64,000 bases of DNA from Fibrobacter sp. UWB13 (lineage in GTDB: Bacteria; Fibrobacterota; Fibrobacteria; Fibrobacterales; Fibrobacteraceae): the NCBI RefSeq assembly GCF_900177805.1, contig NZ_FXAX01000001.1, positions 1,984,001-2,048,000 of the forward strand, written 5' to 3'. The translations under genes were made by a program, and so were the position numbers. The notes beneath the pieces are model-generated. The model was not told the origin of the DNA. It made no database searches and saw only the letters and a list, made by a program, of their open reading frames with translations. This document shows positions 1 through 64,000 of the stretch, piece after piece. Positions within the stretch are counted from its first letter, which is position 1, and the number at the start of each line of letters is the position of its first letter.

Positions 1-707
1 GCCTGCACATCGCCATTGTCGTTTGCAACTTCGCCGAGGAACACCGTTCCCAAGCGCAAACGATTCACGTTCACATCCGGACGCGTACCAACCTGCGAAA
101 GTTCAGCACCGTAAGACTGCGTGTAAGTGACTTCGTGACGGGCAAGCAAATCAGCCATATAGCCCTGCACCGCAGCAATCGTATTCGGCACATTTTTTTC
201 GGCTTCAGCACTGGCGCGTTTCAAGTTCAAAAGGCGCTTGTTCATCCCGACCGGATAATCGCCAGCGACATCGCCAAGCGTCTTTTCAATGGAAAGCTTC
301 ACTTGCGTGTTGAGCGCGTCGAATGCAATTTCTTCGCTCTTGGACTTTTCTTCCGCTTCTTCGGTGACATTTTTGTTTGCCATCACTTCTTCGGTGACGC
401 GGCCAAGATCTGTCGAAAGCTTAGAATAACGACCGTCCAGTTCACGCGTTTTATTCTGGTGTTCTTCGGTCAGCTGCGATTCGGCATAGCGATTGCTCCA
501 ATGCTTGGCATCGAGCTTTTCAAGGGAATCGGCTTTTTGCATGCGGATTCGGGTAAGCGTTTCGACTTCGCGCTGCAAATTGCGCACTTCGACTTGCAAC
601 AAGGAATCCTTGATGCGGGCTTCGTCTTCGGCGCTTTTCTTGTCGCTCGACCACGGCCATGCAAAAGCAGAAGAGGCGAGCATTAAGACAATTGCAAAAA
701 ACTTCAC
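1..707 (-). CDS. ExbB/TolQ-like proton channel protein with coiled-coil N-terminus (partial)
   Basis: The frame is open from a GTG at 707 to the window edge (235 codons, 3' part outside). The GTG follows AAGGA at good spacing; a second in-frame ATG lies at 683. The product has a short signal peptide ending near Ala-Phe-Ala-Trp, then a long heptad-rich charged region (about residues 25-140) and a segment of the RLRLGTVFLGEV type. A periplasmic coiled coil of this kind after a DUF3450 protein is typical of the large N-terminal extension of ExbB/MotA-TolQ family proteins in accessory TonB systems; the channel helices would lie outside the window, so family assignment is an inference. It is downstream of the DUF3450-like gene, separated by 95 bp that hold a repeat element (710-750), and probably shares its promoter at 1679-1706. 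Confidence 0.6.
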   Translation of the reverse strand, partial: MKFFAIVLMLASSAFAWPWSSDKKSAEDEARIKDSLLQVEVRNLQREVETLTRIRMQKADSLEKLDAKHWSNRYAESQLTEEHQNKTRELDGRYSKLSTDLGRVTEEVMANKNVTEEAEEKSKSEEIAFDALNTQVKLSIEKTLGDVAGDYPVGMNKRLLNLKRASAEAEKNVPNTIAAVQGYMADLLARHEVTYTQSYGAELSQVGTRPDVNVNRLRLGTVFLGEVANDNGDVQ

Positions 708-709
708 TA

Positions 710-750
710 GATCCTTCGACTTCGCACTACGTGCTCCGCTCAGGATGACT
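710..750. repeat. REP-like element, GTCATCCTGAGC type
   Basis: Read on the minus strand it runs from AGTCATCCTGAGCGGAGC to GTCGAAGGATC, with a short inner palindrome (GCACGTAGTGC). It belongs to a family of short intergenic repeats seen at four places in this window, all with the GTCATCCTGAGC end. Here it fills the gap between the DUF3450-like gene and the ExbB-like gene. Confidence 0.7.
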
Positions 751-802
751 CCATTTCTTTCGTCTCTCGTCTGTAGGACCATGCCCGTTCTTTCGTCTAA
801 AA

Positions 803-1639
803 TCATCTCACGCCTCCCACAACAGACAAACTTACAGGCAATTTCACAATCTGAGGAGGCTTTTTCGCCTGTTTCACGTCGATAGCAAGTTTCACAGCGG
901 CGCGTTCCTCAAGATTCAATTCTTCGTTCCATTCATAAACAATCTTATCGTTTTCCAGCTTACGTTCCAGGCGACCATAAGAGGCTCCGTTTTCATCGAC
1001 ATAGACCATCCACTGGTTCCCTATGCGGAGAATTGTCGCATTCACAATTTCGCCGTTTTTGCGAGTGAGCGGGCTGTTGACCACAGAAACTTCATCGCCA
1101 AACTTGATTTCTTCATTCACGAGCGACTTCATGCGAGAAAATGCTTCTTCTTCGGTCACGTTTCCGCTTTCGATTTCACGCGTCAAAGATTTTGCACGAT
1201 CAAGGCGCTTGTCGCGTTCCCACGGGAGCGTCTGCGCAATTTGGACTTCGAGCTGTTTACAGATTTTGGCAAGTTCACCGCGCAATGCACGGCGTTTTGC
1301 GGCCACGTTATCGCTCTTGTTCTTCGCGCGAGCCTGCTTGTTGCGCTCCTGCTGGAGGCTAGCGGCCACCTTGCGAATCTTAGCATTCAAGCTATCGATT
1401 TCCAGATTACGGCGTTCAACATCCGCCTTGTAGCGCTGTTCAAGCAACTGGCGGTGTGATGCATCTGCACGTAGCATCGAATCCGTCGACGCGATTCGAG
1501 TATTCAAATTTTGAATTTCAGAATTCAGCTTTTCCTTTTGCAGTTTCAAATCGCGAATTTCGGACTCGTAGTCTGCAAAAGCTAGGCCCGAAAGCGAGAA
1601 AACAAGGACCGCAAAAGGCAATATATTCAATCGTTTCAT
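803..1639 (-). CDS. DUF3450-like periplasmic coiled-coil protein of a TonB system
   Basis: 278 aa with a signal peptide (about residues 1-22, cleavage after Ala-Phe-Ala), then a coiled coil at about 25-125 made of repeated Leu/Lys/Glu/Arg heptads. The C-terminal half carries a WERDKRLDRAKSL segment, an EEEAFSRMKSLVNEEIKFG segment and a LRIGNQWMVYVDE segment. This order (coiled coil, short linker, LRIG-type beta segment) is that of DUF3450 proteins, which partner ExbB/TolQ homologues in accessory TonB energising complexes. The role as periplasmic partner of the following ExbB-like protein is therefore inferred from family and context. The start ATG has TGGAA upstream. It is transcribed from a promoter-like motif at 1679-1706 shared with the TonB receptor and ECF sigma operons. 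Confidence 0.65.
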   Translation of the reverse strand: MKRLNILPFAVLVFSLSGLAFADYESEIRDLKLQKEKLNSEIQNLNTRIASTDSMLRADASHRQLLEQRYKADVERRNLEIDSLNAKIRKVAASLQQERNKQARAKNKSDNVAAKRRALRGELAKICKQLEVQIAQTLPWERDKRLDRAKSLTREIESGNVTEEEAFSRMKSLVNEEIKFGDEVSVVNSPLTRKNGEIVNATILRIGNQWMVYVDENGASYGRLERKLENDKIVYEWNEELNLEERAAVKLAIDVKQAKKPPQIVKLPVSLSVVGGVR

Positions 1640-1678
1640 AACTATTCCAAATAGGTTGTCTCTAAATTACATTATTTA

Positions 1679-1706
1679 AACACCTGACCCCATCAAAAGT
1701 GTCACC
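1679..1706 (-). promoter_or_regulatory. Putative ECF-sigma promoter upstream of the DUF3450/ExbB-like operon
   Basis: On the minus strand: GGTGACACTTTT, ten variable bases, then GGTGTT. The same 28-bp layout with identical spacing occurs upstream of the TonB receptor (5965-5992) and of the ECF sigma gene (9698-9725). Taking GGTGAC as -35 and GGTGTT as -10 gives a 16-bp spacer, normal for ECF promoters. The start codon lies 39 bp past the -10 end. Confidence 0.7.
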
Positions 1707-1730
1707 GTGTTTGATGATTTATTCAAAAAA

Positions 1731-3500
1731 TTATTGACATTTCACTTGATTGTCCTCGACTTTGCACCAATTCCCGCACATACGATTACGGAAAACAACG
1801 TCTTCTCCATAGTTCAACCAATAACGACATTCGTATTCCACTTCACGATGAAGAACACTAGATTTAAGATTTTGAAGGTAATAGCGGCTCACAAAAGCGG
1901 AACGGCATTGATCGTATCTATAGAAATCCCAGCCACGATCCGCACACCAGAGCCATAGATATTCCTTGCAATTATTTCTTTCAGGGTCTTCCATGCATTC
2001 TTTTTCCAAGCTAGAACAGTCTGCAATGTGATTGCTTTCGAAATTACTTGCGACACAATAACGTTTTAAGCCATCGGCATACGCATTAGCCTTATCTTCG
2101 GCATTAATCGTATCGGGCAAGAAGAGAGACCATTTTGTAGTATCCAGCGTCATCGCCGCTTTGACATTAGACGCATAGCAACCTTTTTCACCTCTATTGT
2201 AGACCGAATCTCTATAAATTTCGGCAGCACGTTCATTGGCATCAATCAAATCCGTTTCAAGCCAACCATCAAGCATCAATTCGCTTATTCCACCAGAACA
2301 GATTACGTCCTGATAAAGTCTACACCCGCGAGAGTCCCAACTTTCTGCATTGTCCCCTTTTTCATTGGCACAGTTGCGATTTGCGATATGATAAAAACCA
2401 ACACCATCACCATTGACCATAATACTTATCTGTGTTTTTGCCATTCCGCTAAACACGCCCATTCCATTTTCAATATTCGATTCCGGGATAACGCGCGAAT
2501 CCTCCACAGACTGTTTTACCTTATCCACATAATCAACATACGCATCATCCGTCGAATAAAAATCTACCGTAATTTTTCCCAACGGAAGCATCATATTCAT
2601 CAGGTAAAGAGTGTCAAGATTCTTAACTCCAGCAATAGTGCGATTTGACGAAAAACCGAGGTTTTGCTGTTTTTCCAACGGGTCATGCATAGAAATTCCG
2701 CGATAACCTGTTTCATCGGCATCAGTCATACCCTTAAACATCTGGTTCATCGTCGTGTTTTGCGATTCCCCATTATTGATATCATAATTCATAATGGAGA
2801 GTACTCCACGTACTGAATTATCATATTCCATAGAAACCTTTACAAATTGCATATCCATTGGATATTCCAAAAAATCAATCGTAAAATCATCAATGGGATA
2901 AAGACGCCTTGACGCATCGTTCCATGGATTTTCAATCCACTTGTAGCTTCCATCCTGTTGGGGAGCACTCATGCCATTTACTTTAATTCTATTCGGAACA
3001 GTAGCCACAGCCTTATAGGTTGAAGCCACCGTTTGTCCAGCGCTATCCCACACAAAATAAGCGTTCATCGTATAGGATTCGCCAGCAATTCCTTCATAAC
3101 TGCTTTGCGAGAAACAATTCGGTCCATGATGATAAAGTTCTATCGTGGCGTCTCTATTTTCCTTGCGGTTGTAATTAAACAAGCCACTAACCGTAACATA
3201 GGCGCTATCATAGAAACTGAAGTCCTGAGATGAAGCTTCATCAAGTTCATAGACTTTCGAGAAACAAATTTTGGTTTCTCCACTTTCAAGAATGTATCCG
3301 TACGTATAAATGCCCGTATAGACTTCACGCTCTTCGGGATAGTATTCCCATGGGCCATGAAAATCGCAAGCCACAAAATAAACAGACGAGAGAATCCAGA
3401 CGAGAGACGAAAGGAATCGCCTACAAGATCCATCGACTACGTCCTTACGGACTTCGCTCAGGATGACACAATTTTTCTTTTGTCTAGAAATAGTATTCAT
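1731..3500 (-). CDS. DUF4249-like lipoprotein partner of the TonB receptor
   Basis: 589 aa. A hydrophobic segment followed by Val-Ala-Cys (about residues 38-45) is a lipoprotein signal. The mature part begins with beta-rich segments (YTYGYILESGETKICFSKVY, AYVTVSGLF, a Tyr/Gly-rich stretch, then A..TVPNRI). This resembles the DUF4249 lipoproteins usually encoded right after TonB-dependent receptors in Bacteroidota; the match is by pattern only. The C-terminal part is Cys- and Trp-rich and probably extracellular. The ATG at 3500 overlaps the receptor gene's last codons by 17 bp, so the two are likely coupled. Oddly, residues about 11-29 are the translation of a REP-like element (3427-3468) and no ATG, GTG or TTG lies between it and the signal helix, so the repeat seems to be translated. 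Confidence 0.6.
   Translation of the reverse strand: MNTISRQKKNCVILSEVRKDVVDGSCRRFLSSLVWILSSVYFVACDFHGPWEYYPEEREVYTGIYTYGYILESGETKICFSKVYELDEASSQDFSFYDSAYVTVSGLFNYNRKENRDATIELYHHGPNCFSQSSYEGIAGESYTMNAYFVWDSAGQTVASTYKAVATVPNRIKVNGMSAPQQDGSYKWIENPWNDASRRLYPIDDFTIDFLEYPMDMQFVKVSMEYDNSVRGVLSIMNYDINNGESQNTTMNQMFKGMTDADETGYRGISMHDPLEKQQNLGFSSNRTIAGVKNLDTLYLMNMMLPLGKITVDFYSTDDAYVDYVDKVKQSVEDSRVIPESNIENGMGVFSGMAKTQISIMVNGDGVGFYHIANRNCANEKGDNAESWDSRGCRLYQDVICSGGISELMLDGWLETDLIDANERAAEIYRDSVYNRGEKGCYASNVKAAMTLDTTKWSLFLPDTINAEDKANAYADGLKRYCVASNFESNHIADCSSLEKECMEDPERNNCKEYLWLWCADRGWDFYRYDQCRSAFVSRYYLQNLKSSVLHREVEYECRYWLNYGEDVVFRNRMCGNWCKVEDNQVKCQ
3427..3468. repeat. REP-like element inside the 5' end of a lipoprotein gene
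   Basis: Minus-strand reading starts TGTCATCCTGAGCGAAGTCC and ends GTCGATGGATC. It is the same family as 710-750 but lies in frame within the N-terminal extension of the DUF4249-like lipoprotein. Confidence 0.7.
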
Positions 3501-5937
3501 AATTCAGCATAATCGGTAAAAAGGGGAACTGAGTAATTTCTGTTTTCTTCGGAGGATTCTTACGCGTATCGTAGAAGGTGTAGAACATGTTGTCGTGATT
3601 CGTCAAGTTGATAATCGTCCAGCTAAAGTTCCATTTGCCTTCGCGACCCATATCAACAGCCTTCAAGTCAATTCTAAAGTAGTCTGTCTGGCGGCCCGCA
3701 TTGCGGCTTCCCGGGAGTACTACGATATCGTCAGAATACTTTTGCGTTCCGATTTCCTGTTGCAGGTAATATCCTTTGTACTCACTAATCGGCATTCCCG
3801 ATGAATACTTGAGCGCAAGTGACGAACGGAAATAGCGGCCTTTTTTCTTGTGACGCCACAAGGCATCGTCACCACCTTTCCAGTTAATGCCCAAATCCAA
3901 CTTTAAAGCATACGGCTGATGCCAACTCGGGAAATACGGCTTAGAACCATCATTCGCGCGAGCTACGCTAACACTTTGGCTCCAGTTGATTCCACCAAAC
4001 CACCAACCATTATTTTTACGCAACGAAAGCTCATAACCGAATGAATAACCATCTGCCGTGCCAAAATTATCCGCAAGTACAAGCTCCTCAGAAGACGACG
4101 AATTATCGCTAGTGTCCTGTTTCATCGCAAACGTATTCAAGTTATTTTGCGTTTTATAATAAACGCCTGCGGTAAAATCATAACCTTCAAAGAGGTCGCG
4201 ATGGCTGTACTCCGCCGCCATTAGCCAAGAGGAAGCGGGTTTGATGTGTTTTCCATCCGTCGTTGTCGTCGCCGGGTAATAGAATTCGTTGAGTGTTTCC
4301 TGATCGGTATAGACAATTGAATTCATGTACTGCAAGTAGTAACCGCCGTAAAGTTCCAGCGATTTCGATTCATCAAGATTGATGGACAACGAGGCACGCG
4401 GTTCAACACCAAAATGTTTTGAAGCAGTCTGGTAATTGAAACGCAATCCATATTGCAACAGCAAATCTGGCGAAATTTTCCAGGCATCCTGCACATAAGC
4501 GACGTGATGGAACGCATTTTCAATATCAGCAACGCTAATTGAAGCCATTTTTTCTTGATAGCGTTCGTAATCGTATTCAAGTTCATAACCCAAAGTAAAC
4601 GTATGATTGTCGATACCGCGATAGTTCAGCCACTGTTTACCCGCAAAGGTATAAAGCAGCATTTCAATCGACATGAGATCGCTCACTTTCATCGTCTGGT
4701 AGAATTTGCTATAGGCAAGCGTTGCATTGTAATCCCAGTTGCCATTGATGCGGTGGTAAATACCAAGCGGAATAGCGATGTTACCCCAGTCCATATAAAG
4801 CGGGTCAAATTCCAAGCGGTCCTTACCCATATAGAAGCTGAGTTTCAGGCGAGTATCTTCAGAGAAGTTGTACATAAACGTTCCCTGCAAGTCCGTAAAT
4901 TCATAGTCCAAATCCAAATCTAAAAGACCAATCGCATTGCACAAATCGAGAATGTAGCCAATGTAAGTTGTACGGCCTGCAAGCACCCAACGCGCTGGAC
5001 CTTGATGGCCTTCTGTATGGAGCTGGGCTGCAAAAGTGCTTATCTTGACGCTCGTTTTGCTAAACCATTCATCTACAGAATCCTGACCGCCCGCACGACC
5101 ATCCATCTTGAGCACAGAACTCAAACGATTGCCGTACTGCGCCGGGAATCCGCTCTTGTAGAATTGCACATCGTCAATGCCTTCAACGAGAAACGTGCTG
5201 AAAAGTCCAAAGAAATGCACCGGAGAATAGACGACAGCGTTATCGAACAGGAAGAGATTCTGGTCGGCAGCGCCGCCGCGCACATAAATCTTGGAACTGA
5301 AATCGGAACTTGCGACAACGCCCGGGAGCGCCTGAATGCTCTTGATGACATCGGCTTCAGCAAGTCCCGGCATGCGTTTGATGGACTTTGCAGAAACAAC
5401 AGATTCACCCGGCTTGCGTTTGGGGCGGCGGCGCAATTGCACCACAACTTTTTTGAGCTCGGTCACTTTGGAATTTGCACCACCCGAAGCGAGAAGCTTT
5501 TCTACATCAACATCGGAAGTGCTATCGGAGATTGCCGCCGGATCCTTCGACTCCGCTTGCGCGTCACTCACAATGGCACCCGCACCTCCGTTCGAAATCG
5601 TTTCGTCAACAGTGACTTCGTTGGGGCCAAGCGTTTTGCTGAATGTGCTATCGTTACCGAAATACAGGAGTTCATAACATTTTTCCTTCTCGGCACCAGA
5701 AGTATCCGAGTTCGTCACGCAAATGTTCCAAAGCGTATCGGCAGGGAGAACAACGCTAAAAGGCGTCCCCACGGTCGTCTGCAGAGCCTCGCCCGTTTCA
5801 AGAATTTCAACATTCAGCTTTTCGTGAGCTTCAAACGAGTCATCCTGAACAATTCCATTGAAGATAATACTTTCGTGGGCTGCGGCAAACGCAACCATCA
5901 TCGACAAAAAAACAACAATTCGCAGCATAAAATTCAT
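3484..5937 (-). CDS. TonB-dependent outer-membrane receptor
   Basis: 817 aa from the ATG at 5937, which has GGGAAAGG upstream; a longer TTG start at 5961 would lie at or upstream of the predicted transcript start and is less likely. Signal peptide 1-20; a carboxypeptidase-regulatory-like domain about 22-110; a Ser/Asp-rich linker; a plug domain about 165-290 with the typical ADVIKSIQALPGV, KIYVRGG and QYGNRLSSVL segments; then a 22-strand-type beta barrel rich in alternating aromatic residues, ending in Phe (EYYF) as outer-membrane proteins do. The ligand is unknown. It heads an operon with the DUF4249-like lipoprotein and is preceded by the shared ECF-type promoter at 5965-5992. Confidence 0.9.
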   Translation of the reverse strand: MNFMLRIVVFLSMMVAFAAAHESIIFNGIVQDDSFEAHEKLNVEILETGEALQTTVGTPFSVVLPADTLWNICVTNSDTSGAEKEKCYELLYFGNDSTFSKTLGPNEVTVDETISNGGAGAIVSDAQAESKDPAAISDSTSDVDVEKLLASGGANSKVTELKKVVVQLRRRPKRKPGESVVSAKSIKRMPGLAEADVIKSIQALPGVVASSDFSSKIYVRGGAADQNLFLFDNAVVYSPVHFFGLFSTFLVEGIDDVQFYKSGFPAQYGNRLSSVLKMDGRAGGQDSVDEWFSKTSVKISTFAAQLHTEGHQGPARWVLAGRTTYIGYILDLCNAIGLLDLDLDYEFTDLQGTFMYNFSEDTRLKLSFYMGKDRLEFDPLYMDWGNIAIPLGIYHRINGNWDYNATLAYSKFYQTMKVSDLMSIEMLLYTFAGKQWLNYRGIDNHTFTLGYELEYDYERYQEKMASISVADIENAFHHVAYVQDAWKISPDLLLQYGLRFNYQTASKHFGVEPRASLSINLDESKSLELYGGYYLQYMNSIVYTDQETLNEFYYPATTTTDGKHIKPASSWLMAAEYSHRDLFEGYDFTAGVYYKTQNNLNTFAMKQDTSDNSSSSEELVLADNFGTADGYSFGYELSLRKNNGWWFGGINWSQSVSVARANDGSKPYFPSWHQPYALKLDLGINWKGGDDALWRHKKKGRYFRSSLALKYSSGMPISEYKGYYLQQEIGTQKYSDDIVVLPGSRNAGRQTDYFRIDLKAVDMGREGKWNFSWTIINLTNHDNMFYTFYDTRKNPPKKTEITQFPFLPIMLNYEYYF

Positions 5938-5964
5938 TACAATTTCGGTTCCTTTCCCCAATGG

Positions 5965-5992
5965 AACACCTCAAGGTACAAAAAGTGTTACC
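5965..5992 (-). promoter_or_regulatory. Putative ECF-sigma promoter of the TonB receptor operon
   Basis: Minus strand: GGTAACACTTTT, ten bases, GGTGTT. Same 28-bp layout as at 1679-1706 and 9698-9725. It places a transcript start about 20 nt before the receptor ATG, just upstream of its Shine-Dalgarno site. Confidence 0.75.
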
Positions 5993-6034
5993 ACATAATT
6001 CAAAAAATAATTTTTTTCGTTTGTTAAACAGGAA

Positions 6035-6060
6035 ATGCCCGCTCAATGGCGGGCATGACA
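6035..6060. repeat. Palindromic repeat, ATGCCCGC type, with TGTCAT end
   Basis: Arms ATGCCCGC and GCGGGCAT around a 6-base loop, followed by GACA, so the minus strand reads TGTCATGCCCGCC. It sits just after the stop of the caspase-like gene and may help end that transcript. It belongs to the same family as 17059-17085 and 54196-54223. Confidence 0.7.
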
Positions 6061-6079
6061 GGTTAATAGTACAACGTTT

Positions 6080-8392
6080 TTAGAATCGTCCGATGGTAAA
6101 GCCAGCGTAGAATCCCGGCCACCAGCGACCTTTATGATCTTTGTAGCTCACGTCATCGTGATAATCGCCAAGCGGTTTGAGCAACAGCTTATTCAAATAG
6201 CCTTCGCTCGTCAAGTTCAGCGTGCCACCCACCGAGAGGCCAAAGCCCGGGAACACTTGGTACACATAGCCCACACGTCCACGATGGTGATACCCAAACT
6301 TGCCTTCATCTTTAAGGCGGAATTTGTCGTAGACCGTCAAGAACATGTATTCCAGTTCCCAGTGGCTTCCGTACTGCCCGAATTGCGTACCAATACCAAA
6401 GCCATTTTCGTACTTCTTCTCGAATTCGCTAAAGCCAGAGCCCTTCTTGAAGAACCAAGCCCATTCCAAAGCGCTATAGAAGTACGCTGTACCCAAATGG
6501 ACTGATCCGCCGAGCGCTCCCATTTCGTTGATGTAAGGGGTCACGCTCCACACGCCGTTTCCGACGATGTTGATGATACCGACCGGAGTCTTTTCGCAAT
6601 GGGCACAGACGTTAACAATACCCCACTGACGGCCAGATTCCTTTGTCGCATAGTTGACAACACCGACTTGGAGCTTGTTGTTCTCGTGAGCGGCATTCAC
6701 ACCGGCAACCACCTGAATATCGCTCTTCTTAGCTGCATTGACACCTGCAGAAACTTGGACATCCGTTTCTTTGGCAACGTTAACACCTGCAACGACTTGC
6801 AAATTCGAAGATTCCGCAGCATTCACACCAGCAGTGATCTGCATCTTGGTCGCCTTTGCATAGTTCACGCCCGCGGAAACCTGGAATCCTTTAAGCGTGT
6901 CAATCGCCAAGTTCACAACACCGATCTGAGCGCCAGAAGACTTGTCTTTAGTAAAGTTCACTGCTGTACCAATCTGCGAACCCGAAAATGAGCCAGCATA
7001 GTTTACTGCACTAGAAATCTGCACACCTTCAAAATGCTTTCTCGCCACGTTGATAACCGTCGTCGCTTGCAATCCATGCATTTCCTTTTTCGCGATATTT
7101 GCGATCAAGCTTACCTGCGTACCGAGCATATAATCGTTAGCATGAGTTGTGAGCAAACCCAACTGCAATCCCTTACGAGGTTCCTTATCGCGATCCACGA
7201 ATTTAAAAGTGGTACGGAAGCGACCATGATGATCCAAGGAATCAAGCGAGCATGCAATTGTATCTCCGCTGGAGCACATTCTATTGCCACCGATTTCACC
7301 GCGCAACACAGTCTGTTCGGCCATGACGCTCTTGAAATTTTCAGCCGTAATCTTTTCACGCTTGCCGTTCACAAGCTTCACAGAAGCGCCCATGTAATCA
7401 AGATCGTGCTGGAGATTCACCGTGTAATTGCCCGGCGGAAGCCCCAGACTCATGGCGCGTCCGCGCTTCTTGTTGAGTTCTGCAACGAGTTCACCATCGG
7501 CATCGCGGATGTACAAGCGACCAGAAACATTTTCATCGACATCAAGTCCAGCGCCAGTCGCACGCAAATCGGTCATCACCACGTCACCCGTACCCGCAAG
7601 ATTCATGTCGCGGCTCGGATGCTGAGCGCCACCCAGCGTTGTTTCCGTTTTCTGGAGCGTTTCGTTAAATGCAAACTGGTACGCTTCCGAGAGCGTCACG
7701 CGGCCATCGCTGCTCAAGTCGCCTGCGCCACGGAGACCGCTCACAAGCGAATGCGTAAAGAACGAGCCCTTGAGCTTATCGCTTTCCTGGCTAGATTCAT
7801 CTTGCGTGCTGCTCGTGATAAACGCATAGCCCTTCATGTCACTGCTCTGATCGACCATAAAAGCAGGCACCGCCTTACCACCTTTCACGCGGGTAATTGC
7901 ACCAGAACCGCAAGCATCAATCACAGCAATTTTCACATCGGCACTGAGGGCGTCAATGCGATTGCGCAAGTCCTTCCAGGCGTAAGTTTCTTCGCCCAAA
8001 CGGAGACCCTTTTCGTCGGCGTGACCGCTGTAATAGACGAGCACTTCGTCGCGACCATTAGAGGCCTTGTCCTGCAAAATTTTTGCATCGAGATTCGCAA
8101 ATTCCTTTTGCAAAGCAACAACAGAAGGTTCCTTCACAAGAATCACGTTCTGCGGAAGCACGCCACCCATTTCCTTGAGCACCTTGGCAAACGATCGGGC
8201 ATCACTTTCCGCATAGCGAAGCATCGGACGGCCAGCCCCGCCGTTATTGGCACTCACGGCCACTACGTAGCGATTGATACGGCCCGATTCTGTTGCAGCA
8301 TCGGCATTAGAAGCCAAAAAGAGCAAAACAAAAAGAAATGCAAAAGACAAACCAGACAACACCCCAAAAGCCTTATTCGAAATCATAAACAT
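6080..8392 (-). CDS. Caspase-like (peptidase C14) protein with C-terminal surface repeats
   Basis: 770 aa. Signal peptide 1-33. Caspase fold about 40-255 with catalytic His in YYSGHAD (H124) and catalytic Cys in VIDACGSGA (C161). A D.SSDGRVTLSEAYQ segment follows, as in other bacterial C14 proteins. The middle (about 270-390) looks like a beta-rich linker domain. From about 420 to 620 there is a run of degenerate short repeats of the VSAGVNAAK / VVAGVNVAK type, resembling the LA_2272-type surface repeats of Leptospira and other diderms, ending in an outer-membrane-barrel-like tail with terminal Phe. So it is probably a periplasmic protease domain tethered to the outer membrane. The start overlaps the anti-sigma stop (TAATG), which places it in the ECF sigma operon. 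Its substrate is unknown. Confidence 0.8.
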   Translation of the reverse strand: MFMISNKAFGVLSGLSFAFLFVLLFLASNADAATESGRINRYVVAVSANNGGAGRPMLRYAESDARSFAKVLKEMGGVLPQNVILVKEPSVVALQKEFANLDAKILQDKASNGRDEVLVYYSGHADEKGLRLGEETYAWKDLRNRIDALSADVKIAVIDACGSGAITRVKGGKAVPAFMVDQSSDMKGYAFITSSTQDESSQESDKLKGSFFTHSLVSGLRGAGDLSSDGRVTLSEAYQFAFNETLQKTETTLGGAQHPSRDMNLAGTGDVVMTDLRATGAGLDVDENVSGRLYIRDADGELVAELNKKRGRAMSLGLPPGNYTVNLQHDLDYMGASVKLVNGKREKITAENFKSVMAEQTVLRGEIGGNRMCSSGDTIACSLDSLDHHGRFRTTFKFVDRDKEPRKGLQLGLLTTHANDYMLGTQVSLIANIAKKEMHGLQATTVINVARKHFEGVQISSAVNYAGSFSGSQIGTAVNFTKDKSSGAQIGVVNLAIDTLKGFQVSAGVNYAKATKMQITAGVNAAESSNLQVVAGVNVAKETDVQVSAGVNAAKKSDIQVVAGVNAAHENNKLQVGVVNYATKESGRQWGIVNVCAHCEKTPVGIINIVGNGVWSVTPYINEMGALGGSVHLGTAYFYSALEWAWFFKKGSGFSEFEKKYENGFGIGTQFGQYGSHWELEYMFLTVYDKFRLKDEGKFGYHHRGRVGYVYQVFPGFGLSVGGTLNLTSEGYLNKLLLKPLGDYHDDVSYKDHKGRWWPGFYAGFTIGRF

Positions 8393-9189
8393 TATTTACC
8401 CACCTTCTTGAGAGTAAAACCAATCACCTTCACGTCGCTTCTCTTGAGCAACTTATCGACATCATTTTCTTCAACCGCAAATTCCTTGGGAGAAGTCACG
8501 AAGAAGAACTTTTCAAAGTACGGAGCATCATCAAGCTTGTACGCAAACGGGAGTGAATTCATCTTACCCGGTGCAAGTTCAATTGCCTTCACGCCGTCGC
8601 CCATGTGGAGAGTCAGAGCGCCATTGCCGTCCATGCTAAAAAGGAGTCCAAAGCATTTCTCGGGGACGGCATAGCGCAACTGGATTTCATCACCTTCGCC
8701 GACAGAATCAAGATCGTTCAGCTGGACAATTCCGACCGAAGTCTTTTTCCAGACTTCCATGCGGGCGTCAAGTCCCTTGATTCGCGTATCGGATTCATTT
8801 TCGGCAAGCGCAACCTGCGTATTTTGCGAGCCATTGACATTAGCGACATCGCTACCCACGCGTTCGTTCATCACGGAAGTTTCGCTTTGGGCAAAGAACG
8901 CCACCAATGCAACCGCAAAAACGAACATCGCCGCAGCCGCAAATTTCACGAACGTAAAGCGCGGCGCATTTTTCGCAGCAGTCCCAGCAGTTTTCGTTAC
9001 CGTTCCAAGATTCGCGGCAAGCGTTTCAAACGGCAACTTGCTCAAAATCGCCTTATTGTCTTCACGGAGCATTTTTACGCGATTTGCAAATACCGCATCA
9101 TTCGCTTCAAGCTCGCGAAGCTTATTCATTTCTTCTTCCGGCAAATCGCCAGTCAGGAATCGTTCTAATTTCCAATCGGGAATCATCAC
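8392..9189 (-). CDS. Membrane anti-sigma factor with DUF4384-like periplasmic domain
   Basis: 265 aa. The N-terminal part (PDWKLERFLTGDLPEEEMNK) has the Trp-Leu-Glu/Gly-Asp-Leu-Pro layout of cytoplasmic anti-sigma domains; one membrane helix lies at about 80-100 (FVKFAAAAMFVFAVALVAFF); the periplasmic part (about 150-265) has QLRYAVPEKCFGLLFSMDG, as in DUF4384-type sensor domains. No zinc-finger His/Cys motif is seen. The start overlaps the sigma stop by 4 bp (ATGA), so the pair is translationally coupled, as expected for a sigma/anti-sigma unit. It would hold the sigma factor at the membrane until a periplasmic or envelope signal releases it; this role is inferred from context and topology. 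Confidence 0.75.
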   Translation of the reverse strand: MMIPDWKLERFLTGDLPEEEMNKLRELEANDAVFANRVKMLREDNKAILSKLPFETLAANLGTVTKTAGTAAKNAPRFTFVKFAAAAMFVFAVALVAFFAQSETSVMNERVGSDVANVNGSQNTQVALAENESDTRIKGLDARMEVWKKTSVGIVQLNDLDSVGEGDEIQLRYAVPEKCFGLLFSMDGNGALTLHMGDGVKAIELAPGKMNSLPFAYKLDDAPYFEKFFFVTSPKEFAVEENDVDKLLKRSDVKVIGFTLKKVGK

Positions 9190-9689
9190 TGAACCTCCAG
9201 AGTTTTAACTTTGGCCTGCAACCCGCGCAAACGCTTGCGCACACCGCTTACCGAGAGTCCGACTTCACGGGCAGTCTCTTCGAGCGTCATTCCATCGACA
9301 AAATGGAGGACTGCCATTGTGCGGCTAGATTCGGGTTCCTTCGAAAAGAGCTTTGCCAGCACATTTTTCGTTTCGTAATCGTCATGCTCGTCTTCGGCAC
9401 AGGCGATGCTCAAAAGCAGGCTAGAAGAATCTACGTCAAGTCCACGACGGCGCTTGTCACGAATGCGGTTGAGGCAAAGTCTCGTTGCCGTATTCCACAA
9501 AAGGCTGCTCGGCGATTCCATATCCAGGCGTTCCGATGCAGAGTAAATCCGCAAAAAAACGTCTTGCATGAGGTCGCTAGCATCAGCGTCATCGCGAAGG
9601 AGTTGCAGGCAGCGCCTATAGACCATAGGCGCATACTTCTCGTAAATCTTTGCAAATCCTGCTTTTTTTAAGGTTTCTAGGCTTTTCAC
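9186..9689 (-). CDS. ECF-type RNA polymerase sigma factor
   Basis: 167 aa. Region 2 about 15-85 (YEKYAPMVYRRCLQLL, then DLMQDVFLRIY) and region 4 about 115-160 with a helix-turn-helix (TLEETAREVGLSVSGVRKRL). No region 3, as in ECF sigmas. The GTG start at 9689 lies only about 8 nt past the putative -10 of its own promoter (9698-9725) and has no Shine-Dalgarno, so the transcript may be leaderless or nearly so. It heads an operon sigma / anti-sigma / caspase-like protein. Because the same promoter sequence precedes it, the TonB receptor operon and the DUF3450/ExbB-like operon, it probably activates all three. Confidence 0.85.
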   Translation of the reverse strand: MKSLETLKKAGFAKIYEKYAPMVYRRCLQLLRDDADASDLMQDVFLRIYSASERLDMESPSSLLWNTATRLCLNRIRDKRRRGLDVDSSSLLLSIACAEDEHDDYETKNVLAKLFSKEPESSRTMAVLHFVDGMTLEETAREVGLSVSGVRKRLRGLQAKVKTLEVQ

Positions 9690-9697
9690 GTTTATGT

Positions 9698-9725
9698 AAC
9701 ACCGGAGGTATTCAAAAGTGTTACC
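9698..9725 (-). promoter_or_regulatory. Putative autoregulated promoter of the ECF sigma operon
   Basis: Minus strand: GGTAACACTTTT, ten bases, GGTGTT, with GGTAAC (-35) and GGTGTT (-10) 16 bp apart. Third and best member of the motif set in this window; its presence before the sigma gene itself is the usual mark of ECF autoregulation. Confidence 0.75.
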
Positions 9726-9768
9726 TAAAAAATAAAAATTTTGAATTATTCTCTATAAATAAGAAGTC

Positions 9769-9816
9769 GATCCCGGCACAAGGCCGGGATGACAAAGCAA
9801 TGCGGCCGGGATGACA
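9769..9816. repeat. Palindromic repeat, ATCCCGGC type, one full and one partial copy
   Basis: GATCCCGGC-ACAAG-GCCGGGATGACA, followed nine bases later by a second GGCCGGGATGACA. It lies 3' of the nitroreductase gene and 5' of the sigma promoter and could act as a terminator for the nitroreductase transcript. Member of the TGTCATCC-ended repeat family. Confidence 0.7.
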
Positions 9817-9819
9817 GCG

Positions 9820-10530
9820 CTAAATCGTGTCTGAACTGCGCAAAGTTTGCATGGAACGGCGGAAAATTTCCTTGCCAGAGCCAATTTCAAAGAAATACTT
9901 GAAAATTCCAAGATCGACCTTGCTAAAAAAGCCCAAACGCTTCTCCGCAAAAACACGACCGCTCTCATCAACGCTAAATTTAGCCTTGAACTGGTTCAAA
10001 GCCGAAGGCGCAAGCATCACACAATCAATCCCCTTCTTAAACCAATCCGGAGATTGATCGTAATCCGGCGCAATTCGCGTCACAGGCTTCATCGGGTGCT
10101 GCACACCCTGCGTCTCCCCATTGCCAATCGCAATCACGAGTTCCAGCTTTTCGCCATCGTCAATTTCAATCGTCGGAGTCTTCTTGAACGTAAGACCGAC
10201 CACGCAAGTATTGAGCCCAATCATCTGCGCCAAAAGCACGATATCCGCCGTCGCATACCCCACGCGTTCATCGAGCGAAGCTTCGCACCCCGCCACAGAC
10301 TTTTGACCCGCAATCGCAATGTAATTTTTCACATTTCGAAACGAGCCGTAATGCGCCAAGCGACCGCTAAATGCCACATCGTCATTTAAAACAAGCTGCA
10401 TGTGGAGTGCAAAATTTTCATTCAACCAACGAATCCGCGACTGCAATTCTTCGACCTGCTCTTTGGTCAAAGGCGTCGAAGCATACCTACGCACAGAATG
10501 TCGTGCTAAAACAGCCTCTTCAATAGTCAT
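9820..10530 (-). CDS. Nitroreductase family protein
   Basis: 236 aa from the ATG at 10530, which has a strong GGAGG five bases upstream. The N-terminal TIEEAVLARHSVRRYASTPL motif is the FMN-binding Arg-His-Ser-Val-Arg-Arg signature of the nitroreductase fold; later YATADIVLLAQMIGLNTCVVG is the usual dimer/flavin helix. It would be an FMN-dependent NAD(P)H oxidoreductase in the cytoplasm; the substrate cannot be read from sequence. The last 90 residues are less typical (ML.PSALNQFKAKFSV) but match the C-terminal FMN-site pattern PSALN. Monocistronic, on the same strand as the sigma operon but separated by 130 bp containing palindromes and the sigma promoter. Confidence 0.8.
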   Translation of the reverse strand: MTIEEAVLARHSVRRYASTPLTKEQVEELQSRIRWLNENFALHMQLVLNDDVAFSGRLAHYGSFRNVKNYIAIAGQKSVAGCEASLDERVGYATADIVLLAQMIGLNTCVVGLTFKKTPTIEIDDGEKLELVIAIGNGETQGVQHPMKPVTRIAPDYDQSPDWFKKGIDCVMLAPSALNQFKAKFSVDESGRVFAEKRLGFFSKVDLGIFKYFFEIGSGKEIFRRSMQTLRSSDTI

Positions 10531-10581
10531 AAAGCCTCCTTCTCTAAAGCTCCCCAATCTTTTCTGTTCTAAACTACAATT

Positions 10582-11088
10582 TTACAGCTCAATTGTCTCG
10601 TCATCACTCTTGATAAAATCAATTAAGCGCTCCAACGTGAGGGCTGCCCCCATATTCCCCGCATCGGCAACACCTTCTACACGCAAGGAACACTCCCAGA
10701 CAATCGCCACGCGATACCCCAAGAGCGAAAGTTCGTGTTGCGTTTTAATATCGCGCACAATGTTGCGGTCGAACTTGTCGTTCCAAAATGCAGAATTCGA
10801 CTTCGGACGGCTCGTGAGCTTGCAACCGTGCTGGTGCCAAAAACACCCGTTCACAAAAATCGCAACCCCATACCTTTGTACGAAAATATCCGGCGTCCCC
10901 GGCAAATCCCGACGGTGAAGCCGATAGCGGAACCCAGCCTCAAAAAGCGCCTTGCGCACAATCATCTCGGGCTTTGTATCCTCCGAATGGACCGCCTGCA
11001 TCATCTGCGAGCGGGTCATCGGCTTGCGAGACCTGCGCCTTTTTGCCGCCTTTTTCTTGGCACTCGATTTTTTTGAAACTTTATCCAC
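10582..11088 (-). CDS. vsr: Very short patch repair endonuclease (Vsr)
   Basis: 168 aa from the GTG at 11088 (GGGA upstream); the frame also opens further upstream to 11175 but that would run into the divergent peptidase gene's start region. After a Lys/Arg/Ser-rich tail come MTRSQMMQAVHSEDTKPE, then LPGTPDIFVQRYGVAIFVNGCFWHQH, which hold the Vsr catalytic Asp, the Phe-Val-His/Asn-Gly-Cys-Phe-Trp-His motif and zinc-site residues. Vsr nicks 5' of T in T:G mismatches made by deamination of 5-methylcytosine. No dcm-type gene is adjacent; the window's two m5C methyltransferases are 15 kb away. Confidence 0.9.
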   Translation of the reverse strand: MDKVSKKSSAKKKAAKRRRSRKPMTRSQMMQAVHSEDTKPEMIVRKALFEAGFRYRLHRRDLPGTPDIFVQRYGVAIFVNGCFWHQHGCKLTSRPKSNSAFWNDKFDRNIVRDIKTQHELSLLGYRVAIVWECSLRVEGVADAGNMGAALTLERLIDFIKSDDETIEL

Positions 11089-11176
11089 TATCGTGATCCC
11101 AATTACATTAAAAAAGATAAATTTAATTGCGTAACAACAGTGTAATTTATTTTGATTTTTTAATAGCAGGCACAAA

Positions 11177-12424
11177 ATGAAAGTTCAAGACCGCTTTTTA
11201 AAATACGTGAGCTTCACCACCACCTCCGACGAGAATAGCGAAAGTTGCCCGAGTACCAAGCAGCAACTCGAACTCGCCAAGTTTTTGACCGAGGAACTTG
11301 AACAGATTGGACTTTCACAAGTGAAGATGGATGAGAACGGCTACGTCTACGGACTTCTGCCCGCCACCGAAGGCCGCGAAAGCGACACGCCCATCGGATT
11401 CATCAGTCACATGGACACGTCACCGGATTTTTCGGGCGTAAACCCGAAACCGCAAATCATCGAAGATTACGATGGCGAAGATGTACCCCTCAAGGGCTCG
11501 GGAGCTGTGCTCAAGGTCGAAGACTTCCCCACGCTCAAATGGCTCAAGGGCCGCACACTCATCACGACTGACGGCACAACGCTCCTCGGCGCCGACGACA
11601 AGGCAGGCATTGCCGAAATCGTGACCGCCATGGAAGAGCTCATCGAAATCGACCGCCACGCCGAAAGCCGCGGTTACGAGAACCTCTCCGGCCACGGAGA
11701 CATTTGGGTCTGCTTCACACCAGACGAAGAAATCGGACGCGGCGCCGACCGTCTGGACTTGAGCTATTTCACGGCTAAATACGCCTACACCGTCGACGGC
11801 GGATACGAAGGCGACATCGCTTACGAGAACTTCAACGCCGCAAGCGCCACCTTCAAGATTCACGGCAAGGGCGTGCATCCCGGCGAAGCCAAGGGCATCA
11901 TGAAAAACGCAAGCCTCATGGCCGCCGAAATTGCGATGGCGCTCCCCGAAAACGAAACACCCGCCACCACCGAAGGCCGCGAAGGATTCTACCACCTGAC
12001 CGACATGCAAGGCGACGTGACCGAAGCGACACTCAGCTACATCGTCCGCGACCACGACCAGACGCGATTTGAAGAACGCCAAGAATTCCTACGCGAAATC
12101 GCCAAAAAGTTTAACGAAAAATTCGGCGAAGGCTCTATCGAGCTCGAGCTCAAGCATTCCTACAGCAACATGCTGCAGATCATCGAAAAAACGCCTGAAG
12201 TCCTTGAACGCGCACGCACCGCCATTGCTGCCGAAAACATCACGCCGGTAAGCGACCCTGTGCGCGGCGGCACCGACGGCGCCAAACTCAGCTTTATGGG
12301 ACTCCCCTGCCCAAATCTCGGCACGGGCGGCTACGGCTACCACGGTCCCTTCGAACACGTGACCGTCGAAGGCATGGAAACAGTCGTCCGCATCATCAAG
12401 AGAATCGCCACCAGCAGGGGTTAA
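11177..12424 (+). CDS. pepT: Peptidase T (tripeptide aminopeptidase)
   Basis: 415 aa, the usual length for PepT (M20B). Metal and catalytic motifs in order: FISHMDTSPD (H78, D80), LLGADDKAG (bridging D140), FTPDEEIGRGAD (general-base Glu and metal Glu about 184-185), YTVDGG (D207) and GYGYHGPFEHV (metal His near 388), also the VRGGTDGAKLS substrate loop. It releases the N-terminal residue from tripeptides in the cytoplasm with two zinc ions. It is divergent from vsr, and the 88 bp between their starts presumably carry both promoters. High GC and codon use like the housekeeping genes around it. Confidence 0.95.
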   Translation: MKVQDRFLKYVSFTTTSDENSESCPSTKQQLELAKFLTEELEQIGLSQVKMDENGYVYGLLPATEGRESDTPIGFISHMDTSPDFSGVNPKPQIIEDYDGEDVPLKGSGAVLKVEDFPTLKWLKGRTLITTDGTTLLGADDKAGIAEIVTAMEELIEIDRHAESRGYENLSGHGDIWVCFTPDEEIGRGADRLDLSYFTAKYAYTVDGGYEGDIAYENFNAASATFKIHGKGVHPGEAKGIMKNASLMAAEIAMALPENETPATTEGREGFYHLTDMQGDVTEATLSYIVRDHDQTRFEERQEFLREIAKKFNEKFGEGSIELELKHSYSNMLQIIEKTPEVLERARTAIAAENITPVSDPVRGGTDGAKLSFMGLPCPNLGTGGYGYHGPFEHVTVEGMETVVRIIKRIATSRG

Positions 12425-12509
12425 AAGCCCCGAAATCATTCCAATTTGAAATAATTAGCCGTTTGAAATCCTTGTAATATTATTATAGATTTCCCCAGTG
12501 GAGGGAAGA

Positions 12510-14063
12510 ATGTTACAAGGTTTACTTTCTTTTGAACTATTGGGACTCTCGGGAAATGCGTGGTTTACAATAGCTGTAATCCTCGCACTTTTTGCGTCCA
12601 TGATGTTTTCAAAATTGCGCACCGACCTCATCTTTGTCGCCGCCATGTCCGCTTTATTCATAAGCGGAGTCCTTGATGTCAAGAGCGCATTTGGCGGTTT
12701 CTGCGCACCGTCCGTCCTCGTCATTGGCGTCCTTTTCGCAGTCATTGCAGGTCTCAATCAGACAGGCGTTTTGAACTGGATTGTCAAGCACCTGATGGGC
12801 ACCCCAAAAACTCTCACGGGAGCCATCACGCGCCTCATGCTCCCCGTCGCCCTTTTAAGTTCTCTCCTCACCAACACGACCATCGTCGCCTTGTTCATCA
12901 ACATCGTGAAGATTTGGTCCAAAAAGCTCGGCATTTCGCCGTCCAAGCTTTTGATCCCACTCAGTTACGCTTCTGGAATGGGCGGCATCTGCACCTTGAT
13001 CGGAACTCCACCAAACCTCATTATTTCAGGGCTCTACACCGACGCGACCGGCATCCATCTCGGGATTTTCACGACAACGATTTGCGGGCTATTCTGCCTT
13101 GCTGTTGGCATTTTGTCTGTCATCGCACTGCAGAAGCTCCTCCCCGAACGCAAGTCCCCGTTAAGCGGGCTCAGCGATGACGAAATGACACTCGAACTCT
13201 GCGTGCCCTCAAAGCATAACTTTATCGGCATGACTTTGCGAGAAATCTACGACAGCAATCCGCGCGGTTTCGAGAAAGACAAGAACGGCATTCTCGCCAT
13301 CCGCCGTTTCGATAACGAAGTCGAAGTTGCTACCCCCGATTCCATCATCATGGGCGCAGACCACATCATCGTATCGGGCAAGGCGGAGCAACTCCAGTGG
13401 ATTTGCAACAACCTCAACTTGAAAAACGAGCATCTGGAAGGCGTCATTGAAAACGCAGCCGTCGGAAAAAAATTTGGAAAGAAAACCGTTATTTCCGCAG
13501 CAATCATGATTGCCATGGTGCTCCTTTCGGCATTTAATATAATGCCGTTACTTTCGTCTTGCATACTCGCTGCCGCAGCCATGATCCTTTTCCGTTGCTG
13601 TTCAAGCACGCAAGCAATGAACGCCATCAACTGGGAAATCATCATCGTTTTTGCAGGAAGCATTTGCCTTGGCAAAGCGCTTGAAATCACCGGTGTCGCC
13701 TCAAAAATCGCAAACAGCATTCTGAGCGTGAGCGGGAGTAACCCCTACATTACACTTGCCATCATGTGCGTTGTCGCAACCTTCATCACCGAATTCATCA
13801 GCAATACAGCAGCAGCAGCACTGTTCTGCCCCATTGCATTGAGCGCCGCGAGCGCCCTTGGCGTAAACCAGCTCACATTCTGTATCGCACTCATGATTGC
13901 CGCAAGCAGTAGCTTTGCTACCCCGATTGGCTCCCCCACCCACATGCTCGTTTACGGCCCGGGCGGTTACCATTTTACAGATTTTGTTAAAATCGGCCTT
14001 CCAATGAATTTTATCATCCTAGCCGCAAATATATTTATAACAACTTTGATTTTTCCCTTTTAA
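12510..14063 (+). CDS. SLC13/DASS-type permease with one TrkA-C domain
   Basis: 517 aa from the ATG at 12510, which follows GGAGGGAA; a GTG in the same frame at 12498 is inside that Shine-Dalgarno region. Two blocks of hydrophobic helices (about 5-205 and 325-515) flank a cytoplasmic region (about 215-310) with the TrkA-C/RCK-C layout (FIGMTLREIYDSN.. then ADHIIVSGKAEQL). The motif SYASGMGGICTLIGTPPNLI and its second-half counterpart SSSFATPIGSPTHMLVYG are the paired SNT-like substrate/sodium sites of the DASS family. Probable sodium- or proton-coupled transport of an anion (sulfate, dicarboxylate or similar); substrate not readable. Confidence 0.85.
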   Translation: MLQGLLSFELLGLSGNAWFTIAVILALFASMMFSKLRTDLIFVAAMSALFISGVLDVKSAFGGFCAPSVLVIGVLFAVIAGLNQTGVLNWIVKHLMGTPKTLTGAITRLMLPVALLSSLLTNTTIVALFINIVKIWSKKLGISPSKLLIPLSYASGMGGICTLIGTPPNLIISGLYTDATGIHLGIFTTTICGLFCLAVGILSVIALQKLLPERKSPLSGLSDDEMTLELCVPSKHNFIGMTLREIYDSNPRGFEKDKNGILAIRRFDNEVEVATPDSIIMGADHIIVSGKAEQLQWICNNLNLKNEHLEGVIENAAVGKKFGKKTVISAAIMIAMVLLSAFNIMPLLSSCILAAAAMILFRCCSSTQAMNAINWEIIIVFAGSICLGKALEITGVASKIANSILSVSGSNPYITLAIMCVVATFITEFISNTAAAALFCPIALSAASALGVNQLTFCIALMIAASSSFATPIGSPTHMLVYGPGGYHFTDFVKIGLPMNFIILAANIFITTLIFPF

Positions 14064-14127
14064 TAATATAAGTTAAAGTTATCAGTTTCATCAAAAAAGA
14101 TTATACATTAAACATACGGAGGTTACT

Positions 14128-14883
14128 ATGCATATTTCATTCATCATATTCAATATCTTTGTTCTCATTGTCATCGTCGTTGCTGCATACGCACTAGGGC
14201 GTAGAATCAGCAAGGAAACCAAGCAGAATGCGCCCGAAGCTTTGAACAACACGCCTTACGAAGACTGCGTCAAGGAAAACGAAGCCAAGTTCAAATACGG
14301 GACATTCACGGACGCCCGCGATGGAGAAACGTACCGCACCATTCAAATCGGAAACCAGGTCTGGATGGCAGAAAACCTGCGCTTCAAGACCGAAGGTAGC
14401 TACGCTCCGAACAACGATGAATCGAACGTCGCAAAGTTTGGTCGTTTGTACACATGGACAAAGGCTTTGGACATTCCTGATGAATACGCTGAACAGTCTA
14501 CGGCAAAAGACATCGAGATGCACAACAAAATCAAGGACAAGAACTACAAAGGCATTGCCCCAGAAGGTTGGCATATTCCGAGCAACAAGGAATGGGAACA
14601 GCTCCTCAGCAATCTTGACGCAAAGTCCGATGGTGGTGAGTTGCGCGGCAAATTCATGTGGAAGAACAAGGGCAAGGATACGTTCGGATTCTTCGCGCTC
14701 CCGGCGGGTTACCGCTTTGACAACGGCAACTTCTGCCATTTCAGCAGACGCGCCCGTTTCTGGAGCAAGGATGAATACGGCAAGGCTAATGCATTCCGCC
14801 TGAGCATTACCAACAATTCCGTTGATATCGAAGGCGTGTACAGATCCGACGCACTTTCAATCCGCTGTGTGAAGAACGTGTAA
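14128..14883 (+). CDS. FISUMP domain protein (Fibrobacter succinogenes major paralogous domain)
   Basis: 251 aa. One N-terminal membrane helix (about 5-27), then a FISUMP domain (about 55-250, TIGR02145): DARDGETYRTIQIGNQVW-MAENL, later GRLYTW, GIAPEGWHIPSNKEWEQLL, FGFFALPAGYR, FWSKDEY and the closing SIRCVKN. The family is expanded in Fibrobacter and related phyla and is thought to be surface-associated; its function is unknown. The fold resembles C-type-lectin/FGE-like domains, but the protein carries no enzymatic motif. Shine-Dalgarno GGAGG lies upstream and a strong terminator follows at 14909. It is good taxonomic evidence for Fibrobacter. Confidence 0.92.
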   Translation: MHISFIIFNIFVLIVIVVAAYALGRRISKETKQNAPEALNNTPYEDCVKENEAKFKYGTFTDARDGETYRTIQIGNQVWMAENLRFKTEGSYAPNNDESNVAKFGRLYTWTKALDIPDEYAEQSTAKDIEMHNKIKDKNYKGIAPEGWHIPSNKEWEQLLSNLDAKSDGGELRGKFMWKNKGKDTFGFFALPAGYRFDNGNFCHFSRRARFWSKDEYGKANAFRLSITNNSVDIEGVYRSDALSIRCVKNV

Positions 14884-14908
14884 TTGACGGCGAAGCCTAT
14901 ACAAAAGT

Positions 14909-14936
14909 CCCTCGCGAGTATTCGCGAGGGCTTTTT
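14909..14936 (+). terminator. Rho-independent terminator
   Basis: CCCTCGCGA, short loop, TCGCGAGGG, then CTTTTT. It closes the FISUMP gene transcript. Confidence 0.9.
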
Positions 14937-14974
14937 GTGTTCTTGTAAGTGCGTTTCCGTTCCGAGGAGGGGTG

Positions 14975-16942
14975 TTAGTTGGATGAATCGTTGCCGTGAA
15001 CGTAACTTACAAAAGCAAAGCGTTTGCTGTCGGGAGCCCAGGAATTGACATTGATAGTTCCTTGACCGCCGAAGAGTTTAAGAATCGTTTGCGGTGCAGA
15101 CCAAGAATCTGCAGGGAGTGCGCGGCGCATCAAGCGGAGTTCCACATTTTTGTTAGGCACATGCTCGCCCGGTCGCACATCCGTTTCCGTGTATGCCACC
15201 ATCACGACCTTTTGATGGTCCGGCGAAATATGCGGGAACCAGGTATTCCAATGCAAGTCATGCGTCATCTGCGTTTGTTCGGAGCCATCCGCCTTCATGC
15301 AGAATGCCTGCATACGCCCAGAGCGTTCGGAATTAAACCAGATATATTCGCCATTGCAATCATATTCAGGACCGTCATTCAGTCCAAATGCAGTTGTGAG
15401 GCGAGTTTCGTTACCGCCCGCCGCCGGAATTGTGTAAATGTCATACGAGCCGTTGCGTTCGGCACAGTACGCAAGCGTTTTCCCGTCAGGCGTGATTCCA
15501 TGCAAATAGCTTGGCGCAAGGGGCGTCACCAATCGCGGTTCGCGGCCATCAAAATAAATCTTGTAAATGCGTGAAAGTCCGTCTTCTTTGGAGTGGTGGC
15601 TCACGTAAATGCCGCTGCCATCCGGATCAAGAACGTGGTCATTATTGCAGTTATCCACATAATGACTTTCGATTTCTGTCACCTCACCTGTTGCAAGCGT
15701 GTACTTGAAAATGCGACCATTGCTATTGTACGTGAGGAACGCTCCGTCAGCGCTCCAGTTTGGGGCTTCAATCACGCAGTCGAATTCCTTGAGAACCTTC
15801 GCTTCGCCAGTTTCGATATCGAACACTTGCAAAATAGACTTGTCGCCGTTACGATTCCACGTTTCACCCGGAGAAATTTCAAACGTGTAACTCACGCCAA
15901 ACTGCTCGCGAATCTTGTCCATGAGCGTCATGAATTCCATCGTTTTGGCATGAGTCATTTCCGGGCGTTCCCAAACGACGGAGTACGCCGGGCCATCGCA
16001 AATTTCGTGCCGGAATTGCGCGGGATTTTCAATCGCTTCCTTGCAAGCGAGAACTTCGTATTCGTAGCAGTTGCAAAGACGCGAAGGCTCAACGGTTTCA
16101 ACGACATTTCCGGCATCGTCAAGCAATTCCAGTTTCACCATATCATTCAAGTTCTGCACGCGGATTTGCCCAGCCGTTCCGTAAATCACGCCCTCGTTAT
16201 GCGTCGGCGAAACCATTGAAGTCTTAAGATATGCTTTTTGGCCGTTTTCGTACGTGAGATTTATCCAGTCGCTCGCATCCACGCCCGTCTTGAACTTGAC
16301 GCATTTGCAATCCATCGACGTGATTTCGTTACGGACGAAATTGCCATCAGAAGTTTCGCGTGTGCCAAGGAACAAGTCCGCAAACGTAAGGCTGTAAATA
16401 CCGATATCCAAAAGCGCACCGCCCGCAAGCGCAGGGTCATGCATACGGTCACGATTGCTAAGTTTCATCGAGAAATCAGCTTCAACCGATTCAACATTTC
16501 CAATGCGACCGTCGCGAATCCAGCTACGAATCGTCTCTAGCGCAGGCAAGAATCGCGTCCACATCGCTTCGCACAAGAAAACGCCCTTATCATGCGCGAG
16601 CGAAATCACTTCTGCCGCAAGTTTTGCATTCGCCGTAAAAGCCTTTTCGACAAGAATATTTCGGCCATGTTCAATACAAAGTTTTGTAAATACATGATGA
16701 TGCGAATGCGGCGTCGCAATATAAATCAAATCGATTGCAGAATCCGCAACAAGTTCCTCGTAACTGCCATACGCTTTTTCAAAGCCATATTCCTTGGCAA
16801 AAGCAGTCGCCTTTTCCAAATCGCGGGATGCCACAGCGTAGCATTCCACGCCCATTCCCTGATTTTCCAAAGTTTTAACAGCAGCGGCCATCTTTGTCGC
16901 AATATGACCGCACCCAAGAATCGCAAACTTCAAATTTTTCAT
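14975..16942 (-). CDS. Gfo/Idh/MocA oxidoreductase fused to a TolB-like beta-propeller
   Basis: 655 aa from the ATG at 16942. Residues 1-about 335 are a Gfo/Idh/MocA dehydrogenase: Rossmann start FAILGCGHIATKM, YIATPHSHHHVF, NILVEKAFTANAKLA (the Glu-Lys of the catalytic EKP-type motif), then the alpha/beta C-terminal domain. Residues about 345-655 form PD40/TolB-type propeller blades: ILQVFDIETGEAKVL, APNWSADGAFLTYNSNGRIF, ITPDGKTLAYCAERNGSYDIY, DGPEYDCNGEYIWFNSERSG, HISPDHQKVVMVAYTE, SWAPDSKRFAFVSY. The second half alone matches stand-alone TolB-family proteins that often sit beside sugar-acid genes. No stop or frameshift is seen at the join. Neither half has a signal peptide, so a cytoplasmic enzyme is likely. 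The fusion is unusual. Confidence 0.8.
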   Translation of the reverse strand: MKNLKFAILGCGHIATKMAAAVKTLENQGMGVECYAVASRDLEKATAFAKEYGFEKAYGSYEELVADSAIDLIYIATPHSHHHVFTKLCIEHGRNILVEKAFTANAKLAAEVISLAHDKGVFLCEAMWTRFLPALETIRSWIRDGRIGNVESVEADFSMKLSNRDRMHDPALAGGALLDIGIYSLTFADLFLGTRETSDGNFVRNEITSMDCKCVKFKTGVDASDWINLTYENGQKAYLKTSMVSPTHNEGVIYGTAGQIRVQNLNDMVKLELLDDAGNVVETVEPSRLCNCYEYEVLACKEAIENPAQFRHEICDGPAYSVVWERPEMTHAKTMEFMTLMDKIREQFGVSYTFEISPGETWNRNGDKSILQVFDIETGEAKVLKEFDCVIEAPNWSADGAFLTYNSNGRIFKYTLATGEVTEIESHYVDNCNNDHVLDPDGSGIYVSHHSKEDGLSRIYKIYFDGREPRLVTPLAPSYLHGITPDGKTLAYCAERNGSYDIYTIPAAGGNETRLTTAFGLNDGPEYDCNGEYIWFNSERSGRMQAFCMKADGSEQTQMTHDLHWNTWFPHISPDHQKVVMVAYTETDVRPGEHVPNKNVELRLMRRALPADSWSAPQTILKLFGGQGTINVNSWAPDSKRFAFVSYVHGNDSSN

Positions 16943-17058
16943 ACCATAAATATAAATCGATCGCGCCCGAAACTTCAAAAAAAATTTTGCACCCCCTGTT
17001 TACCACTGTAGCCGAATAAAATCAAACCCGTTTTTCAGTTGCCGCCCACATTCAAGTC

Positions 17059-17085
17059 TGTCATGCCCGCCACCGCGCGGGCATC
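17059..17085. repeat. Palindromic repeat, ATGCCCGC type
   Basis: TGTCATGCCCGC-CACCGC-GCGGGCATCA, in the 186-bp gap between the divergent dehydrogenase fusion and the ketopantoate reductase. Same family as 6035-6060. Confidence 0.7.
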
Positions 17086-17128
17086 ACCCTCACCGTCAAA
17101 CGCTCTAGAATTTGATATATTTCACAGC

Positions 17129-18049
17129 ATGAAACAGATTGAAACAGTTGCAGTTGTGGGTCTCGGGGCTGTCGGTGCCGTTGTAGCAGAACAGCTCTTG
17201 AGCGTTCTCGGGAACAAGCTTTATTGCGTGATGGACGCCGAACGCAAGACGCGATACCAAGCTAGCGGAATCGTCATCAACGGGAAAAAGGCGGACTTCA
17301 ACTTTGTCACGCCGGACGAAGTCCCGGTCGTTGACCTTGTGATTTTTGCGACCAAGAATTTGCAATTCAACGAAGCGCTTGCAGAAGCGAAAAATGCAGT
17401 CGGACCGAACACAGCGTTACTTTCGCTTTTGAACGGAGTGCATTCCGAAACAGAAATCGAGCGCGTTTACGGTACTGAAAAGACGTTGTACGGATTCATC
17501 GTCAATTTGCAGTCCATCAACAAGCACGGGAACATTGACTGCGCTGGCCGAGGCATCATCCTCTTTGGCGAAAAAGACAACCACCGTTCCGAACGTATCG
17601 AAGCCATCCACCAGCTTTTTGAAACAGCGCACATCGTCCACAAGATTCCAGAAAACATCCGCTTGGAAATGTGGAAAAAACTCTTAATGAACACGGTATT
17701 CAACTCGATCGGAGCCATTTGCCGTTCGACATTTGCGGGTTTCAATTTCCCAGTGATGCAATCGCTTGTGCGTAAAATCGGGAACGAAGTCATTCAGGTG
17801 GCGAACGCCGAAGGCTTTGCGCTTACAAACGAAGATCTTGAAGAAAACCTGCGACTCACATGCAACTACACGCCGCTCGGCAAGTGTTCCATGCTGCAGG
17901 ATATCGAGGCCGGACGCAAAACGGAGAACGCGTATTTCTGCGGAACCATCACTAAGCTCGGGAAGGCTCACGGGATTCCGACGCCCTACTGCGAATTCTT
18001 AGGCGAACTCCTCGAAGGGACTGAGCTCGCGCGAGATCTTATCAAATAA
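17129..18049 (+). CDS. panE: 2-dehydropantoate 2-reductase (ketopantoate reductase family)
   Basis: 306 aa from the ATG at 17129; the same frame is open for 30 more codons upstream but these run through a palindromic repeat. Rossmann motif VAVVGLGAVGAVVAEQL, then FATKNLQFNEAL, LLSLLNGVHSE, and the C-terminal helical domain with MWKKLLMNTVFNSIGAI carrying the catalytic Lys, and a closing PTPYCEFL segment. It would reduce 2-dehydropantoate to pantoate with NADPH in CoA synthesis. No other pan gene is nearby and the family has look-alikes acting on other 2-oxo acids, so the exact substrate is an inference. It ends tail-to-tail with mutT, overlapping by 8 bp. Confidence 0.8.
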   Translation: MKQIETVAVVGLGAVGAVVAEQLLSVLGNKLYCVMDAERKTRYQASGIVINGKKADFNFVTPDEVPVVDLVIFATKNLQFNEALAEAKNAVGPNTALLSLLNGVHSETEIERVYGTEKTLYGFIVNLQSINKHGNIDCAGRGIILFGEKDNHRSERIEAIHQLFETAHIVHKIPENIRLEMWKKLLMNTVFNSIGAICRSTFAGFNFPVMQSLVRKIGNEVIQVANAEGFALTNEDLEENLRLTCNYTPLGKCSMLQDIEAGRKTENAYFCGTITKLGKAHGIPTPYCEFLGELLEGTELARDLIK

Positions 18050-18422
18050 GGTGTTTTACGACTTCCACGTCAGCGGGGAGCCAGCTGACAGTGTTTAAGT
18101 TTGTGTGGTCAAGCCATTTGGCGTCTTCGTGTTCCAAAAGTTTCGGCTTGCAGCCTGCAGCGAGCGTGCAATAAAAGCAATGCATCGTCAGGTGAAATTT
18201 CGGGTAATCGTATTCCACCGTGCAAATTTTTTCGCCAACATTTACTTCAATGGCGAGCTCTTCCTGAAGTTCGCGAACGAGCGCCTGTTCCGGAGTTTCA
18301 CCCGGTTCCATCTTACCGCCCGGGAACTCCCAGCCATCTTTTTGGTCGCCATACCCGCGCTGCGTGGCAAAAATGCGCCCGCCATCTACGATAACACCTG
18401 CGACAACTTCTATAGATTTCAT
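18042..18422 (-). CDS. mutT: Nudix (MutT-like) pyrophosphohydrolase
   Basis: 126 aa from the ATG at 18422 (MKSIEVVAGVIV). The Nudix box runs GGKMEPGETPEQALVRELQE-ELAIEV; all catalytic Glu and the Arg are present, but the usual Gly near its end is Ala. Just before it is WEFPGGK, as in MutT/NUDT1-like enzymes that destroy 8-oxo-dGTP, and the protein has MutT-like length and a C-terminal ADV.V. tail. A role in removing oxidised nucleotides is therefore likely but other NTP substrates are possible. It is divergent from the glutathione peroxidase operon. Confidence 0.85.
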   Translation of the reverse strand: MKSIEVVAGVIVDGGRIFATQRGYGDQKDGWEFPGGKMEPGETPEQALVRELQEELAIEVNVGEKICTVEYDYPKFHLTMHCFYCTLAAGCKPKLLEHEDAKWLDHTNLNTVSWLPADVEVVKHLI

Positions 18423-18514
18423 GGTGTAAAATGTAGAAATAACAAGATTTAACGTCAAAATTTGCCTAAAATCAAAAAAATTACGCTTATAAGAATTTTA
18501 TATAGCCAAACCTC

Positions 18515-18552
18515 TTGACTTTTCAAATTAAATTTTATAAAATTTAATTGTG
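18515..18552 (+). promoter_or_regulatory. Promoter with OhrR-type operator for the gpx-ohrR operon
   Basis: TTGACT at 18515-18520 (-35) and TATAAA near 18536 (-10) are overlapped by an inverted repeat at 18524-18552, CAAATTAAATTT-TATA-AAATTTAATTGTG. The AT-only arms resemble the AATT-rich OhrR boxes (TACAATT...AATTGTA type) known from other bacteria, and an OhrR-like regulator is encoded in the operon. Peroxide-controlled repression is inferred. Confidence 0.6.
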
Positions 18553-18583
18553 TAAAACAAAATAGTGTATATGGAGAAAAAAT

Positions 18584-19126
18584 ATGACAATCTACGACTT
18601 CACACTTACCGATGGTAAAGGCAACGAAGTTCCACTCTCTAAATTCAAGGGCCAAGTCATGCTCATCGTGAACACGGCGACCGGCTGCGGATTCACCCCG
18701 CATTACAAGCCGATCGAAAAGATGTACACAGACTTCCACGACAAGGGCTTCGAAGTCATCGACATTCCGTGCAACCAGTTCATGAACCAGACCCCAGGTT
18801 CTGACGAAGAAATCCATGAATTCTGCACGCTCAAGTACGGCACAACCTTCCCGCAGATGAAAAAGTCTGACGTGAACGGCCCCAACGAGCTCCCGCTTTA
18901 CACCTACCTGAAATCCAAAATAGGCTTTGAAGGTTTCGGATTCGGCGTCAAGGCGGCAGCAATGGCCATGCTTCTGAAGAAGATCGACAAGGATTACAAG
19001 AACAATCCTGATATCAAGTGGAACTTCACAAAGTTCGTCATCGACCGCGCAGGCAACGTTGTCGCCCGTTTTGAACCCACTGCCAAAATGGAGGACGTAC
19101 GTTCTTGCGTTGAAAAGCTACTTTAG
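18584..19126 (+). CDS. Glutathione peroxidase family thiol peroxidase
   Basis: 180 aa. Catalytic tetrad pattern: Cys in NTATGCGFTPHY (C35), Gln in IPCNQF (Q65), Trp/Asn in KWNFTKF (W146). It is the Cys rather than selenocysteine form, and a second Cys at C81 in EFCTLKYG suggests a thioredoxin-dependent resolving thiol as in most bacterial enzymes. It detoxifies H2O2 or organic hydroperoxides in the cytoplasm. The first gene of a gpx / ohrR / phosphatase operon with a candidate OhrR operator upstream; in many bacteria the OhrR target is ohr, so gpx seems to take that place here. Shine-Dalgarno GGAG lies before the ATG. Confidence 0.92.
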   Translation: MTIYDFTLTDGKGNEVPLSKFKGQVMLIVNTATGCGFTPHYKPIEKMYTDFHDKGFEVIDIPCNQFMNQTPGSDEEIHEFCTLKYGTTFPQMKKSDVNGPNELPLYTYLKSKIGFEGFGFGVKAAAMAMLLKKIDKDYKNNPDIKWNFTKFVIDRAGNVVARFEPTAKMEDVRSCVEKLL

Positions 19127-19134
19127 GAGGTGCA

Positions 19135-19572
19135 ATGATTTGTCCTCAACTAAAACTTGAAAATCAACTATGCTTTCCGTTGTATGCAGTATCCAAGGAA
19201 ATCACGCGCCGTTACTCGCCATTCCTGGAGCCGCTAGACCTCACCTACACGCAGTACATCGTGATGCTCGTGTTGTGGGAAGAGAAAAAATGTAACGTCA
19301 CTGAACTCGGACAAAAGCTCTACCTTGATTCAGGAACGCTCACACCGCTCCTGAAAAAGCTCGAGAGCAAAGGCTACATCACACGAACCCGCGAAGCAAG
19401 CGACGAGCGTTGCCTTTCGGTAAGCCTGACCGATGAAGGTGAAAAGTTGCAGCACAAAGCAGCGAGCGTTCCTAAGTCCATGGCAAGTTGCGTAAATTTG
19501 CCCGAAGACGAGGCCAAGGCGCTTTACCACACGCTTTACAAAATCTTGGAAAGCTTTAGGAAAAACGCATGA
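19135..19572 (+). CDS. ohrR: OhrR-type MarR family organic-peroxide regulator
   Basis: 145 aa. The sensing-Cys context LENQLCFPLYAVSKEITRRY (C13) and the Tyr-containing LTYTQYIVMLVLWEE are the OhrR hallmarks; the winged helix follows with VTELGQKLYLDSGTLTPLLK and the DER wing (REASDERCLSVSLT). In OhrR the Cys is oxidised by organic peroxides, which lowers DNA binding. The gene starts 8 bp after gpx and overlaps the next gene by 4 bp (ATGA). It probably represses its own operon through the palindrome at 18524-18552. Confidence 0.88.
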   Translation: MICPQLKLENQLCFPLYAVSKEITRRYSPFLEPLDLTYTQYIVMLVLWEEKKCNVTELGQKLYLDSGTLTPLLKKLESKGYITRTREASDERCLSVSLTDEGEKLQHKAASVPKSMASCVNLPEDEAKALYHTLYKILESFRKNA

Positions 19573-20135
19573 TAAAAATCTTGTTCGTATGTCACGGGAA
19601 CATCTGCAGAAGCCCGATGGCAGAATTTGTAATGAAAAAGTTGGTACGCGACATTAGTTCGTCCGCAAAACAAGTCACGACGAACACAGCGTTAACCGCC
19701 ACAGACTTTGAGATTGCATCTGCAGCGACAAGCACCGAAGAAATCGGAAATCCGGTGTACCCGCCTGCAAGGCGCATGCTCGCCAGTCACGGCATCGACT
19801 GCAGCGGGAAAACGGCCCGACAAATGACCGTCGCTGACTACAACCATTACGACTACATCGTGCTCATGGATCAAAACAACCTGCGGAATCTCCATTGGAT
19901 TTTGCCCCGCGACATTTACGAACGAGAACTCGCACAGTATCAAGAAGCCCGAGAACCTGCACAGAAACAAGATGCGCGTGATTCCCAAGCTCACAAAGTT
20001 TCACTCCTTATGGATTGGGCGGGCAAAAACCGCGACGTTGCAGATCCTTGGTACACAGGCGATTTCAACGCCACTTGGCAAGACGTCAACGAAGGCTGTA
20101 CCGCCTTGCTACAGCACATTTTGAAAAATTCATAG
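19569..20135 (+). CDS. Low-molecular-weight protein tyrosine phosphatase
   Basis: 188 aa, longer than the usual 150-160. The P-loop is VCHGNICRSPMAEF (C8-x5-R14-S15) and the catalytic Asp lies in DPWYTG near residue 163. Between them is an insertion rich in Glu, Gln and Ala (about 122-143) not typical of the family. It should dephosphorylate phosphotyrosine or similar phosphomonoesters in the cytoplasm. It is the last gene of the gpx-ohrR operon and is followed by a terminator. Why a phosphatase would be co-transcribed with peroxide defence is unclear; its reactive Cys would be peroxide-sensitive. Confidence 0.88.
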   Translation: MIKILFVCHGNICRSPMAEFVMKKLVRDISSSAKQVTTNTALTATDFEIASAATSTEEIGNPVYPPARRMLASHGIDCSGKTARQMTVADYNHYDYIVLMDQNNLRNLHWILPRDIYERELAQYQEAREPAQKQDARDSQAHKVSLLMDWAGKNRDVADPWYTGDFNATWQDVNEGCTALLQHILKNS

Positions 20136-20160
20136 ACTCCTCATAGACTCCTACAAAGAA

Positions 20161-20187
20161 GCCGACTCCATAAGGAACCGGCTTTTT
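20161..20187 (+). terminator. Rho-independent terminator of the gpx operon
   Basis: GCCGACTCC, short loop, GAACCGGC, then CTTTTT; an imperfect but GC-rich stem just after the phosphatase gene. Confidence 0.65.
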
Positions 20188-20229
20188 GGCGCAAGTTTTA
20201 AACAAACTTTAGCGAATAAAGTTTTCAAC

Positions 20230-22155
20230 CTATTTCACCGAAATTCGCAACATTTTTCCGTCCGTTTGAGGCTTTGCAATGTAGGTTCCAGGGCGCTTCA
20301 CCGTAGCTGAAATTTTTGAGCGCAAACTTTCGGAGCCGAACGCCTTCAATTTTGCAACAAGGCGACCTTGCATATCGAACACATCATAACTAGCCTCATG
20401 CAGAACAGCGTGCATCGCAGGCTTTCCAATCGCAATCGTCTTTTCGCTTTCAAAGTTCAGCCAGTCGATATTGACGTAGTTTCCGACAATTTCAAGCTTG
20501 AGCACATGCTCGCCCGCCGAAAGGCTCACCTTCCCGGCATCGACCGTCGAATAAGTTTCCCAGCCCGCGCCTTGCGGGAACGCGACATTGTCCAAGGCGA
20601 CCTTGCCATCGACATACAGCTTCATACCCGTATTTTCCGAAGAAGTCGCATAGCAGACTGAAACCGCGTAATCTTCTTTTTCAGCAACCTTCACAGTGTA
20701 CTCAAGCCATTCGCCCTCTTGCGTGTAACCAACGGCATAGCCATTGCCGGCCTTCACGATATCAACAGCGTCTTCGCGATATTCACCACCCTTGTTGTCA
20801 TCATCCAAATCAAGATAAGCCTTGCCCGAACCGCCTACATCGTAATTTTCGACTTCGACTTTACCAGGAATCTCCATAGCCGTATCCTTGTAAGGGGCTT
20901 GCGGAATAATCGGCGTGATATACACACGATAGCCATACTTTGTATTCGTGATATTTACAGGCACCGTAATCTTTCCGCCACTTACATCGTAATCCTTATT
21001 TGATACAGTCGTGGTCGAAGGCACTGCCTTGTCCTTATTTTCCCATACAACATATTCTACAGAGACATTTACCTGACTGCCAAATTCTGCAGGGATGCCC
21101 GAAATATTCACATTCACATCGCCCTTGGTGTTGCCGCCAAGCACGATACTTGCAAAGCCCTTCTTCTTGTCGAGAGCGGCAAAACCGTCCACGCCATCGC
21201 TCTTGTCGTTCGGCGGGGTCACTTTAGCCATGTAACCGCTCATGTCGCCATACCACTTATAAAGCCACCAGCCACCGCCACGTTCATTGTCCTTGGTGAG
21301 AAGGCTCCCCAAACGACCTGGAAGCGGTACAAACCACCAGGAAATCATTGCGCTTTCGACGCCGTGACGTTCAAACTTTGCAATAAACGGCACCGACAAA
21401 CCCGGACAACCTTCTTCGGAATGCTCCGTCGAAGAATATTCGTTGATGCTCAGCGGACGCGGAGTCACGTTATACTTTTTTTCAAGCGCGCGGTAGGTTT
21501 CGACAGCTCCAACAAAGCCACCACTCCCCCACTGGTGCCAGCTCACGACATCGGGCAAGCAGTTATTCTGTGCACAATACTTGATAAACGCTTCCATTTG
21601 CGAAGCGTGGTAGAAAGAGTACGAAGGGCCGATAATCTTTGCACCAGGGTCCATCTGCCGAATCAAATCGTAAGTCTGTTTCCAGAGACCGGAATTGAAG
21701 TCGATATTCGATTTCCAAGTGTCATTCGGCTCGTTCCAGATTTCGTAACCGTCAAAATTCTTGTTGTTTGATTTAAGCTTGTCGTTGATGACCGATTTTA
21801 CTTCATTTTTCCAGTGGTCCATATTCTGGAACTTGTACGGCCATCCCGGCAAAACGTCAGCAAGGCGAATCTGAATTTTCGCACCGATGCTTTCGACACG
21901 GGGTGCCACAAGGAAAGCCCCACCAATCGGCTGTTGGCGACCGTTACCGCTGCGCGCCGGAGAAAGGAACACGTTCGGCTTGAGCGGGGCGACATCACGC
22001 TCGATATTGCTCGGAAGACTCTCAGTAAGGCCATAAAGCGAGCCCGTCGCCACATGCGTCACCGGCTTGATGCTATCGCCAAGACTTACACCCAGATTCA
22101 CCGCGGCCTGAGAAGCAGAAACCGCCAAAAATAAAAAGAGAAATTTGTTTTTCAT
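20230..22155 (-). CDS. Secreted clan GH-A glycoside hydrolase with CBM6-like module
   Basis: 641 aa. Signal peptide 1-18. Catalytic barrel about 20-330: acid/base Glu in GYEIWNEPND (E142), nucleophile candidate in LSINEYSS (E239), plus VVSWHQWGSGG and a Trp-rich loop SWWFVPLPG. The overall pattern is closest to GH39-like clan A enzymes, but family assignment needs a profile search. About 335-425 is a beta-sandwich. About 428-555 is a CBM6/CBM35-type module (KVEVENYDVGG, GYTQEGEWLEYTVKV, LKLEIVGNYVNIDWLNF). The last 70 residues, with YDVFDMQGRLVAKLKAFG and a basic end, resemble the C-terminal sorting domains of Fibrobacter secreted enzymes. It likely attacks a plant cell-wall polysaccharide. 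Confidence 0.8.
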   Translation of the reverse strand: MKNKFLFLFLAVSASQAAVNLGVSLGDSIKPVTHVATGSLYGLTESLPSNIERDVAPLKPNVFLSPARSGNGRQQPIGGAFLVAPRVESIGAKIQIRLADVLPGWPYKFQNMDHWKNEVKSVINDKLKSNNKNFDGYEIWNEPNDTWKSNIDFNSGLWKQTYDLIRQMDPGAKIIGPSYSFYHASQMEAFIKYCAQNNCLPDVVSWHQWGSGGFVGAVETYRALEKKYNVTPRPLSINEYSSTEHSEEGCPGLSVPFIAKFERHGVESAMISWWFVPLPGRLGSLLTKDNERGGGWWLYKWYGDMSGYMAKVTPPNDKSDGVDGFAALDKKKGFASIVLGGNTKGDVNVNISGIPAEFGSQVNVSVEYVVWENKDKAVPSTTTVSNKDYDVSGGKITVPVNITNTKYGYRVYITPIIPQAPYKDTAMEIPGKVEVENYDVGGSGKAYLDLDDDNKGGEYREDAVDIVKAGNGYAVGYTQEGEWLEYTVKVAEKEDYAVSVCYATSSENTGMKLYVDGKVALDNVAFPQGAGWETYSTVDAGKVSLSAGEHVLKLEIVGNYVNIDWLNFESEKTIAIGKPAMHAVLHEASYDVFDMQGRLVAKLKAFGSESLRSKISATVKRPGTYIAKPQTDGKMLRISVK

Positions 22156-22175
22156 ACCACATCCTTTTTACCACA

Positions 22176-22205
22176 ATAAAAAATACCCCCATAAAGGGGG
22201 TATTT
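22176..22205 (-). terminator. Rho-independent terminator of the thioredoxin gene
   Basis: Minus strand: AAATACCCCC, TTTAT loop, GGGGGTATTTTTTATT. It lies between the thioredoxin gene stop and the glycoside hydrolase start. Confidence 0.9.
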
Positions 22206-22245
22206 CACAGCAATTTGAGCGTTTTTTATTGTCGGATTGACAAAA

Positions 22246-23028
22246 CTACTTGCAAGCAAAACCTTGCAATTCAAGCCCGGCCCGCATCTCGCCATAAGTC
22301 GAAGTGCGCTTCATGTCCATCGCCTTCATGAATCGGCAATCATTATCGATATGCATCTGGAACCCCGTCATCGTCGGGACCACCTCGCCCTTGCCACTTG
22401 CACGGATATGTTCCATCATCTGGTCGCGCCTGTCGAACTGTTCCGGTGGCACAAACACATCCGTCACGATATCGACATTTTCAATTTCTGAATCGCCGAA
22501 CACAAACGAAATCGTCACAAGATTCTTGAGTCCATTGAACTGGCCATCCACCTTGCAGACAAGATTCTTGTGCGCATTCTTCTTTTTCGATTTGTTCTTC
22601 GTCTTTTGCGCAGCACTTGGCTTTGGGGTGTAATCCAACGCGCTCAGAAGCTCCGGTTCCTTGACAACGCCCACGCGCTGGTTTATAATGCGACCATCCT
22701 TGATGAAAAAGAACGTCGGAAACGCCCGAATCGGGAGCGTATTCTTGATTTTCTCGATATTCGGTTCGTCAATCCCGATAGACGCAATCTTGATATCGCT
22801 GTAATTTTTCGCAATACCGATAAGCGTCGGAATCATGACAAGGCACGGCGGGCAGCTCGTCGACGAAACTTCCAGAATCACAGGCTTCTTGGATTGCAGA
22901 ATTTCCTTTTCGAAATTGTCATCGTTGATTTTAACGATTTTAATATCTTCGGACGCCCCCGCCGCAAGAACCGCAGACACAACAAAGATAGCAACCTTCA
23001 TCGCCAAATTTTTTCTTAAGCCGATCAT
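22246..23028 (-). CDS. Exported thioredoxin-fold protein
   Basis: 260 aa. The ATG at 23028 follows AAGGAAA; residues 1-26 form a signal peptide (two Lys/Arg, hydrophobic core, Ala-Gly-Ala). Thioredoxin fold about 28-130 with active site SSTSCPPCLVM (C59-x2-C62) and the cis-Pro in RAFPTFFFIKDG. A Lys/Ala-rich linker (about 137-155, KTKNKSKKKN) leads to a C-terminal domain (about 155-260) with Cys at DNDCRF and GFAC that I do not recognise. CPPC is less common than CGPC. A periplasmic thiol-disulfide role is likely. The substrate is unknown; the C-terminal domain may be the client-binding part. Confidence 0.75.
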   Translation of the reverse strand: MIGLRKNLAMKVAIFVVSAVLAAGASEDIKIVKINDDNFEKEILQSKKPVILEVSSTSCPPCLVMIPTLIGIAKNYSDIKIASIGIDEPNIEKIKNTLPIRAFPTFFFIKDGRIINQRVGVVKEPELLSALDYTPKPSAAQKTKNKSKKKNAHKNLVCKVDGQFNGLKNLVTISFVFGDSEIENVDIVTDVFVPPEQFDRRDQMMEHIRASGKGEVVPTMTGFQMHIDNDCRFMKAMDMKRTSTYGEMRAGLELQGFACK

Positions 23029-23061
23029 TTTCGTTTCCTTAATTTTTTATCGACAAGATAC

Positions 23062-23090
23062 AAAAAAGCCGACCCTGCGGCCGACTTTTC
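23062..23090 (-). terminator. Probable terminator of the small lipoprotein gene
   Basis: Minus strand: GCCG, six-base loop, CGGC, then TTTTTT; the stem is short, with an interrupted AA/TT extension. Confidence 0.5.
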
Positions 23091-23111
23091 CATCCATTCT
23101 AAGGATTTAGA

Positions 23112-23606
23112 TTACTTTGCGCAACCCGTGCCGAGAGTCCCCATCATCACACTCACACACTGGGCTTCTATCGCCGCCGCTTCTGCACTGCCTGCCGGAT
23201 ATTCAAGGCATTCGCCAAAGACACCCGGGACATCGCAAGAAACCATCGCGCCCGTTGCCGGAGTATCAGTAGTGGGCGTGCCTGTAGCAGGCGTATCAGT
23301 TGCAGGAGGATTCGTGGCCGGAGCTGCATTTTCGCAACCCGCCACAGGATTGCCCAAAGTCTGCATATCCCACTGAGCGCCATTGCATTGAGCCAATTCA
23401 GAATAACCCGTGACAGCGACAGTTGCGCACTTGTTCACAGTCTGGGAACAAGTGTAGTTGTTATCCAGATCAAAGAACTTATCAACACTCGCCGGGAGCG
23501 TATCCTGTTTCGGACCTGCAGCCGGAGCGTTTGGCGAACTATCGTCACTACAGGCTACAAAAGAAGCCATAGCAATGGCAGCAATAGGAAGAATCAATTT
23601 TCTCAT
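23112..23606 (-). CDS. Small lipoprotein with Thr/Pro/Ala-rich repeats
   Basis: 164 aa. Lipobox SFVAC at C19 followed by Ser-Asp-Asp-Ser-Ser; the Asp after Cys would suggest inner-membrane retention under the E. coli rule, but this rule need not hold in Fibrobacter. Mature part: a small Cys-containing region (NYTCSQTVNKCATVAV), then TDTPATGTPTTDTPATG repeats at about 95-118 and a C-terminal part with three more Cys. The Cys-pattern recalls the other Fibrobacter lipoproteins at the end of this window. Function unknown. Shine-Dalgarno AAGGAG precedes the ATG. Confidence 0.7.
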   Translation of the reverse strand: MRKLILPIAAIAMASFVACSDDSSPNAPAAGPKQDTLPASVDKFFDLDNNYTCSQTVNKCATVAVTGYSELAQCNGAQWDMQTLGNPVAGCENAAPATNPPATDTPATGTPTTDTPATGAMVSCDVPGVFGECLEYPAGSAEAAAIEAQCVSVMMGTLGTGCAK

Positions 23607-23905
23607 AATGTGTACTCCTTAAAATAATTGGTAGGGATAAACTACAAAAAATACAAACAAAAAAAACAACAGATAAAATATTGAATTTTTAATTATGGCA
23701 AATTCGCCATAATTAGCCTTGAGTATGTCAATTTGATCCTAAGAAATAGAGTTTATTTCAAAAATGTCAAAATACGTCATTTTTAATATATATATTTGAT
23801 ATTACAGAAAAATCTACCCTATTGCGCATTATATAGGAATAGGATATTTTAGAGAAGAACAAAAAAAGAATGTAATGCGTAAAAAAAATTGGACCAGGAG
23901 GAAGT
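23607..23905. other. AT-rich intergenic region before the defence island
   Basis: About 300 bp between divergent genes, visibly AT-rich. It holds a perfect 9-bp-arm inverted repeat at 23691-23714 and an AAAATG...CATTTT inverted repeat near 23760-23783. No ORF, tRNA or known RNA was seen. Promoters for both flanking genes must lie here. Confidence 0.6.
23691..23714. promoter_or_regulatory. Perfect inverted repeat, possible operator
   Basis: AATTATGGC-AAATTC-GCCATAATT. No U-run follows on either strand, so it is more like an operator than a terminator. It lies upstream of the defence operon and 85 bp upstream of the divergent lipoprotein gene. Confidence 0.4.
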
Positions 23906-25408
23906 ATGAAGGTCTTGCTAGATACAAACATCATCATTCACAGAGAAGCTAGTCATGTGGTTAACCAGGATATCGGCATTCTCTTCAAATGGCTAGATCG
24001 CACCCACTGCGAAAAAATCGTCCATTCTAAATCAATTGAAGAAATTCTCAAGAACAAAAACACTACAATCGTTGAGTCTTTCAAGGCAAAAATTCAGAAC
24101 TACGAAATTCTGCAAAATCCTTCACCTATGGCAGAAAAAGTCCTCGTCGTATCAAAAATGATGGACACAACCGAAAATGACTCCGTAGACACCATTTTGC
24201 TTAACGAAGTATTTTGCAATCGTGTAGACTTGCTGATCACCGAAGACAAAAAGATTCATACAAAAGCAGCCGCTCTAATTATTTCAGACAAGGTCTTCAA
24301 TATTGATCGATTTCTAGAAAAGATTTTCTCCGAAAATCCGGAATTGGTCAATTACAAAGTCTTGAATGTTCAAAAGGTTCCTTTTGGAAAGATTGATTTG
24401 AACGATCCATTCTTTCAGTCCTTAAAAAATGACTATGCGGGATTTGATAAATGGTTCCTGCGAAAATATGACGAGTCCGCTTATATCACCATCAATTCAA
24501 ACAACGGCAAGTTGCTCTCGTTCCTTTACGTTAAGAAAGAAGATGTATCAGAAAGCTACGCCGACATCACTCCACCATTGCCACCAAAGAAGCGTTTAAA
24601 GGTCGGTACATTCAAAGTTATCAGCAACGGCTTTAGACTTGGTGAAAGATTCTTAAAGATCATTTTCGACAACGCCTTGAAAAACAAGGTCGAAGAAATC
24701 TACGTAACGATTTTCGACAGGACCGACGAGCAGAAGCGGTTGATCGCCCTTATGGAAAAGTGGGGCTTTGTCTATTGGGGTAAGAAAGGTGACGAGAGCG
24801 TATATGTTCGCGATTTTAATCCGAATTTCGCTATAGACGATGTTTGCAAAACTTATCCCTATATTTCAAAAAATCGCGATACATTTATAGTTCCCATTTA
24901 TCCCGATTACCATACGGAACTGTTGCCAGACTCCATTTTAAACACGGAATCGCCGAGCGACTTTGTGGAGGATTCACCTCATCGGAACAGCATTTCGAAA
25001 GTGTATGTTTCGCGAGCCTATGAACCGCACCCCAAGATGGGGGACCTTCTTGTGTTCTATCGAACGGGAGGATTATACAAAAGCGTCATTACCACAATCG
25101 GTATTGTAACTGAAATTAAGGAAAATTTCAGCAATAAAGAAGAATTTGTTGTTTACTGTCGCAAGGGAAGCGTGTTCCCCGAGAAAGAACTCGAGAAAAT
25201 GTGGGATTATCGACCTCAAAGACCTTTTGTGGTGAGTTTTCTTTATGTATATTCTTTCCCAAATAGAATAAACATGAGCAAGTTGATTGACATGGGCATC
25301 TTTAACGGAGTCAATGACGCACCCCGCGGTTTTAGATTAATCTCTAAAAACCAGTTTGAATGCATTTTAAAGGAGACCGACAGTGAAGGCTGTTTTATTG
25401 TCGATTAA
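23906..25408 (+). CDS. PIN nuclease - GNAT - PUA/EVE-like three-domain protein
   Basis: 500 aa. Domain 1 (about 1-130) is a PIN nuclease fold: MKVLLDTNIII with Asp6, an acidic SIEEIL segment, DSVDTILLNEV and DLLITEDKKIH supply the usual acidic cluster. Domain 2 (about 180-305) looks like a GNAT acetyltransferase: LKVGTFKVISNGFRLGERFL, then the acetyl-CoA-binding-like helix and ALMEKWGFVYWGKK. Domain 3 (about 345-495) has the SKVYVSRAYEPHPKMGDLLVFYRTG layout of EVE/PUA-type domains that bind modified nucleic acid. Domain calls are by eye. It overlaps the ASCH gene by 26 bp and stands directly upstream of m5C methyltransferases and a McrB-like motor, suggesting a conflict/defence role. AGGAGGAA precedes the ATG. 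Confidence 0.65.
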   Translation: MKVLLDTNIIIHREASHVVNQDIGILFKWLDRTHCEKIVHSKSIEEILKNKNTTIVESFKAKIQNYEILQNPSPMAEKVLVVSKMMDTTENDSVDTILLNEVFCNRVDLLITEDKKIHTKAAALIISDKVFNIDRFLEKIFSENPELVNYKVLNVQKVPFGKIDLNDPFFQSLKNDYAGFDKWFLRKYDESAYITINSNNGKLLSFLYVKKEDVSESYADITPPLPPKKRLKVGTFKVISNGFRLGERFLKIIFDNALKNKVEEIYVTIFDRTDEQKRLIALMEKWGFVYWGKKGDESVYVRDFNPNFAIDDVCKTYPYISKNRDTFIVPIYPDYHTELLPDSILNTESPSDFVEDSPHRNSISKVYVSRAYEPHPKMGDLLVFYRTGGLYKSVITTIGIVTEIKENFSNKEEFVVYCRKGSVFPEKELEKMWDYRPQRPFVVSFLYVYSFPNRINMSKLIDMGIFNGVNDAPRGFRLISKNQFECILKETDSEGCFIVD

Positions 25409-25760
25409 ACCGGAATTCGCTCATAAGATTTTTGAGGGCTCAAAAAAATATGAGTTCCGCAAGCAGGTCTTCAAGGATAAGTCCGTAAAGAAGGTCATCG
25501 TGTATTCCTCGTCACCGGAACAAAAGGTTATCGGAGAATTTGAAATCGAGACCATCCTAGGTGACTCGCCTGATAAAATTTGGATTCAAACAAGACTGTA
25601 TTCAGGGATTTCGCAGGAGATCTTCAAGAGTTATTTTGAAGGACGGGACAAGGCCTATGCGATCAAAGTGGCCTCGACCAAAAGATACTCCAAGCACAAA
25701 TCCCTAGCGGATTTTAACATTCATACTGCACCACAATCTTTTGCGTACGTGAATGTGTGA
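25383..25760 (+). CDS. ASCH domain protein
   Basis: 125 aa. The start MKAVLLSIKPEFAHKIFEGS followed by KKYEFRK is the ASCH signature (SIKP..A..I..G.K..E.R). ASCH is a PUA-like nucleic-acid-binding fold. The GTG start at 25383 has AAGGAG upstream and lies inside the end of the PIN-GNAT gene, so both are co-translated. Likely RNA- or modified-DNA-binding partner of the preceding protein; this is inference. The following methyltransferase gene starts 65 bp after its stop, so the three may share a transcript. Confidence 0.8.
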   Translation: MKAVLLSIKPEFAHKIFEGSKKYEFRKQVFKDKSVKKVIVYSSSPEQKVIGEFEIETILGDSPDKIWIQTRLYSGISQEIFKSYFEGRDKAYAIKVASTKRYSKHKSLADFNIHTAPQSFAYVNV

Positions 25761-25825
25761 GGAAAAGACAAAGACGCCAAGCGAATTTTCTCATGCATAA
25801 AAAAATATATAAAGGACTAAATTTA

Positions 25826-26989
25826 ATGAATTTTTCTGCGCTTTCTCTTTTTGCTAGTGCTGGTGTAGCTGAGACATATTTCGAAGATCATGGGGTTCAT
25901 ATAAAGGTCGCTTCAGAGTTGCTTCCACAAAGAGCTCGTTTTCATGAACATTTATATCCAGACGCAAAAATGTTTCAAGGCGATATTACGGATGAAACAG
26001 TTTATTCTGAAGTAATAAATGCAGCCAAGAAAGCAAAATGCGATTTTATTCTTGCGACTCCCCCATGTCAAGGAATGAGTACTGCAGGACTGCAAAAAAA
26101 AGATGATCCTCGTAACCGCCTTATATTGAGTGTTCTGCGGGCAATAAATGACCTTAAGCCCAAATATGTTATGATAGAAAACGTGCCTGAACTTTTACAA
26201 ACATCTATTTATATAGATGGCGAATGGAAATCCATAAACAACTATATCCATGAACAACTAGATGCTAATTATTTTTTTAATGAAAAAAAAGTTGTTAACG
26301 CGATGTACTATGGAGTACCCCAATCAAGAGAACGTTGCGTTTATCTATTGTCAAGAAAATCTACAAGAATCCATTGGGAATTTCCTAAACCGGCAACTCA
26401 AGTATGCACAATGAGAGATGCAATTGGAAACCTTCCTTCACTGGATCCGAATGTGACTGACATATCTGAGGAAGAACGAAAAAAGCTTTTTCCCCACTAT
26501 TATGAAAAAGAGGCTGCTGGACTTAAAGTGTCAAAATGGCATTATCCACCCAAGCATAAACTCCGCCATGTCATAGCAATGATGCATACACCAGAAGGGC
26601 ACTCTGCTTGGGAAAACAAAAAATTTTATCCAACTTTGAAAGACGGCCGAAAATCAAAAGGATACAAAAATACATATAAACGGCAATGGTGGGATAAACC
26701 AGCTTATACAATAACAATGTTCACAAGTCGATTAGGCTCCCAAGAAAATGGTCATCCAGGACATCCTATAACAGAATCAGATGATGAAAATGAAAGAATT
26801 TGGTCGGATGCTAGAACAATGTCCATTCTCGAGTTAATGCGATTGTCTTCGCTGCCAGATAATTGGAATATCCCAGAGTGGGCCAGTAGTAATGTGATTA
26901 GGGAAATTATCGGAGAAGGAGTTCCTCCAAGATTATTGGAGGCAGCACTTATCTCATTGGAGAATTTGATTGGTGAAAGAGATGCTTAA
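25826..26989 (+). CDS. DNA (cytosine-5) methyltransferase, LlaJI-type M1
   Basis: 387 aa from the ATG at 25826 with AAAGGA upstream; the open frame extends to 25757 but those codons lack a good start. C5-methyltransferase motifs: I SLFASAGVAE (variant of FxGxG), IV with the catalytic Cys TPPCQGMS (C81), VI MIENVPEL, VIII QSRERCVYL, and IX/X at the end (REIIGEGVPP). It methylates cytosine-5 in one strand of the target. It is clearly paralogous, end to end, to the next gene. Two m5C enzymes are the arrangement of LlaJI systems with an asymmetric site. AT-rich, unlike the genes before 23606. Confidence 0.9.
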   Translation: MNFSALSLFASAGVAETYFEDHGVHIKVASELLPQRARFHEHLYPDAKMFQGDITDETVYSEVINAAKKAKCDFILATPPCQGMSTAGLQKKDDPRNRLILSVLRAINDLKPKYVMIENVPELLQTSIYIDGEWKSINNYIHEQLDANYFFNEKKVVNAMYYGVPQSRERCVYLLSRKSTRIHWEFPKPATQVCTMRDAIGNLPSLDPNVTDISEEERKKLFPHYYEKEAAGLKVSKWHYPPKHKLRHVIAMMHTPEGHSAWENKKFYPTLKDGRKSKGYKNTYKRQWWDKPAYTITMFTSRLGSQENGHPGHPITESDDENERIWSDARTMSILELMRLSSLPDNWNIPEWASSNVIREIIGEGVPPRLLEAALISLENLIGERDA

Positions 26990-28142
26990 ATTTAAGGAAC
27001 CCCTTAAAGCATTGTCGCTTTTTTGTAATGTCGGAATAGCAGAAAGCTATTTTAAGGAGATAGGCGTAGACGTAAAAGTAGCGAATGAATTACTTCCTGA
27101 AAGAGCAAAATTTTATAGTCATTTGTATCCAGACGTCAACATGATTAATGGGGACATTACAGATCATAATATATTCCAAAAAGTGATATCGGCAGCCAAA
27201 AGATCCAAAGTAGATTTTGTTATGGCAACACCTCCTTGTCAGGGAATGTCTTGCGCTGGCCGAAAAGACCCTAAAGACCCGAGAAATATCTTGGTCTATT
27301 ATGCCATTGAGGCTATAAAAATAATTAAGCCTAAGTTTGCACTAATCGAAAATGTACCAATGCAACAGCATACGAAAATAAACTATAAGGGGAAGGATGT
27401 TTTCATACCAGAATATGTTGAAGCAGAATTAGGAGATTCCTATACTTTTAATACAGAACGTGTTGTAAACGCGGCTGATTTTGGAGTTCCGCAATCCCGG
27501 AAAAGATACATTTATCTTATGGCTAGAAAAGATCAGAATCTAATATGGAACTTTCCGAAAAAGGAAAAGCACCAAATAACAGCACAGGAGGCTATAGGTC
27601 ACTTGCCATCATTAGATCCTCTACTTAGAGAAGAGTCGGAACGTTGGAGATTCCCAGACTATGAAAAAAAGAAAAAAGCAGGATTGAAAATTTCAAAATG
27701 GCATTATGCAACAAAACAAAGTTGGAAACTTGTTGAGCTCATGATGCATACACCTTCGGGCAAGTCAGCTTTTCTTAATGACCATTTTTTCCCCAAAAAA
27801 AATGGTCGCCGAGTAAAGGGAGCTCCAAGAACCTATATGCGAATGTTTTGGGATAAACCAGCAACAACGATTATGCAAAATAGCGATGTCATTTCAGCTT
27901 TTATAAATGTTCATCCAGGAAGAGTTGTTGTTGATAGTGATGATGATCGAGAAAGGATTTATTCCGATGCGAGAACATTAAGTATTTATGAGTTGATAAT
28001 TCTTTCGTCTTTACCAACGAATTGGAACATTCCTGAATGGGCTGATGAAAAATTAATCCGCCAGGTTATCGGTGAAGGAATTCCACCCTTGCTGATAAAA
28101 AAGGCAATCGAATCATTAATAAAGGAGTACCAGTCATGTTAG
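26982..28142 (+). CDS. DNA (cytosine-5) methyltransferase, LlaJI-type M2
   Basis: 386 aa from the ATG at 26982 which overlaps the M1 stop by 8 bp. Motifs: I LSLFCNVGIAESYF, IV ATPPCQGMSCAG (C86), VI LIENVPMQ, VIII QSRKRYIYLMA, X RQVIGEGIPP. The two methyltransferases keep the same insert pattern (KISKWHYATK / KVSKWHYPPK, then a WDKPA segment), showing an old duplication, but differ in the target-recognition region (about 200-330), consistent with one enzyme per strand of a non-palindromic site. The target sequence cannot be predicted from this. Confidence 0.9.
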   Translation: MLKFKEPLKALSLFCNVGIAESYFKEIGVDVKVANELLPERAKFYSHLYPDVNMINGDITDHNIFQKVISAAKRSKVDFVMATPPCQGMSCAGRKDPKDPRNILVYYAIEAIKIIKPKFALIENVPMQQHTKINYKGKDVFIPEYVEAELGDSYTFNTERVVNAADFGVPQSRKRYIYLMARKDQNLIWNFPKKEKHQITAQEAIGHLPSLDPLLREESERWRFPDYEKKKKAGLKISKWHYATKQSWKLVELMMHTPSGKSAFLNDHFFPKKNGRRVKGAPRTYMRMFWDKPATTIMQNSDVISAFINVHPGRVVVDSDDDRERIYSDARTLSIYELIILSSLPTNWNIPEWADEKLIRQVIGEGIPPLLIKKAIESLIKEYQSC

Positions 28143-29386
28143 GAAATATAACCATTGACAAATCAAGCATGGTGCTTAATTATTTCTTGCACACCATCCA
28201 TCTAATAAAGAAAAATGGAGGAAAACTAGAACGAACCAGATTTGAACGAGAAATGGCTCATTTTGTGGGAGTATCTGTTTACAATGATGATGGAACAACA
28301 AATAGGACTCCGTACAACAAATCTAAATTTCCTCGTTACTTTGGTTTTGTTGAAAGTGTAGATGTGGGCGGTCAGGAATTCTTATATTTGACGGGACGAG
28401 GAATAGAACTGAGTTCGATTATTGGGGAAAGAGCTCTTTCGGATGGATCTACAGAGTATTATATTACTAATAGAAATTATTTTATAACATTAATATTTTA
28501 TAGTCTTTGGTTTGACACCTTTGGAAAAAACAATTGCGGAGCGGAGCAATCATGCACAGATATTGAGCCACCCAAAATAGTGTTTAGAGCGTTACAAGAA
28601 CTAGGAAAAGCGTCTGCAGAAGAAATATATTATGTTATATATGGATTAAATGGTTTTCCCAAGCAGAAAAAACAACCAATTCATTCTTCTTTTGAAGACG
28701 CTATTGAAAAGGTTAAAGAAAAAAGGAACAACCGCTATGATTATAAAAATTGGATTCGGTCATGGAATCTAAAGAATCTTGTTAGCGATTGCAAAATCAT
28801 AAACATCTTTACCGAAAAAGGATTCGGTCTTTTATCTTCTAATGAAAATAAAAACGGAGATATAGAATATTCTCTATCTAGTAATTTAAAACAAGAACAT
28901 TTAGAATTCATCCATAAACTAAATCCATATTATAAACCTTTATTCTTTATTCAGGATTCGGACAATTCAAAAGATTACGTTCAGGAATGGCTAAAGTATT
29001 CTGTTTACGGTAAGTTTTGTTCAAATAGAAACATATTCCATATTCATACAAAAAATATTATCAAATCAATTTTGAACGACAAAAACTTTGTTCAAGCACT
29101 AAAGGCTGCCTACATCAATCCCAAAGAATCTTTTTATTTAGAATTTGACACTGCTGATTACAATGAAATCATCGATTGTTTTGCAGACAATGCGACGTTA
29201 CTAGATCGCATAGATGATGTAATGGATGATTTTAATGGCTGGTCTAGTGTTGGAGTTCATAGTATTTCTTTATATAGTGAAATCGTTGCATTAGCAAAGA
29301 AATCCTATAACGGGCACAACATCAAAGAAATCTTAAGCCCAAACACAATTCGACTTCCGGCAAATCTTAATATCATAGGAGTGTAA
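28136..29386 (+). CDS. Unknown protein inside the LlaJI-like operon
   Basis: 416 aa, not recognised. No signal peptide or membrane helix. N-terminal third contains a possible winged-helix-like part (ERTRFEREMAHFVGVSVYND) and a segment PYNKSKFPRYFGFVE that weakly recalls the N-terminus of AlwI-type nucleases; the rest is charged and Lys/Asn-rich. The ATG overlaps the M2 stop by 7 bp and follows AAGGAG, so it is translated with the R-M genes. Its position just before a McrB-like ATPase that begins almost directly with its AAA+ core suggests that it may supply DNA recognition to the motor, as the N-terminal domain of LlaJI R1 does; this is a hypothesis only. A nuclease or an accessory role remain possible. 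Confidence 0.55.
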   Translation: MLGNITIDKSSMVLNYFLHTIHLIKKNGGKLERTRFEREMAHFVGVSVYNDDGTTNRTPYNKSKFPRYFGFVESVDVGGQEFLYLTGRGIELSSIIGERALSDGSTEYYITNRNYFITLIFYSLWFDTFGKNNCGAEQSCTDIEPPKIVFRALQELGKASAEEIYYVIYGLNGFPKQKKQPIHSSFEDAIEKVKEKRNNRYDYKNWIRSWNLKNLVSDCKIINIFTEKGFGLLSSNENKNGDIEYSLSSNLKQEHLEFIHKLNPYYKPLFFIQDSDNSKDYVQEWLKYSVYGKFCSNRNIFHIHTKNIIKSILNDKNFVQALKAAYINPKESFYLEFDTADYNEIIDCFADNATLLDRIDDVMDDFNGWSSVGVHSISLYSEIVALAKKSYNGHNIKEILSPNTIRLPANLNIIGV

Positions 29387-29390
29387 TAAC

Positions 29391-30743
29391 ATGCCTCTAG
29401 ACATCACCGTTGGCCATTTAAACATGCCAAACCAAACAAACATTCCTACAAAAAAAAACATATCAGAAAGAAAAGACTTGTTGTCCTTCTCACCAACCCA
29501 AATCATCTACTATGGTGTTCCCGGCAGCGGAAAAAGCCATACAGTCGATGACGAAATCAACAAGAAACTAAGTAAATATAACGAAAGAAAAACAGAGGAC
29601 AACAAGATTACGTATGACAATCAGGTAACCCGTGTAGTCTTCCATCCTGATTACGGAAATGCGGATTTTATTGGGCAAATAATGCCGAAAATCCGAGAAG
29701 GTCATGGAGTAGATTATGTGTTCAAGCCAGGTCCATTCTCGCAGATTTTGCGAAAAGCATATCTTAATTCAGACAAACCCTATTTCCTTATTATAGAAGA
29801 AATCAACCGAGGAAACGCGGCCGCTATTTTTGGCGAAATGATCCAGCTGTTGGATCGAATTAAAGAGAACAAAGATAAAAGTGGATATAGTACAGGTTGG
29901 AGTTCCTACTCTATATGGAATGATGATGTTAATGACTATATCCGAGATATCAATGCTTATAACAAATTTGAGCATAGCGGTTGTGTAAAAGTCAACCATC
30001 CTAAAGATATGCTAGATGGCAACGGAAATCCAGCTGACTCTCCTGATGAGAACGGCAAAAAAGAAATCGATTTTTCTTCAGCGACTTCTTACAGTTCACT
30101 AGAATTAATTCTCCAGGGATTTGATTATAAGCAAACATTCCGGGAATCTACAGCAATTCGCCTCCCGCCTAACCTCTCTATCTACGCAACAATGAACACT
30201 AGCGACCAGAATGTGTTTACGCTTGATAATGCGTTCCAGCGTCGTTGGGAAATGAAACAAATATCTAACGATTTGGCCCATGATGATTCCACCGCAGACA
30301 CAACAAAACAGTATGATCAAATCATCGGCGATACAAATGTCAAATGGGGAGAATTCCGCGAAGTAATAAATGAAATAATCATGCAGTCTGCCGAAGAAAA
30401 TGGTTTATCCAGTATGGAGGACAAACGCCTTGGCGGGTGGTTTATCACACCCAAGAAACTCGATGATAATGAAAATTCAAAGGCTGTTATCACAAAAAAT
30501 GCTTTTGCAGAAAAGGTTCTCAAATACCTCTGGGATGACGCATTTAAGTTTGACCGAAAAGCGCATTTTGGCAATGTGAAAACACTTGAAAAACTTATTG
30601 AAAACTTTGATACAAAAGGCTTCAATATTTTCGCTGATACAGATATAAAAAAACTGCAGGAGATAGCTTCGACTAAGACCAACAATGATGGTTCTATAAA
30701 TAATTCGACAAGTACCCCCACACAGAATGACAACAACGGATAA
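29391..30743 (+). CDS. McrB-like AAA+ restriction motor (LlaJI R1-type)
   Basis: 450 aa. Walker A GVPGSGKS (42-49), Walker B/McrB signature FLIIEEINRGNAAAIFGEM (from 132), sensor region YATMNTSDQNVFTLDNAFQRRW (about 265-286). These are the McrB GTPase-type AAA+ motifs. Only about 30 residues precede the core, so the N-terminal DNA-binding domain found in McrB and LlaJI R1 is absent. An insertion with Asp/Asn/Gly (about 160-235) divides the core. The C-terminal tail is Asn/Thr/Ser-rich. It is expected to form the nucleotide-driven ring that loads the nuclease encoded next. AGGAG lies upstream of the ATG; its last 17 bp overlap the nuclease gene. Confidence 0.88.
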   Translation: MPLDITVGHLNMPNQTNIPTKKNISERKDLLSFSPTQIIYYGVPGSGKSHTVDDEINKKLSKYNERKTEDNKITYDNQVTRVVFHPDYGNADFIGQIMPKIREGHGVDYVFKPGPFSQILRKAYLNSDKPYFLIIEEINRGNAAAIFGEMIQLLDRIKENKDKSGYSTGWSSYSIWNDDVNDYIRDINAYNKFEHSGCVKVNHPKDMLDGNGNPADSPDENGKKEIDFSSATSYSSLELILQGFDYKQTFRESTAIRLPPNLSIYATMNTSDQNVFTLDNAFQRRWEMKQISNDLAHDDSTADTTKQYDQIIGDTNVKWGEFREVINEIIMQSAEENGLSSMEDKRLGGWFITPKKLDDNENSKAVITKNAFAEKVLKYLWDDAFKFDRKAHFGNVKTLEKLIENFDTKGFNIFADTDIKKLQEIASTKTNNDGSINNSTSTPTQNDNNG

Positions 30744-32025
30744 ATACATTCCTCAACAGGAACGCCCGAAACTTAGCGAAGTTTGCGTCTATGGAGGCAA
30801 ACAAAGCGATGAGTTCGCTGGGATCCGTTATGAAAACGGATCGTTAAAGGTGTATTTTCCTTTTGGTTATTCTAAGCCAATAGATGACGAAAAAGAATAT
30901 CGCAAGGATATATTGAATCTTATTTCAGTTCTTGCAGCCTATTCCAAAGAAAGTAAAAGTGTTGACCAGAATCGTCAATTAAACGAAGACGAAGTTCAAT
31001 TTCCGATTCATGCTTACCTTCATGTTTTCAATTATTTCCTAAACTTTGGTTACTACATTGAAAACGAGATGACATACAAAAGGGCTTCGAGTGGGAAAAT
31101 TAATTGGCCAAGAACGATCAAACAGATTCGCCCCAAAATTGCGGGCGAGCGTCCAAACGAATCGGTTGTTTATCTCGATTTCATAACAAAAAGGTCGAGC
31201 AACAACGAAAATGAAATCATAACGCAAATTCATCAATATTGTGTTTATGAGAGCTACGAGAAAGTCGGATGCTTGTTCGGGTATTTCCGACCAAAAAAGC
31301 CAACCATTCCCTTTAATGCAAAGATGTTCGCCGCCATTTTGAAAAATAAGATTTCAAGAACATTCAACGAAAAGCACATCCTACTTTTTAGAAATATGCT
31401 TGACATCGTTTGTTACATGGGCAAACGGAATGACAATCGAAAAGCAAGTTTCGGCACTAATGATTTTGAATATGTTTGGGAAGGCCTGATTGATGATGTT
31501 TTTGGTGTCAAAAAAAGTGAAAAAGAAAAATATTATCCGCATTGTGCTTGGCATATCAGTGATAAAGATAGCGATGCAGAATGGAACGAAACAAAAAGAA
31601 CGGCATTACGCCCCGACACAATAATGTTATCCGCAAACAATGATGCAAAAATTTTTGTTCTCGACGCGAAATACTATCAATATGGGGAAAATCGCGAGTC
31701 CAAGAGATTACCCGGAACAGGTTCAATCATTAAGCAAATCGCTTACGCAGAATTTATAGAAGCAATGCGCCAACAGAAACCGAAGATTGCCCAAGGCGAT
31801 ATCTACAACGCATTCATCCTACCTTACGCAACAACATTTAGCGAATCAAAATATCCAATGGAAAATTTCGGATATGCAGATTGCAATTGGAAAAATACAG
31901 AAGCAAAAACATACCATAAAATCTATGGAATATTGCTAGATGTCCGATCCATCATGCATCGTCACCCGAATCATTCCGACAAAGACATAGCCGAACTCGC
32001 CGCAAGAATTGAAGGCAGAATTTAA
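30727..32025 (+). CDS. LlaJI-family restriction nuclease (McrC-like, R2-type)
   Basis: 432 aa. The C-terminal half has a PD-(D/E)xK site: ALRPDTIML (D297), then IFVLDAKYYQ (D313-x-K315), preceded by YVWEGLIDDVFG, the helix with a possible acidic residue. The layout of a large N-terminal part, then WE..IDD.., then RPD, then DAKYY, is that of LlaJI-type (PF09563) and McrC-like nucleases that need a McrB-like partner. The gene is coupled to R1 by a 17-bp overlap. It would cleave DNA lacking M1/M2 methylation at the site. The first copy of the repeated leader element starts 17 bp after its stop. Confidence 0.82.
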   Translation: MTTTDKYIPQQERPKLSEVCVYGGKQSDEFAGIRYENGSLKVYFPFGYSKPIDDEKEYRKDILNLISVLAAYSKESKSVDQNRQLNEDEVQFPIHAYLHVFNYFLNFGYYIENEMTYKRASSGKINWPRTIKQIRPKIAGERPNESVVYLDFITKRSSNNENEIITQIHQYCVYESYEKVGCLFGYFRPKKPTIPFNAKMFAAILKNKISRTFNEKHILLFRNMLDIVCYMGKRNDNRKASFGTNDFEYVWEGLIDDVFGVKKSEKEKYYPHCAWHISDKDSDAEWNETKRTALRPDTIMLSANNDAKIFVLDAKYYQYGENRESKRLPGTGSIIKQIAYAEFIEAMRQQKPKIAQGDIYNAFILPYATTFSESKYPMENFGYADCNWKNTEAKTYHKIYGILLDVRSIMHRHPNHSDKDIAELAARIEGRI

Positions 32026-32041
32026 TACACTAATTCCGTTA

Positions 32042-32207
32042 TGTAAAATTTTCTTACTCCCCTAGCCAGACTTTTCGATATTAGGTACATTAATGCAGCA
32101 CGTGATTCTCTGTCAAATGGAGAATCGCGTCTTTTTTTATTCCGAAAATTCTGAATAAGGGGACGCCTCTAACATCAAACGGTCACAAATGGTGACCACT
32201 CGGAGGC
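32042..32207 (+). repeat. Structured intergenic repeat, copy 1 (before toxin-antitoxin)
   Basis: It starts TGTAAAATTTTCTTACTCCC and ends at GGAGGC. Parts in order: a hairpin ACGTGATTCTC / GAGAATCGCGT followed by CTTTTTTT (32098-32138), which looks like a terminator for the R-M operon; a second inverted repeat TTATTC / GAATAA; then GGGGACGCCTC...GGAGGC, where GCCTC can pair with the Shine-Dalgarno GGAGG; inside that is GGTCAC-AAAT-GGTGACC. Copies 2 and 3 are at 32920-33065 and 34603-34727. Confidence 0.85.
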
Positions 32208-32221
32208 AAAAAGCACCTATC

Positions 32222-32542
32222 ATGAATGAAAATATTGACAACTTGTCAAAATTTGATTACATTATAAAAAGATACACGGTCAGAATAACACATAAGGCTT
32301 TAAAGAACCTTGATAAAATGCCCAAGCCAGAACAGGAAAAGTTCTTCCGTTTGAAAACGGCTTTGGAAACAAGAGGTCCTGAACAGCCCTCGTTTATGAA
32401 TTATTCTAAACTCGGTATGAACATGTATCATTGCCATTTGTCAAGAAAATGGGTTGCATGTTGGAAAAATGAATCGGGAACTTTAACTATAGAGGTCTAC
32501 TATGTTGGCAGTCGTGAAAGCGCCCCCTACGCACGGCACTAA
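32222..32542 (+). CDS. RelE/ParE-family toxin
   Basis: 106 aa from the ATG at 32222 (the frame also has an ATG at 32189 within the repeated leader). The IIKRYTVRITHKALKNLDKM start, the basic PKPEQEKFFRLKTAL helix and the C-terminal KWVACWKNESGTLTIEVYYV strand are the RelE/ParE toxin layout; the family cleaves ribosome-bound mRNA or poisons gyrase. The GGAGG of the leader is about 15 nt upstream of this ATG, which is far, and it can be masked by GCCTC pairing, so expression may be low. It overlaps the antitoxin gene by 41 bp; toxin-first order is typical of HigBA-type pairs. Confidence 0.82.
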   Translation: MNENIDNLSKFDYIIKRYTVRITHKALKNLDKMPKPEQEKFFRLKTALETRGPEQPSFMNYSKLGMNMYHCHLSRKWVACWKNESGTLTIEVYYVGSRESAPYARH

Positions 32543-32918
32543 GAAGCCGGTATCCTTCAAGATCGAAGGAGAACAGATTCCCGACTTCGTTTTGGGGATG
32601 CTCAAGTACATGTTTCCGAAATGTGTCAAGATTTATGAAACGCCGCTCAAAAAACGTCATGATATGGATGAGGAATCGGTTGTGCTCGAAAGTACCGATT
32701 GGAACAAGAGAATGTCCGCGGAAATGACACCAGGCAAGGCCATCCGTGCCGACCGTGGGCTTCGCGGATGGACGCAGAATGTTCTCGCGCAAAAACTCGG
32801 CATCTCTATACAGAACCTTTCTGCGATGGAACATGACCGTCGTCCGATATCCAAGAAAATGGCCGCAAAGCTGTCTCTAATTTTCGACGTTCCACCCGAA
32901 ACATATTTCAAGTTCTGA
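32502..32918 (+). CDS. HigA-like antitoxin with XRE helix-turn-helix
   Basis: 138 aa. The C-terminal half is a Cro/C1-type helix-turn-helix: GKAIRADRGLRGWTQNVLAQKLGISIQNLSAMEHDRRPISKK; split here as start GKAIRADRGLRGWTQNVLAQ and recognition part KLGISIQNLSAMEHDRR. The N-terminal about 70 residues should bind the toxin. It is translated from within the toxin gene end (41-bp overlap). Antitoxins of this type also repress their own promoter. The second repeat copy follows 2 bp after the stop codon. Confidence 0.85.
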   Translation: MLAVVKAPPTHGTKKPVSFKIEGEQIPDFVLGMLKYMFPKCVKIYETPLKKRHDMDEESVVLESTDWNKRMSAEMTPGKAIRADRGLRGWTQNVLAQKLGISIQNLSAMEHDRRPISKKMAAKLSLIFDVPPETYFKF

Positions 32919-32919
32919 C

Positions 32920-33065
32920 TGTAAAATTTTCTTACTCCCCTAGCCAACATTTTCGATATTAGGTACATTAATGCAGCACGTGATTTTCTGTCAAATGGAG
33001 AATCGCGTTTTTTTTTATTCCGTGATTTTGGAATAAGGGGACGCCTTCAACTAATCAAAGGAGGC
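32920..33065 (+). repeat. Structured intergenic repeat, copy 2 (before AlbA_2 protein)
   Basis: Nearly identical to copy 1 for its first 120 bp (TGTAAAATTTTCTTACTCCC start; CGATATTAGGTACATTAATG core; terminator-like hairpin and T9 run; TTATTCC / GGAATAA; GGGGACGCC). Its 3' part is shorter: GCCTTCAACTAATCAAAGGAGGC, which keeps the GCCT/AGGC pairing but lacks the inner GGTCAC hairpin. Confidence 0.85.
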
Positions 33066-33068
33066 GCA

Positions 33069-34607
33069 ACGGCTCTATCTAATATCGACATCGCTACAAT
33101 TCTTTCAATGGAAGAATCGCAGACTTTTGACCGCAAAAGCATTAATATTGCTCCGCGTGATTTTTCCAACCATGTCTGCGCATTCGCCAATGCCGATGGC
33201 GGCATTATCGTAGTCGGCATTTCGGACAAGACCAAACGCATAGAAGGCGTTGATTCTCGGGAACGCCAAGTAAATGAGCTGTTGCGAGTACCAATGGACT
33301 TCTGCACGCCAACGGTTCCATTCGTTCATGAATTTGTGGATTGTGTAGATTCAAACGGCAAGGCAAACCATGTTCTTGTTTTCCATATAGAAGCGAGTCC
33401 GCTTGTCCACGAGAACCAGGCGCATGACGCCTATATACGGATTGGAGACAAATCAAAAATTCTTTCTTACGAGGACCGCATGACGCTTAGCCTAGACAAA
33501 GGATTGCGCTCGTTTGAAGATATTTTGGTTCCAGATTCAAGTTACGACGATATTGATGAAGTTTACCTCAAGGAGTATCTGCAAATGGTAGGATACTCAA
33601 GAAGCCCTCGGGAGTATCTATTGCAAAACAAGAACTTTGCCAAGGAGAAGGCCGGCGAAATACGGCTAAGCGTTGCAGCTATATTACTATTCGGAAAGAA
33701 TCCGCAGCAGTTCTTTCCTCGCGCTCGTGTACGCTTTATCCGCTATGAGGGTACCGAGGAAAAATTTGGAACTGAGATGAATGTCATCAAGGACGTAATC
33801 TTTGAGGGGCGAATTCTTGAACAGATTCGGCAGGCTGTTGCCTATATTCAGACGCAAATCAAGGAACGTACGTATTTGACCAAGGGCGGAATTTTTACCA
33901 CAGAACTTGAGTATCCTGAATTTGTACGTACAGAACTAGTTGTCAATGCGGTAACACATAGGGATTACTCTATTCGCGGAACAGAAATTCAAATCAAGAT
34001 GTTCGATGATCACTTGGTTGTCGAGTCACCAGGCAATTTGCCGAGTCAAGTAAAAATTGACAAGATTAGGAATGCACATTTTGCACGAAATTCACACATA
34101 GCGGAGTACCTGAAAGATTACAAGTATGTTAAAGATTTTGGAGAAGGCGTTGACCGAATTTATCGAGAAATGGAGGCGTCAGGTTTACCTGTGCCTGAAT
34201 ACCGTCAAGATTCATTCATTTTGAAGGTCATTGTCAAAAATTCAGGTTTTGCCCTTCAGAAAACGGGATTTGAGTCCGAAAAAACGGGATTCACCCTTCA
34301 AAAAACGGGAATTGAATCTGAAAAAACGGGATTTGCTCTCCAAAAAATGGAAATCGCATCTATTGTATTAAATTCAGGTTTTGGGAAGACAATAAAAGAA
34401 AAAATGAAAAAAATCATTGATGAAATAGACGAAAATCAAGTAATTGCAGCAAAGGATATTATGAAAATTTTAGCGTGTAAGCCAACAGCCGCAACAGAGA
34501 TGATTAAACGAATGCGTTCGCTGAATCTTTTGAAGAAAATAGAAGGAGTAGGACCAGGTCGTTATTCCTTAAATTTTCTCTCAATAACCACACCGAAGGA
34601 CTTGTAA
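33069..34607 (+). CDS. AlbA_2 / HATPase_c_4-type ATP-binding protein
   Basis: 499 aa if started at the ATG 33108, 512 aa if the in-frame ACG at 33069 is used. The ACG stands 4 nt after a GGAGG exactly where copy 3 of the same leader has its ATG, and the 13 extra codons (ALSNIDIATILS) complete the family's usual N-terminus before E.Q.F..K; so a mutated or non-standard start is likely. Domains: AlbA_2/Schlafen-like (about 1-125; FANADGGIIVVGI), then a GHKL-like ATPase part (about 245-370; ELVVNAVTHRDYS, GNLPSQ, KDFGEGVDRIY). A linker of five 7-residue repeats (34248-34352) leads to a winged-helix end. Such COG2865 proteins are usually regulators or defence-associated; function unknown. Confidence 0.75.
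   Translation, partial: TALSNIDIATILSMEESQTFDRKSINIAPRDFSNHVCAFANADGGIIVVGISDKTKRIEGVDSRERQVNELLRVPMDFCTPTVPFVHEFVDCVDSNGKANHVLVFHIEASPLVHENQAHDAYIRIGDKSKILSYEDRMTLSLDKGLRSFEDILVPDSSYDDIDEVYLKEYLQMVGYSRSPREYLLQNKNFAKEKAGEIRLSVAAILLFGKNPQQFFPRARVRFIRYEGTEEKFGTEMNVIKDVIFEGRILEQIRQAVAYIQTQIKERTYLTKGGIFTTELEYPEFVRTELVVNAVTHRDYSIRGTEIQIKMFDDHLVVESPGNLPSQVKIDKIRNAHFARNSHIAEYLKDYKYVKDFGEGVDRIYREMEASGLPVPEYRQDSFILKVIVKNSGFALQKTGFESEKTGFTLQKTGIESEKTGFALQKMEIASIVLNSGFGKTIKEKMKKIIDEIDENQVIAAKDIMKILACKPTAATEMIKRMRSLNLLKKIEGVGPGRYSLNFLSITTPKDL
34248..34352 (+). repeat. Five 21-bp in-frame tandem repeats
   Basis: Units encode FALQKTG, FESEKTG, FTLQKTG, IESEKTG, FALQKME, so two alternating heptad types. 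They lie in the linker between the ATPase-like and winged-helix parts of the AlbA_2 protein. Near-identical AAAACGGGA cores point to slippage-made copy number. Confidence 0.8.
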
Positions 34608-34727
34608 AATTTTCTTACTCCCATGGCGCAAGCGCCAAATGGAGAATCGCGTTTTTTTATTCCGTGATTTTGGAATAAGGGGACGCCTCTAACATCAACC
34701 GGTCGCAAATTGTGACCACATGGAGGC
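34603..34727 (+). repeat. Structured intergenic repeat, copy 3 (before small gene)
   Basis: Same ends as copies 1 and 2, but the first hairpin is replaced: after TTACTCCC comes ATGGCGCAAGCGCCA (perfect GGCGC/GCGCC stem) and then the common AAATGGAGAATCGCG-T7. The 3' part matches copy 1 (CTCTAACATCAA, CGGTCGC...GTGACC, GGAGGC). The repeat begins inside the AlbA_2 stop codon region. Confidence 0.85.
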
Positions 34728-34731
34728 TATT

Positions 34732-35076
34732 ATGGCAGAAAACAAAGAAGAATTTGAGTTGCCAAAGGAACTCTTGGAATCAATAGCGGGGCTTAATGAA
34801 CTTATGAGCCAGCAACAGGATCAAGCAGCAGCAATGATGTACAGATTGATGTTCCGCCATGAACGGAATCTCCATCTACTAGACCGCTATTCAGATATCG
34901 TACTTGAAGGCGTTTCTGGCATGGGTAGCGAGTTCGCGAAAGAGGATTACAGGAATTTTTTGCAATACCTGTCGTATGTTATTCCGGACGAATACGCTCC
35001 GCATAAGGAAATGTACGAAGAAGAGCTCAGAATCGCCGAAGATGATGATGAGTCTGCAGATAAGGAGGTCACGTAA
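34732..35076 (+). CDS. Small acidic protein of unknown function
   Basis: 114 aa from the ATG at 34732, six bases after the GGAGGC of leader copy 3. Acidic and helical; Met/Gln-rich middle (LMSQQQDQAAAMMYRLMFRH) and an acidic tail (EDDDESADKE). No known family recognised. Its stop overlaps the ATG of a broken downstream gene (TAATG) with a perfect AAGGAGGT site, so in the intact ancestor it was translationally coupled to an AlbA_2-type gene. Confidence 0.6.
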   Translation: MAENKEEFELPKELLESIAGLNELMSQQQDQAAAMMYRLMFRHERNLHLLDRYSDIVLEGVSGMGSEFAKEDYRNFLQYLSYVIPDEYAPHKEMYEEELRIAEDDDESADKEVT

Positions 35077-35447
35077 TGGATCTTGTAAAATAGATGTTCA
35101 AGTACGGGCGTCTTTATTCCGGTGTTGATCCCGAGTTTATCGAAGATGATGTATTCCGCATTATCCAGCCCCTGAACGAAAACTATTCATTCGATGCAAA
35201 GATTGCAAACGGAATAGGTGGTCAGAAGACTACACAGAAAACTACACAGAAAACTACACAGAAGACTACACAGAAAATTCTTGCTGCGATGGAGGATAAC
35301 CCCAATGTGACTATATCCGAATTGTCGGAAATTTGCGGAATAACTGTTGATGGTGTAAAATGGCAATTGAGAAATCTCACAAAAACCGGACGCATCGCCC
35401 GCATCGGTGGAGATCGTGGTGGTTATTGGGAGGTGTGCGGAAAGTAA
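35076..35447 (+). pseudogene. Remnant of an AlbA_2-type ATP-binding protein gene
   Basis: An ATG at 35076 with a perfect AAGGAGGTCACGTA leader encodes only MDLVK before an in-frame TAG; directly after it, in the same frame, an ATG at 35094 opens 117 codons that read as the C-terminal part of an AlbA_2/HATPase protein: MFKYGRLYSGVDPEFIEDDV, then a TTQK repeat linker and a winged helix (ISELSEICGITVDGVKWQLR). The central ATPase and AlbA_2 parts are missing, so an internal deletion and a stop are inferred. The C-terminal piece might still be translated. Confidence 0.7.
35226..35273 (+). repeat. Four 12-bp tandem repeats encoding KTTQ
   Basis: AAGACTACACAG / AAAACTACACAG units, in frame in the AlbA_2 remnant. 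The count in a linker of this protein class is probably set by replication slippage. Confidence 0.85.
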
Positions 35448-35466
35448 CTTTTCTATCTTTCACGTC

Positions 35467-36810
35467 ATGCAAAACGAAAACTCTCAAGAAAAGATCAAAG
35501 GCAACCCGATTGCCCTTTTGCCTATCGCCGTATTCCTGGTACTTTATCTGGGTCTCGGCATCACGTTTGAATATGTCCTCAAGATCCCGATGGGATTTTA
35601 CAACATACCGATTGTCGCGGCATTCTTGGTGGCGATTTTCGTGGCTTGCGTACAGAACCGCAAGCTGAATTTTGACCACAAGATGAATGTGATGGCAGGC
35701 GCACTTGGCGACCGCAATATTTTCTTGATGATCCTGATTTTCCTTTGCGCGGGCATTTTCGCAGGGATTCTCGGGCGTTCAAGCGCCTCAGCGGCGGCAT
35801 ACTTGCTCTTGGATTTCATTCCGGCGCAGTTCGCGGTGGTAGTGCTGTTCGTTGTCGCGGCGTTTGTCTCTACGGCGATGGGTACGTCTGTTGGCACGAT
35901 TGCAGTGGTCTCCCCGATTGCGGTCGAAGTCGCACAGATGGCGGGCTTTGGCGTTCCATTCTGCGTAGCGACGGTGATTGGCGGCGCAATGTTCGGCGAC
36001 AACTTGAGCTTTATTTCGGATACGACGATTGCGGCTACATCTACGCAGGGTTGCAAGATGAAGGATAAGTTCCGTGTGAACTTTCTGGTGGCAGCTCCGG
36101 CGGCACTTCTCGCGATTATCATCATCACGGCAATTTCGTTTGTGACCAAAGCAAATACGGTTGCCGAAAACTCCTACAATCTCGTACAACTTATTCCATA
36201 CGTTCTCGTATTGGTACTTGCGCTTACGGGCATCAACGTTTTTGCAGTGTTGCTCATCGGCATTGTTGCGGCATCCATCATTATGGTGGGTTCCGGCACA
36301 CTCGACATGATTGGTCTTTTGCAGAACATCGGGAACGGCATTTCGGGAATGTACGAGACAATTCTCGTCGCAGTTCTGGTGAGCGCCTTGTGCGGGCTCA
36401 TTCGCATTCACGGCGGTTTCGCAGCTCTGTTAGACTTTATCCATAAAGTGTTCAAGGGACACCGCAGCGGTCAAGTGGGCGTTGGCCTCTTGGTGAGCGC
36501 ACTCGACATCGCAACGGCAAACAACACAGTCGCCATCGTGATGGCAGGTCCGATTGCAAAGCAGATGGGCGACGAATACAGAATCTCGCCGAAAAAGACA
36601 GCTTCGCTTCTGGACATATTCAGCTGCGTCGTGCAAGGCATTCTGCCTTATGGCGCACAAATGCTCGTAGCGCTCGCCGCCATTTCAACAGCTATCCCAA
36701 ATGCAAACATCAGCGCGTTTGACCTCATTCCCTACATGTTCTATCCATTCCTGTTACTTGTCAGCGTACTTATATTCATTGCAATTTCTCCGCGCAAGAA
36801 CAAACACTAA
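35467..36810 (+). CDS. NhaC-family sodium/proton antiporter
   Basis: 447 aa from the ATG at 35467; the frame extends to 35407 but this is inside the preceding remnant's end. About 11-12 membrane helices. Family motifs: STAMGTSVGTIAVVSPIAVE and GGAMFGDNLSFISDTTIAAT with the conserved Gly-Asp-Asn and Ser-Asp-Thr, and in the second half ALDIATANNTVAIVMAGPIA. It exchanges Na+ (or another monovalent ion or small molecule) for protons at the inner membrane; the exact substrate is not readable. GC is back to the genomic level, so it marks the right edge of the AT-rich island. Followed by a terminator. Confidence 0.88.
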   Translation: MQNENSQEKIKGNPIALLPIAVFLVLYLGLGITFEYVLKIPMGFYNIPIVAAFLVAIFVACVQNRKLNFDHKMNVMAGALGDRNIFLMILIFLCAGIFAGILGRSSASAAAYLLLDFIPAQFAVVVLFVVAAFVSTAMGTSVGTIAVVSPIAVEVAQMAGFGVPFCVATVIGGAMFGDNLSFISDTTIAATSTQGCKMKDKFRVNFLVAAPAALLAIIIITAISFVTKANTVAENSYNLVQLIPYVLVLVLALTGINVFAVLLIGIVAASIIMVGSGTLDMIGLLQNIGNGISGMYETILVAVLVSALCGLIRIHGGFAALLDFIHKVFKGHRSGQVGVGLLVSALDIATANNTVAIVMAGPIAKQMGDEYRISPKKTASLLDIFSCVVQGILPYGAQMLVALAAISTAIPNANISAFDLIPYMFYPFLLLVSVLIFIAISPRKNKH

Positions 36811-36834
36811 CTTTAACAAAGTTTTGCGCCAACG

Positions 36835-36862
36835 ATCCCCGCTACTAGCGGGGATTTTTTTC
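36835..36862 (+). terminator. Rho-independent terminator of the antiporter gene
   Basis: ATCCCCGC-TACTA-GCGGGGAT followed by T7. Confidence 0.92.
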
Positions 36863-36963
36863 ATATTCCAATTTAGACTACCCCACAACTACTCCTCATA
36901 TACGTTACTTTGTAGTTTACAATTGAGGCAGACAAACGTCTCAGAATAAACTAGGAGGAAATC

Positions 36964-37404
36964 ATGAAAACCTTAAAATTCATAACAGCTGTAATGCTTG
37001 CGTTTATGGTCACAACATCGTTCGCAGCACGAATAGTCAAATCGAAACTGGGCGATATCGAAGTCACCAACGCAAAGGACGGTGGGAAAGTTTTCTGCAC
37101 AGCAGAATTCAATGACGAACTGACAATTGTCAAAGAAGCCGAAACTAAAGTCCTCGTCAAAGGGCGATGCGGAATGGGCTGGGTCGATAAATCAAAAGTT
37201 GAATATGTCGCCAAGGCGCAGGACAAAGTCATTATTTTTGACGAAATCCCGTTATTAGATTGGCACGACAATCCAATGGTTACCGGTATTTTGATCGACG
37301 ACATTGAAGATTTTGACATCGCACAGATTGACCGCGATTTCAAAGAATACCTGACATACACTATGGATCGTGAGCAAACAGAAATACGAAATGGAGAGAA
37401 CTGA
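36964..37404 (+). CDS. Small exported protein of unknown function
   Basis: 146 aa with a signal peptide (1-21, ending SFAA). The mature part is Asp/Lys-rich and beta-like (KLGDIEVTNAKDGGKVFCTA, then VLVKGRCGMGWVDKSKVEYV); the GRCGMGWVDKSKV segment resembles the end of bacterial SH3-like (SH3b) domains. Two Cys could form a disulfide. Possibly envelope-associated. Own promoter region, AGGAGGAA site and own terminator, so it is monocistronic. Confidence 0.65.
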   Translation: MKTLKFITAVMLAFMVTTSFAARIVKSKLGDIEVTNAKDGGKVFCTAEFNDELTIVKEAETKVLVKGRCGMGWVDKSKVEYVAKAQDKVIIFDEIPLLDWHDNPMVTGILIDDIEDFDIAQIDRDFKEYLTYTMDREQTEIRNGEN

Positions 37405-37417
37405 GCTCACGCATCAG

Positions 37418-37446
37418 CGCTGCCCTGCGGGGCAGCGTTTTTTTTA
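37418..37446 (+). terminator. Rho-independent terminator
   Basis: CGCTGCCC-TGC-GGGGCAGCG followed by T8; ends the small exported protein gene. Confidence 0.92.
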
Positions 37447-37554
37447 TAGCCCTTTCATAGCCTTGTACAAAGTCAAAACAGTTAACAATTCTTTATAATT
37501 TTATTACATTTTCCGTCGATTAAACAAACACAGATATTTCATCAAGGAATTCTT

Positions 37555-38874
37555 ATGAATATTGCTATCGTCGGTACCGGTTACGTTGGACTTGTTAGCG
37601 GTACATGTTTTGCCGAAATGGGCGTCAACGTGACTTGCGTCGATGTGAACCAGGCCAAGATTGAATCTCTCCAAAAGGGAGAAATCCCTATATACGAACC
37701 GGGTCTCGATGAAATGGTGCTCAGGAACCAGCGCGAAGGCCGCCTCAACTTCACAACCGACCTCGCTAGCGTTCTCGACAATGTCGAAATGGTATTCAGC
37801 GCCGTGGGTACGCCTCCGGATGAAGACGGTTCCGCCGACTTGCAGTATGTGCTCGCTGTGGCACGCACATTCGGCCAGAACATCAAGAAGTACACCGTTC
37901 TCGTGACCAAGTCAACCGTCCCGGTCGGCACCGCCAAGAAGGTCAAGGCCGCCATCCAGGAAGAGCTCGACAAGCGTGGCGTGAACGTCCCGTTCGACGT
38001 GGCCAGCAACCCGGAATTCTTGAAGGAAGGCTCCGCCATCACGGACTTCATGAAGCCCGACCGCGTTGTCGTGGGTGTCGAAAGCGAACAGGCCAAGGAA
38101 CTCATGACCCGCCTCTACCGCCCGATGATGCTCAACAACTTCCGCGTGATCTTCACGGACATTCCGAGCGCCGAAATGATCAAGTACGCCGCGAATTCCA
38201 TGCTCGCAACCCGCATCAGCTTCATGAACGACATCGCAAACCTCTGCGAACTCGTAGGCGCCGACGTGAACATGGTCCGCAAGGGCATCGGCAGTGACAC
38301 CCGCATCGGCAGCAAATTCCTCTACCCGGGCTGCGGCTACGGTGGAAGCTGCTTCCCGAAGGACGTGAAGGCACTCATCAAGACCGCCGAAAAGAACGGC
38401 TACAAGATGGGCGTTCTCAAGGCTGTCGAAGAAGTCAATGAATACCAGAAGACAGTCCTTTTCAACAAACTCGCAAAGCGTTTCGGCGGCGAAGCCAACC
38501 TCAAGGGCAAGACGATTGCCATGTGGGGTCTCGCCTTCAAGCCGGAAACGGACGACATGCGCGAAGCGACCGCACTCGTGCTTATCGACAAGCTCACCAA
38601 GGCTGGCGCTATAGTTCGAGTCTATGACCCGGTTGCCATGAACGAATGCAAGCGCCGCGTGGGTGACATCGTCACTTACTGCAACGACATGTACGAAGCA
38701 TTGCTCGATGCCGACGCACTCCTCCTCGTGACCGAATGGAAGCAGTTCCGCATGCCGAGTTTCGGCGTGATGAAGAAGTCTATGAAGAACGCCCTCATCA
38801 TCGACGGCCGCAACATCTACGACGCGAAGGAACTTGCCGACGCCGGATTCGAATACAGCGCCATCGGTTGCTAA
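37555..38874 (+). CDS. ugd: UDP-glucose 6-dehydrogenase
   Basis: 439 aa, normal for the bacterial enzyme. N-terminal Rossmann MNIAIVGTGYVGLVSGTCFA; VTKSTVPVGTAK; FDVASNPEFLKEGSAITDF; the catalytic Cys in YPGCGYGGSCFPKDVKAL; the C-terminal NAD-like domain with IAMWGLAFKPETDDMREA. It oxidises UDP-glucose to UDP-glucuronate with two NAD+. Next gene, 9 bp downstream, is the UDP-glucuronate epimerase, so together they make UDP-galacturonate for the surface polysaccharide. High-GC codon use as in the housekeeping genes. Confidence 0.96.
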   Translation: MNIAIVGTGYVGLVSGTCFAEMGVNVTCVDVNQAKIESLQKGEIPIYEPGLDEMVLRNQREGRLNFTTDLASVLDNVEMVFSAVGTPPDEDGSADLQYVLAVARTFGQNIKKYTVLVTKSTVPVGTAKKVKAAIQEELDKRGVNVPFDVASNPEFLKEGSAITDFMKPDRVVVGVESEQAKELMTRLYRPMMLNNFRVIFTDIPSAEMIKYAANSMLATRISFMNDIANLCELVGADVNMVRKGIGSDTRIGSKFLYPGCGYGGSCFPKDVKALIKTAEKNGYKMGVLKAVEEVNEYQKTVLFNKLAKRFGGEANLKGKTIAMWGLAFKPETDDMREATALVLIDKLTKAGAIVRVYDPVAMNECKRRVGDIVTYCNDMYEALLDADALLLVTEWKQFRMPSFGVMKKSMKNALIIDGRNIYDAKELADAGFEYSAIGC

Positions 38875-38883
38875 GGAATAGCC

Positions 38884-39960
38884 ATGCTTGATAAAAACGT
38901 TATCCTCAATGGAAAGGCCGTCCTTGTTACGGGTGCGGCAGGATTTATCGGCTGCAACCTCTGCAAGAAGTTGCTTAACGACTACAACTGTTCCGAACTC
39001 GTCGGACTCGATTCCATCACCGACTACTATGACGTAAACATCAAGCACGAGCGCCTCAAGGAAATCGAGGCTCTCGCGACATCAACCGGCAAGAAGTGGA
39101 CATTCGTAAAAGCGAACCTCGCCGACAAGGCTGCAATCGACAGCCTGTTCGAGAAATACCACTTTGCCGTCGTCGTGAACCTCGCCGCCCAGGCCGGTGT
39201 CCGCTATTCCATCACGAACCCGGATGCCTACATCCAGAGCAACCTCATCGGTTTCTACAACATCCTGGAAGCATGCCGCCACAATGAGGTCGAGCACCTC
39301 GTGTACGCGAGCTCCTCCAGCGTGTACGGCAGCAACAAGAAGATTCCGTATTCCACCGACGACAAGGTCGATAACCCGGTCTCGCTGTACGCCGCCACCA
39401 AGAAGAGCAACGAGCTCATGGCACACGCCTACAGCAAGCTCTACAACATCCCGAGCACGGGGCTGCGCTTCTTTACGGTCTACGGCCCCGCTGGCCGCCC
39501 GGACATGGCATACTTCGGCTTCACCAACAAGCTCAAGGCGGGCAAGACCATCCAGATTTTCAACTACGGCAAGTGCAAGCGCGACTTCACTTTTGTCGAT
39601 GACATTGTCGAAGGCGTTGTGCGCGTGATGCAGCACGCTCCCGAAAAGCAAAACGGCGAAGACGGCCTCCCCCTCCCGCCGTACAAGGTCTACAACATCG
39701 GCAACAACCACCCCGAAAACCTGCTGGACTTCGTGACAATCCTCCAAGAGGAACTCGTCCGTGCGAAGGTGCTCCCCGCCGATTACGACTTCGAAGCGCA
39801 CAAGGAACTCGTGCCAATGCAGCCCGGTGACGTGCCCGTGACCTACGCTGACACGACCGCCCTGGAGAATGATTTCGGTTTCAAACCCGCCACCCCCCTC
39901 CGCGAAGGTTTAAGAAAGTTTGCAGAATGGTACGCAGGGTATTACGGAAAAGTAGAATAA
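38884..39960 (+). CDS. UDP-glucuronate 4-epimerase (SDR family)
   Basis: 358 aa. SDR extended fold: VLVTGAAGFIGCNLCKKL (NAD), NLAAQAGVRYSITNPDAYI, ASSSSVYGSNKKIPYS with catalytic Ser/Thr, YAATKKSNELM (YxxxK), and GLRFFTVYGPAGRPDMA. The segment AGVRYS..NP is typical of UDP-GlcA 4-epimerases, and the ugd neighbour supports that; UDP-Glc 4-epimerase is less likely. Followed by a terminator at 39989, so ugd and this gene form their own unit. Confidence 0.9.
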   Translation: MLDKNVILNGKAVLVTGAAGFIGCNLCKKLLNDYNCSELVGLDSITDYYDVNIKHERLKEIEALATSTGKKWTFVKANLADKAAIDSLFEKYHFAVVVNLAAQAGVRYSITNPDAYIQSNLIGFYNILEACRHNEVEHLVYASSSSVYGSNKKIPYSTDDKVDNPVSLYAATKKSNELMAHAYSKLYNIPSTGLRFFTVYGPAGRPDMAYFGFTNKLKAGKTIQIFNYGKCKRDFTFVDDIVEGVVRVMQHAPEKQNGEDGLPLPPYKVYNIGNNHPENLLDFVTILQEELVRAKVLPADYDFEAHKELVPMQPGDVPVTYADTTALENDFGFKPATPLREGLRKFAEWYAGYYGKVE

Positions 39961-39988
39961 TAATTAAAGTTCTTTTTACAGAACAATC

Positions 39989-40025
39989 AAGCCGTCACTT
40001 TCAATCTGAAATTGGCGGCTTTTTT
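39989..40025 (+). terminator. Rho-independent terminator
   Basis: AAGCCGTCA, 14-nt loop, TTGGCGGCTT then T5; separates ugd/epimerase from the AT-rich glycosyltransferase genes. Confidence 0.75.
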
Positions 40026-40188
40026 CTATTAAACATTAGAAAAACCTCAAAAAAAAAAGATTTATCAAAGAAATCATAAGACAAAGCGAGAGTATATTAT
40101 AAGGAAATAAAAAAAATGTAAAACGTAAACAGTGAAATTTTCTACTTTTACGATCTCAATTGAGAATTGACCTATTGGAATTTTGCAC

Positions 40189-41307
40189 GTGAAAAAAGTA
40201 TTGCATATATCGAAGTACTACTATCCCTTTACCGGAGGCATAGAACAGGTCGCCAGAGACGCCGTTCGAGCTCTACAGGGAAAATTCGAGCAAAAAGTTC
40301 TTTGTTTTGAACACGACAACAGCGAGAACCAGAACGTCGTTGACGATATCGAAGTCATTCGCTGTAAATGCCAGTGCAAAATTTTTTCGCAGTCCATTTC
40401 GCTAGAATTGGCTTGTAAGTTCAAGGAACTGCTTAAGACGTTTAAACCGGATTATATCGTATTTCACTATCCGAATCCATTCGTCGCAAGCATTCTTTTA
40501 AGGAACATTCCCAAGGAAACCAAGCTCATTCTCTACTGGCATCTGGACATTACCCGCCAGAAGATCTTAGGCAAGATATTCCATCCGCAAAACTTGGCCC
40601 TACTGAAAAGAGCAGACAGGATTATCGCGACAAGCCCCAATTACATTGAGGGCAGTAAGTATTTGTCAAGATTCAGATCCAAATGCAAAGTCATCCCGAA
40701 CTGCATTGACGAAAACCGTCTTGCAAAGACTCCCAAAGCAGTCGAGCTGGCAGAAAAGATCAAGCAAGAAAACAAAGGCAAGACCATCTGTTTGTCTGTC
40801 GGACGCCTTGTACCATATAAAGGCTACAGCTATCTCATCAAGTCAGCTCAAAAGCTAAACGAAAATTTTGTTTTCTATATCATTGGCGATGGAGAAAAGA
40901 GAAAGTCGCTAGTAAGTCAGAGCAAAAACTGCCCTACAGTCAAGTTCCTTGGGAAACTAGCGGACGACGAACTTAAAGCCTACTATTTGGCAGCAGACAT
41001 TTTCTGCTTCCCATCAATTACCAAAAACGAAGCGTTTGGAATCGCCCTTGCCGAAGCCATGTACTTCGGTCTGCCCTCCATTACATACACCATTCCAGGA
41101 AGTGGCGTAAACTACGTGTCCCTGAATGGCGAAACGGGCTTGGAAGTTCCTAATAGGGATGTCGAAGCTTATGCAAACGCAATCAAGGAACTTTCTGCGG
41201 ACAAGGACAAAAGAAAACAGTTTGGGGAAAAAGCATTTAACCGCGTGATAGAAAAATTTCTTTTCAACCAATTCAAAAAGAGCTTTATTGACTTGATAGC
41301 GGAGTAA
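40189..41307 (+). CDS. GT4-family glycosyltransferase
   Basis: 372 aa from the GTG at 40189 (a TTG in frame lies at 40183). GT-B fold: N-terminal KVLHISKYYYPFTGGIEQVA, C-terminal UDP-sugar domain with TICLSVGRLVPYKGYSYLI and the ExnE-type motif NEAFGIALAEAMYFGLPSI. It adds a sugar to the lipid-linked surface polysaccharide unit in the cytoplasm. Upstream 160 bp are AT-rich with an TCTCAATTGAGA palindrome. The gene starts the AT-rich, non-housekeeping part of the locus. Confidence 0.88.
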   Translation: MKKVLHISKYYYPFTGGIEQVARDAVRALQGKFEQKVLCFEHDNSENQNVVDDIEVIRCKCQCKIFSQSISLELACKFKELLKTFKPDYIVFHYPNPFVASILLRNIPKETKLILYWHLDITRQKILGKIFHPQNLALLKRADRIIATSPNYIEGSKYLSRFRSKCKVIPNCIDENRLAKTPKAVELAEKIKQENKGKTICLSVGRLVPYKGYSYLIKSAQKLNENFVFYIIGDGEKRKSLVSQSKNCPTVKFLGKLADDELKAYYLAADIFCFPSITKNEAFGIALAEAMYFGLPSITYTIPGSGVNYVSLNGETGLEVPNRDVEAYANAIKELSADKDKRKQFGEKAFNRVIEKFLFNQFKKSFIDLIAE

Positions 41308-41310
41308 TGA

Positions 41311-42375
41311 ATGATTGCGGTCAACGCACGCTTTTTAACCCAACCCCTTACTGGAGTTCAGCGGTTTGCACTCGAAATATCGAGAGCGTTACAATCTCTT
41401 TGTGGAAAGAATAATATTCTTTTTTTTTCACCGAGCAACATTCTATTACAATCAGAAGCAAAAGAACTTAATGTTGAAATCATCGGCAAGCATACAGGGC
41501 ATCTTTGGGAACAGATAGACCTTCCCCGTCACTTAAAAAAGAACGGCAATCCACTACTTATAAATTTGTGCAATATAGCCCCGATTTTTTATAGCAATAA
41601 ATTATCTACGCTGCACGATATTATATACATCCGTTATCCCCACACCTATTCAAAAGCATTTCGCTGGTTTTACCGAATTACCATGCCTCTTGTTTTAAAA
41701 ACAAGCAAGCATATTTTTACAGTCAGCGAGTTTTCAAAAAAAGAAATCACCAGTCACTACCACATCCCGCAAAATAAGATTACAGTCGTTTATAACGCAG
41801 TCGATAAAAAATTCCGCCCACAGCCCGACAACGCACTAAAAAAAGAAAACTACCTTTTGGCGGTATCCTCCGTAAAGGAAAGCAAAAACTTCGCATTAAT
41901 CCTCAATGCTTTTGAAGCCTTGTCAAAGCAAAGAGACGACTTAAAATTATTCATTGTTGGCGATTTAAAACAAGGAAATTTTTCCAATATCGACTTGAAT
42001 AAATTTGTCAATCATCCAAGAATCAAGTTTTTGGGAAGAGTTGACGACAACCAACTAATAAAACTGTATTCCAACGCAAACGCATTTCTTTTTCCTTCTT
42101 TATATGAGGGCTTTGGCATTCCTGTTTTAGAAGCACAGGCTTGCGGGTGTCCAGTCATAGCATCAAACACCGCCTCATTGCCAGAAGTGTTACAAGATTC
42201 AGCAGAATTTGTCAATCCGCAAGACCCAGCAGACTTAACCCGCGCCATCAGCAAGATAGTAACCCATTGTGAATACAAAAATCAACTGATAGACAAAGGT
42301 TTCCAGAATCTGGAACGTTTTTCATGGGAAAAAAGCGGAAATACCATATTAAACGAAGCAAGAAAAGTAATGTAA
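41311..42375 (+). CDS. GT4-family glycosyltransferase
   Basis: 354 aa. Starts MIAVNARFLTQPLTGVQRFA, a common start of WbpY/WbaZ-like mannosyl- or rhamnosyltransferases; ITVVYNAVDKKFRP and the donor-site motif YEGFGIPVLEAQACGCPVIA follow. Next to the previous GT with a 3-bp gap, so one transcript. Sugar specificity is not readable. Confidence 0.87.
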   Translation: MIAVNARFLTQPLTGVQRFALEISRALQSLCGKNNILFFSPSNILLQSEAKELNVEIIGKHTGHLWEQIDLPRHLKKNGNPLLINLCNIAPIFYSNKLSTLHDIIYIRYPHTYSKAFRWFYRITMPLVLKTSKHIFTVSEFSKKEITSHYHIPQNKITVVYNAVDKKFRPQPDNALKKENYLLAVSSVKESKNFALILNAFEALSKQRDDLKLFIVGDLKQGNFSNIDLNKFVNHPRIKFLGRVDDNQLIKLYSNANAFLFPSLYEGFGIPVLEAQACGCPVIASNTASLPEVLQDSAEFVNPQDPADLTRAISKIVTHCEYKNQLIDKGFQNLERFSWEKSGNTILNEARKVM

Positions 42376-42402
42376 AAATTCACTTTTTGCAAAGGATCTA
42401 AC

Positions 42403-43305
42403 ATGGCAGATAAGGCAGTTGCAATAATAGCGGTCACTTACAATAGATTAGATTTGCTGAAAGAAGAAATTAATTCCCTAAGAGAACAAACATACAAAGA
42501 TGCACAAATCATTGTAGTCAATAACGGATCCACGGATGACACTCTTTCATGGCTACAACAGCAGCAGGATATCATAACTATAACACAAGAAAATCTAGGT
42601 GGAGCAGGCGGTTTTTTTACAGGTATGAAGTATGCCGCTGAAAACGGCTACAAATACTGTTGGGTTATGGACGATGACGTCATTTGCCAACCTACAGCCT
42701 TAGATGAATTAGTCTCAGCATACAAAGCGCTCCCAAACATAGGATTTGTTTGCAGCCGAGTCATTGGCATTAACGGTCAGCCGATGAACACTCCCAATAT
42801 CAATTCACTAAAAGCAGACGGCTACAACGATGTGATTGACTATGTGGCAAACTACGCCTTGGTAAAAGTTATACATGCCACATTTGTTTCAGTGTTCTTA
42901 TCGACAAAAACAATTTTTGAAGTAGGTTTACCGCTAAAAGAGTACTTTATTTGGGGGGATGACGTTGAATACACACGCCGAATATCTTCCAAGTACCCCT
43001 GTTTTGTTGCATGCAGAAGCATTGTAACCCATAAAAGAGCCATTCAAAAGTCATTACAGCTAATTCAAGAAACCAATCCACGACGAATAGCAATGAACTT
43101 TTATAAATTCAGGAACGAACTGAATAACGAAAGAAAGTTTAAAGATTGGCACATGTTCTTAATTACTTTTTTAAAGGATATCATTCTCCTAATAAAACTA
43201 CTTAGCCATTTTAAACTACGACATGCATTTATCATAGTAAAAAGCATTCTTTCTACTATTACCTTCCGACCCAAAGTTCAATTCCCAATTGAAAATAGCA
43301 AATGA
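42403..43305 (+). CDS. GT2-family glycosyltransferase, GlfT-like
   Basis: 300 aa. GT-A fold: VAIIAVTYNRLDLLKEEINS, VNNGSTDDTL, NLGGAGGFFTGMKYA, and the metal-binding CWVMDDDVICQP. The GGAGGF and WVMDDDV segments are those of GlfT-type galactofuranosyltransferases; a UDP-galactopyranose mutase gene ends the same locus, so Galf transfer is plausible. It overlaps the next GT gene by 4 bp (ATGA). Confidence 0.82.
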   Translation: MADKAVAIIAVTYNRLDLLKEEINSLREQTYKDAQIIVVNNGSTDDTLSWLQQQQDIITITQENLGGAGGFFTGMKYAAENGYKYCWVMDDDVICQPTALDELVSAYKALPNIGFVCSRVIGINGQPMNTPNINSLKADGYNDVIDYVANYALVKVIHATFVSVFLSTKTIFEVGLPLKEYFIWGDDVEYTRRISSKYPCFVACRSIVTHKRAIQKSLQLIQETNPRRIAMNFYKFRNELNNERKFKDWHMFLITFLKDIILLIKLLSHFKLRHAFIIVKSILSTITFRPKVQFPIENSK

Positions 43306-44465
43306 AAATTTTAATTGTAAATGAGTTTTATTATCCGTACCAACGAGGAGGCGCAGAGGTCTCTACGCAGCTACTTGCAGAAGAGCTTGTGAATTTGGGT
43401 CATCAAGTTACAGTCTGTTGCTCTTTTTCCAAAAATAAAATCGAGACACATAACGGCGTAAAAATTCATTACATGAAAGTCAACCCCTTATATTGGGGTG
43501 GGAATAGCACATCTCCGAGCGGTTTAAAAAAAGCTCTATGGCACATTATAGACTTGTGCAACCCATTCATAGTCAAGCCATTCCTAAAAATACTTGAAGA
43601 AGAAAAACCTGATATCCTGCATACCAATAATTTAAGCCATTTTTCAACTCTTATTTGGTTCTTGTCAAGCTTAAAGAAAATACCGGTATGCCACACAATT
43701 CGAGACTATTATTTGTTATGCCATAAATGTACCATGTTCAAAAACGGGTGCAACTGCATTAAAAGATGTCCTTCATGCAAAGCGACTTCTTTTTCCAAGC
43801 GCTACTTTTCAAAATACGTAAATGGTGTTGTTGGCATAAGCCAGTTCATTCTAGATTGTCATACATCATTCAACGTTTTTTCCAAAGCAAAAAACAAAGC
43901 AGTCATCTTCAATCCTGTAAAAAAAACATCTACAAATACTGAACATAAAGTCAATCACGCAATAGGCTTTATAGGAACAATACATCCAAGCAAGGGCATT
44001 GAAGTTCTAATAAAAGCATTTGCCAAATGCAATTTGAACAACTACCAATTGCTAGTTGCAGGTTCTGGAGACAGTACTTATATAGAATACCTAAAGCAAC
44101 TTGCAGGGAATTCAAAAGTCACATTCCTGGGAAGGCAAGTCGCTTCTGAATTTTACACCAGAATCGATTTATTAGTTGTACCTTCTTTATGGAACGAACC
44201 TTTCGGAAGAACCGTTGTCGAAGCGCAATCCGCAGGAATTCCAGTCATCGCCTCCAACAAAGGTGGCATACCAGAAATTTTGGCGGATAGAAAATCCGGC
44301 ATGTGTTTCAATCCCGACATCGAGGAAGAACTAACAACATGCATTCAGAATTTCGTCAACAAAAAAATTCAATTTGAAAATAATTTTCGTTTTGAAAATT
44401 TCAGCAGCCCAGAAATAGCCCAAAAATATATTTTATTTTACGAGACCATAAAAAGAGAATATTAA
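43302..44465 (+). CDS. GT4-family glycosyltransferase
   Basis: 387 aa. Starts MKILIVNEFYYPYQRGGAEV; middle DYYLLCHKCTMFKNGCNCIK-type Cys-rich stretch (about 140-165) that is common in this subfamily; C-terminal GFIGTIHPSKGIEVLIKAF and donor motif WNEPFGRTVVEAQSAGIPVI. Overlap with the GT2 gene and a 1-bp gap to the polymerase gene indicate one operon. Confidence 0.87.
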   Translation: MKILIVNEFYYPYQRGGAEVSTQLLAEELVNLGHQVTVCCSFSKNKIETHNGVKIHYMKVNPLYWGGNSTSPSGLKKALWHIIDLCNPFIVKPFLKILEEEKPDILHTNNLSHFSTLIWFLSSLKKIPVCHTIRDYYLLCHKCTMFKNGCNCIKRCPSCKATSFSKRYFSKYVNGVVGISQFILDCHTSFNVFSKAKNKAVIFNPVKKTSTNTEHKVNHAIGFIGTIHPSKGIEVLIKAFAKCNLNNYQLLVAGSGDSTYIEYLKQLAGNSKVTFLGRQVASEFYTRIDLLVVPSLWNEPFGRTVVEAQSAGIPVIASNKGGIPEILADRKSGMCFNPDIEEELTTCIQNFVNKKIQFENNFRFENFSSPEIAQKYILFYETIKREY

Positions 44466-44466
44466 T

Positions 44467-45738
44467 ATGGGAACTTTTATTTTAATCATAAATGTACTTA
44501 TATACCTATTCGTATTCAAATACACAAAAAGCAAATTTTCAAAATTTGGTCCAACATCATTTGCCCCCCTATTTTACGCATTTTTTGCAATAACAGCCGT
44601 ATTTCTATATTATTCGGGCTATTATGAATTAATAAGACATGCAACAGAAGAAAAAATCAATGAAGTTTCCATATGGCCCTATTTGTACATGCTAATGTTC
44701 ATAGGTATATTCTTTTATCCGATTTACAAAAATCCTATAGAAAAAGTATCTTCCATATTACCACCGCATCGTATAAATGAAAAAATTTTCACTATAATCT
44801 TTTTTACAGTATCTTTCATAGCAATAATTTTACTTTTACCCAACATGACATCAATATCTTCAGTATACGATCAAAGTACCGTTGCTGACGATTTTATGGA
44901 TCGATGCATGGGATATTCACGATTTTCCCCCATTCAACAAAAATTCTTAAACTTTGTCAAAGTTTTTCGTACCGCAGGAATCCCTCTATTCTTTTTCTAT
45001 CTATCGTACAGAACACATAAAATAAAAATGATTGTTCTTCTTGGCATAAGTTGCTTTCTTCCAACGCTACTAGAATCCATTGTAAATATATCTCGCGGAG
45101 CAATGCTTTATTTATTGTTAGACATATTTGTTGGATACATTCTATTTTATAATTTCATGCCAAAAAAAGTCAAACGATTCATAATTTTGACAGCAACCAT
45201 CACTTTAAGCCTATTAACCATTCCCGCACTAATCATCACATTCGCCCGTTTTAGCGATGGCGCTTCCGGTTTCATGAGTATCGCCACATATTTTGGCGAG
45301 CCGTTTTTAAATTTTCCATTACTTTTTTGGGGTAATTACAAAGGTTTTTCTATGGGGGAATATTATTTTGGTCCCGTAATATCTCTATTTACAGAAGTAA
45401 ACGCACCATCGGACAAAATAAGTCGTTTTTATTATTTTTCGCGAATTACAGGAACATCAATAGCATGGTTCAGAACAATCGTAGGGTCCTTGGTAATGGA
45501 ATTTGGATACTGGGGAGCAATAGTATTTGCTGTTATATGGAATAAATTCTACAGTTATTTCATTCACATAAGAAGCACGACTATACCGTTCAACAAAATG
45601 ATTATATATTACTATTGCTACATGCTCTTAATCCAAGGTATATGGGGATTCAACACGTCATATGATTTAATTTATAGGATTATCATTGTTTGGCTGTTTT
45701 TTGGCTATAACTTTAAAAAGAGAACCATCAGTATTTAA
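44467..45738 (+). CDS. Wzy-like O-antigen/oligosaccharide polymerase
   Basis: 423 aa with about 10-11 hydrophobic helices and a larger polar loop (about 270-330, FGEPFLNFPLLFWGNYKGFS) as in oligosaccharide-repeat-unit polymerases of the O-antigen ligase/polymerase superfamily. Very AT-rich; these proteins have little sequence conservation, so the call rests on topology and its place between glycosyltransferases and the flippase. It would join repeat units on the periplasmic side. Confidence 0.72.
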   Translation: MGTFILIINVLIYLFVFKYTKSKFSKFGPTSFAPLFYAFFAITAVFLYYSGYYELIRHATEEKINEVSIWPYLYMLMFIGIFFYPIYKNPIEKVSSILPPHRINEKIFTIIFFTVSFIAIILLLPNMTSISSVYDQSTVADDFMDRCMGYSRFSPIQQKFLNFVKVFRTAGIPLFFFYLSYRTHKIKMIVLLGISCFLPTLLESIVNISRGAMLYLLLDIFVGYILFYNFMPKKVKRFIILTATITLSLLTIPALIITFARFSDGASGFMSIATYFGEPFLNFPLLFWGNYKGFSMGEYYFGPVISLFTEVNAPSDKISRFYYFSRITGTSIAWFRTIVGSLVMEFGYWGAIVFAVIWNKFYSYFIHIRSTTIPFNKMIIYYYCYMLLIQGIWGFNTSYDLIYRIIIVWLFFGYNFKKRTISI

Positions 45739-45743
45739 CTCAA

Positions 45744-47291
45744 ATGAGCAGTACAAGTTCAGCGCAGCACATTGCAAAAAATACAGTTTTCCTCTATATA
45801 AGAATGATACTAATTATGGCAGTATCCTTGTTTACCACAAGGGTTCTTTTTCGTTCTTTAGGAGAACAAGATTTTGGCTTGAACAATGTTATCGCAGGCG
45901 TTATCATTGTATTCTCCTATTTAAACAACTCCCTCGCTGCAGCAACATCTCGTTTTATCACCTTTGAGCTCGGTCAAAATAATTTAGAACGCTTAAAGCA
46001 TGTATTCAAGACATCGTTAACTATTCACTTTCTTTTCGCATTAATAGTCGTAATCATTGGAGAACCGATCGGCATCTATTTAGTGAACAAAGTTCTTTCA
46101 ATACCTCCGGATAGATTATACGCATGTAATTGGACGTACCAATTTGTAGTACTGTCTTCCATCGCTACAATACTCCAAGTTCCATTCAACGCACTCATCA
46201 TTTCCTATGAGCGCATGAATATTTATGCATACATAGGCATTTTTGACGCCTTTGCCAGATGCGCCATAGCTTATATGATTTGGTCAACAGGATACGACAA
46301 ACTCATTCTCCTAGGCCTTCTTCAATTTGTCTTATCAGTACTATTAACCCTATTTTACATTACATACTGCAAAAGTAATTTCAAATCTGTCTTTTCTTTA
46401 AGACTGTGCTTCGAGCAGAATCAGATTAAATCAATGCTAAGCTACTCTACATGGAGCCTTATCGGTTCTACGGCAAACATGCTAAAGAACCAGGGCGTAA
46501 ACATCATACTAAACGTTTTTTTCGGTTCCGTTATAAATGCGGCAAACGCAATTGCCTACCAAGTATGCCATGCTGTGACAAATTTTTCAAATAATTTTAC
46601 CATGGCAATGAACCCCCAAATTATCAAAAGTTATGCAGCCAAAGAATATGAGAAAACAAAGCAACTTATTTTTAGGGGTGGAAAACTCTCATTCTACCTT
46701 TTAATGTTCCTATGCATTCCAATTATATACGAAATCGACTTCATTTTAAAAATCTGGATGGGAAATGTTCCTGAATATACAAATCTCTTTACCCGCCTTG
46801 TTTTAATTCTTTCTTTAGTAGAAGTATTCACATTTACCATTGGATGCGCGATTCAAGCAACAGGAAATATCAGGAACTATCAGCTTGTAATAAGCGGAAT
46901 AAACATGTTAAATTTTCCAATTTCATTCATCCTGTTTAAATTTGGTTTACCCCCATATACAGCACTTACCGCATCTATCGCCATCAGTACCATCACTGTA
47001 CTAATGAGACTTTATTTCATCAAGCATTTGCTTAACATATCCCCATCTGAATACTTCTTTTCAGTTCTATTAAGATCCTTTGTTGTAGCAATTCCATGCC
47101 TAATCGTACCAACAATTATCTACACAACCATGCACGACGGTATAATCCGCTTTTTCACGCTTTGCATTGCGACATGGTTCTTTAATTTTCTTATTATTTA
47201 TCTTATAGGAATCGACAAAAGCGAAAAATTATTTCTCAAGCAACTACTAATAAAACTCAAATCAAGATTTTATCATGCCAAACCTACCTAA
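45744..47291 (+). CDS. Wzx-like lipid-linked oligosaccharide flippase (MATE/PST superfamily)
   Basis: 515 aa with about 14 hydrophobic helices. N-terminal IRMILIMAVSLFTTRVLFRSLGEQDFGLNNVIAG is the PST/Wzx signature (KNT..Y..R.......S....R.....LG..DYG). Middle region: QIKSMLSYSTWSLIGSTANM and NNFTMAMNPQIIKSYA. It would move the lipid-linked repeat unit across the inner membrane. It overlaps the next gene by 17 bp. Confidence 0.85.
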   Translation: MSSTSSAQHIAKNTVFLYIRMILIMAVSLFTTRVLFRSLGEQDFGLNNVIAGVIIVFSYLNNSLAAATSRFITFELGQNNLERLKHVFKTSLTIHFLFALIVVIIGEPIGIYLVNKVLSIPPDRLYACNWTYQFVVLSSIATILQVPFNALIISYERMNIYAYIGIFDAFARCAIAYMIWSTGYDKLILLGLLQFVLSVLLTLFYITYCKSNFKSVFSLRLCFEQNQIKSMLSYSTWSLIGSTANMLKNQGVNIILNVFFGSVINAANAIAYQVCHAVTNFSNNFTMAMNPQIIKSYAAKEYEKTKQLIFRGGKLSFYLLMFLCIPIIYEIDFILKIWMGNVPEYTNLFTRLVLILSLVEVFTFTIGCAIQATGNIRNYQLVISGINMLNFPISFILFKFGLPPYTALTASIAISTITVLMRLYFIKHLLNISPSEYFFSVLLRSFVVAIPCLIVPTIIYTTMHDGIIRFFTLCIATWFFNFLIIYLIGIDKSEKLFLKQLLIKLKSRFYHAKPT

Positions 47292-48504
47292 AGAAAAAGA
47301 TTGTTGTGGATGTGCAGCATGCGTTGACTCTTGCCCCAAAAAAGCAATTTCTTTAAAAGAAAGTAAGAACGGTTATTTTTTCCCTTTTGTAAATGAAGAC
47401 CTATGCATCAATTGTAAGTTGTGCGAAAAGAACTGCCATATACTGCACCAAGATGAGCTTAAGCGCAATGACCTTGCATACGAAAAGCCCTACGCCGCAT
47501 GGACCTTAGATGATGAACTAATAAAGCATAGTGCATCTGGCGGTATTTTTGCCCAAATAGCAAAGGATTTCCTGCAAAACGGAGGTTTTGTGTACGGAGC
47601 CGCCCTGCAAGACGATTCGACAGTAAAGCACATCGAAATATCATCAGTCGAAGAACTTCGCAAACTTCAAAATTCCAAATATCAGCAAAGTAACGCTTCA
47701 GGTATATACACCCAAGTAAAAAAACGCCTTACCGAGGGGTATAAAGTACTATTTTCAGGAGTACCCTGCCAAGCAGGAGCTCTTTATACGTTTTTACATT
47801 ATAATGAAGCTTTATTAAAAAATTTATTCGTATTAGAAATTGTATGCCACGGAGTGCCAACAAATCATCTAAGCAAGTTAGCCCTGAAATTCACTGGAGC
47901 AAAGAAAATATTAAAATACAGGACAAAATCTAAAGGATGGTTGGAAGGCAACAGAATTACATACGAAATGCCAGACGGTTCCATTCTAGAATGCACTAAG
48001 CGCCGTAAGGATTTCTTATTCCGTTCATACTTGACGATGTCCAACATAAGAGAAAACTGTTATACTTGTAAATACGCAAGAATAGACCGAGTAAGCGATT
48101 TAACACTGTGCGATTTTTGGGAAGTCAATCAAAAAAAATTTAATCATCGAGATGGAATTTCTCTCGTCCTCGTCAATTCAGCAAGAGGCCGAACTCTATT
48201 CGTAGACAATCCTCACATATACAAAGAACAGGTTTCTTGGGAAGAATCCATTCCACAAAATCAAAATCTTTATATGCCAACAAACCGGCAGCTTTTTAAA
48301 GGCTGCTTTAAAATATCAAAAATAATGAATTACCCAGATTGGCTATGCAAAGTAATCTTTCAGAACGGATTTGAAAATAAATACATAAACAAGATATTTT
48401 TTATTCTACAGTCCTTATTTACTTATCCGCTCAAAAAGAAGCAAAAGAAAGAACAAGCTCGCAAAGCTCATGAAACGTTAAAAATGTTAAAGGATTTTCA
48501 ATAA
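47275..48504 (+). CDS. Iron-sulfur protein of the F420 hydrogenase beta-subunit-like family
   Basis: 409 aa. Two N-terminal 4Fe-4S motifs: DCCGCAACVDSCPKKAI (about 9-25) and CINCKLCEKNC (about 45-55). The rest matches the FrhB-type domains seen next to polysaccharide pyruvyl transferases: SASGGIFAQIAKDFL, FSGVPCQAGALY, VCHGVPTN, CYTCKYARIDRVSDLTLCDFW. In polysaccharide loci these proteins are thought to modify the sugar or the pyruvyl donor, but the reaction is unknown. It overlaps the flippase and shares TAATG with the pyruvyl transferase. Confidence 0.85.
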   Translation: MPNLPKEKDCCGCAACVDSCPKKAISLKESKNGYFFPFVNEDLCINCKLCEKNCHILHQDELKRNDLAYEKPYAAWTLDDELIKHSASGGIFAQIAKDFLQNGGFVYGAALQDDSTVKHIEISSVEELRKLQNSKYQQSNASGIYTQVKKRLTEGYKVLFSGVPCQAGALYTFLHYNEALLKNLFVLEIVCHGVPTNHLSKLALKFTGAKKILKYRTKSKGWLEGNRITYEMPDGSILECTKRRKDFLFRSYLTMSNIRENCYTCKYARIDRVSDLTLCDFWEVNQKKFNHRDGISLVLVNSARGRTLFVDNPHIYKEQVSWEESIPQNQNLYMPTNRQLFKGCFKISKIMNYPDWLCKVIFQNGFENKYINKIFFILQSLFTYPLKKKQKKEQARKAHETLKMLKDFQ

Positions 48505-49613
48505 TGAAGACAGCCGGAATCATAACGACTTACTTTGCAACAAATTTCGGGGCTATGTTACAGCCATTTGCAATGAAGCGGACTCTAGAGCAGTTAGGAT
48601 TAGATGTCGAAATAATCCGTTATAAGCAGCCACACGTCTATAACGTGTACAATCCTCTTCATTATCGTAAATTTATCAGAAAAAACGTTTTTGCAATTTT
48701 AGAACATTTAGAAGGACTTCCTTCAAAGCTTAAAAAGAATCAAGTTTTCCAAAAATATCTACTACAGCACCTGAATCCAGAGCCTGGTTTTTGCAAGCAA
48801 ATCCCCCAAAATAAGGATTATTACTTTTTCGGCAGCGATCAAATTTGGAATCCCATAGTTACTGGCGGCTATGACAAAATTTACTTTGGTGAATTTCCTG
48901 TAAAAAAGAATGCCAAAAAGATTGCATACGCAGCCAGTGCAGAATCAATTCAGTATAATCCTAATACAATTGAATTTTTCAAGCATTATTTAAAAAACTT
49001 CTACGCAATCGGCGTAAGAGAACAAAAATTAAATGATGATTTGACAAAATATACTGGCATAAAAAATATTACCACAGTCTTGGATCCAACTCTAATTGCG
49101 GACCCAGCAATTTACAGTGAAATAGAGCAAAAAAATCCACTTCCAGGTGAAAAATTTGTTCTATTTTATAAAATTCGCGACTGCATGTATTTCACAGACA
49201 AAATCTATGAATATGCAAAAAAAACTGGGGCAAAGCTACTCATTTTATCCTCATGGTTCGAAAAAGACATTGTAAAATACGCCAAGGCGCACACAAACGT
49301 TATATACATGCCCAACGCAGGCGTTGAGACATTCTTAGGTGCAATCAAAGCAGCCGAATGCATATTCACTCCATCATTTCATGGTTGCGTATTTCCAATC
49401 CTAAACCACAAGCGCTTTTACAGCCTCGTCCTTAAGGATTCCTGGAATACAAGAGCTAACGACCTTTTAAACACCCTAAAGCTTCAAGACCGTTTATTGA
49501 CTATAAACGGAACAATTTCAGACAACTCAATCGATTTTACAGAAGCAGATCTCATCTTAGAAAAAAGACGAGAAGAATCCCTTAATTTTATCAAAACATC
49601 AATAAGTGAATAG
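48504..49613 (+). CDS. Polysaccharide pyruvyl transferase family protein
   Basis: 369 aa. Starts KTAGIITTYFATNFGAMLQPFA (split: the YFATNFGAMLQ segment is the family start), then DYYFFGSDQIWNPIV, LDPTLIADPAIYSEI and the closing TPSFHGCVFPILNH, all CsaB/WcaK-like. The family moves pyruvate from PEP to sugar hydroxyls, giving acidic ketals on cell-surface glycans. The start codon overlaps the stop of the iron-sulfur gene (TAATG). AT-rich. Confidence 0.88.
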   Translation: MKTAGIITTYFATNFGAMLQPFAMKRTLEQLGLDVEIIRYKQPHVYNVYNPLHYRKFIRKNVFAILEHLEGLPSKLKKNQVFQKYLLQHLNPEPGFCKQIPQNKDYYFFGSDQIWNPIVTGGYDKIYFGEFPVKKNAKKIAYAASAESIQYNPNTIEFFKHYLKNFYAIGVREQKLNDDLTKYTGIKNITTVLDPTLIADPAIYSEIEQKNPLPGEKFVLFYKIRDCMYFTDKIYEYAKKTGAKLLILSSWFEKDIVKYAKAHTNVIYMPNAGVETFLGAIKAAECIFTPSFHGCVFPILNHKRFYSLVLKDSWNTRANDLLNTLKLQDRLLTINGTISDNSIDFTEADLILEKRREESLNFIKTSISE

Positions 49614-49615
49614 TA

Positions 49616-50740
49616 ATGCACCATTTCGATTATCTCATTGTCGGTTCAGGTCTTTTCGGCTCCACATTTGCATACCGCGCCACACGTGCCGGGAAAAAAT
49701 GCCTCGTCATAGACAAACGTGAACAACTAGGTGGAAATGTTTATTGCGAGAATGTCGAAGGAATCAACGTCCACAAATATGGGGCCCACATATTCCATAC
49801 TAGCAACAAGCAAGTATGGGACTTCGTCAATTCCATCGTGGAATTCAACCGCTACACAAACAGCCCAGTCGCTAATTACAAAGGCAAGCTTTACAACCTG
49901 CCATTCAACATGAACACGTTCTACCAGATGTGGTGCGTCACAACGCCGGCAGAGGCAAAGGCAAAAATCGAAGAACAGAAAGCCGAAGCTATCGCCGTAT
50001 TGAATGGACGTGAACCAGCCAATCTCGAAGAACAGGCGCTCACGCTCGTCGGCAAGGATATCTTTGAAAAGCTTATCAAGGAATACACCGAAAAGCAGTG
50101 GGGTCGCAATTGCAAGGACTTGCCGGCGTTCATCATCAAGCGCCTCCCAGTTCGACTCGTATTCGACAACAACTACTTTAACGACAAGTACCAGGGCATT
50201 CCCATCGGCGGTTACAATAAGCTCATTGACGGTTTACTAGCAGGAATCAAGACACGCACCGGCGTCGATTTCTTTGCTGAATATAAAGACAACTGGCGTG
50301 AAATAGCAGACAAGCTTGTCTATACGGGTGCTATCGATGAATTTTTCGGATATAAGCTCGGCAAACTCGACTGGCGCACCGTCAGTTTCAAGACACGTAT
50401 CGAAAACACTCCGAATTTTCAAGGAAACGCCGTTGTCAACTACACATCGCATGACCAGCCGTACACGCGAATCATCGAGCACAAGCATTTCGAAATGTTC
50501 GGCGGCGATGTCTATAACGTTCCGAAAACCGTCGTTTCGGAAGAATACTCCACCGAGTACAAGGAAGATATGGAGCCATACTACCCCGTCAATGATGAAC
50601 GCAACAACAAACTTGCCGAAGAATACCGCAAGCTCGCCGCGCAAGAATCAAACGTCATCTTCGGCGGACGCTTGGCTCAGTACAAGTATTACGACATGGC
50701 TCCCATCATCGAGCAAGTGCTAAACCTAAAGGAAATCTAA
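49616..50740 (+). CDS. glf: UDP-galactopyranose mutase
   Basis: 374 aa. FAD-binding start DYLIVGSGLFGSTFAYRATR; LGGNVYCENVEGINVHKYGAHIF; the mutase WGRNCKDLPAFIIKRLPVR with active-site Arg; TGAIDEFFGYKLGKLDWRT; and the terminal GGRLAQYKYYDM. It converts UDP-galactopyranose to UDP-galactofuranose using reduced FAD. Its GC-richer codon use differs from the AT-rich genes just before it, suggesting a core gene flanking an exchanged central block. The likely user of UDP-Galf is the GT2 at 42403. Confidence 0.95.
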   Translation: MHHFDYLIVGSGLFGSTFAYRATRAGKKCLVIDKREQLGGNVYCENVEGINVHKYGAHIFHTSNKQVWDFVNSIVEFNRYTNSPVANYKGKLYNLPFNMNTFYQMWCVTTPAEAKAKIEEQKAEAIAVLNGREPANLEEQALTLVGKDIFEKLIKEYTEKQWGRNCKDLPAFIIKRLPVRLVFDNNYFNDKYQGIPIGGYNKLIDGLLAGIKTRTGVDFFAEYKDNWREIADKLVYTGAIDEFFGYKLGKLDWRTVSFKTRIENTPNFQGNAVVNYTSHDQPYTRIIEHKHFEMFGGDVYNVPKTVVSEEYSTEYKEDMEPYYPVNDERNNKLAEEYRKLAAQESNVIFGGRLAQYKYYDMAPIIEQVLNLKEI

Positions 50741-50760
50741 AAAAGATATATTCAATACAA

Positions 50761-50788
50761 TGGGTTGGCTATAGCTATAGCCAACCCA
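50761..50788. terminator. Perfect palindrome between convergent genes
   Basis: TGGGTTGGCTATAG / CTATAGCCAACCCA, 14-bp arms with no loop spacer. It lies between the stops of glf and the CotH gene; without long U-runs, but its strength and place fit a bidirectional terminator. Confidence 0.65.
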
Positions 50789-50798
50789 ATTAAGATTT

Positions 50799-52145
50799 CT
50801 AATACTGGCTATCTATCCATTGTATTCTTTTCGAAATCCAAATTTTTAAATCATCAACAGCATCTTCATAACTGTCAAAAGACTGATGCAAACATCCTTC
50901 AGAAATACCTAAAACATTCCAACGCTTAAAATTATTTTGTGTAGATTTTTTTAACTTTACGGACACATAATCTATCGTATCAAGTACAGACGCAAACAAA
51001 TGAGATTTTTCATTCCACATCTTTTTGGCGTATTCCCTATACACGCTATCTTGAAAAAGATATTCATACCAAAGGACACGAAGAAACCAATCTTCAATAG
51101 CATTGTTTTTTTCAGTGCCATGATTTCCAAAAGCTAAATCAAAATCCCATACAGGACCCATTTTTATTATTTCACCTTTGACCCATGAAAAATAAACACT
51201 TGTATAAAATCTAGCATCTGTATTTTTTGATAACTCTTGAACCCAATAATGTTTTATACTTTCATCAACATCAATCCATTCATCTACAGAATTATCTTTT
51301 CCTACCTGAATCGTTTTAAAAAAATTTTCAAAATTTTGAATATGATCCTGAACAGTATCTAGCACATTATCTGTAGCATTTTTAGGATCATGAACTCTAA
51401 ACGCTATTCCTGTTCCATTTTCTGTTATTACATCAGAAAAAACAACTTGTTCATTTTTATTATACCTTCCATCAACTTCAACTATATAGGAATAATCATT
51501 CTTCGGAATATTCACTCTATTTTCCGATATTTTTATCGTCTCCGTTAGCAAATACACTCCCAAATATTCCCCATTCAAATACAACTCTGCAAATTCACAT
51601 CGTGGCGCATAATAAGCCCCAAGAGCAGCAGACAACCGATACGCAATAAAATTCCGCATCAACGTTTTGTCAGCATAATTCGCAATTAGCGCCCAATCCT
51701 TATCCTTTGGCATGCCTAGCATCGATTGTTTCTTAGCAAACTCAATCTTATAACTTTTTTTAGGCATTCCCCACGATGAATTTCCTCTCCCTCTTATGGT
51801 CAAATCAAGAATTTCGCTTTCGGCTTTTTTCTTGCCCCATATTTGGAGTTTAGCGGGAATTTCTGTTTCGCGGTCTTTAATCTTTTGCTGATTTTCCGTA
51901 TAAATTACAATGCGGGGAATATTTGCGTAAGGATATTCCTTGTCATTCGGTTTAAACGTATCGGGATAAAGTTCTTTTGAAGAAGAACTTTTTGCTTTCG
52001 AAGAACTTGAACTTTGCAAACTTGCCGTTGGTTCATCCGCATCCGCTGAGGAGCTGTCGTCACACGCACTCAGAACTGCCGTCGCTAGAGCAATGCACAA
52101 AAAAAACATATATGCGGCATGCGATTTCCAACCAGCTCGAATCAT
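50799..52145 (-). CDS. CotH kinase family lipoprotein
   Basis: 448 aa. Lipobox VLSAC at C28, followed by a Ser-rich linker (about 38-58, SLQSSSSSKAKSSSSK), a typical Fibrobacter lipoprotein tether. CotH domain about 75-440: LTIRGRGNSSWGMPKKSYKI, DWALIANYADKTLMRNFIAY, GEYLGVYLLTETIKI, YIVEVDGRYN, and GPVWDFDLAFGN with the Asp of the atypical kinase site. CotH proteins are atypical protein kinases in spore formers; bacterial secreted forms often occur with cellulase systems. Convergent with the polysaccharide locus. Confidence 0.88.
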   Translation of the reverse strand: MIRAGWKSHAAYMFFLCIALATAVLSACDDSSSADADEPTASLQSSSSSKAKSSSSKELYPDTFKPNDKEYPYANIPRIVIYTENQQKIKDRETEIPAKLQIWGKKKAESEILDLTIRGRGNSSWGMPKKSYKIEFAKKQSMLGMPKDKDWALIANYADKTLMRNFIAYRLSAALGAYYAPRCEFAELYLNGEYLGVYLLTETIKISENRVNIPKNDYSYIVEVDGRYNKNEQVVFSDVITENGTGIAFRVHDPKNATDNVLDTVQDHIQNFENFFKTIQVGKDNSVDEWIDVDESIKHYWVQELSKNTDARFYTSVYFSWVKGEIIKMGPVWDFDLAFGNHGTEKNNAIEDWFLRVLWYEYLFQDSVYREYAKKMWNEKSHLFASVLDTIDYVSVKLKKSTQNNFKRWNVLGISEGCLHQSFDSYEDAVDDLKIWISKRIQWIDSQY

Positions 52146-52265
52146 GTTTCTTACTCCAAGATACCCAAAGATAGCATTATTTACACCATGGGTATTTCAA
52201 AAGCACGCCATTTCCTACAAAAAGGCTATACAATTACGTTCAGAAACTTTTTTCAGAGGGTTTTA

Positions 52266-52736
52266 TCATCTATTCAAGAATTTCAATATTCTTTTGCAAT
52301 AGTCCGGGGCTTCGTCGTTCACGGCATGGCCGTAGTTCTCGTAAACATAAAGTTCCACCGGAGTTCCATTTTGCTTTAGTGCTTCGGCAATTTCCCTAGA
52401 AGCGATTACGCCCAAGGTTTGGTCAAGTTTCGCACCCAAGACGAGTGTCGGGCACGTGACGTTTTCAAAATTTGCATAGGCTTCGAAATCAAGGCACGCG
52501 CGGGCGAGTTCAATGCCTAGAGCGTCCATTGCCTCAGCGGTATCCGTCGCCATTTTTTCCATCAAGTACGAATCACCAAAATTCTTTTTGCGGTCGAACA
52601 GATAAACTGTAAAACCGTCTTTGAATATTTTATACGAATCCGCTACCATCTAGGCAACGCTCATCGTACTTTTCAAGCTCATGCCAGGGAGCAATACAAG
52701 CGGGCGGGCACACGTGCCGAACTTGGCATAATCCAT
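52266..52736 (-). pseudogene. Decayed alpha/beta hydrolase gene
   Basis: Start ATG at 52736 encodes MDYAKFGTCARPLVLLPGMS and continues for 28 codons, then an in-frame TAG at 52650-52652; the frame resumes with ADSYKIFKDGFTVYLFDRKK. After DTAEAMDALGIE the sequence jumps to LARACLDFEAYANFENVTCP, so about 90 residues holding the Gly-x-Ser-x-Gly nucleophile elbow are missing, while the C-terminal Asp/His part (TLVLGAKLDQ, ENYGHAVNDEAP) remains. A nonsense codon plus an internal deletion make an active hydrolase very unlikely. Confidence 0.8.
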
Positions 52737-52792
52737 TTAAAAATTATTCGTCTTAACGGTCTGTACTAACGTTTCTGTCATACGACAAGATA

Positions 52793-53287
52793 CTATAATT
52801 TCAAGGTTTTCAAATAAGTTTTTTGCCAGTCTGTGGTGCGATTGCTTTCGATTGCCTTTTGGATGGTCTTGTTGTGCGTCCACGCATCGAGTTTGCATTT
52901 TTCAATGAACGGGAGCGTAGCGTTGTACTGCTTGGCAAGTGCTGTCGCAAAGAACCTCGCGACCATCATTCGCAACCCAATTCAAGAATTTCGTGTCAAA
53001 GTCATCTTCCAAGAAAAACGACATCAGCGTTTCAATACCAAAGCGTGCCGTATAAACTATCGTCACGGGAGTATTTATCCAATGTTGAACATATTTCAAA
53101 AGGCGCTTGCGGTTCGCGGTTTTTGCAGATGGCTTGCAAAGTTCTTCGCAATGGTGCGCAATTCGGGAGTGCGTACGCAGATAATCGACTATGCATCCGT
53201 AGTCGGGATTATCATGCTATGGAAAGCCTTGAATTTCAAGTCCTGTTTTGCGAAAAGAGCTTTTTGAATTTCATTGATGATGGTCAT
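52793..53287 (-). pseudogene. Decayed DNA alkylation repair (AlkD-like) gene
   Basis: ATG at 53287 opens MTIINEIQKALFAKQDLKFK, an AlkD-like start, broken by an in-frame TAG after ...PTTDA. Further pieces follow in changed frames: CVRTPELRTIAKNFASHLQK, YTARFGIETLMSFFLEDDFD, then a frameshift into FFATALAKQYNATLPFIEKC and LDAWTHNKTIQKAIES at the 3' end. The pieces are in the right order for the HEAT-repeat glycosylase family, but several stops and at least one frameshift remove function. It lies beside a second pseudogene. Confidence 0.75.
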
Positions 53288-53366
53288 TTTACTACGCCGT
53301 TTTTTTTAAGCTCGTTTCAAAGACTTCAAGATAACGAATTTTGAACTTTTTTCTAAATTTGCGCGC

Positions 53367-54122
53367 ATGGCAGAAAAAAAGAAAATCCTCGTAATGGTCG
53401 CAAGCCCGAAGAATGAACGCAGTGGCACTCTCATCCCGACGAAGGCTTTTGTCGAAGGGCTGGAGCAGAACGGCGACTACGAGACCGAGTACATTTTCAT
53501 TGACAGAATGAACATCAAGCCGTGTCGCGGTTGCCTCAGTTGCTGGGGGCGCGAGGACGGTTCGTGCTTTATGAAGGACGACGACGTGCCGATGATCCGC
53601 GAAAAGCTCATCAATTCGGATATTGTCATCTGGAGTTTTCCGCTGTTCCTGTTCAGCATTCCTGGGCAGATGAAGGTCCTGATGGACCGCATCGTGGGCA
53701 TGGTCCACCCGTACATGGGCCAGAAGCTCAAGGAAGGCGCCAATGCGATGAATTCGCACTTGCACGGATTGCAATTCCAGAAGGAAGGTCAGAAGATTAT
53801 CCTGCTTTCGAGTTGCGCCTGGATGGACATCGACGTAGTTTATGAACCTATCCGCAAGCAGTTCGACATCATCCTCGGGCACGAGGGTTACACGCTTATT
53901 GCCTGCCCGCAGATGCGCGCGCTCGACCACCGTGGCGGTCCGCGTCGTTTGAATATGCTCCGAAAAAAGTACCGCAAGGGCGGTGCCGAACTAGCTACGA
54001 CAGGAAAGCTCTCTCAAGAAGCGATTGACTTGATGCAGAAGCCGATTTTCAGCGAAGACGCTTACGTGACGCTCGTGACTGAATTCGTGACGCATATGTT
54101 CGATAGAGACGATAATTTCTAG
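53367..54122 (+). CDS. Flavodoxin-fold NAD(P)H oxidoreductase
   Basis: 251 aa. Flavodoxin-like start KKILVMVASPKNERSGTL (FMN phosphate loop), RMNIKPCRGCLSCWGREDG with the CxxC-type Cys pair of iron-sulfur flavoprotein/NADPH-dependent FMN reductases, and SDIVIWSFPLFLFSIPGQMK as the second flavin loop. The C-terminal 70 residues are an extra helical part (RRLNMLRKKYRKGG). A cytoplasmic flavoprotein reductase of unknown substrate. No ribosome-binding site stronger than a weak one is seen; GC-rich codon use. Confidence 0.82.
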   Translation: MAEKKKILVMVASPKNERSGTLIPTKAFVEGLEQNGDYETEYIFIDRMNIKPCRGCLSCWGREDGSCFMKDDDVPMIREKLINSDIVIWSFPLFLFSIPGQMKVLMDRIVGMVHPYMGQKLKEGANAMNSHLHGLQFQKEGQKIILLSSCAWMDIDVVYEPIRKQFDIILGHEGYTLIACPQMRALDHRGGPRRLNMLRKKYRKGGAELATTGKLSQEAIDLMQKPIFSEDAYVTLVTEFVTHMFDRDDNF

Positions 54123-54195
54123 CGCCTTCGGCGAGTTACTAGTTAATAGTTATTAGTTACTAGAAATTTGTTAAAAGTCGCGGCTTTGCCGCATG

Positions 54196-54223
54196 TGTCA
54201 TGCCCCGCTCCAACGGGGCATCT
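54196..54223. repeat. Palindromic repeat, ATGCCCCG type
   Basis: TGTCATGCCCCG-CTCCAA-CGGGGCATC. Same family as 6035-6060 and 17059-17085. Confidence 0.7.
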
Positions 54224-54253
54224 TCTTTTTTCAAGCACAAAAATAACTGGATT

Positions 54254-54352
54254 GGGCTGAAGCCCCAACTCTTTGGCTCGGTTATAAAAATGAGCAAACT
54301 CATTTTTGCAACGTTCGCCTTCTGAGTTGTCTTCGCTACGCTCAGGATGACG
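54254..54352. repeat. Compound 100-bp repeat, copy A
   Basis: GGGCT-GA-AGCCC hairpin, then AACTCTTTGGCTCGGTTATA, then a perfect hairpin AAAAATGAG-CAAA-CTCATTTTT, then TTCGCCTTCTGAG, and a CTCAGGATGAC end. Copy B is at 55500-55599 with a different middle hairpin. Confidence 0.75.
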
Positions 54353-54370
54353 TATTGGGAGCAAATACAG

Positions 54371-54397
54371 AAAAACCCTGGCAGATGCCAGGGTTTT
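54371..54397 (-). terminator. Rho-independent terminator of rplM-rpsI
   Basis: Minus strand: AAAACCCTGGC-ATCT-GCCAGGGTTTTT. Just after the rpsI stop. Confidence 0.92.
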
Positions 54398-54418
54398 CCG
54401 TAAAAGCAAAATCGCAGA

Positions 54419-54823
54419 TTAGCGCTTGCTGAACTGGAAGTGCTTACGAGCCTTCTTGCGGCCGAACTTCTTACGTTCAACGGCACGTGCGTCACGAGTC
54501 ATGAGGCCTTCCTTCTTGAGAGCCGGCTTCACTTCTGCGTCGTTAGCAACGAGTGCGCGGGAAATGCCGAGACGGACAGCGCCCATCTGGCCAGCGATGC
54601 CACCGCCACGAGCGGTAACTTCGACGTCCCATTCTTCAGCGTTGCCAAGGATGGCGAACGGAAGATTTGCAATCATGTCCTGCACTTCAGAATGGAAGTA
54701 TTCCTTGAAATCACGACCATTGATTGTGCGCTTGCCGGAACCCGGCTTCAGAATCACAGCGGCGATGGCGTTCTTGCGACGGCCAGTGCCGCGGTAGATC
54801 TTCTTATTCTTTGCTGTAGCCAT
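54419..54823 (-). CDS. rpsI: Small-subunit ribosomal protein S9
   Basis: 134 aa, normal length. Hallmarks: YRGTGRRKNAIAAVILKPGS at the start, VTARGGGIAGQMGAVRLGIS in the middle, and the C-terminal RDARAVERKKFGRKKARKHF with terminal SKR, whose Lys/Arg tail reaches the P-site tRNA. Downstream partner of rplM (18-bp gap), the universal L13-S9 pair. Confidence 0.98.
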   Translation of the reverse strand: MATAKNKKIYRGTGRRKNAIAAVILKPGSGKRTINGRDFKEYFHSEVQDMIANLPFAILGNAEEWDVEVTARGGGIAGQMGAVRLGISRALVANDAEVKPALKKEGLMTRDARAVERKKFGRKKARKHFQFSKR

Positions 54824-54841
54824 AGTTTTCTCCGTTCTAAA

Positions 54842-55270
54842 TTAAAGTTCTACGACTTCGGGTTTCTGGGCAGCGAACGGATGTTCGGCACCTGCAAAAA
54901 TCTTGAGCTTCTTGATCATCTTGTGGCCAAGAGCGCTGTGCGGGAGCATGCCCCAAATGGCAGCTTCGAGCGGAGCAGTCGGGTTCTTTGCCAAGAGGTC
55001 AGCAAAGTTGATCCAACGTTCACCGGCGATGTGGCCAGTGTGGTGGAAATACTGCTTCTGGAGAGCCTTGTTGCCAGAAACGGCAACCTTTTCAGCGTTG
55101 ATAACAACCACGAAGTCGCCAGTGTCGACGTTCGGGGAATAGATGGCCTTGTGTTTGCCCATGAGGAGACGAGCAACTTCGCTTGCAACGCGTCCCATCG
55201 GCTTGTCAGCTGCATCCACAAGCTTCCACTTGCGGGAGACAGTCTTCGGGTTTACCGTAATGGTCTTCAT
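54842..55270 (-). CDS. rplM: Large-subunit ribosomal protein L13
   Basis: 142 aa, normal length. WKLVDAADKPMGRVASEVAR, GDFVVVINAEKVAVSGNK, KQYFHHTGHIAGERW and PLEAAIWGMLPHSALGHKM are L13 signatures. First gene of the rplM-rpsI operon. Its 5' leader contains a GC-rich hairpin at 55296-55313. Confidence 0.98.
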   Translation of the reverse strand: MKTITVNPKTVSRKWKLVDAADKPMGRVASEVARLLMGKHKAIYSPNVDTGDFVVVINAEKVAVSGNKALQKQYFHHTGHIAGERWINFADLLAKNPTAPLEAAIWGMLPHSALGHKMIKKLKIFAGAEHPFAAQKPEVVEL

Positions 55271-55295
55271 GTAAATCCTCTAGTGAGTGAAATTC

Positions 55296-55313
55296 CGGGG
55301 CAAAGGCGCCCCG
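55296..55313 (-). promoter_or_regulatory. Leader hairpin upstream of rplM
   Basis: CGGGGC-GCCTTT-GCCCCG on the minus strand, followed by GGAATTTCACTCACTAGAGG and the ATG. No U-run follows, so it is not a terminator; it could be a ribosomal-protein autoregulatory leader. Low confidence in function. Confidence 0.4.
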
Positions 55314-55632
55314 AGAAAAGCAAAGTAAATTTAGATGATTTTCTGCAAGGGTTCAAGGGTAAAAAGGTGTAATTTTTGAAAAAAGTAGTATTTTTGCGGG
55401 TTAAACGTTCTATCAATTGATGGAATTATATTAATTAGTATAGCGTTTTTGTTAGACAATGGTCTTTGGTCAATAGTCATTAGAAATACGTCACTAGATG
55501 GGGCTAGTAGCCCCAACCTCTTCGGCTCGGTCATACCCATACGAGTATGGTTGCGACACTCGCCTTTTGAGGTTGTCTTCGACTCCGCTCAGGATGACAC
55601 AATCCTACCTTAGAACGAATGTATTAATGGCG
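55314..55632. other. Intergenic region between rplM and the CNNM transporter gene
   Basis: It should hold the rplM promoter, at its left side (AT-rich 55320-55470, on the minus strand). The right part is compound repeat copy B. No ORF or known RNA recognised. Confidence 0.5.
55500..55599. repeat. Compound 100-bp repeat, copy B
   Basis: GGGGCT-AGT-AGCCCC hairpin, then AACCTCTTCGGCTCGGTCATA, here in short form AACCTCTTCGGCTCGG, then hairpin CCATAC-GA-GTATGG, then TTGCGACACTCGCCTTTTGA and the CTCCGCTCAGGATGACA end. Same framework as copy A at 54254-54352, but the middle hairpin has changed on both arms. Confidence 0.75.
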
Positions 55633-55657
55633 ACCCCGGATTAAATCCGGGGTGACA
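55633..55657. repeat. Palindromic repeat, ACCCCGGAT type
   Basis: ACCCCGGAT-TAA-ATCCGGGGTGACA. It lies 3' of the CNNM gene and may serve as its terminator. Member of the TGTCA-ended palindrome family. Confidence 0.7.
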
Positions 55658-55680
55658 ATTGGGCATCACAAAGCCTCATC

Positions 55681-56739
55681 CTACTGTCTACTTTTCTCCT
55701 TGCGCATGGAGGCGAGTGCCTTGGACTTGCGGCGGGCAGTTTCCTGGAGGTTCACAGCCACATCAAACTCATCAACGATTTCGCGACCGAGGATTTCTTC
55801 GAGAACGTCTTCGAGGCTCGCGATGCCGGCAATGGCACCGAATTCATCCACAACACCCACCATGTGGCCGCGCTGTTTGAGGAATCGGAGTAAAAGTTTG
55901 TCCGTCATGAGGCTGTCGGGCACGAGCTGCATCGGGCGCATGAGCTGGCGCAGTTTCACATCGCGTTTGCCTTCGGCTAAAAGATTGTACGCATCGCGGC
56001 GGAGCACAATGCCTATCCAATTGTCTTTTTTCTTGTCGTAAAGCGGCACACGCGAAAACGGCCAGTTTCCGCGCTCGTCAAGAGTCTCGCCTATCGTACT
56101 GTCGGCGGGGAGCGTAAATACGACCTGTCGCGGCGTCATCACACGGCGCACCGGGAGCGACTTGAGCGAAAGGATGTTCTTGATGACAAGTGCCTGCTGG
56201 CGGTCAATCACATCTTCACGCAACCCGAGACTCACAAGGCTGTTGATGTCCTCGATGCTCACGTCCTTCTTTTCTTTGTCTTCGTGCGTCCAGTGCTTGG
56301 TAAGCGTGAGGCAAAGCCAGATGATTCCCGTCCAGCTGAGGATTTTCGTGATGTAGTAAAACGGTACAGCCACGAGCGGTGCGCAGACTTTCGCCTGTTT
56401 GACGCCGAGCGTCTTGGGAGTGATTTCGCCAAAAAGCAAAATGAGAATCGTGAGTATCACCGGCAAGAGCATCGCCGCCGAAGGCGACAAGCGCTTTACC
56501 GCCAAGGCTGTCGCTAGTGACGCGCCCACCGTATTTGCAACCGTATTCACCACAAGCACCGAGGCTATGTAACGGTCGATATTATCCTTCACGTGCTTCA
56601 GGTAACGTGCAGTAAATTTCTTTTGGCGCTCCAAGACTTCCACCGTCGAAGGCGGGACACTGTAGAACGAAGCTTCGGTCACAGAGCAGAACGCCGAAGC
56701 AGCAAGACAACAAAAAACAGTTAATGCAATTTCTAACAT
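55681..56739 (-). CDS. CNNM/HlyC/CorC-type transporter (DUF21 + CBS pair)
   Basis: 352 aa. DUF21 membrane domain about 1-150 with 3-4 helices (NTVANTVGASLATALAVK, LFGEITPKTLGVKQA, split at conserved Glu-Ile-Thr-Pro-Lys). A CBS pair about 200-325: VRRVMTPRQVVFTLPADSTI and GHMVGVVDEFGAIAGIASLE-DVLEEILG. The CorC-HlyC C-terminal domain is missing or very short, so this is the short form. Likely Mg2+/Co2+ homeostasis at the inner membrane. It ends 3 bp downstream of the SppA fusion gene and is probably co-transcribed with it. Confidence 0.88.
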   Translation of the reverse strand: MLEIALTVFCCLAASAFCSVTEASFYSVPPSTVEVLERQKKFTARYLKHVKDNIDRYIASVLVVNTVANTVGASLATALAVKRLSPSAAMLLPVILTILILLFGEITPKTLGVKQAKVCAPLVAVPFYYITKILSWTGIIWLCLTLTKHWTHEDKEKKDVSIEDINSLVSLGLREDVIDRQQALVIKNILSLKSLPVRRVMTPRQVVFTLPADSTIGETLDERGNWPFSRVPLYDKKKDNWIGIVLRRDAYNLLAEGKRDVKLRQLMRPMQLVPDSLMTDKLLLRFLKQRGHMVGVVDEFGAIAGIASLEDVLEEILGREIVDEFDVAVNLQETARRKSKALASMRKEKSRQ

Positions 56740-56742
56740 AAT

Positions 56743-59055
56743 TTATTCCATCAACCCCGGCTCTATCGCCCAGAACTGGGTGCGCTCCATGTCACGAATA
56801 AAGTTTCCAAACGATTTCGTGTTCATAAACGGCACCACAAAAGAATCCTCGGTATTCAATTGCATCAGTTCAATTTCCGTAGATTTCGGGATATCGGCAA
56901 GCTTGCGAACTTCGTCAAGAGCGTCGTCAAACCCACCCAAGCCATGCACAAGCCCAGCCTCTTTCGCCTTCCAGCCGACCATCACACGACCGCCGCCATA
57001 CACGGAATCGACCACAGCTTGGTCAATTCCAGTTGCCTGCGAAACTACACCCGTAAAACGATTGTAGAAGTCATCCATGTATTCCTGGAGAGCCGCCTTT
57101 TCGGTATCCGTCCACGGGCGTGCAAAAGAGCGTGCATCTGAATAATCATTCGTCTTGACCGGTTCATTGCGCAGTCCGACTTTTTGCATCAAGCCCGAAG
57201 CGTCAATTTTACCGCCATAAATCCCAATGCTTCCCACAATGGCGAAGGGTTCTGCAATTATCTTATCTGCACCACAAGCAATGTAATAGGCGCCCGACGT
57301 TCCAGAACTTCCGATACTTGCCACAATCGGGATGTCAAAACGCTTCAAGTTCTTAAGCGCACCCCAGATTTTATCAGACGCAATGGCGCTTCCGCCCGGA
57401 GAACTAATCCGTACCAGCAAAGCCTTCACGCCCATGCCAGGGAGTCGATGCAAGTTATCAAGCACAGATTCTTCCATGCGGGAATCAATCGTACCATTGA
57501 TGTTCAACAAAGCCACTTTTGTGCGGTGATTCCAACGTTCGTCAAAGATCTTGGTATTCGACGGAGCCCAAGTCCTAAAGCCCGCATACGGAGCATCGAT
57601 ATCGAAGAACGTCTTTAGCGCATACGCAGGCACCTGATCAATATAAAGCAGTGTATCAGCAAGCCCCACTTTCTTGGCGCCAAGGGCAGTAATTACAGGC
57701 TTTTGCGCGAGCTCGTCCAATTTTTCTGTATTTACCGACGCAGTTCCAAATTTCATGCGACCAGCAACACGCATACGGACAAGTTCCCAAATATCCTTGT
57801 AAAGCGTTTCGATATTTTCGCGGGCATTCACCGACATGGAGTCCGCGGTGTAAGGTTCCACTGCCGACTTGTACGCACCATGGCGCAGGAATTCCACCTT
57901 GATGCCTAATTTATCCAAAAGCCCCTTGTAAAACGTAATTCCGCCACCAAGACCAAGCCAAGTAAAATACGCCGAAGGCTCCACCACAATGCGGTCCACA
58001 TTCGCAGCAGCCATAAGCACTGCCGGGCGCACGTCATCCATGTAAGCGATCACGAGACCGCCACGAGCCTTGAGCTTTTTCACGTAACGGTTGATTTCTT
58101 CGGATATAGCCAAGTTGCCACTATAGCCAGAAAAATCAAGCACCACAAGCCCTGCCGCCGGATCGCGCAACAGATGTTCGAATAAATTGCGAACCTTCAT
58201 GAGGCCGATAGAAGATGGAGCAAAGAACAAGAATTTCTTTTCGACTTCGGAAACTTCCATATTTAGCGGCACACGCACAATCTGCGCCGAACGCGATGCA
58301 CGAGGATTACGTGATGTATGGAAACCGATGCTACCGCCTTTAGGCAAAAAGTCATCAAAAATTTCCAATGAAGCATCAGCATGCCCGCCAAGCGATACCG
58401 AAAGCGTAAACGCGTATTCATTATCATCGCCATAAATCGGCATCTTGAATCCAAAGCGATACCCGTATAGCGAAAGTTCCAGAAGCAGACGATGTTCCTT
58501 CCAGTCTTCGACATCGTAACTTGCATTAAAGAAATCGCCCAGACGAAGTGTTGCACCAGCGTTGTGCACACGCTCCATTGATGTGGGGCCCAGATATAGC
58601 AAGTTATCGCAAGAATAGCCTAACGAAAGCATGCTGAACGGGCGAATCAAAATGCCCGGAGAATACGTCCATTCCGTTCCCTTAAAATCAGCACTGCGAA
58701 ACGCCGTAACGCGTCCACCCAAAAACGCGCTGCGGTCAAAAAGCGGAAAGCTATGCGTCAAGTTCCAACGGGATTCATCCATTCCCTTATCGTTAAAGCG
58801 ATACTCGAAACCCGCTCCAACGCGGTCCAAGTTACCGCCCACGCGAAATTCCGTAATGCCATCGTCAAACTGGTACGAAGCTAGAGCCCCCTTGGAATCC
58901 AAAGCCGAGAGCCCAGCCGGATTCCCGAAAACACCGTGCGCCCCTTCAAGCGAAACAAAACGCGATTCACCCGGCAGGTAAGCGAAAGCCATCGCAGAAA
59001 GCGCGGTAATCGCAACAGCAAATGCTGAAAATGGAAAATTTTCTTTCTTCATCAT
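56743..59055 (-). CDS. SppA-type signal peptide peptidase fused to an outer-membrane-barrel-like domain
   Basis: 770 aa, against about 600 for long SppA. Signal peptide 1-25. Residues about 26-260 are beta-rich with the PorV/FadL-like segments [46 protein letters not shown] and [18 protein letters not shown]; they look like an outer-membrane barrel. Residues about 275-770 are two SppA/S49 repeats: first with [12 protein letters not shown] (general-base Lys), second with [20 protein letters not shown] (nucleophile Ser in Thr-Ser-Gly-Ala) and [12 protein letters not shown]. SppA normally degrades cleaved signal peptides at the inner membrane; a barrel fusion would place the protease periplasmically at the outer membrane, which is inference. 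Confidence 0.82.
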
Positions 59056-59106
59056 AAATATTTTAGTAAATTTAAAAGAAGGTGGAATTTGGGAAAGGAA
59101 TAAACC

Positions 59107-60549
59107 ATGAAAAACACAGCCCTTCTTGTTTTTATCCTTTCGTTTTTGCTCGTTTCCTGCGGGGATGATTCCGGCAGTTCCGCTGGTGATTTCAATGAGG
59201 ATTACGAACTCTCTAGCAGTTCCAGCGAAAAAAACAACAATAATTCCAAATCGTCTAGCAGCTCCAGCGAAAATTCGGAACTTTCAAGCGTTTCTAGCAG
59301 TAGCTCCAACGAGATGGAATTAGACAATGATTCAGCAAAAGATGGCGATATCCGTTGGGTAACATGGCAAAATCCCAATGGTTATGGAAGTGGAAGATAC
59401 TGCGAAGTTTACGATGGCACGACTTGGCGTGATGGAGAATCAAACGAATGCGGATCTGATTTTGGAGGCTGTACAAAAAAACGTGAAACAAAAAAAATAT
59501 ACCATTCGGATGGGTATTATATTTGCCAAAACAAGGCCTGGATGTGGGTTAGCGTTCCAATAGATTCCATCAACCCGGAGATGAATATCGAGAACGAATC
59601 AGATACTTTAGGTTGGAAAGATACGACAGAAGGCGCTATTCGCAAAGGCAACATAACGGACGTCATCTACATTTTCGACAATAAACAATGGCGTGTAGCA
59701 ACGCTCCCAGAAGCTTCTCTTGGAGGGTGTAACGAAAAAACTGAAAACGGTTTTGGATATGTGGAAATGCGCATATGGCAAAATTTTATTCCCCCCACAT
59801 GGTTCGAATGTAAGAAAAACTCCGATGAATGTCCTAATGCTACTTACAGTCCGGGCTATTACATTTGCCAAAAAAAATACGATAAAAAATTTTATTGGAG
59901 TGGATTAGACATCAGCGACCACAACCATCTATGCAATGATTCCAGCTATTACGCAAACAGCAAAGAAGGCGACGCCCATTGGGGTAGCATAGAACCCATA
60001 AAGAAAAAATGTATAAATTGCAAACAAGAGAATATTGATTTTTTGGAGAGCACCTGCAAAAAACGCTGCTACGTGCTCGATGGTGGATGGCGTTTAGGAT
60101 TCGCAACTGAATGCGCATTAGGTGGAGGCGGATGCACAGAATCCCGTATCGGTACAATGATCGAGGGTCCCGCCATTAAAACAGAAATCCATCACGATTA
60201 TTTACCTTATGAAAGAACAATTTCCTATACATCCGTGACATCTATTGATAGCACGCAAAAAAGAAAGTATATCTGCAAGAAATCTAATTGGATTCTTGGT
60301 CCAGAATATCCCCCCCGAGGCTGGGATGTAGCCTCGGATATTGACATCGAATTATATCCCGTATTTTGTAACTATGCATGGAGTTGCAAGGGAGGAGAAT
60401 TCATTTCAGGAAAGAACAACAATAAATATGTATGCGATGATTACGGGTTTAGAGAGGCCACCCCAGAGGAAATAGAAGCGGGTAACGCCTGTACAGGATG
60501 CATGCGCGAGGTCGAAAAATGCGGTATAGTGCAGGACAATAATCAATAG
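59107..60549 (+). CDS. Lipoprotein with Ser-rich linker and Cys-rich modules
   Basis: 480 aa. Lipobox LLVSC at C19, followed by GDDSGSSAG and a Ser/Asn-rich linker (about 35-70, runs of Ser). The rest is built from about 60-residue modules with paired Cys, Trp and YYICQNKAW-like endings: ...[68 protein letters not shown]. These look like surface-exposed adhesion or sensor modules common in Fibrobacter; function unknown. First of three tandem paralogues; its first 25 codons are nearly identical in DNA to those of the next gene. Confidence 0.72.
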
Positions 60550-60558
60550 GAAGAACCC

Positions 60559-62847
60559 ATGAAAAACACAGCCCTTCTTGTTTTTATCCTTTCGTTTTTG
60601 CTCGTTTCCTGCGGGGATGATTCCGGCAGTTCTGCAGGCGATTCCAACGAAGAAGCCGAAAAAGCCATCAACACGACCATTTCAGGAATGGCGCAAGGTC
60701 CCTTTGAAGAGGGGGCTACGGTTTCTGTTTACGAGCTTGACTCAAATTTTCAGAAAACAGGATACAACATAGAAACGGAAATCACAAATGAACATGGCGA
60801 ATATTCGATAAATGTAAAGAACTTCAAATCCCAATACGTATTGCTTAAAGCAGACGGCAAATTACATGATATTTTCACATCAGAGAAAACCTCAGGCAAA
60901 ACAACCCTGTACGCACTCGCCGATTTAGGCAACACTAAAAAAACAAACATAAACATTCTCACCCACTTGGCACATAAACGGGCGCTATATTTGGTCACAA
61001 AAAAGAACATGACCGTAACCAAAGCCCAAAAGCAAGCAGAAACTGAAGTCTTGAAATCATTCAGCATTAATGATGATTTGGGGGCCGCAGAAGATATAGA
61101 CATTTTTACGGATACCAAACAAAATTGGCCTATACTCTCCATATCTGCACTAATGCAAAGCGATCTTCTAAATAGGGGCGTTAAAGACTTCTTGGCAGAC
61201 TACGTCTCGGATATCGAAAAAGACGGCACTTGGGACGACAAGAAAACAATCACAAAGATTGCCGACTGGGCATACGAAAGGAGCAAAAAATCCTGGAGCG
61301 ACCTTGAATATAAAATTTCAATCGATACATCCGCAATCAAAAAACACATGAATAAATTTTGGCAACAAAATTACGGTCTTGGAAATTGCACAAACAAACA
61401 AAATAATGTAGTCAAAAAGAACAACAATCCTGCAAGCAACGAAGCAAATACGTTCTTCATTTGCAAATCTACAGATTGGGCAACCGCAAGAACAGTTGAA
61501 GTAAATAAATATTACTATACGGATACATTATACACCGACACCACCGCAAGCGACGGAGATATCTACTGGGACAAGAAATATTCCGTCTGCTATGTCTATG
61601 AAGACAGTGTATGGCACAAGATCAATAAAACCATTTGTAAAACAGGATTGAGTGGCTGTACGAAACTTCGTAAAAATGAAGCAGAACAGAATAACAGCAA
61701 ACTCTGGAATATCTGCGATGGCAAAGAGTGGCTTGATATGGACAACTGTTTTTTAGACTCGACTGAATTATGGGAAAAAGGACTTCTATTCGAAAAAGAC
61801 ACTCTAGATTGGAAAGATACTACCGATGGAGCCATCCGTAAAGGCAATAAATCAGATGTCATCTATATTTTCGACAACAAAAAATGGCGAGTAGCAACAC
61901 TCATCGAAGCTTCACTTGGAAAATGCAGCAAAAAAAATGTAGGAGCCTTTGGTTACGTAGAAGATCGTAATAATTGTCAAAGTTCTCCCCTTAGCTACGC
62001 TTACGGTGTTCATGGAGCTTACCATGGTCCAGAGTTTGGCAACTATGGTATTTGCCAAAATGACGGAAGCAACAATTTTTATTGGAATCTTATCGACGAT
62101 GGTTCCTTAAACAAATACATATGTAATGATTCCAGCTATTACACTAGCAATAAAGCAGGCGATGCCCATTGGGGTAGTATAGAATCAATAAAGAAAAATT
62201 GTATTAACTGCAAACAAGAGGATTTCGATTTTTTGGAAAACCTGTGCAAAAAACGCTGCTATGTACTTGATGGAGAAAGTCCTTTTTATTCAAGTACGGA
62301 TAAAACAAGCAATGGATGGCGCATAGGAAATGTAACGGAATGCGCATTGGGCTTCGGCGGATGCACAGAGTCCCGTTTAGGCACAATAAACGAAGGACCC
62401 TTGATAAAGTTAAAAAATGACTACGAATATGCGGGTGACGTAAATGACGAAGCCTATTTATCCGCAACATCAATAGACAGCGCTAAAAAAACAACTTACA
62501 TCTGCAGAACCCACTATTCTAATCCCTATTCTAGTGAATATTCGTTCCCCCCACGTTGGTATATCGCCTCGGATATTGACATCGAATTAGCACCCAAACT
62601 ATGTGATACTTGGAGGAATAGCAAGGGGGTTCTCATTTCTGGAAAGAATAATAACAAATATGTTTGTGACTATGGCGGGTTTAGAATCGCCACCCAAGAA
62701 GAAATCGATGCCGGCATCGCATGTACAGAATATATCCGTAATACAGGAATAACGGAATGCGACGATAAACTAGAAAAAGAAACAGGTATGGCCTGTACAG
62801 AATATATGCAACATGTAGAGAAATGCCACACCAAGCAAAAAGAGTAG
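60559..62847 (+). CDS. Paralogous lipoprotein with N-terminal carboxypeptidase-regulatory-like domain
   Basis: 762 aa. Same lipobox (C19) and GDDSGSSAG. An added N-terminal module (about 30-95; ISGMAQGPFEEGATVSVYEL, NEHGEYSINVKNFKSQ) resembles carboxypeptidase-regulatory/CarboxypepD_reg domains, followed by a helical part (about 120-245; ILTHLAHKRALYL, KKTITKIADWAYERSKKSW). From about 255 on come the Cys/Trp modules shared with the previous gene ([58 protein letters not shown]). Starts 9 bp after the previous stop, so likely one operon. Function unknown. Confidence 0.72.
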   Translation: MKNTALLVFILSFLLVSCGDDSGSSAGDSNEEAEKAINTTISGMAQGPFEEGATVSVYELDSNFQKTGYNIETEITNEHGEYSINVKNFKSQYVLLKADGKLHDIFTSEKTSGKTTLYALADLGNTKKTNINILTHLAHKRALYLVTKKNMTVTKAQKQAETEVLKSFSINDDLGAAEDIDIFTDTKQNWPILSISALMQSDLLNRGVKDFLADYVSDIEKDGTWDDKKTITKIADWAYERSKKSWSDLEYKISIDTSAIKKHMNKFWQQNYGLGNCTNKQNNVVKKNNNPASNEANTFFICKSTDWATARTVEVNKYYYTDTLYTDTTASDGDIYWDKKYSVCYVYEDSVWHKINKTICKTGLSGCTKLRKNEAEQNNSKLWNICDGKEWLDMDNCFLDSTELWEKGLLFEKDTLDWKDTTDGAIRKGNKSDVIYIFDNKKWRVATLIEASLGKCSKKNVGAFGYVEDRNNCQSSPLSYAYGVHGAYHGPEFGNYGICQNDGSNNFYWNLIDDGSLNKYICNDSSYYTSNKAGDAHWGSIESIKKNCINCKQEDFDFLENLCKKRCYVLDGESPFYSSTDKTSNGWRIGNVTECALGFGGCTESRLGTINEGPLIKLKNDYEYAGDVNDEAYLSATSIDSAKKTTYICRTHYSNPYSSEYSFPPRWYIASDIDIELAPKLCDTWRNSKGVLISGKNNNKYVCDYGGFRIATQEEIDAGIACTEYIRNTGITECDDKLEKETGMACTEYMQHVEKCHTKQKE

Positions 62848-62902
62848 GTATGGATATACTCGGAATTTGTCATTTTACCTTATTCACAGAAGGGAATAGA
62901 TC

Positions 62903-64000
62903 ATGAAAAACAAAGCTCTTATTCTATTGCTCCTTTCTCTTTTGCTCGTTTCCTGCGGGGATGATTCCAGCAGTTCCGTAGGCGATTCCAACGAAGAATC
63001 CGAAAAACTCATCAACACGACCATTTCAGGAATGGCGCAAGGTCCCTTTGAAGAGGGGGCTACGGTTTCTGTTTACGAGCTTGACTCAAATTTTCAGAAA
63101 ACAGGATACAACATAGAAACGGAAATCACAAATGAACATGGCGAATATTCGATAAACGTAAAGGACTTCAAATACCAATACGCATTGCTTAAAGCAGACG
63201 GCAATTTACGCGACATTTTCGCACCAGAGAAAACCTCGGACAATACAGCCCTGTACGCACTCGCCGATTTAGGCAACACCAAAAAAGCAAATATAAACAT
63301 TCTCACCCACTTGGCACATAAACGGGTGCTGTATTTGGTCACAAAAAAGAACATGACCGTAGCCAAAGCCCAAAAGCAAGCAGAAACTGAAGTCTTGAAA
63401 TCATTCAACATCGGGGAAGATTTGGGAGCTGCCGAGGATATAGACATTTTTACGGATACCAAACAAAATTGGCCTATACTCTCCATATCTGCACTAATGC
63501 AAAGCGATCTTCTAAATAGGGGCGGTGAAGATTTCTTGGCAGACTACATCTCGGATATCGAAAAAGACGGCACTTGGGACGACAAGAAAACAATCACAAA
63601 GATTGCCGACTGGGCATACGAAAGGAACAAAAAATCCTGGAGCGACCTTGAATATAAAATTTCAATAGATGCATCCGCAATCAAAAAATACATGAATAAA
63701 TTTTGGCTGCAAAATAACGGTCTTGGGGATTGCACAAACAAACAAAATAATGTAGTCAAAAAGAACAACAATCCAGCAAGCAACAAAGCAAACACATTCT
63801 TCATCTGCAAATCTGGAACTTGGAGAGAGGCTCAAAAAGATGAAATAGTGAAATACCTCTATACGGACACATTGTACATCGACACCACCGCAAGCGACGG
63901 AGATATCTACTGGGACAAGGAATACTCCGTCTGCTATGTCTATGAAGACAGTGTATGGCACAAAATCGATCGAACAAATTGTACGATGGGTTTGAGCGGA
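62903..64000 (+). CDS. Third paralogous lipoprotein (partial, runs off the window)
   Basis: Open from the ATG at 62903 (AAGGGAATAG upstream) to the window end, 366 codons so far. Lipobox LLVSC then GDDSSSSVG. The N-terminal regulatory-like module and helical part are nearly identical in DNA to the previous gene (long runs with no differences around 63016-63160), while later parts diverge more. The first Cys/Trp module (DGDIYWDKEYSVCYVYEDSV) is reached before the window ends. Recent duplication or gene conversion is inferred. Confidence 0.72.
   Translation, partial: MKNKALILLLLSLLLVSCGDDSSSSVGDSNEESEKLINTTISGMAQGPFEEGATVSVYELDSNFQKTGYNIETEITNEHGEYSINVKDFKYQYALLKADGNLRDIFAPEKTSDNTALYALADLGNTKKANINILTHLAHKRVLYLVTKKNMTVAKAQKQAETEVLKSFNIGEDLGAAEDIDIFTDTKQNWPILSISALMQSDLLNRGGEDFLADYISDIEKDGTWDDKKTITKIADWAYERNKKSWSDLEYKISIDASAIKKYMNKFWLQNNGLGDCTNKQNNVVKKNNNPASNKANTFFICKSGTWREAQKDEIVKYLYTDTLYIDTTASDGDIYWDKEYSVCYVYEDSVWHKIDRTNCTMGLSG

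What the first reader, a model, noticed from the sequence alone, without database searches (positions are those of the whole stretch)
25826..32025. LlaJI-like restriction-modification operon with an extra subunit and a motor without its own DNA-binding domain
Seen: two paralogous m5C methyltransferases (PPCQG), a 416-aa unknown, a McrB-type AAA+ protein whose Walker A begins at residue 42, and a PD-(D/E)xK nuclease, all overlapping or closely spaced. Known: LlaJI uses M1, M2, an R1 motor with N-terminal DNA-binding domain, and the R2 nuclease, at an asymmetric site. Inference: here the recognition part is detached, giving a four-part restriction complex. The operon is AT-rich and probably acquired.
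Basis: partly seen in the sequence, partly recalled or inferred. Interest (0 to 1): 0.7.

Follow-up and report, generated by a model that had tools for sequence, protein, structure and literature searches.

The report
Restriction system with detached recognition subunit
A rumen-type bacterium carries a DNA-cutting defence system whose target-reading part is a separate protein that still ends in a dead copy of the motor domain, which suggests how such recognition parts are swapped between different cutting machines.

Summary
The five genes are real and intact: two m5C methyltransferases, a 416-aa protein (S416), a motor-only McrB-type AAA+ protein and a PF09563 (LlaJI) nuclease. Motor-only R1 proteins in three-gene restriction cassettes are already known from BsuMI and LlaI (PMC1459862), so the split is not new in kind. 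New is the second half of S416: a truncated AAA+ fold without Walker A or B (hhalign 97.5% to the R1 motor; predicted fold matches YdiS/McrB). All four relatives that reach this region have it: two fused before an active LlaJI-type motor, one before a McrB/PF10117 pair, one split off before another AAA+ and a DUF2357-PDDEXK_7 nuclease. The operon is a chimera: methyltransferases and S416 resemble Firmicutes/Bacteroidales genes, motor and nuclease local Fibrobacterota genes. Best reading: a McrBC-type Type II system in which a dead AAA+ domain docks an exchangeable recognition cassette onto a GTPase ring. Docking and target site are untested; the LlaJI operator test does not support GACGC here.

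The parts
25826..26989 (+). M1, m5C DNA methyltransferase (387 aa)
   Evidence: PF00145 2e-44; closest by eye to M1.LlaJI in a four-way alignment; 610-654 bits to M1 of L096, L097, L098, L099 and L135
26970..28142 (+). M2, m5C DNA methyltransferase (390 aa), paralogue of M1
   Evidence: PF00145 1.6e-41; 54% identical to M2 of pNP40 LlaJI; 67-71% to M2 of L096, L097, L098, L099, L135
28136..28885 (+). S416 residues 1-250: DNA-recognition part, homologous to the LlaJI.R1 N-terminal domain; predicted winged-helix fold like N.BspD6I/FokI recognition domains
   Evidence: BLASTP 1e-10; hhalign 99.5%, E 2.9e-23 over 195 columns; VIA Z 12.2 to N.BspD6I, 219 aligned, rmsd 3.9
28886..29386 (+). S416 residues 251-416: degenerate, truncated McrB-type AAA+ domain without Walker A or Walker B, ending at the sensor-1 strand
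   Evidence: hmmsearch 18.1 bits, best of the scored shuffles 7.1; hhalign 97.5% vs 0.1-0.2% controls; domain-alone model: best match YdiS, Z 8.8, then E. coli and T. gammatolerans McrB
29391..30743 (+). Motor: McrB-type AAA+ protein without a DNA-binding domain (450 aa; Walker A starts at residue 42)
   Evidence: AAA_5 1.6e-6; PADLOC PDLC03547 4.6e-68, profile positions in the C-terminal part; 35% identical to LlaJI.R1 motor
30727..32025 (+). R2: LlaJI-family PD-(D/E)xK nuclease (432 aa)
   Evidence: PF09563 4e-33; 36.3% identical to R2.LlaJI on pNP40
23906..25760 (+). Adjacent candidate defence pair PDC-M11A (500 aa) and PDC-M11B (125 aa, ASCH-like); companion, not shown to be part of the system
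   Evidence: PADLOC 7e-216 and 1e-48; directly upstream of an m5C methyltransferase in 4 of the 13 loci with a full-length match

Best explanation
This is a McrBC-type Type II restriction-modification system of the LlaJI/BsuMI kind with the recognition part on its own polypeptide. M1 and M2 methylate the two strands of a short, probably asymmetric site. S416 reads the unmethylated site with an N-terminal winged-helix domain of the LlaJI.R1 type. Its C-terminal dead AAA+ domain docks onto, or into, the hexameric GTPase ring made by the motor-only protein. The ring then pulls DNA and activates the R2 nuclease, as in McrBC. Shown here: gene content, intact catalytic motifs in the methyltransferases, motor and nuclease, homology of both halves of S416, loss of the AAA+ motifs in S416 and all four relatives that reach that region, fused and split relatives, and the chimeric origin of the operon. 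Inferred: docking through the dead domain, GTP-driven translocation, nuclease activation, restriction of unmethylated DNA and the asymmetry of the site.
For: Families. S416 N-terminus = LlaJI.R1 N-terminus: 1.9e-6; tblastn to pNP40 and related plasmids, E 3e-4 to 5e-4. Dead AAA+ half; structure (YdiS top in both Foldseek runs, probability 0.99 and 1.00). Fused relatives: L097 811 aa and L135 808 aa carry S416 residues 1-415 upstream of an active AAA+ (Walker A at 488 and 470), and a second, weaker S416 match falls on that active AAA+ (also 2.5e-9 and 2e-5). L099 is fused to another McrB-type motor followed by PF10117; L096 is split before an AAA+ and a DUF2357-PDDEXK_7 nuclease. Mosaic: M1-M2-S416 5' part 66-69% nucleotide identity to L097/L096/L098/L099/L135, motor and R2 71-89% to Fibrobacterota L055/L049/L046. 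Two stop codons, a GGAG overlapping the S416 end and an ATG 4 bases on suggest coupled translation (sequence).
Against: No activity or complex was tested. Foldseek E-values for S416 stay above 0.001 (0.019 whole, 0.003 domain alone), and the models are moderate (pLDDT 71.9 and 71.3) from only 6 and 5 sequences. Most of the first 46 residues of the domain model are under pLDDT 50. S416 stops earlier than the fused relatives: the arginine-finger-like stretch (FRRCL in L097/L135) is missing, so the domain could be a remnant rather than a working dock. The S416 recognition part is rare: 1 of 167 Fibrobacterota genomes, 1 of 395 and 1 of 391 genomes in two other classes, each being the genome of a locus already in hand, plus one weak hit to residues 2-201.
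Confidence: 0.72

Rival explanations
1. The C-terminal part of S416 is an evolutionary leftover: a fused two-AAA+ R1 broke when the cassette recombined onto a local motor, and only residues 1-250 matter; the rest is decaying.
For: S416 ends at the sensor-1 strand, before the arginine-finger-like stretch kept in L097 and L135. The junction is where the mosaic changes partner.
Against: L096 shows a second split, at almost the same point and with a different motor. In the fused relatives the same domain is already dead but kept beside an intact motor. The window ORF is open throughout and still folds in prediction.
Confidence: 0.2
2. The operon is a chimera that no longer restricts: the methyltransferases act alone and S416, motor and R2 do not form a matched complex.
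For: The cassette and the motor/nuclease have different nearest relatives; no other locus fetched has this exact combination.
Against: All catalytic motifs are intact and the reading frames are tightly packed. The same kind of cassette is found with three motor/nuclease pairs.
Confidence: 0.12
3. A modification-dependent (Type IV, McrBC-like) system that cuts methylated DNA and merely sits beside two methyltransferases.
For: Motor and nuclease belong to the McrBC superfamily.
Against: The methyltransferase pair travels with S416-like proteins in all six loci that hold one (window), and S416 is homologous to the LlaJI.R1 N-terminus, whose protein is the specificity subunit of a system that restricts unmethylated DNA (PMC1459862 abstract and Discussion).
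Confidence: 0.04

Closest known systems
LlaJI (Lactococcus plasmid pNP40; L093)
   Same: Two m5C methyltransferases (M2 54% identical), LlaJI-family R2 (36%), McrB-type motor (35%), homologous N-terminal DNA-binding part
   Different: LlaJI.R1 is one 585-aa chain with Walker A at 271 and no room for a second AAA+ domain; its conserved operator (two GACGC sites 13 bp apart) is absent here
BsuMI (B. subtilis) and LlaI: three-gene restriction cassettes
   Same: Motor-only McrB-type protein (343 and 337 aa) in a three-ORF restriction cassette (PMC1459862, section read); the BsuMI motor YdiS (gene name recalled) is the best structural match to the S416 C-terminus
   Different: Whether their extra subunit resembles S416 or carries a dead AAA+ domain was not tested; the sequences were not obtained
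Fused two-AAA+ R1 of Longibaculum muris (L097) and Lachnospiraceae 526-35 (L135)
   Same: Whole of S416 matches the first part of the fused R1 (269 and 266 bits); same methyltransferase pair
   Different: One chain instead of two; dead domain continues through an arginine-finger-like stretch; distant motor and R2
PcaI (MTase + AAA+ GTPase + DUF2357 nuclease)
   Same: A McrBC-like enzyme used as a conventional restriction-modification system (PMC8989522, passages read)
   Different: One methyltransferase, CCNGG site, two restriction proteins
McrBC (E. coli, T. gammatolerans)
   Same: GTPase ring plus PD-(D/E)xK nuclease; E. coli also makes a motor-only McrB short form (PMC12707154, passage read)
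   Different: Recognises modified DNA, has no cognate methyltransferase

Membership tests
LlaJI system | Two m5C methyltransferases of the M1/M2.LlaJI type | tested here: met
LlaJI system | R2 nuclease of PF09563 with PD-(D/E)xK | tested here: met
   motif read from the translation
LlaJI system | R1: DNA-binding N-terminus and McrB-type GTPase in one chain | tested here: not met
   The parts are on two genes
LlaJI system | Recognises GACGC/GCGTC | tested here: inconclusive
   Indirect test only: 11 of 48 methyltransferase-pair loci have two GACGC sites 13 bp apart before M1; the window has one site and L096, L097, L098, L099 and L135 none. The site itself needs an experiment.
BsuMI/LlaI-type split cassette | Three restriction genes with a motor-only McrB-type protein | tested here: met
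   definition from PMC1459862
BsuMI/LlaI-type split cassette | Extra subunit homologous to the extra subunit of BsuMI or LlaI | not tested
McrBC Type IV | No cognate methyltransferase | tested here: not met
   Two methyltransferases in the operon
McrBC Type IV | Cuts modified DNA | not testable with these tools
   Needs a cleavage or restriction assay
AAA+ domain in S416 | McrB-type AAA+ fold | tested here: met
AAA+ domain in S416 | Walker A and Walker B | tested here: not met
   Absent in all 5 sequences that reach the region (alignment A4)

The most novel reading that the evidence does not exclude
A dead AAA+ domain acts as a general plug: it lets one recognition cassette (two methyltransferases plus the reader protein) dock onto at least three different McrBC-type motor/nuclease machines, either fused or as a free subunit that joins or stacks on the GTPase ring.
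Probability: 0.4. Interest if true: 0.68.

Novelty: new variant of a known kind. Interest (0 to 1): 0.5.

Why it matters
McrBC-type enzymes read very different targets with the same motor, and how their recognition parts are exchanged is open. That gives a concrete, testable idea for how the parts fit together: delete or swap the dead domain. It also suggests that the recognition domain of Lactococcus LlaJI is a winged-helix type rather than the B3 type known from the H. pylori homologue.

Tried and rejected
S416 as an unknown extra subunit: rejected, both halves have relatives. A recent frameshift splitting one gene: rejected, the motor frame is open only 4 codons upstream of its ATG. GACGC as the target: not supported by the operator test; GACGC is neither rare nor frequent in the window (115 sites, 114.6 expected). 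A shared new operator motif in the S416 group: no k-mer stood out. Dead AAA+ domain in other long R1 proteins: of 21 R1 proteins with Walker A at 331 or later, only L097, L135 and L099 match it. Close relatives of S416 in viral contigs: none with S416 alone; one with the family alignment, whose ORF lengths copy the L097 region. Plasmids: only the LlaJI-type hits; phages: none. PDB by sequence: nothing for S416 or R2; the recognition-domain profile gave only SlyA at E 0.29, not significant. PDC-M11 as a fixed part of the system: not supported; 4 of 13 full-length loci are directly followed by an m5C methyltransferase, a fifth after one gene. Literature searches. None of the listings names a dead AAA+ domain in a McrB-type specificity protein; 'degenerate AAA' and 'pseudo-AAA' occur in none of the ten papers listed (of 18 found). 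Most subscription papers are not held. The authors of PMC11090510 announce a separate paper on methyltransferase-linked McrBC systems (passage), which I have not seen.
Full report
What is there. The window lies in a 3.8-Mb genome (G000). ORF listing and Pfam/PADLOC scans confirm five tightly packed genes at 25826-32025: M1, M2, S416, a 450-aa McrB-type motor and an R2 nuclease of PF09563. M1, M2, motor and R2 carry intact catalytic motifs (read from the translations). The stretch is AT-rich (35-39% GC against 48-50% on the left).

The recognition part is detached. M2 is 54% identical to M2 of LlaJI on pNP40 (L093). S416 residues 1-172 match the N-terminus of LlaJI.R1 by PADLOC profile (1.9e-6), by tblastn in 72,556 plasmid records, where the only 5 records hit were Lactococcus, and by BLASTP (1e-10). 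Profile against profile the match is 99.5%, E 2.9e-23, over 195 columns. The motor aligns only to the AAA+ part of LlaJI.R1. A model of S416 (pLDDT 71.9, pTM 0.70) places residues 1-290 on the nicking subunit N.BspD6I (Z 12.2, 219 residues, rmsd 3.9) and, lower, on FokI (Z 9.3); small winged-helix regulators lie at Z 8-10. Foldseek itself gave no E-value under 0.001.

The second half of S416 is a dead motor domain. A profile of AAA+ parts from Fibrobacterota R1 proteins plus the window motor scores S416 residues 317-413 at 18.1 bits; the best of 1569 scored shuffles (2000 made) was 7.1. Profile against profile: 97.5% and 97.8% (S416 or L097 as master), while four control pairings gave 0.1-0.2%. 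Folded alone, residues 248-416 match YdiS, the BsuMI motor, best (Z 8.8), then E. coli McrB (5.5) and T. gammatolerans McrB (5.2); Z values near 5 are weak by themselves. Walker A and B are missing in all five sequences that reach the region.

Relatives. One scan of 84,980 species genomes with the M2 pair gave 77 loci. Six S416-type proteins are now known here: the window, L096, L097, L098 (cut by its contig end), L099 and L135; L173 from the viral collection has the ORF lengths of L097. In L097 and L135 all of S416 is fused in front of an active LlaJI-type motor and followed by a PF09563-type nuclease (R2 hits of 255 and 248 bits). In L099 it is fused to another McrB-type motor followed by PF10117. 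In L096 it is split, as in the window, and followed by a different AAA+ and a DUF2357-PDDEXK_7 nuclease. All six have both methyltransferases. So the cassette M1-M2-reader is seen with three motor/nuclease kinds and in split and fused form.

Mosaic origin. blastn gives: 22001-23691 shared with L038 and L046 (95-96%), the flank of a common site; 23758-25760 (PDC-M11) 90% to L038; 25841-28654 at 66-69% to L096, L097, L098, L099 and L135 from other phyla; 29497-32211 at 71% to L055, 30149-32211 at 83% to L049, 30755-32211 at 89% to L046, all Fibrobacterota. LlaJI-family nucleases are common in this phylum (58 of 167 genomes). I fetched the 60 strongest places other than the window's own; the weaker rows were left out. 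Of these 60, four have a motor with Walker A within the first 75 residues: L055 (cut by its contig start), L069, L074, L089; several other loci have motors cut by contig ends. L074 has the window's gene order with a different 239-aa protein. The S416 recognition part itself occurs in 1 of 167 Fibrobacterota genomes; the nine other genomes matched only the AAA+ stretch.

Target site. In 11 of 48 loci with a methyltransferase pair (the window and LlaJI included), two GACGC sites lie 13 bp apart before the first methyltransferase, within GGCGTCAAA...TTGACGCC or a one-letter variant. The window has a single GACGC there (background probability 0.19), and L096, L097, L098, L099 and L135 none. The site may therefore differ from GACGC.

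What is known. PMC1459862 (abstract, Background, Results part on sequence, Discussion and legends read) describes LlaJI and already notes motor-only proteins and three-ORF cassettes in LlaI and BsuMI. PMC8989522 (passages) describes a McrBC-like Type II system. PMC11090510 (passages) notes a methyltransferase-linked branch of McrBC. PMC7680126 and PMC12707154 (passages) report a B3 recognition domain for H. pylori LlaJI and, in the review, for LlaJI in general. Hosford 2018 and Ohshima 2002 were not held; anything of them beyond these passages is recalled.

Verdict. The dead AAA+ domain and its appearance with three kinds of back end are, as far as my searches go, not described; they make this a new variant with a clear test.

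Noticed in passing
23906-25760: PADLOC candidate pair PDC-M11A/B directly upstream. I read a PIN-like start (MKVLLDTNII) from the letters; Pfam gave only sub-threshold EVE (0.095) and ASCH (0.0016). It is in 21 of 167 Fibrobacterota genomes at E<=0.001, some weak or partial, and directly before an m5C methyltransferase in 4 of 13 full-length loci.
   Followed up: partly
32030-32185, 32920-33059, 34636-34727: A repeat of up to about 150 bp bounds the nuclease end, a small toxin-antitoxin-like pair (32189-32918) and an AlbA/Schlafen-type gene (33108-34607). The genome has 6 matches, and copies lie in restriction loci L034, L036, L046, L049 and L083. Could mark cassette boundaries.
   Followed up: partly
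L093, L115, L117, L118, L121, L122, L123, L125, L130, L131, L133, upstream of M1: A conserved operator GGCGTCAAA...TTGACGCC with two GACGC sites 13 bp apart precedes LlaJI-type methyltransferase pairs in 11 of 48 loci.
   Followed up: yes
L093 5214-5963: The review PMC12707154 attributes a B3 domain to LlaJI, but the Lactococcus LlaJI.R1 N-terminus is homologous to S416, whose model is winged-helix like. The H. pylori structure may not represent it.
   Followed up: partly
22001-23691 flank; L038, L046: The same left flank (95-96% identical) is found beside different restriction systems in two other Fibrobacterota genomes: a likely defence hotspot.
   Followed up: partly
L097, L098 and L099, upstream of M1: The DNA just upstream of M1 appears to encode the end of a small Cro/C1-type helix-turn-helix protein, perhaps a controller; judged by eye from the sequence.
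   Followed up: no
40183-50740: A second AT-rich run of nine consecutive same-strand ORFs of 300-515 aa, not examined.
   Followed up: no

What the first reader, a model, noticed from the sequence alone, without database searches (positions are those of the whole stretch)
32042..34727. Triplicated ~125-165-bp structured leader in front of three defence cassettes
Seen: three copies (32042-32207, 32920-33065, 34603-34727) beginning TGTAAAATTTTCTTACTCCC right after a stop codon and ending GGAGGC right before the next gene. All contain a hairpin plus T7-9 run, a TTATTCC/GGAATAA inverted repeat, GGGGACGCC, and a GCCT(C) that can pair with the Shine-Dalgarno. In copy 3 the first hairpin is replaced by a different perfect stem (TGGCGCAAGCGCCA), so structure is kept while sequence changes. 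Candidate roles: a terminator/anti-SD leader controlling each module, a recombination seam for swapping modules, or both. I know no described element of this form.
Basis: partly seen in the sequence, partly recalled or inferred. Interest (0 to 1): 0.72.

Follow-up and report, generated by a model that had tools for sequence, protein, structure and literature searches.

The report
Shared RNA leader of Fibrobacter defence genes
Fibrobacter bacteria put the same roughly 165-base control region, a promoter followed by three RNA hairpins that should hold expression low, in front of many unrelated phage-defence genes, and the region seems to be a joint at which those genes are exchanged.

Summary
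The three copies are real, and they belong to a dispersed family. A covariance model finds the element in 67 of 80 Fibrobacter genomes and two sister genera (about 170 copies) and not in the rest of the phylum. Each copy is a self-contained expression unit. It has an A/T-rich UP-like box (TGTAAAATTTTCTTA), -35 TTGCCA, a 17-nt spacer and -10 TACATT. About 7 nt after the -10 comes a 14-15-bp hairpin with a T-run (P1, terminator-like). Next is a hairpin that re-pairs the P1 3' arm and T-run with downstream sequence (P2), then a hairpin that hides the Shine-Dalgarno (P3). P1 and P2 show strong compensatory changes. In 113 of 133 copies the gene starts 3-6 nt after GGAGGC. Those genes are mostly DUF1016/YhcG nucleases, AlbA_2 ATPases, Bro-N/DinD and ORF6N proteins, next to restriction systems. 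Nearly identical leaders precede unrelated genes, and at one chromosomal site five related genomes carry other leader-headed cassettes. Best reading: a doubly attenuating leader that travels with defence cassettes. The inducing signal, the switching step and actual termination are untested. It is not in Rfam.

The parts
32042..32207 (+). Leader copy 1, complete (promoter, P1, P2, P3, SD)
   Evidence: 176 bits to R1
32042..32056 (+). A/T-rich UP-like box TGTAAAATTTTCTTA, copy 1
   Evidence: mean major-base frequency 0.89 in 70 copies
32063..32091 (+). -35 TAGCCA (consensus TTGCCA), 17-nt spacer, -10 TACATT, copy 1
   Evidence: spacing 17 in 117/119, TACATT in 116/119 copies; coordinates
32100..32138 (+). 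P1: 14-bp stem with 3-nt loop, then C and T7 (terminator-like), copy 1
32127..32166 (+). P2: GCGTCTTTTTTTATTCC pairing with GAATAAGGGGACGC, copy 1
32165..32207 (+). P3: anti-SD GCCTCT with SD GGAGGC, inner stem GGTCAC/GTGACC, copy 1
32222..32542 (+). Gene after copy 1: small toxin-like protein (named by layout only)
   Evidence: no Pfam match; same leader+gene unit in L087 and L095
32502..32918 (+). HTH (Xre/HigA-like) gene of cassette 1
   Evidence: HTH_3 1.4e-10
32920..33065 (+). Leader copy 2, complete; minimal P3 GCCTTC..GGAGGC without inner stem
   Evidence: 142 bits
32941..32969 (+). Promoter core of copy 2 (TAGCCA-17-TACATT)
32978..33016 (+). P1 and T-run of copy 2
33108..34607 (+). SLFN_AlbA_2 + HATPase_c_4 protein (start possibly ACG near 33072)
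   Evidence: sequence
34603..34727 (+). Leader copy 3, decayed: promoter and 5' arm of P1 lost; P2 and P3 kept
   Evidence: 81 bits; intact homologue in L100
34625..34641 (+). GGCGCAAGCGCCAAATG, remnant of a repeat inserted at the -35 of other leaders
34720..35076 (+). 118-aa protein of unknown family after copy 3
   Evidence: homologue with an intact leader in L100; no Pfam match
35094..35447 (+). 3' remnant of an AlbA_2-type ATPase gene
   Evidence: the L100 gene is 474 aa; deletion at 35091/35092
30727..32025 (+). LlaJI-type restriction endonuclease upstream of copy 1
   Evidence: PF09563 4e-33

Best explanation
The element is a portable expression control unit: a sigma-70-type promoter with an UP-like box, followed by a three-hairpin attenuating leader, placed exactly in front of accessory defence genes. 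Transcription starts just before P1. P1 plus the T-run is expected to end most transcripts after about 40 nt. Transcripts that read through carry their Shine-Dalgarno paired in P3, so translation is held down a second time. P2 shares 5 nt with the base of P1 and 2 nt with the base of P3, so its full form competes with both and could be an 'on' conformation. Leaders recombine and spread with, and between, these genes, which makes the leader a natural seam for exchanging cassettes. Shown: the anatomy, conservation and covariation, gene association, family-wide spread, exchange between unrelated genes, and decay of copy 3. Inferred: start site, termination efficiency, low expression, and switching. 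Unknown: the signal.
For: Promoter: spacing 17 in 117/119 copies, TACATT in 116/119. The same hexamer pair is enriched elsewhere in the genome (48 sites vs 16 control), so it looks like the ordinary promoter of this genus. P1: 8 of 12 pairs with changes on both sides; own arms -18.4 vs swapped -10.3 kcal/mol, better in 54/57. P2: recovered by RNAalifold on an alignment not fitted to it; own strands -18.1 vs -11.7, better in 64/66. P3: 95% paired, own better than swapped in 43/54; SD unpaired probability 0.09 in the full leader, 0.37 when the 5' arm is removed, 0.14 when the P1 3' arm is removed too. The gene starts 3-6 nt after GGAGGC in 113/133 copies. Downstream: DUF1016 39, SLFN_AlbA_2 30, Bro-N 21, ORF6N 8 of 121; upstream genes include restriction enzymes. 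Cross-family leaders and site comparison. No phage or plasmid match; no Rfam match.
Against: No expression data. The T-run is interrupted in many copies (5-7 T of 9), so termination may be weak there. Forcing the base of P2 costs on average 6 kcal/mol, and most of P1 and P2 can coexist, so a true switch is not shown. The idea that the P1 3' arm mimics the SD was tested and got no covariation support. About half of the DUF1016 genes in ten genomes have no recognised leader, so it is not obligatory.
Confidence: 0.66

Rival explanations
1. Plain boundary: P1 is the terminator of the upstream gene and the promoter drives the next gene constitutively; the hairpins have no regulatory role.
For: In 48 of 133 copies a same-strand ORF of at least 100 aa ends within 60 nt before the leader, so P1 could end its transcript; the promoter type is common in the genome.
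Against: It does not explain covarying P2 pairing across the U-tract, nor SD pairing kept in copies with quite different P3 sequences. P1 lies downstream of its own promoter, so it must also affect that transcript.
Confidence: 0.2
2. Primarily a mobile or recombination site (attC-like or MITE-like); structure serves DNA mobility.
For: Homology starts or stops at leader edges (32042-32926 with L087; 30755-32211 with L086); nearly identical leaders before unrelated genes.
Against: Always the same orientation, ending at the SD of a gene; no integron integrase over its cut-off in 8 genomes; no excised or isolated element identified; ordinary homologous recombination between leaders is enough.
Confidence: 0.07
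3. The terminated ~40-nt RNA is itself the product: an antitoxin RNA (type III-like) or a trans-acting sRNA.
For: Promoter - short RNA - terminator - toxin-like gene order resembles type III toxin-antitoxin loci (family knowledge).
Against: One RNA type stands before many unrelated protein families; there are no tandem antitoxin repeats; the conserved SD pairing points to cis control.
Confidence: 0.04
4. ermC-like translational attenuation by a ribosome on a leader peptide in the P1 5' arm.
For: Same four-strand topology (1:2, 2:3, 3:4 with the SD in strand 4).
Against: No leader ORF with an SD is kept across copies; the ATG seen in some copies lies upstream of the predicted start site.
Confidence: 0.03

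Closest known systems
Translational attenuators of erm and cat genes (e.g. ermC; PMC5118997, PMC9178857)
   Same: Consecutive competing helices, the last of which hides the SD
   Different: No conserved leader peptide; P1 also looks like a terminator; shared by many unrelated genes
Classical terminator attenuators (trp/his type)
   Same: Terminator-like hairpin between promoter and gene
   Different: The competing pairing lies downstream of the terminator, so it cannot act as an ordinary antiterminator; it can act only on read-through RNA
JUMPStart/ops leaders controlled by RfaH (PMC6391919)
   Same: One leader shared by many horizontally exchanged loci
   Different: No ops sequence was looked for; here a promoter and SD lock are part of the element and the cargo is defence genes
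Type III toxin-antitoxin loci (ToxIN; PMC8860590)
   Same: Promoter, short RNA, terminator-like hairpin, then a toxin-like gene
   Different: No tandem antitoxin repeats; cargo families are diverse

Membership tests
Intrinsic-terminator attenuator | GC-containing hairpin followed by a U-run between promoter and gene | tested here: met
   Copies 1 and 2: 14-bp stem, T-rich tail; P1 covaries. Not met in copy 3.
Intrinsic-terminator attenuator | Regulated termination in vivo | not testable with these tools
   No RNA data
Translational attenuator (erm/cat) | SD paired with an upstream anti-SD | tested here: met
   P3 95% paired on A2; SD unpaired probability 0.09
Translational attenuator (erm/cat) | Translated leader peptide in strand 1 | tested here: not met
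   No conserved ORF with SD
Rfam families (release 15) | Score at or above the gathering threshold | tested here: not met
   No match in the window, and none up to E = 5 over 32000-34800
Integron attC site | Integron integrase in the genome | tested here: not met
   Best TIGR02249 match 79 bits vs cut-off 265
Integron attC site | attC core sites and bottom-strand fold | not tested
   -
JUMPStart/ops leader | ops element and RfaH-type NusG paralogue | not tested
   -
Type III toxin-antitoxin | Tandem RNA repeats upstream of a ToxN-fold endoribonuclease | tested here: not met
   No tandem repeats seen in the leader; no ToxN-type family among the downstream Pfam matches

The most novel reading that the evidence does not exclude
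The leader defines a defence regulon: a common, still unknown event during phage attack (for example a change in transcription termination, or a factor that binds the 5' arm of P1) shifts P1+P3 to P2 and switches on many unrelated accessory defence genes at once.
Probability: 0.13. Interest if true: 0.88.

Novelty: new variant of a known kind. Interest (0 to 1): 0.64.

Why it matters
Most defence genes are thought of as exchanged with whatever promoters they have. Here a whole bacterial family keeps one standard promoter plus attenuator leader for unrelated, probably costly accessory genes of restriction loci. That makes the control of these genes testable as a regulon, gives a sequence handle to find new defence genes in Fibrobacter, and suggests how cassettes are exchanged without losing expression.

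Tried and rejected
Leader peptide (MQHVILCQMENRVFFYS...): the ATG lies before the predicted start site and the ORF is not kept in the other leader classes. SD-mimic extension of P2 (GGAG or GGAA of the P1 3' arm with the anti-SD): no better than swapped. Calling P2 an antiterminator: rejected because its 3' strand is made after the terminator. Integron: no integrase over the cut-off. Phage or plasmid origin: no match; the ten viral contigs that matched the short promoter pattern have no leader. Other phyla: of the non-Fibrobacter contigs with the pattern only two of a rumen Gastranaerophilales MAG carry the leader, possibly misbinned. rRNA promoter comparison: no 16S gene found in the assembly. 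Literature: no paper on this leader was found; the library is limited.

Full report
OBSERVATION. The three copies exist at the stated coordinates and are not chance. Copies 1 and 2 are about 90% identical over 132-140 bases. Copy 3 shares the first 20 bases and everything from CAAATGGAGAATCGCG onwards, and lacks what lies between.

SPREAD. BLAST and a covariance model built from 20 copies (R1) find the element in 67 of 80 genomes of the genus (38 of 40 near-complete ones), in six copies in the window's own genome, and in two other genera of the same family, but in no other genus among 41 in the phylum. A promoter-core scan of GTDB genomes names the hosts: most of the 65 stretches are Fibrobacter, F. 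succinogenes above all. It is absent from plasmid and phage records and from Rfam.

ANATOMY. From 5' to 3': TGTAAAATTTTCTTA (UP-like); -35 TTGCCA or TAGCCA; 17-nt spacer; -10 TACATT. The same hexamers are common elsewhere in the genome, so this is probably the ordinary promoter. Next P1, a 14-15-bp stem with T-run, beginning about where transcription should start; P2, in which the P1 3' arm and the T-run pair with downstream sequence; and P3, in which GCCTC pairs with the Shine-Dalgarno GGAGGC. Conservation is highest in the promoter, in GACGCCTCT and in TGGAGGC.

STRUCTURE EVIDENCE. On the MAFFT alignment A2, P1 has 8 of 12 pairs with changes on both sides, and the whole P1+P3 structure exceeds all 500 shuffles on all five measures (related sequences inflate this). 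RNAalifold finds P1 and P2 unaided, 15 of 26 pairs with kept double changes. Swap tests: P1 own -18.4 vs swapped -10.3 kcal/mol (54/57); P2 -20.5 vs -15.5 (98/100), or -18.1 vs -11.7 on the core (64/66); P3 -9.7 vs -8.9 (43/54). P2 pair 9 is T-A in 32 and G-C in 25 of 66 distinct cases. Leaders of quite different sequence keep the pairing, e.g. GCGTTTTTGC/GCAAGAACGC, GCGCTTTTGC/GCAAGGGCGC, GCGTTTTCG/CGAAAACGC.

HOW IT MAY WORK. In the full RNA the SD is paired (mean unpaired probability 0.09). Without the P1 5' arm it rises to 0.37, and falls to 0.14 if P2 cannot form either, which fits a chain P1 / P2 / P3 in which P2 loosens the SD. But forcing the base of P2 costs about 6 kcal/mol, P1 and P2 overlap by only five bases, and P2 is made after the terminator, so it can matter only in read-through RNA. 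I therefore hold attenuation (termination plus SD pairing) as likely, and switching as open. All of this is prediction.

GENES. In 113 of 133 copies a gene starts 3-6 nt after the leader. Of 121 downstream proteins (the three window genes included) Pfam finds DUF1016_N in 39, SLFN_AlbA_2 in 30, Bro-N in 21, ORF6N in 8, and single BrnT and addiction-module proteins; PADLOC flags 40 as its candidate family PDC-S02. Upstream genes include LlaJI, type I and type III restriction subunits, AbiH and GmrSD. In ten genomes about half of the DUF1016 genes have a leader, some only as weak matches.

EXCHANGE. Thirty-two of 127 leaders are at least 90% identical over 90% of their length to a leader before an unrelated gene, and for 41 the nearest leader belongs to another family (copy 1's gene was translated one base out of frame there, so it was counted as a family of its own, which could add at most a few of these). 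Window 30755-32211 (LlaJI gene plus leader) matches L086 at 89% and stops 4 nt after GGAGGC; the next gene is DUF1016 there and the small HTH-linked pair here. The unit 32042-32926 matches L087 and L095, whose upstream sequence does not match. At the site before the Na+/H+ antiporter gene (35461-36807) the window and five related genomes hold different leader-headed cassettes: DUF1016 + ORF6N and DUF1016 + AlbA_2 (L086), two DUF1016 (L097), DUF1016 (L093), the 118-aa gene + AlbA_2 (L100), ORF6N (L150).

COPY 3. The homologous leader in L100 is complete. Nine leaders or leader remnants of other genomes have an insert (about 75 bp in eight of them) at the -35 that begins TGGCGCAAGCGCCAAATGCTAGGCTC or close to it. 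Copy 3 has GGCGCAAGCGCCAAATG joined directly to GAGAATCGCG. The simplest history is insertion, then deletion between two CAAATG hexamers (one in the insert, one in the P1 loop), which removed promoter and P1 5' arm. Copy 3 should then depend on upstream transcription and lack the terminator (inference).

LIMITS. MAG assemblies supply many copies; the tree of leaders was not built; E-values of R1 are rough; genes were called by simple ORF rules; the start site is placed by the -10 alone.

Noticed in passing
window 33066-33108: The AlbA_2 gene after copy 2 has ACG GCT CTA TCT... in frame just after GGAGGCGCA, where most cassettes have ATG; the start may be a mutated ATG or ATG 33108.
   Followed up: partly
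window 35064-35447: Fused remnant of an AlbA_2-type ATPase gene: its start (ATGGATCTTGTAAAATAG) is joined to its 3' part, while L100 has the 474-aa gene.
   Followed up: partly
L121, L139, L146, L147, L151, L155, L157: A ~75-bp palindromic repeat is inserted at exactly the same point (-35) of leaders before different genes.
   Followed up: partly
L150, L165, L183, L140 leaders: A second kind of ~70-80-bp insert lies in the T-run after P1, ending in a new T-run.
   Followed up: no
L207, L240: Two contigs of a rumen Gastranaerophilales MAG carry full leaders with Fibrobacter-like genes: transfer or misbinning.
   Followed up: partly
window 34237-34362 and 35223-35282: Short in-frame tandem repeats inside the AlbA_2 ATPase gene and the AlbA_2 remnant, before the winged HTH.
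   Followed up: no
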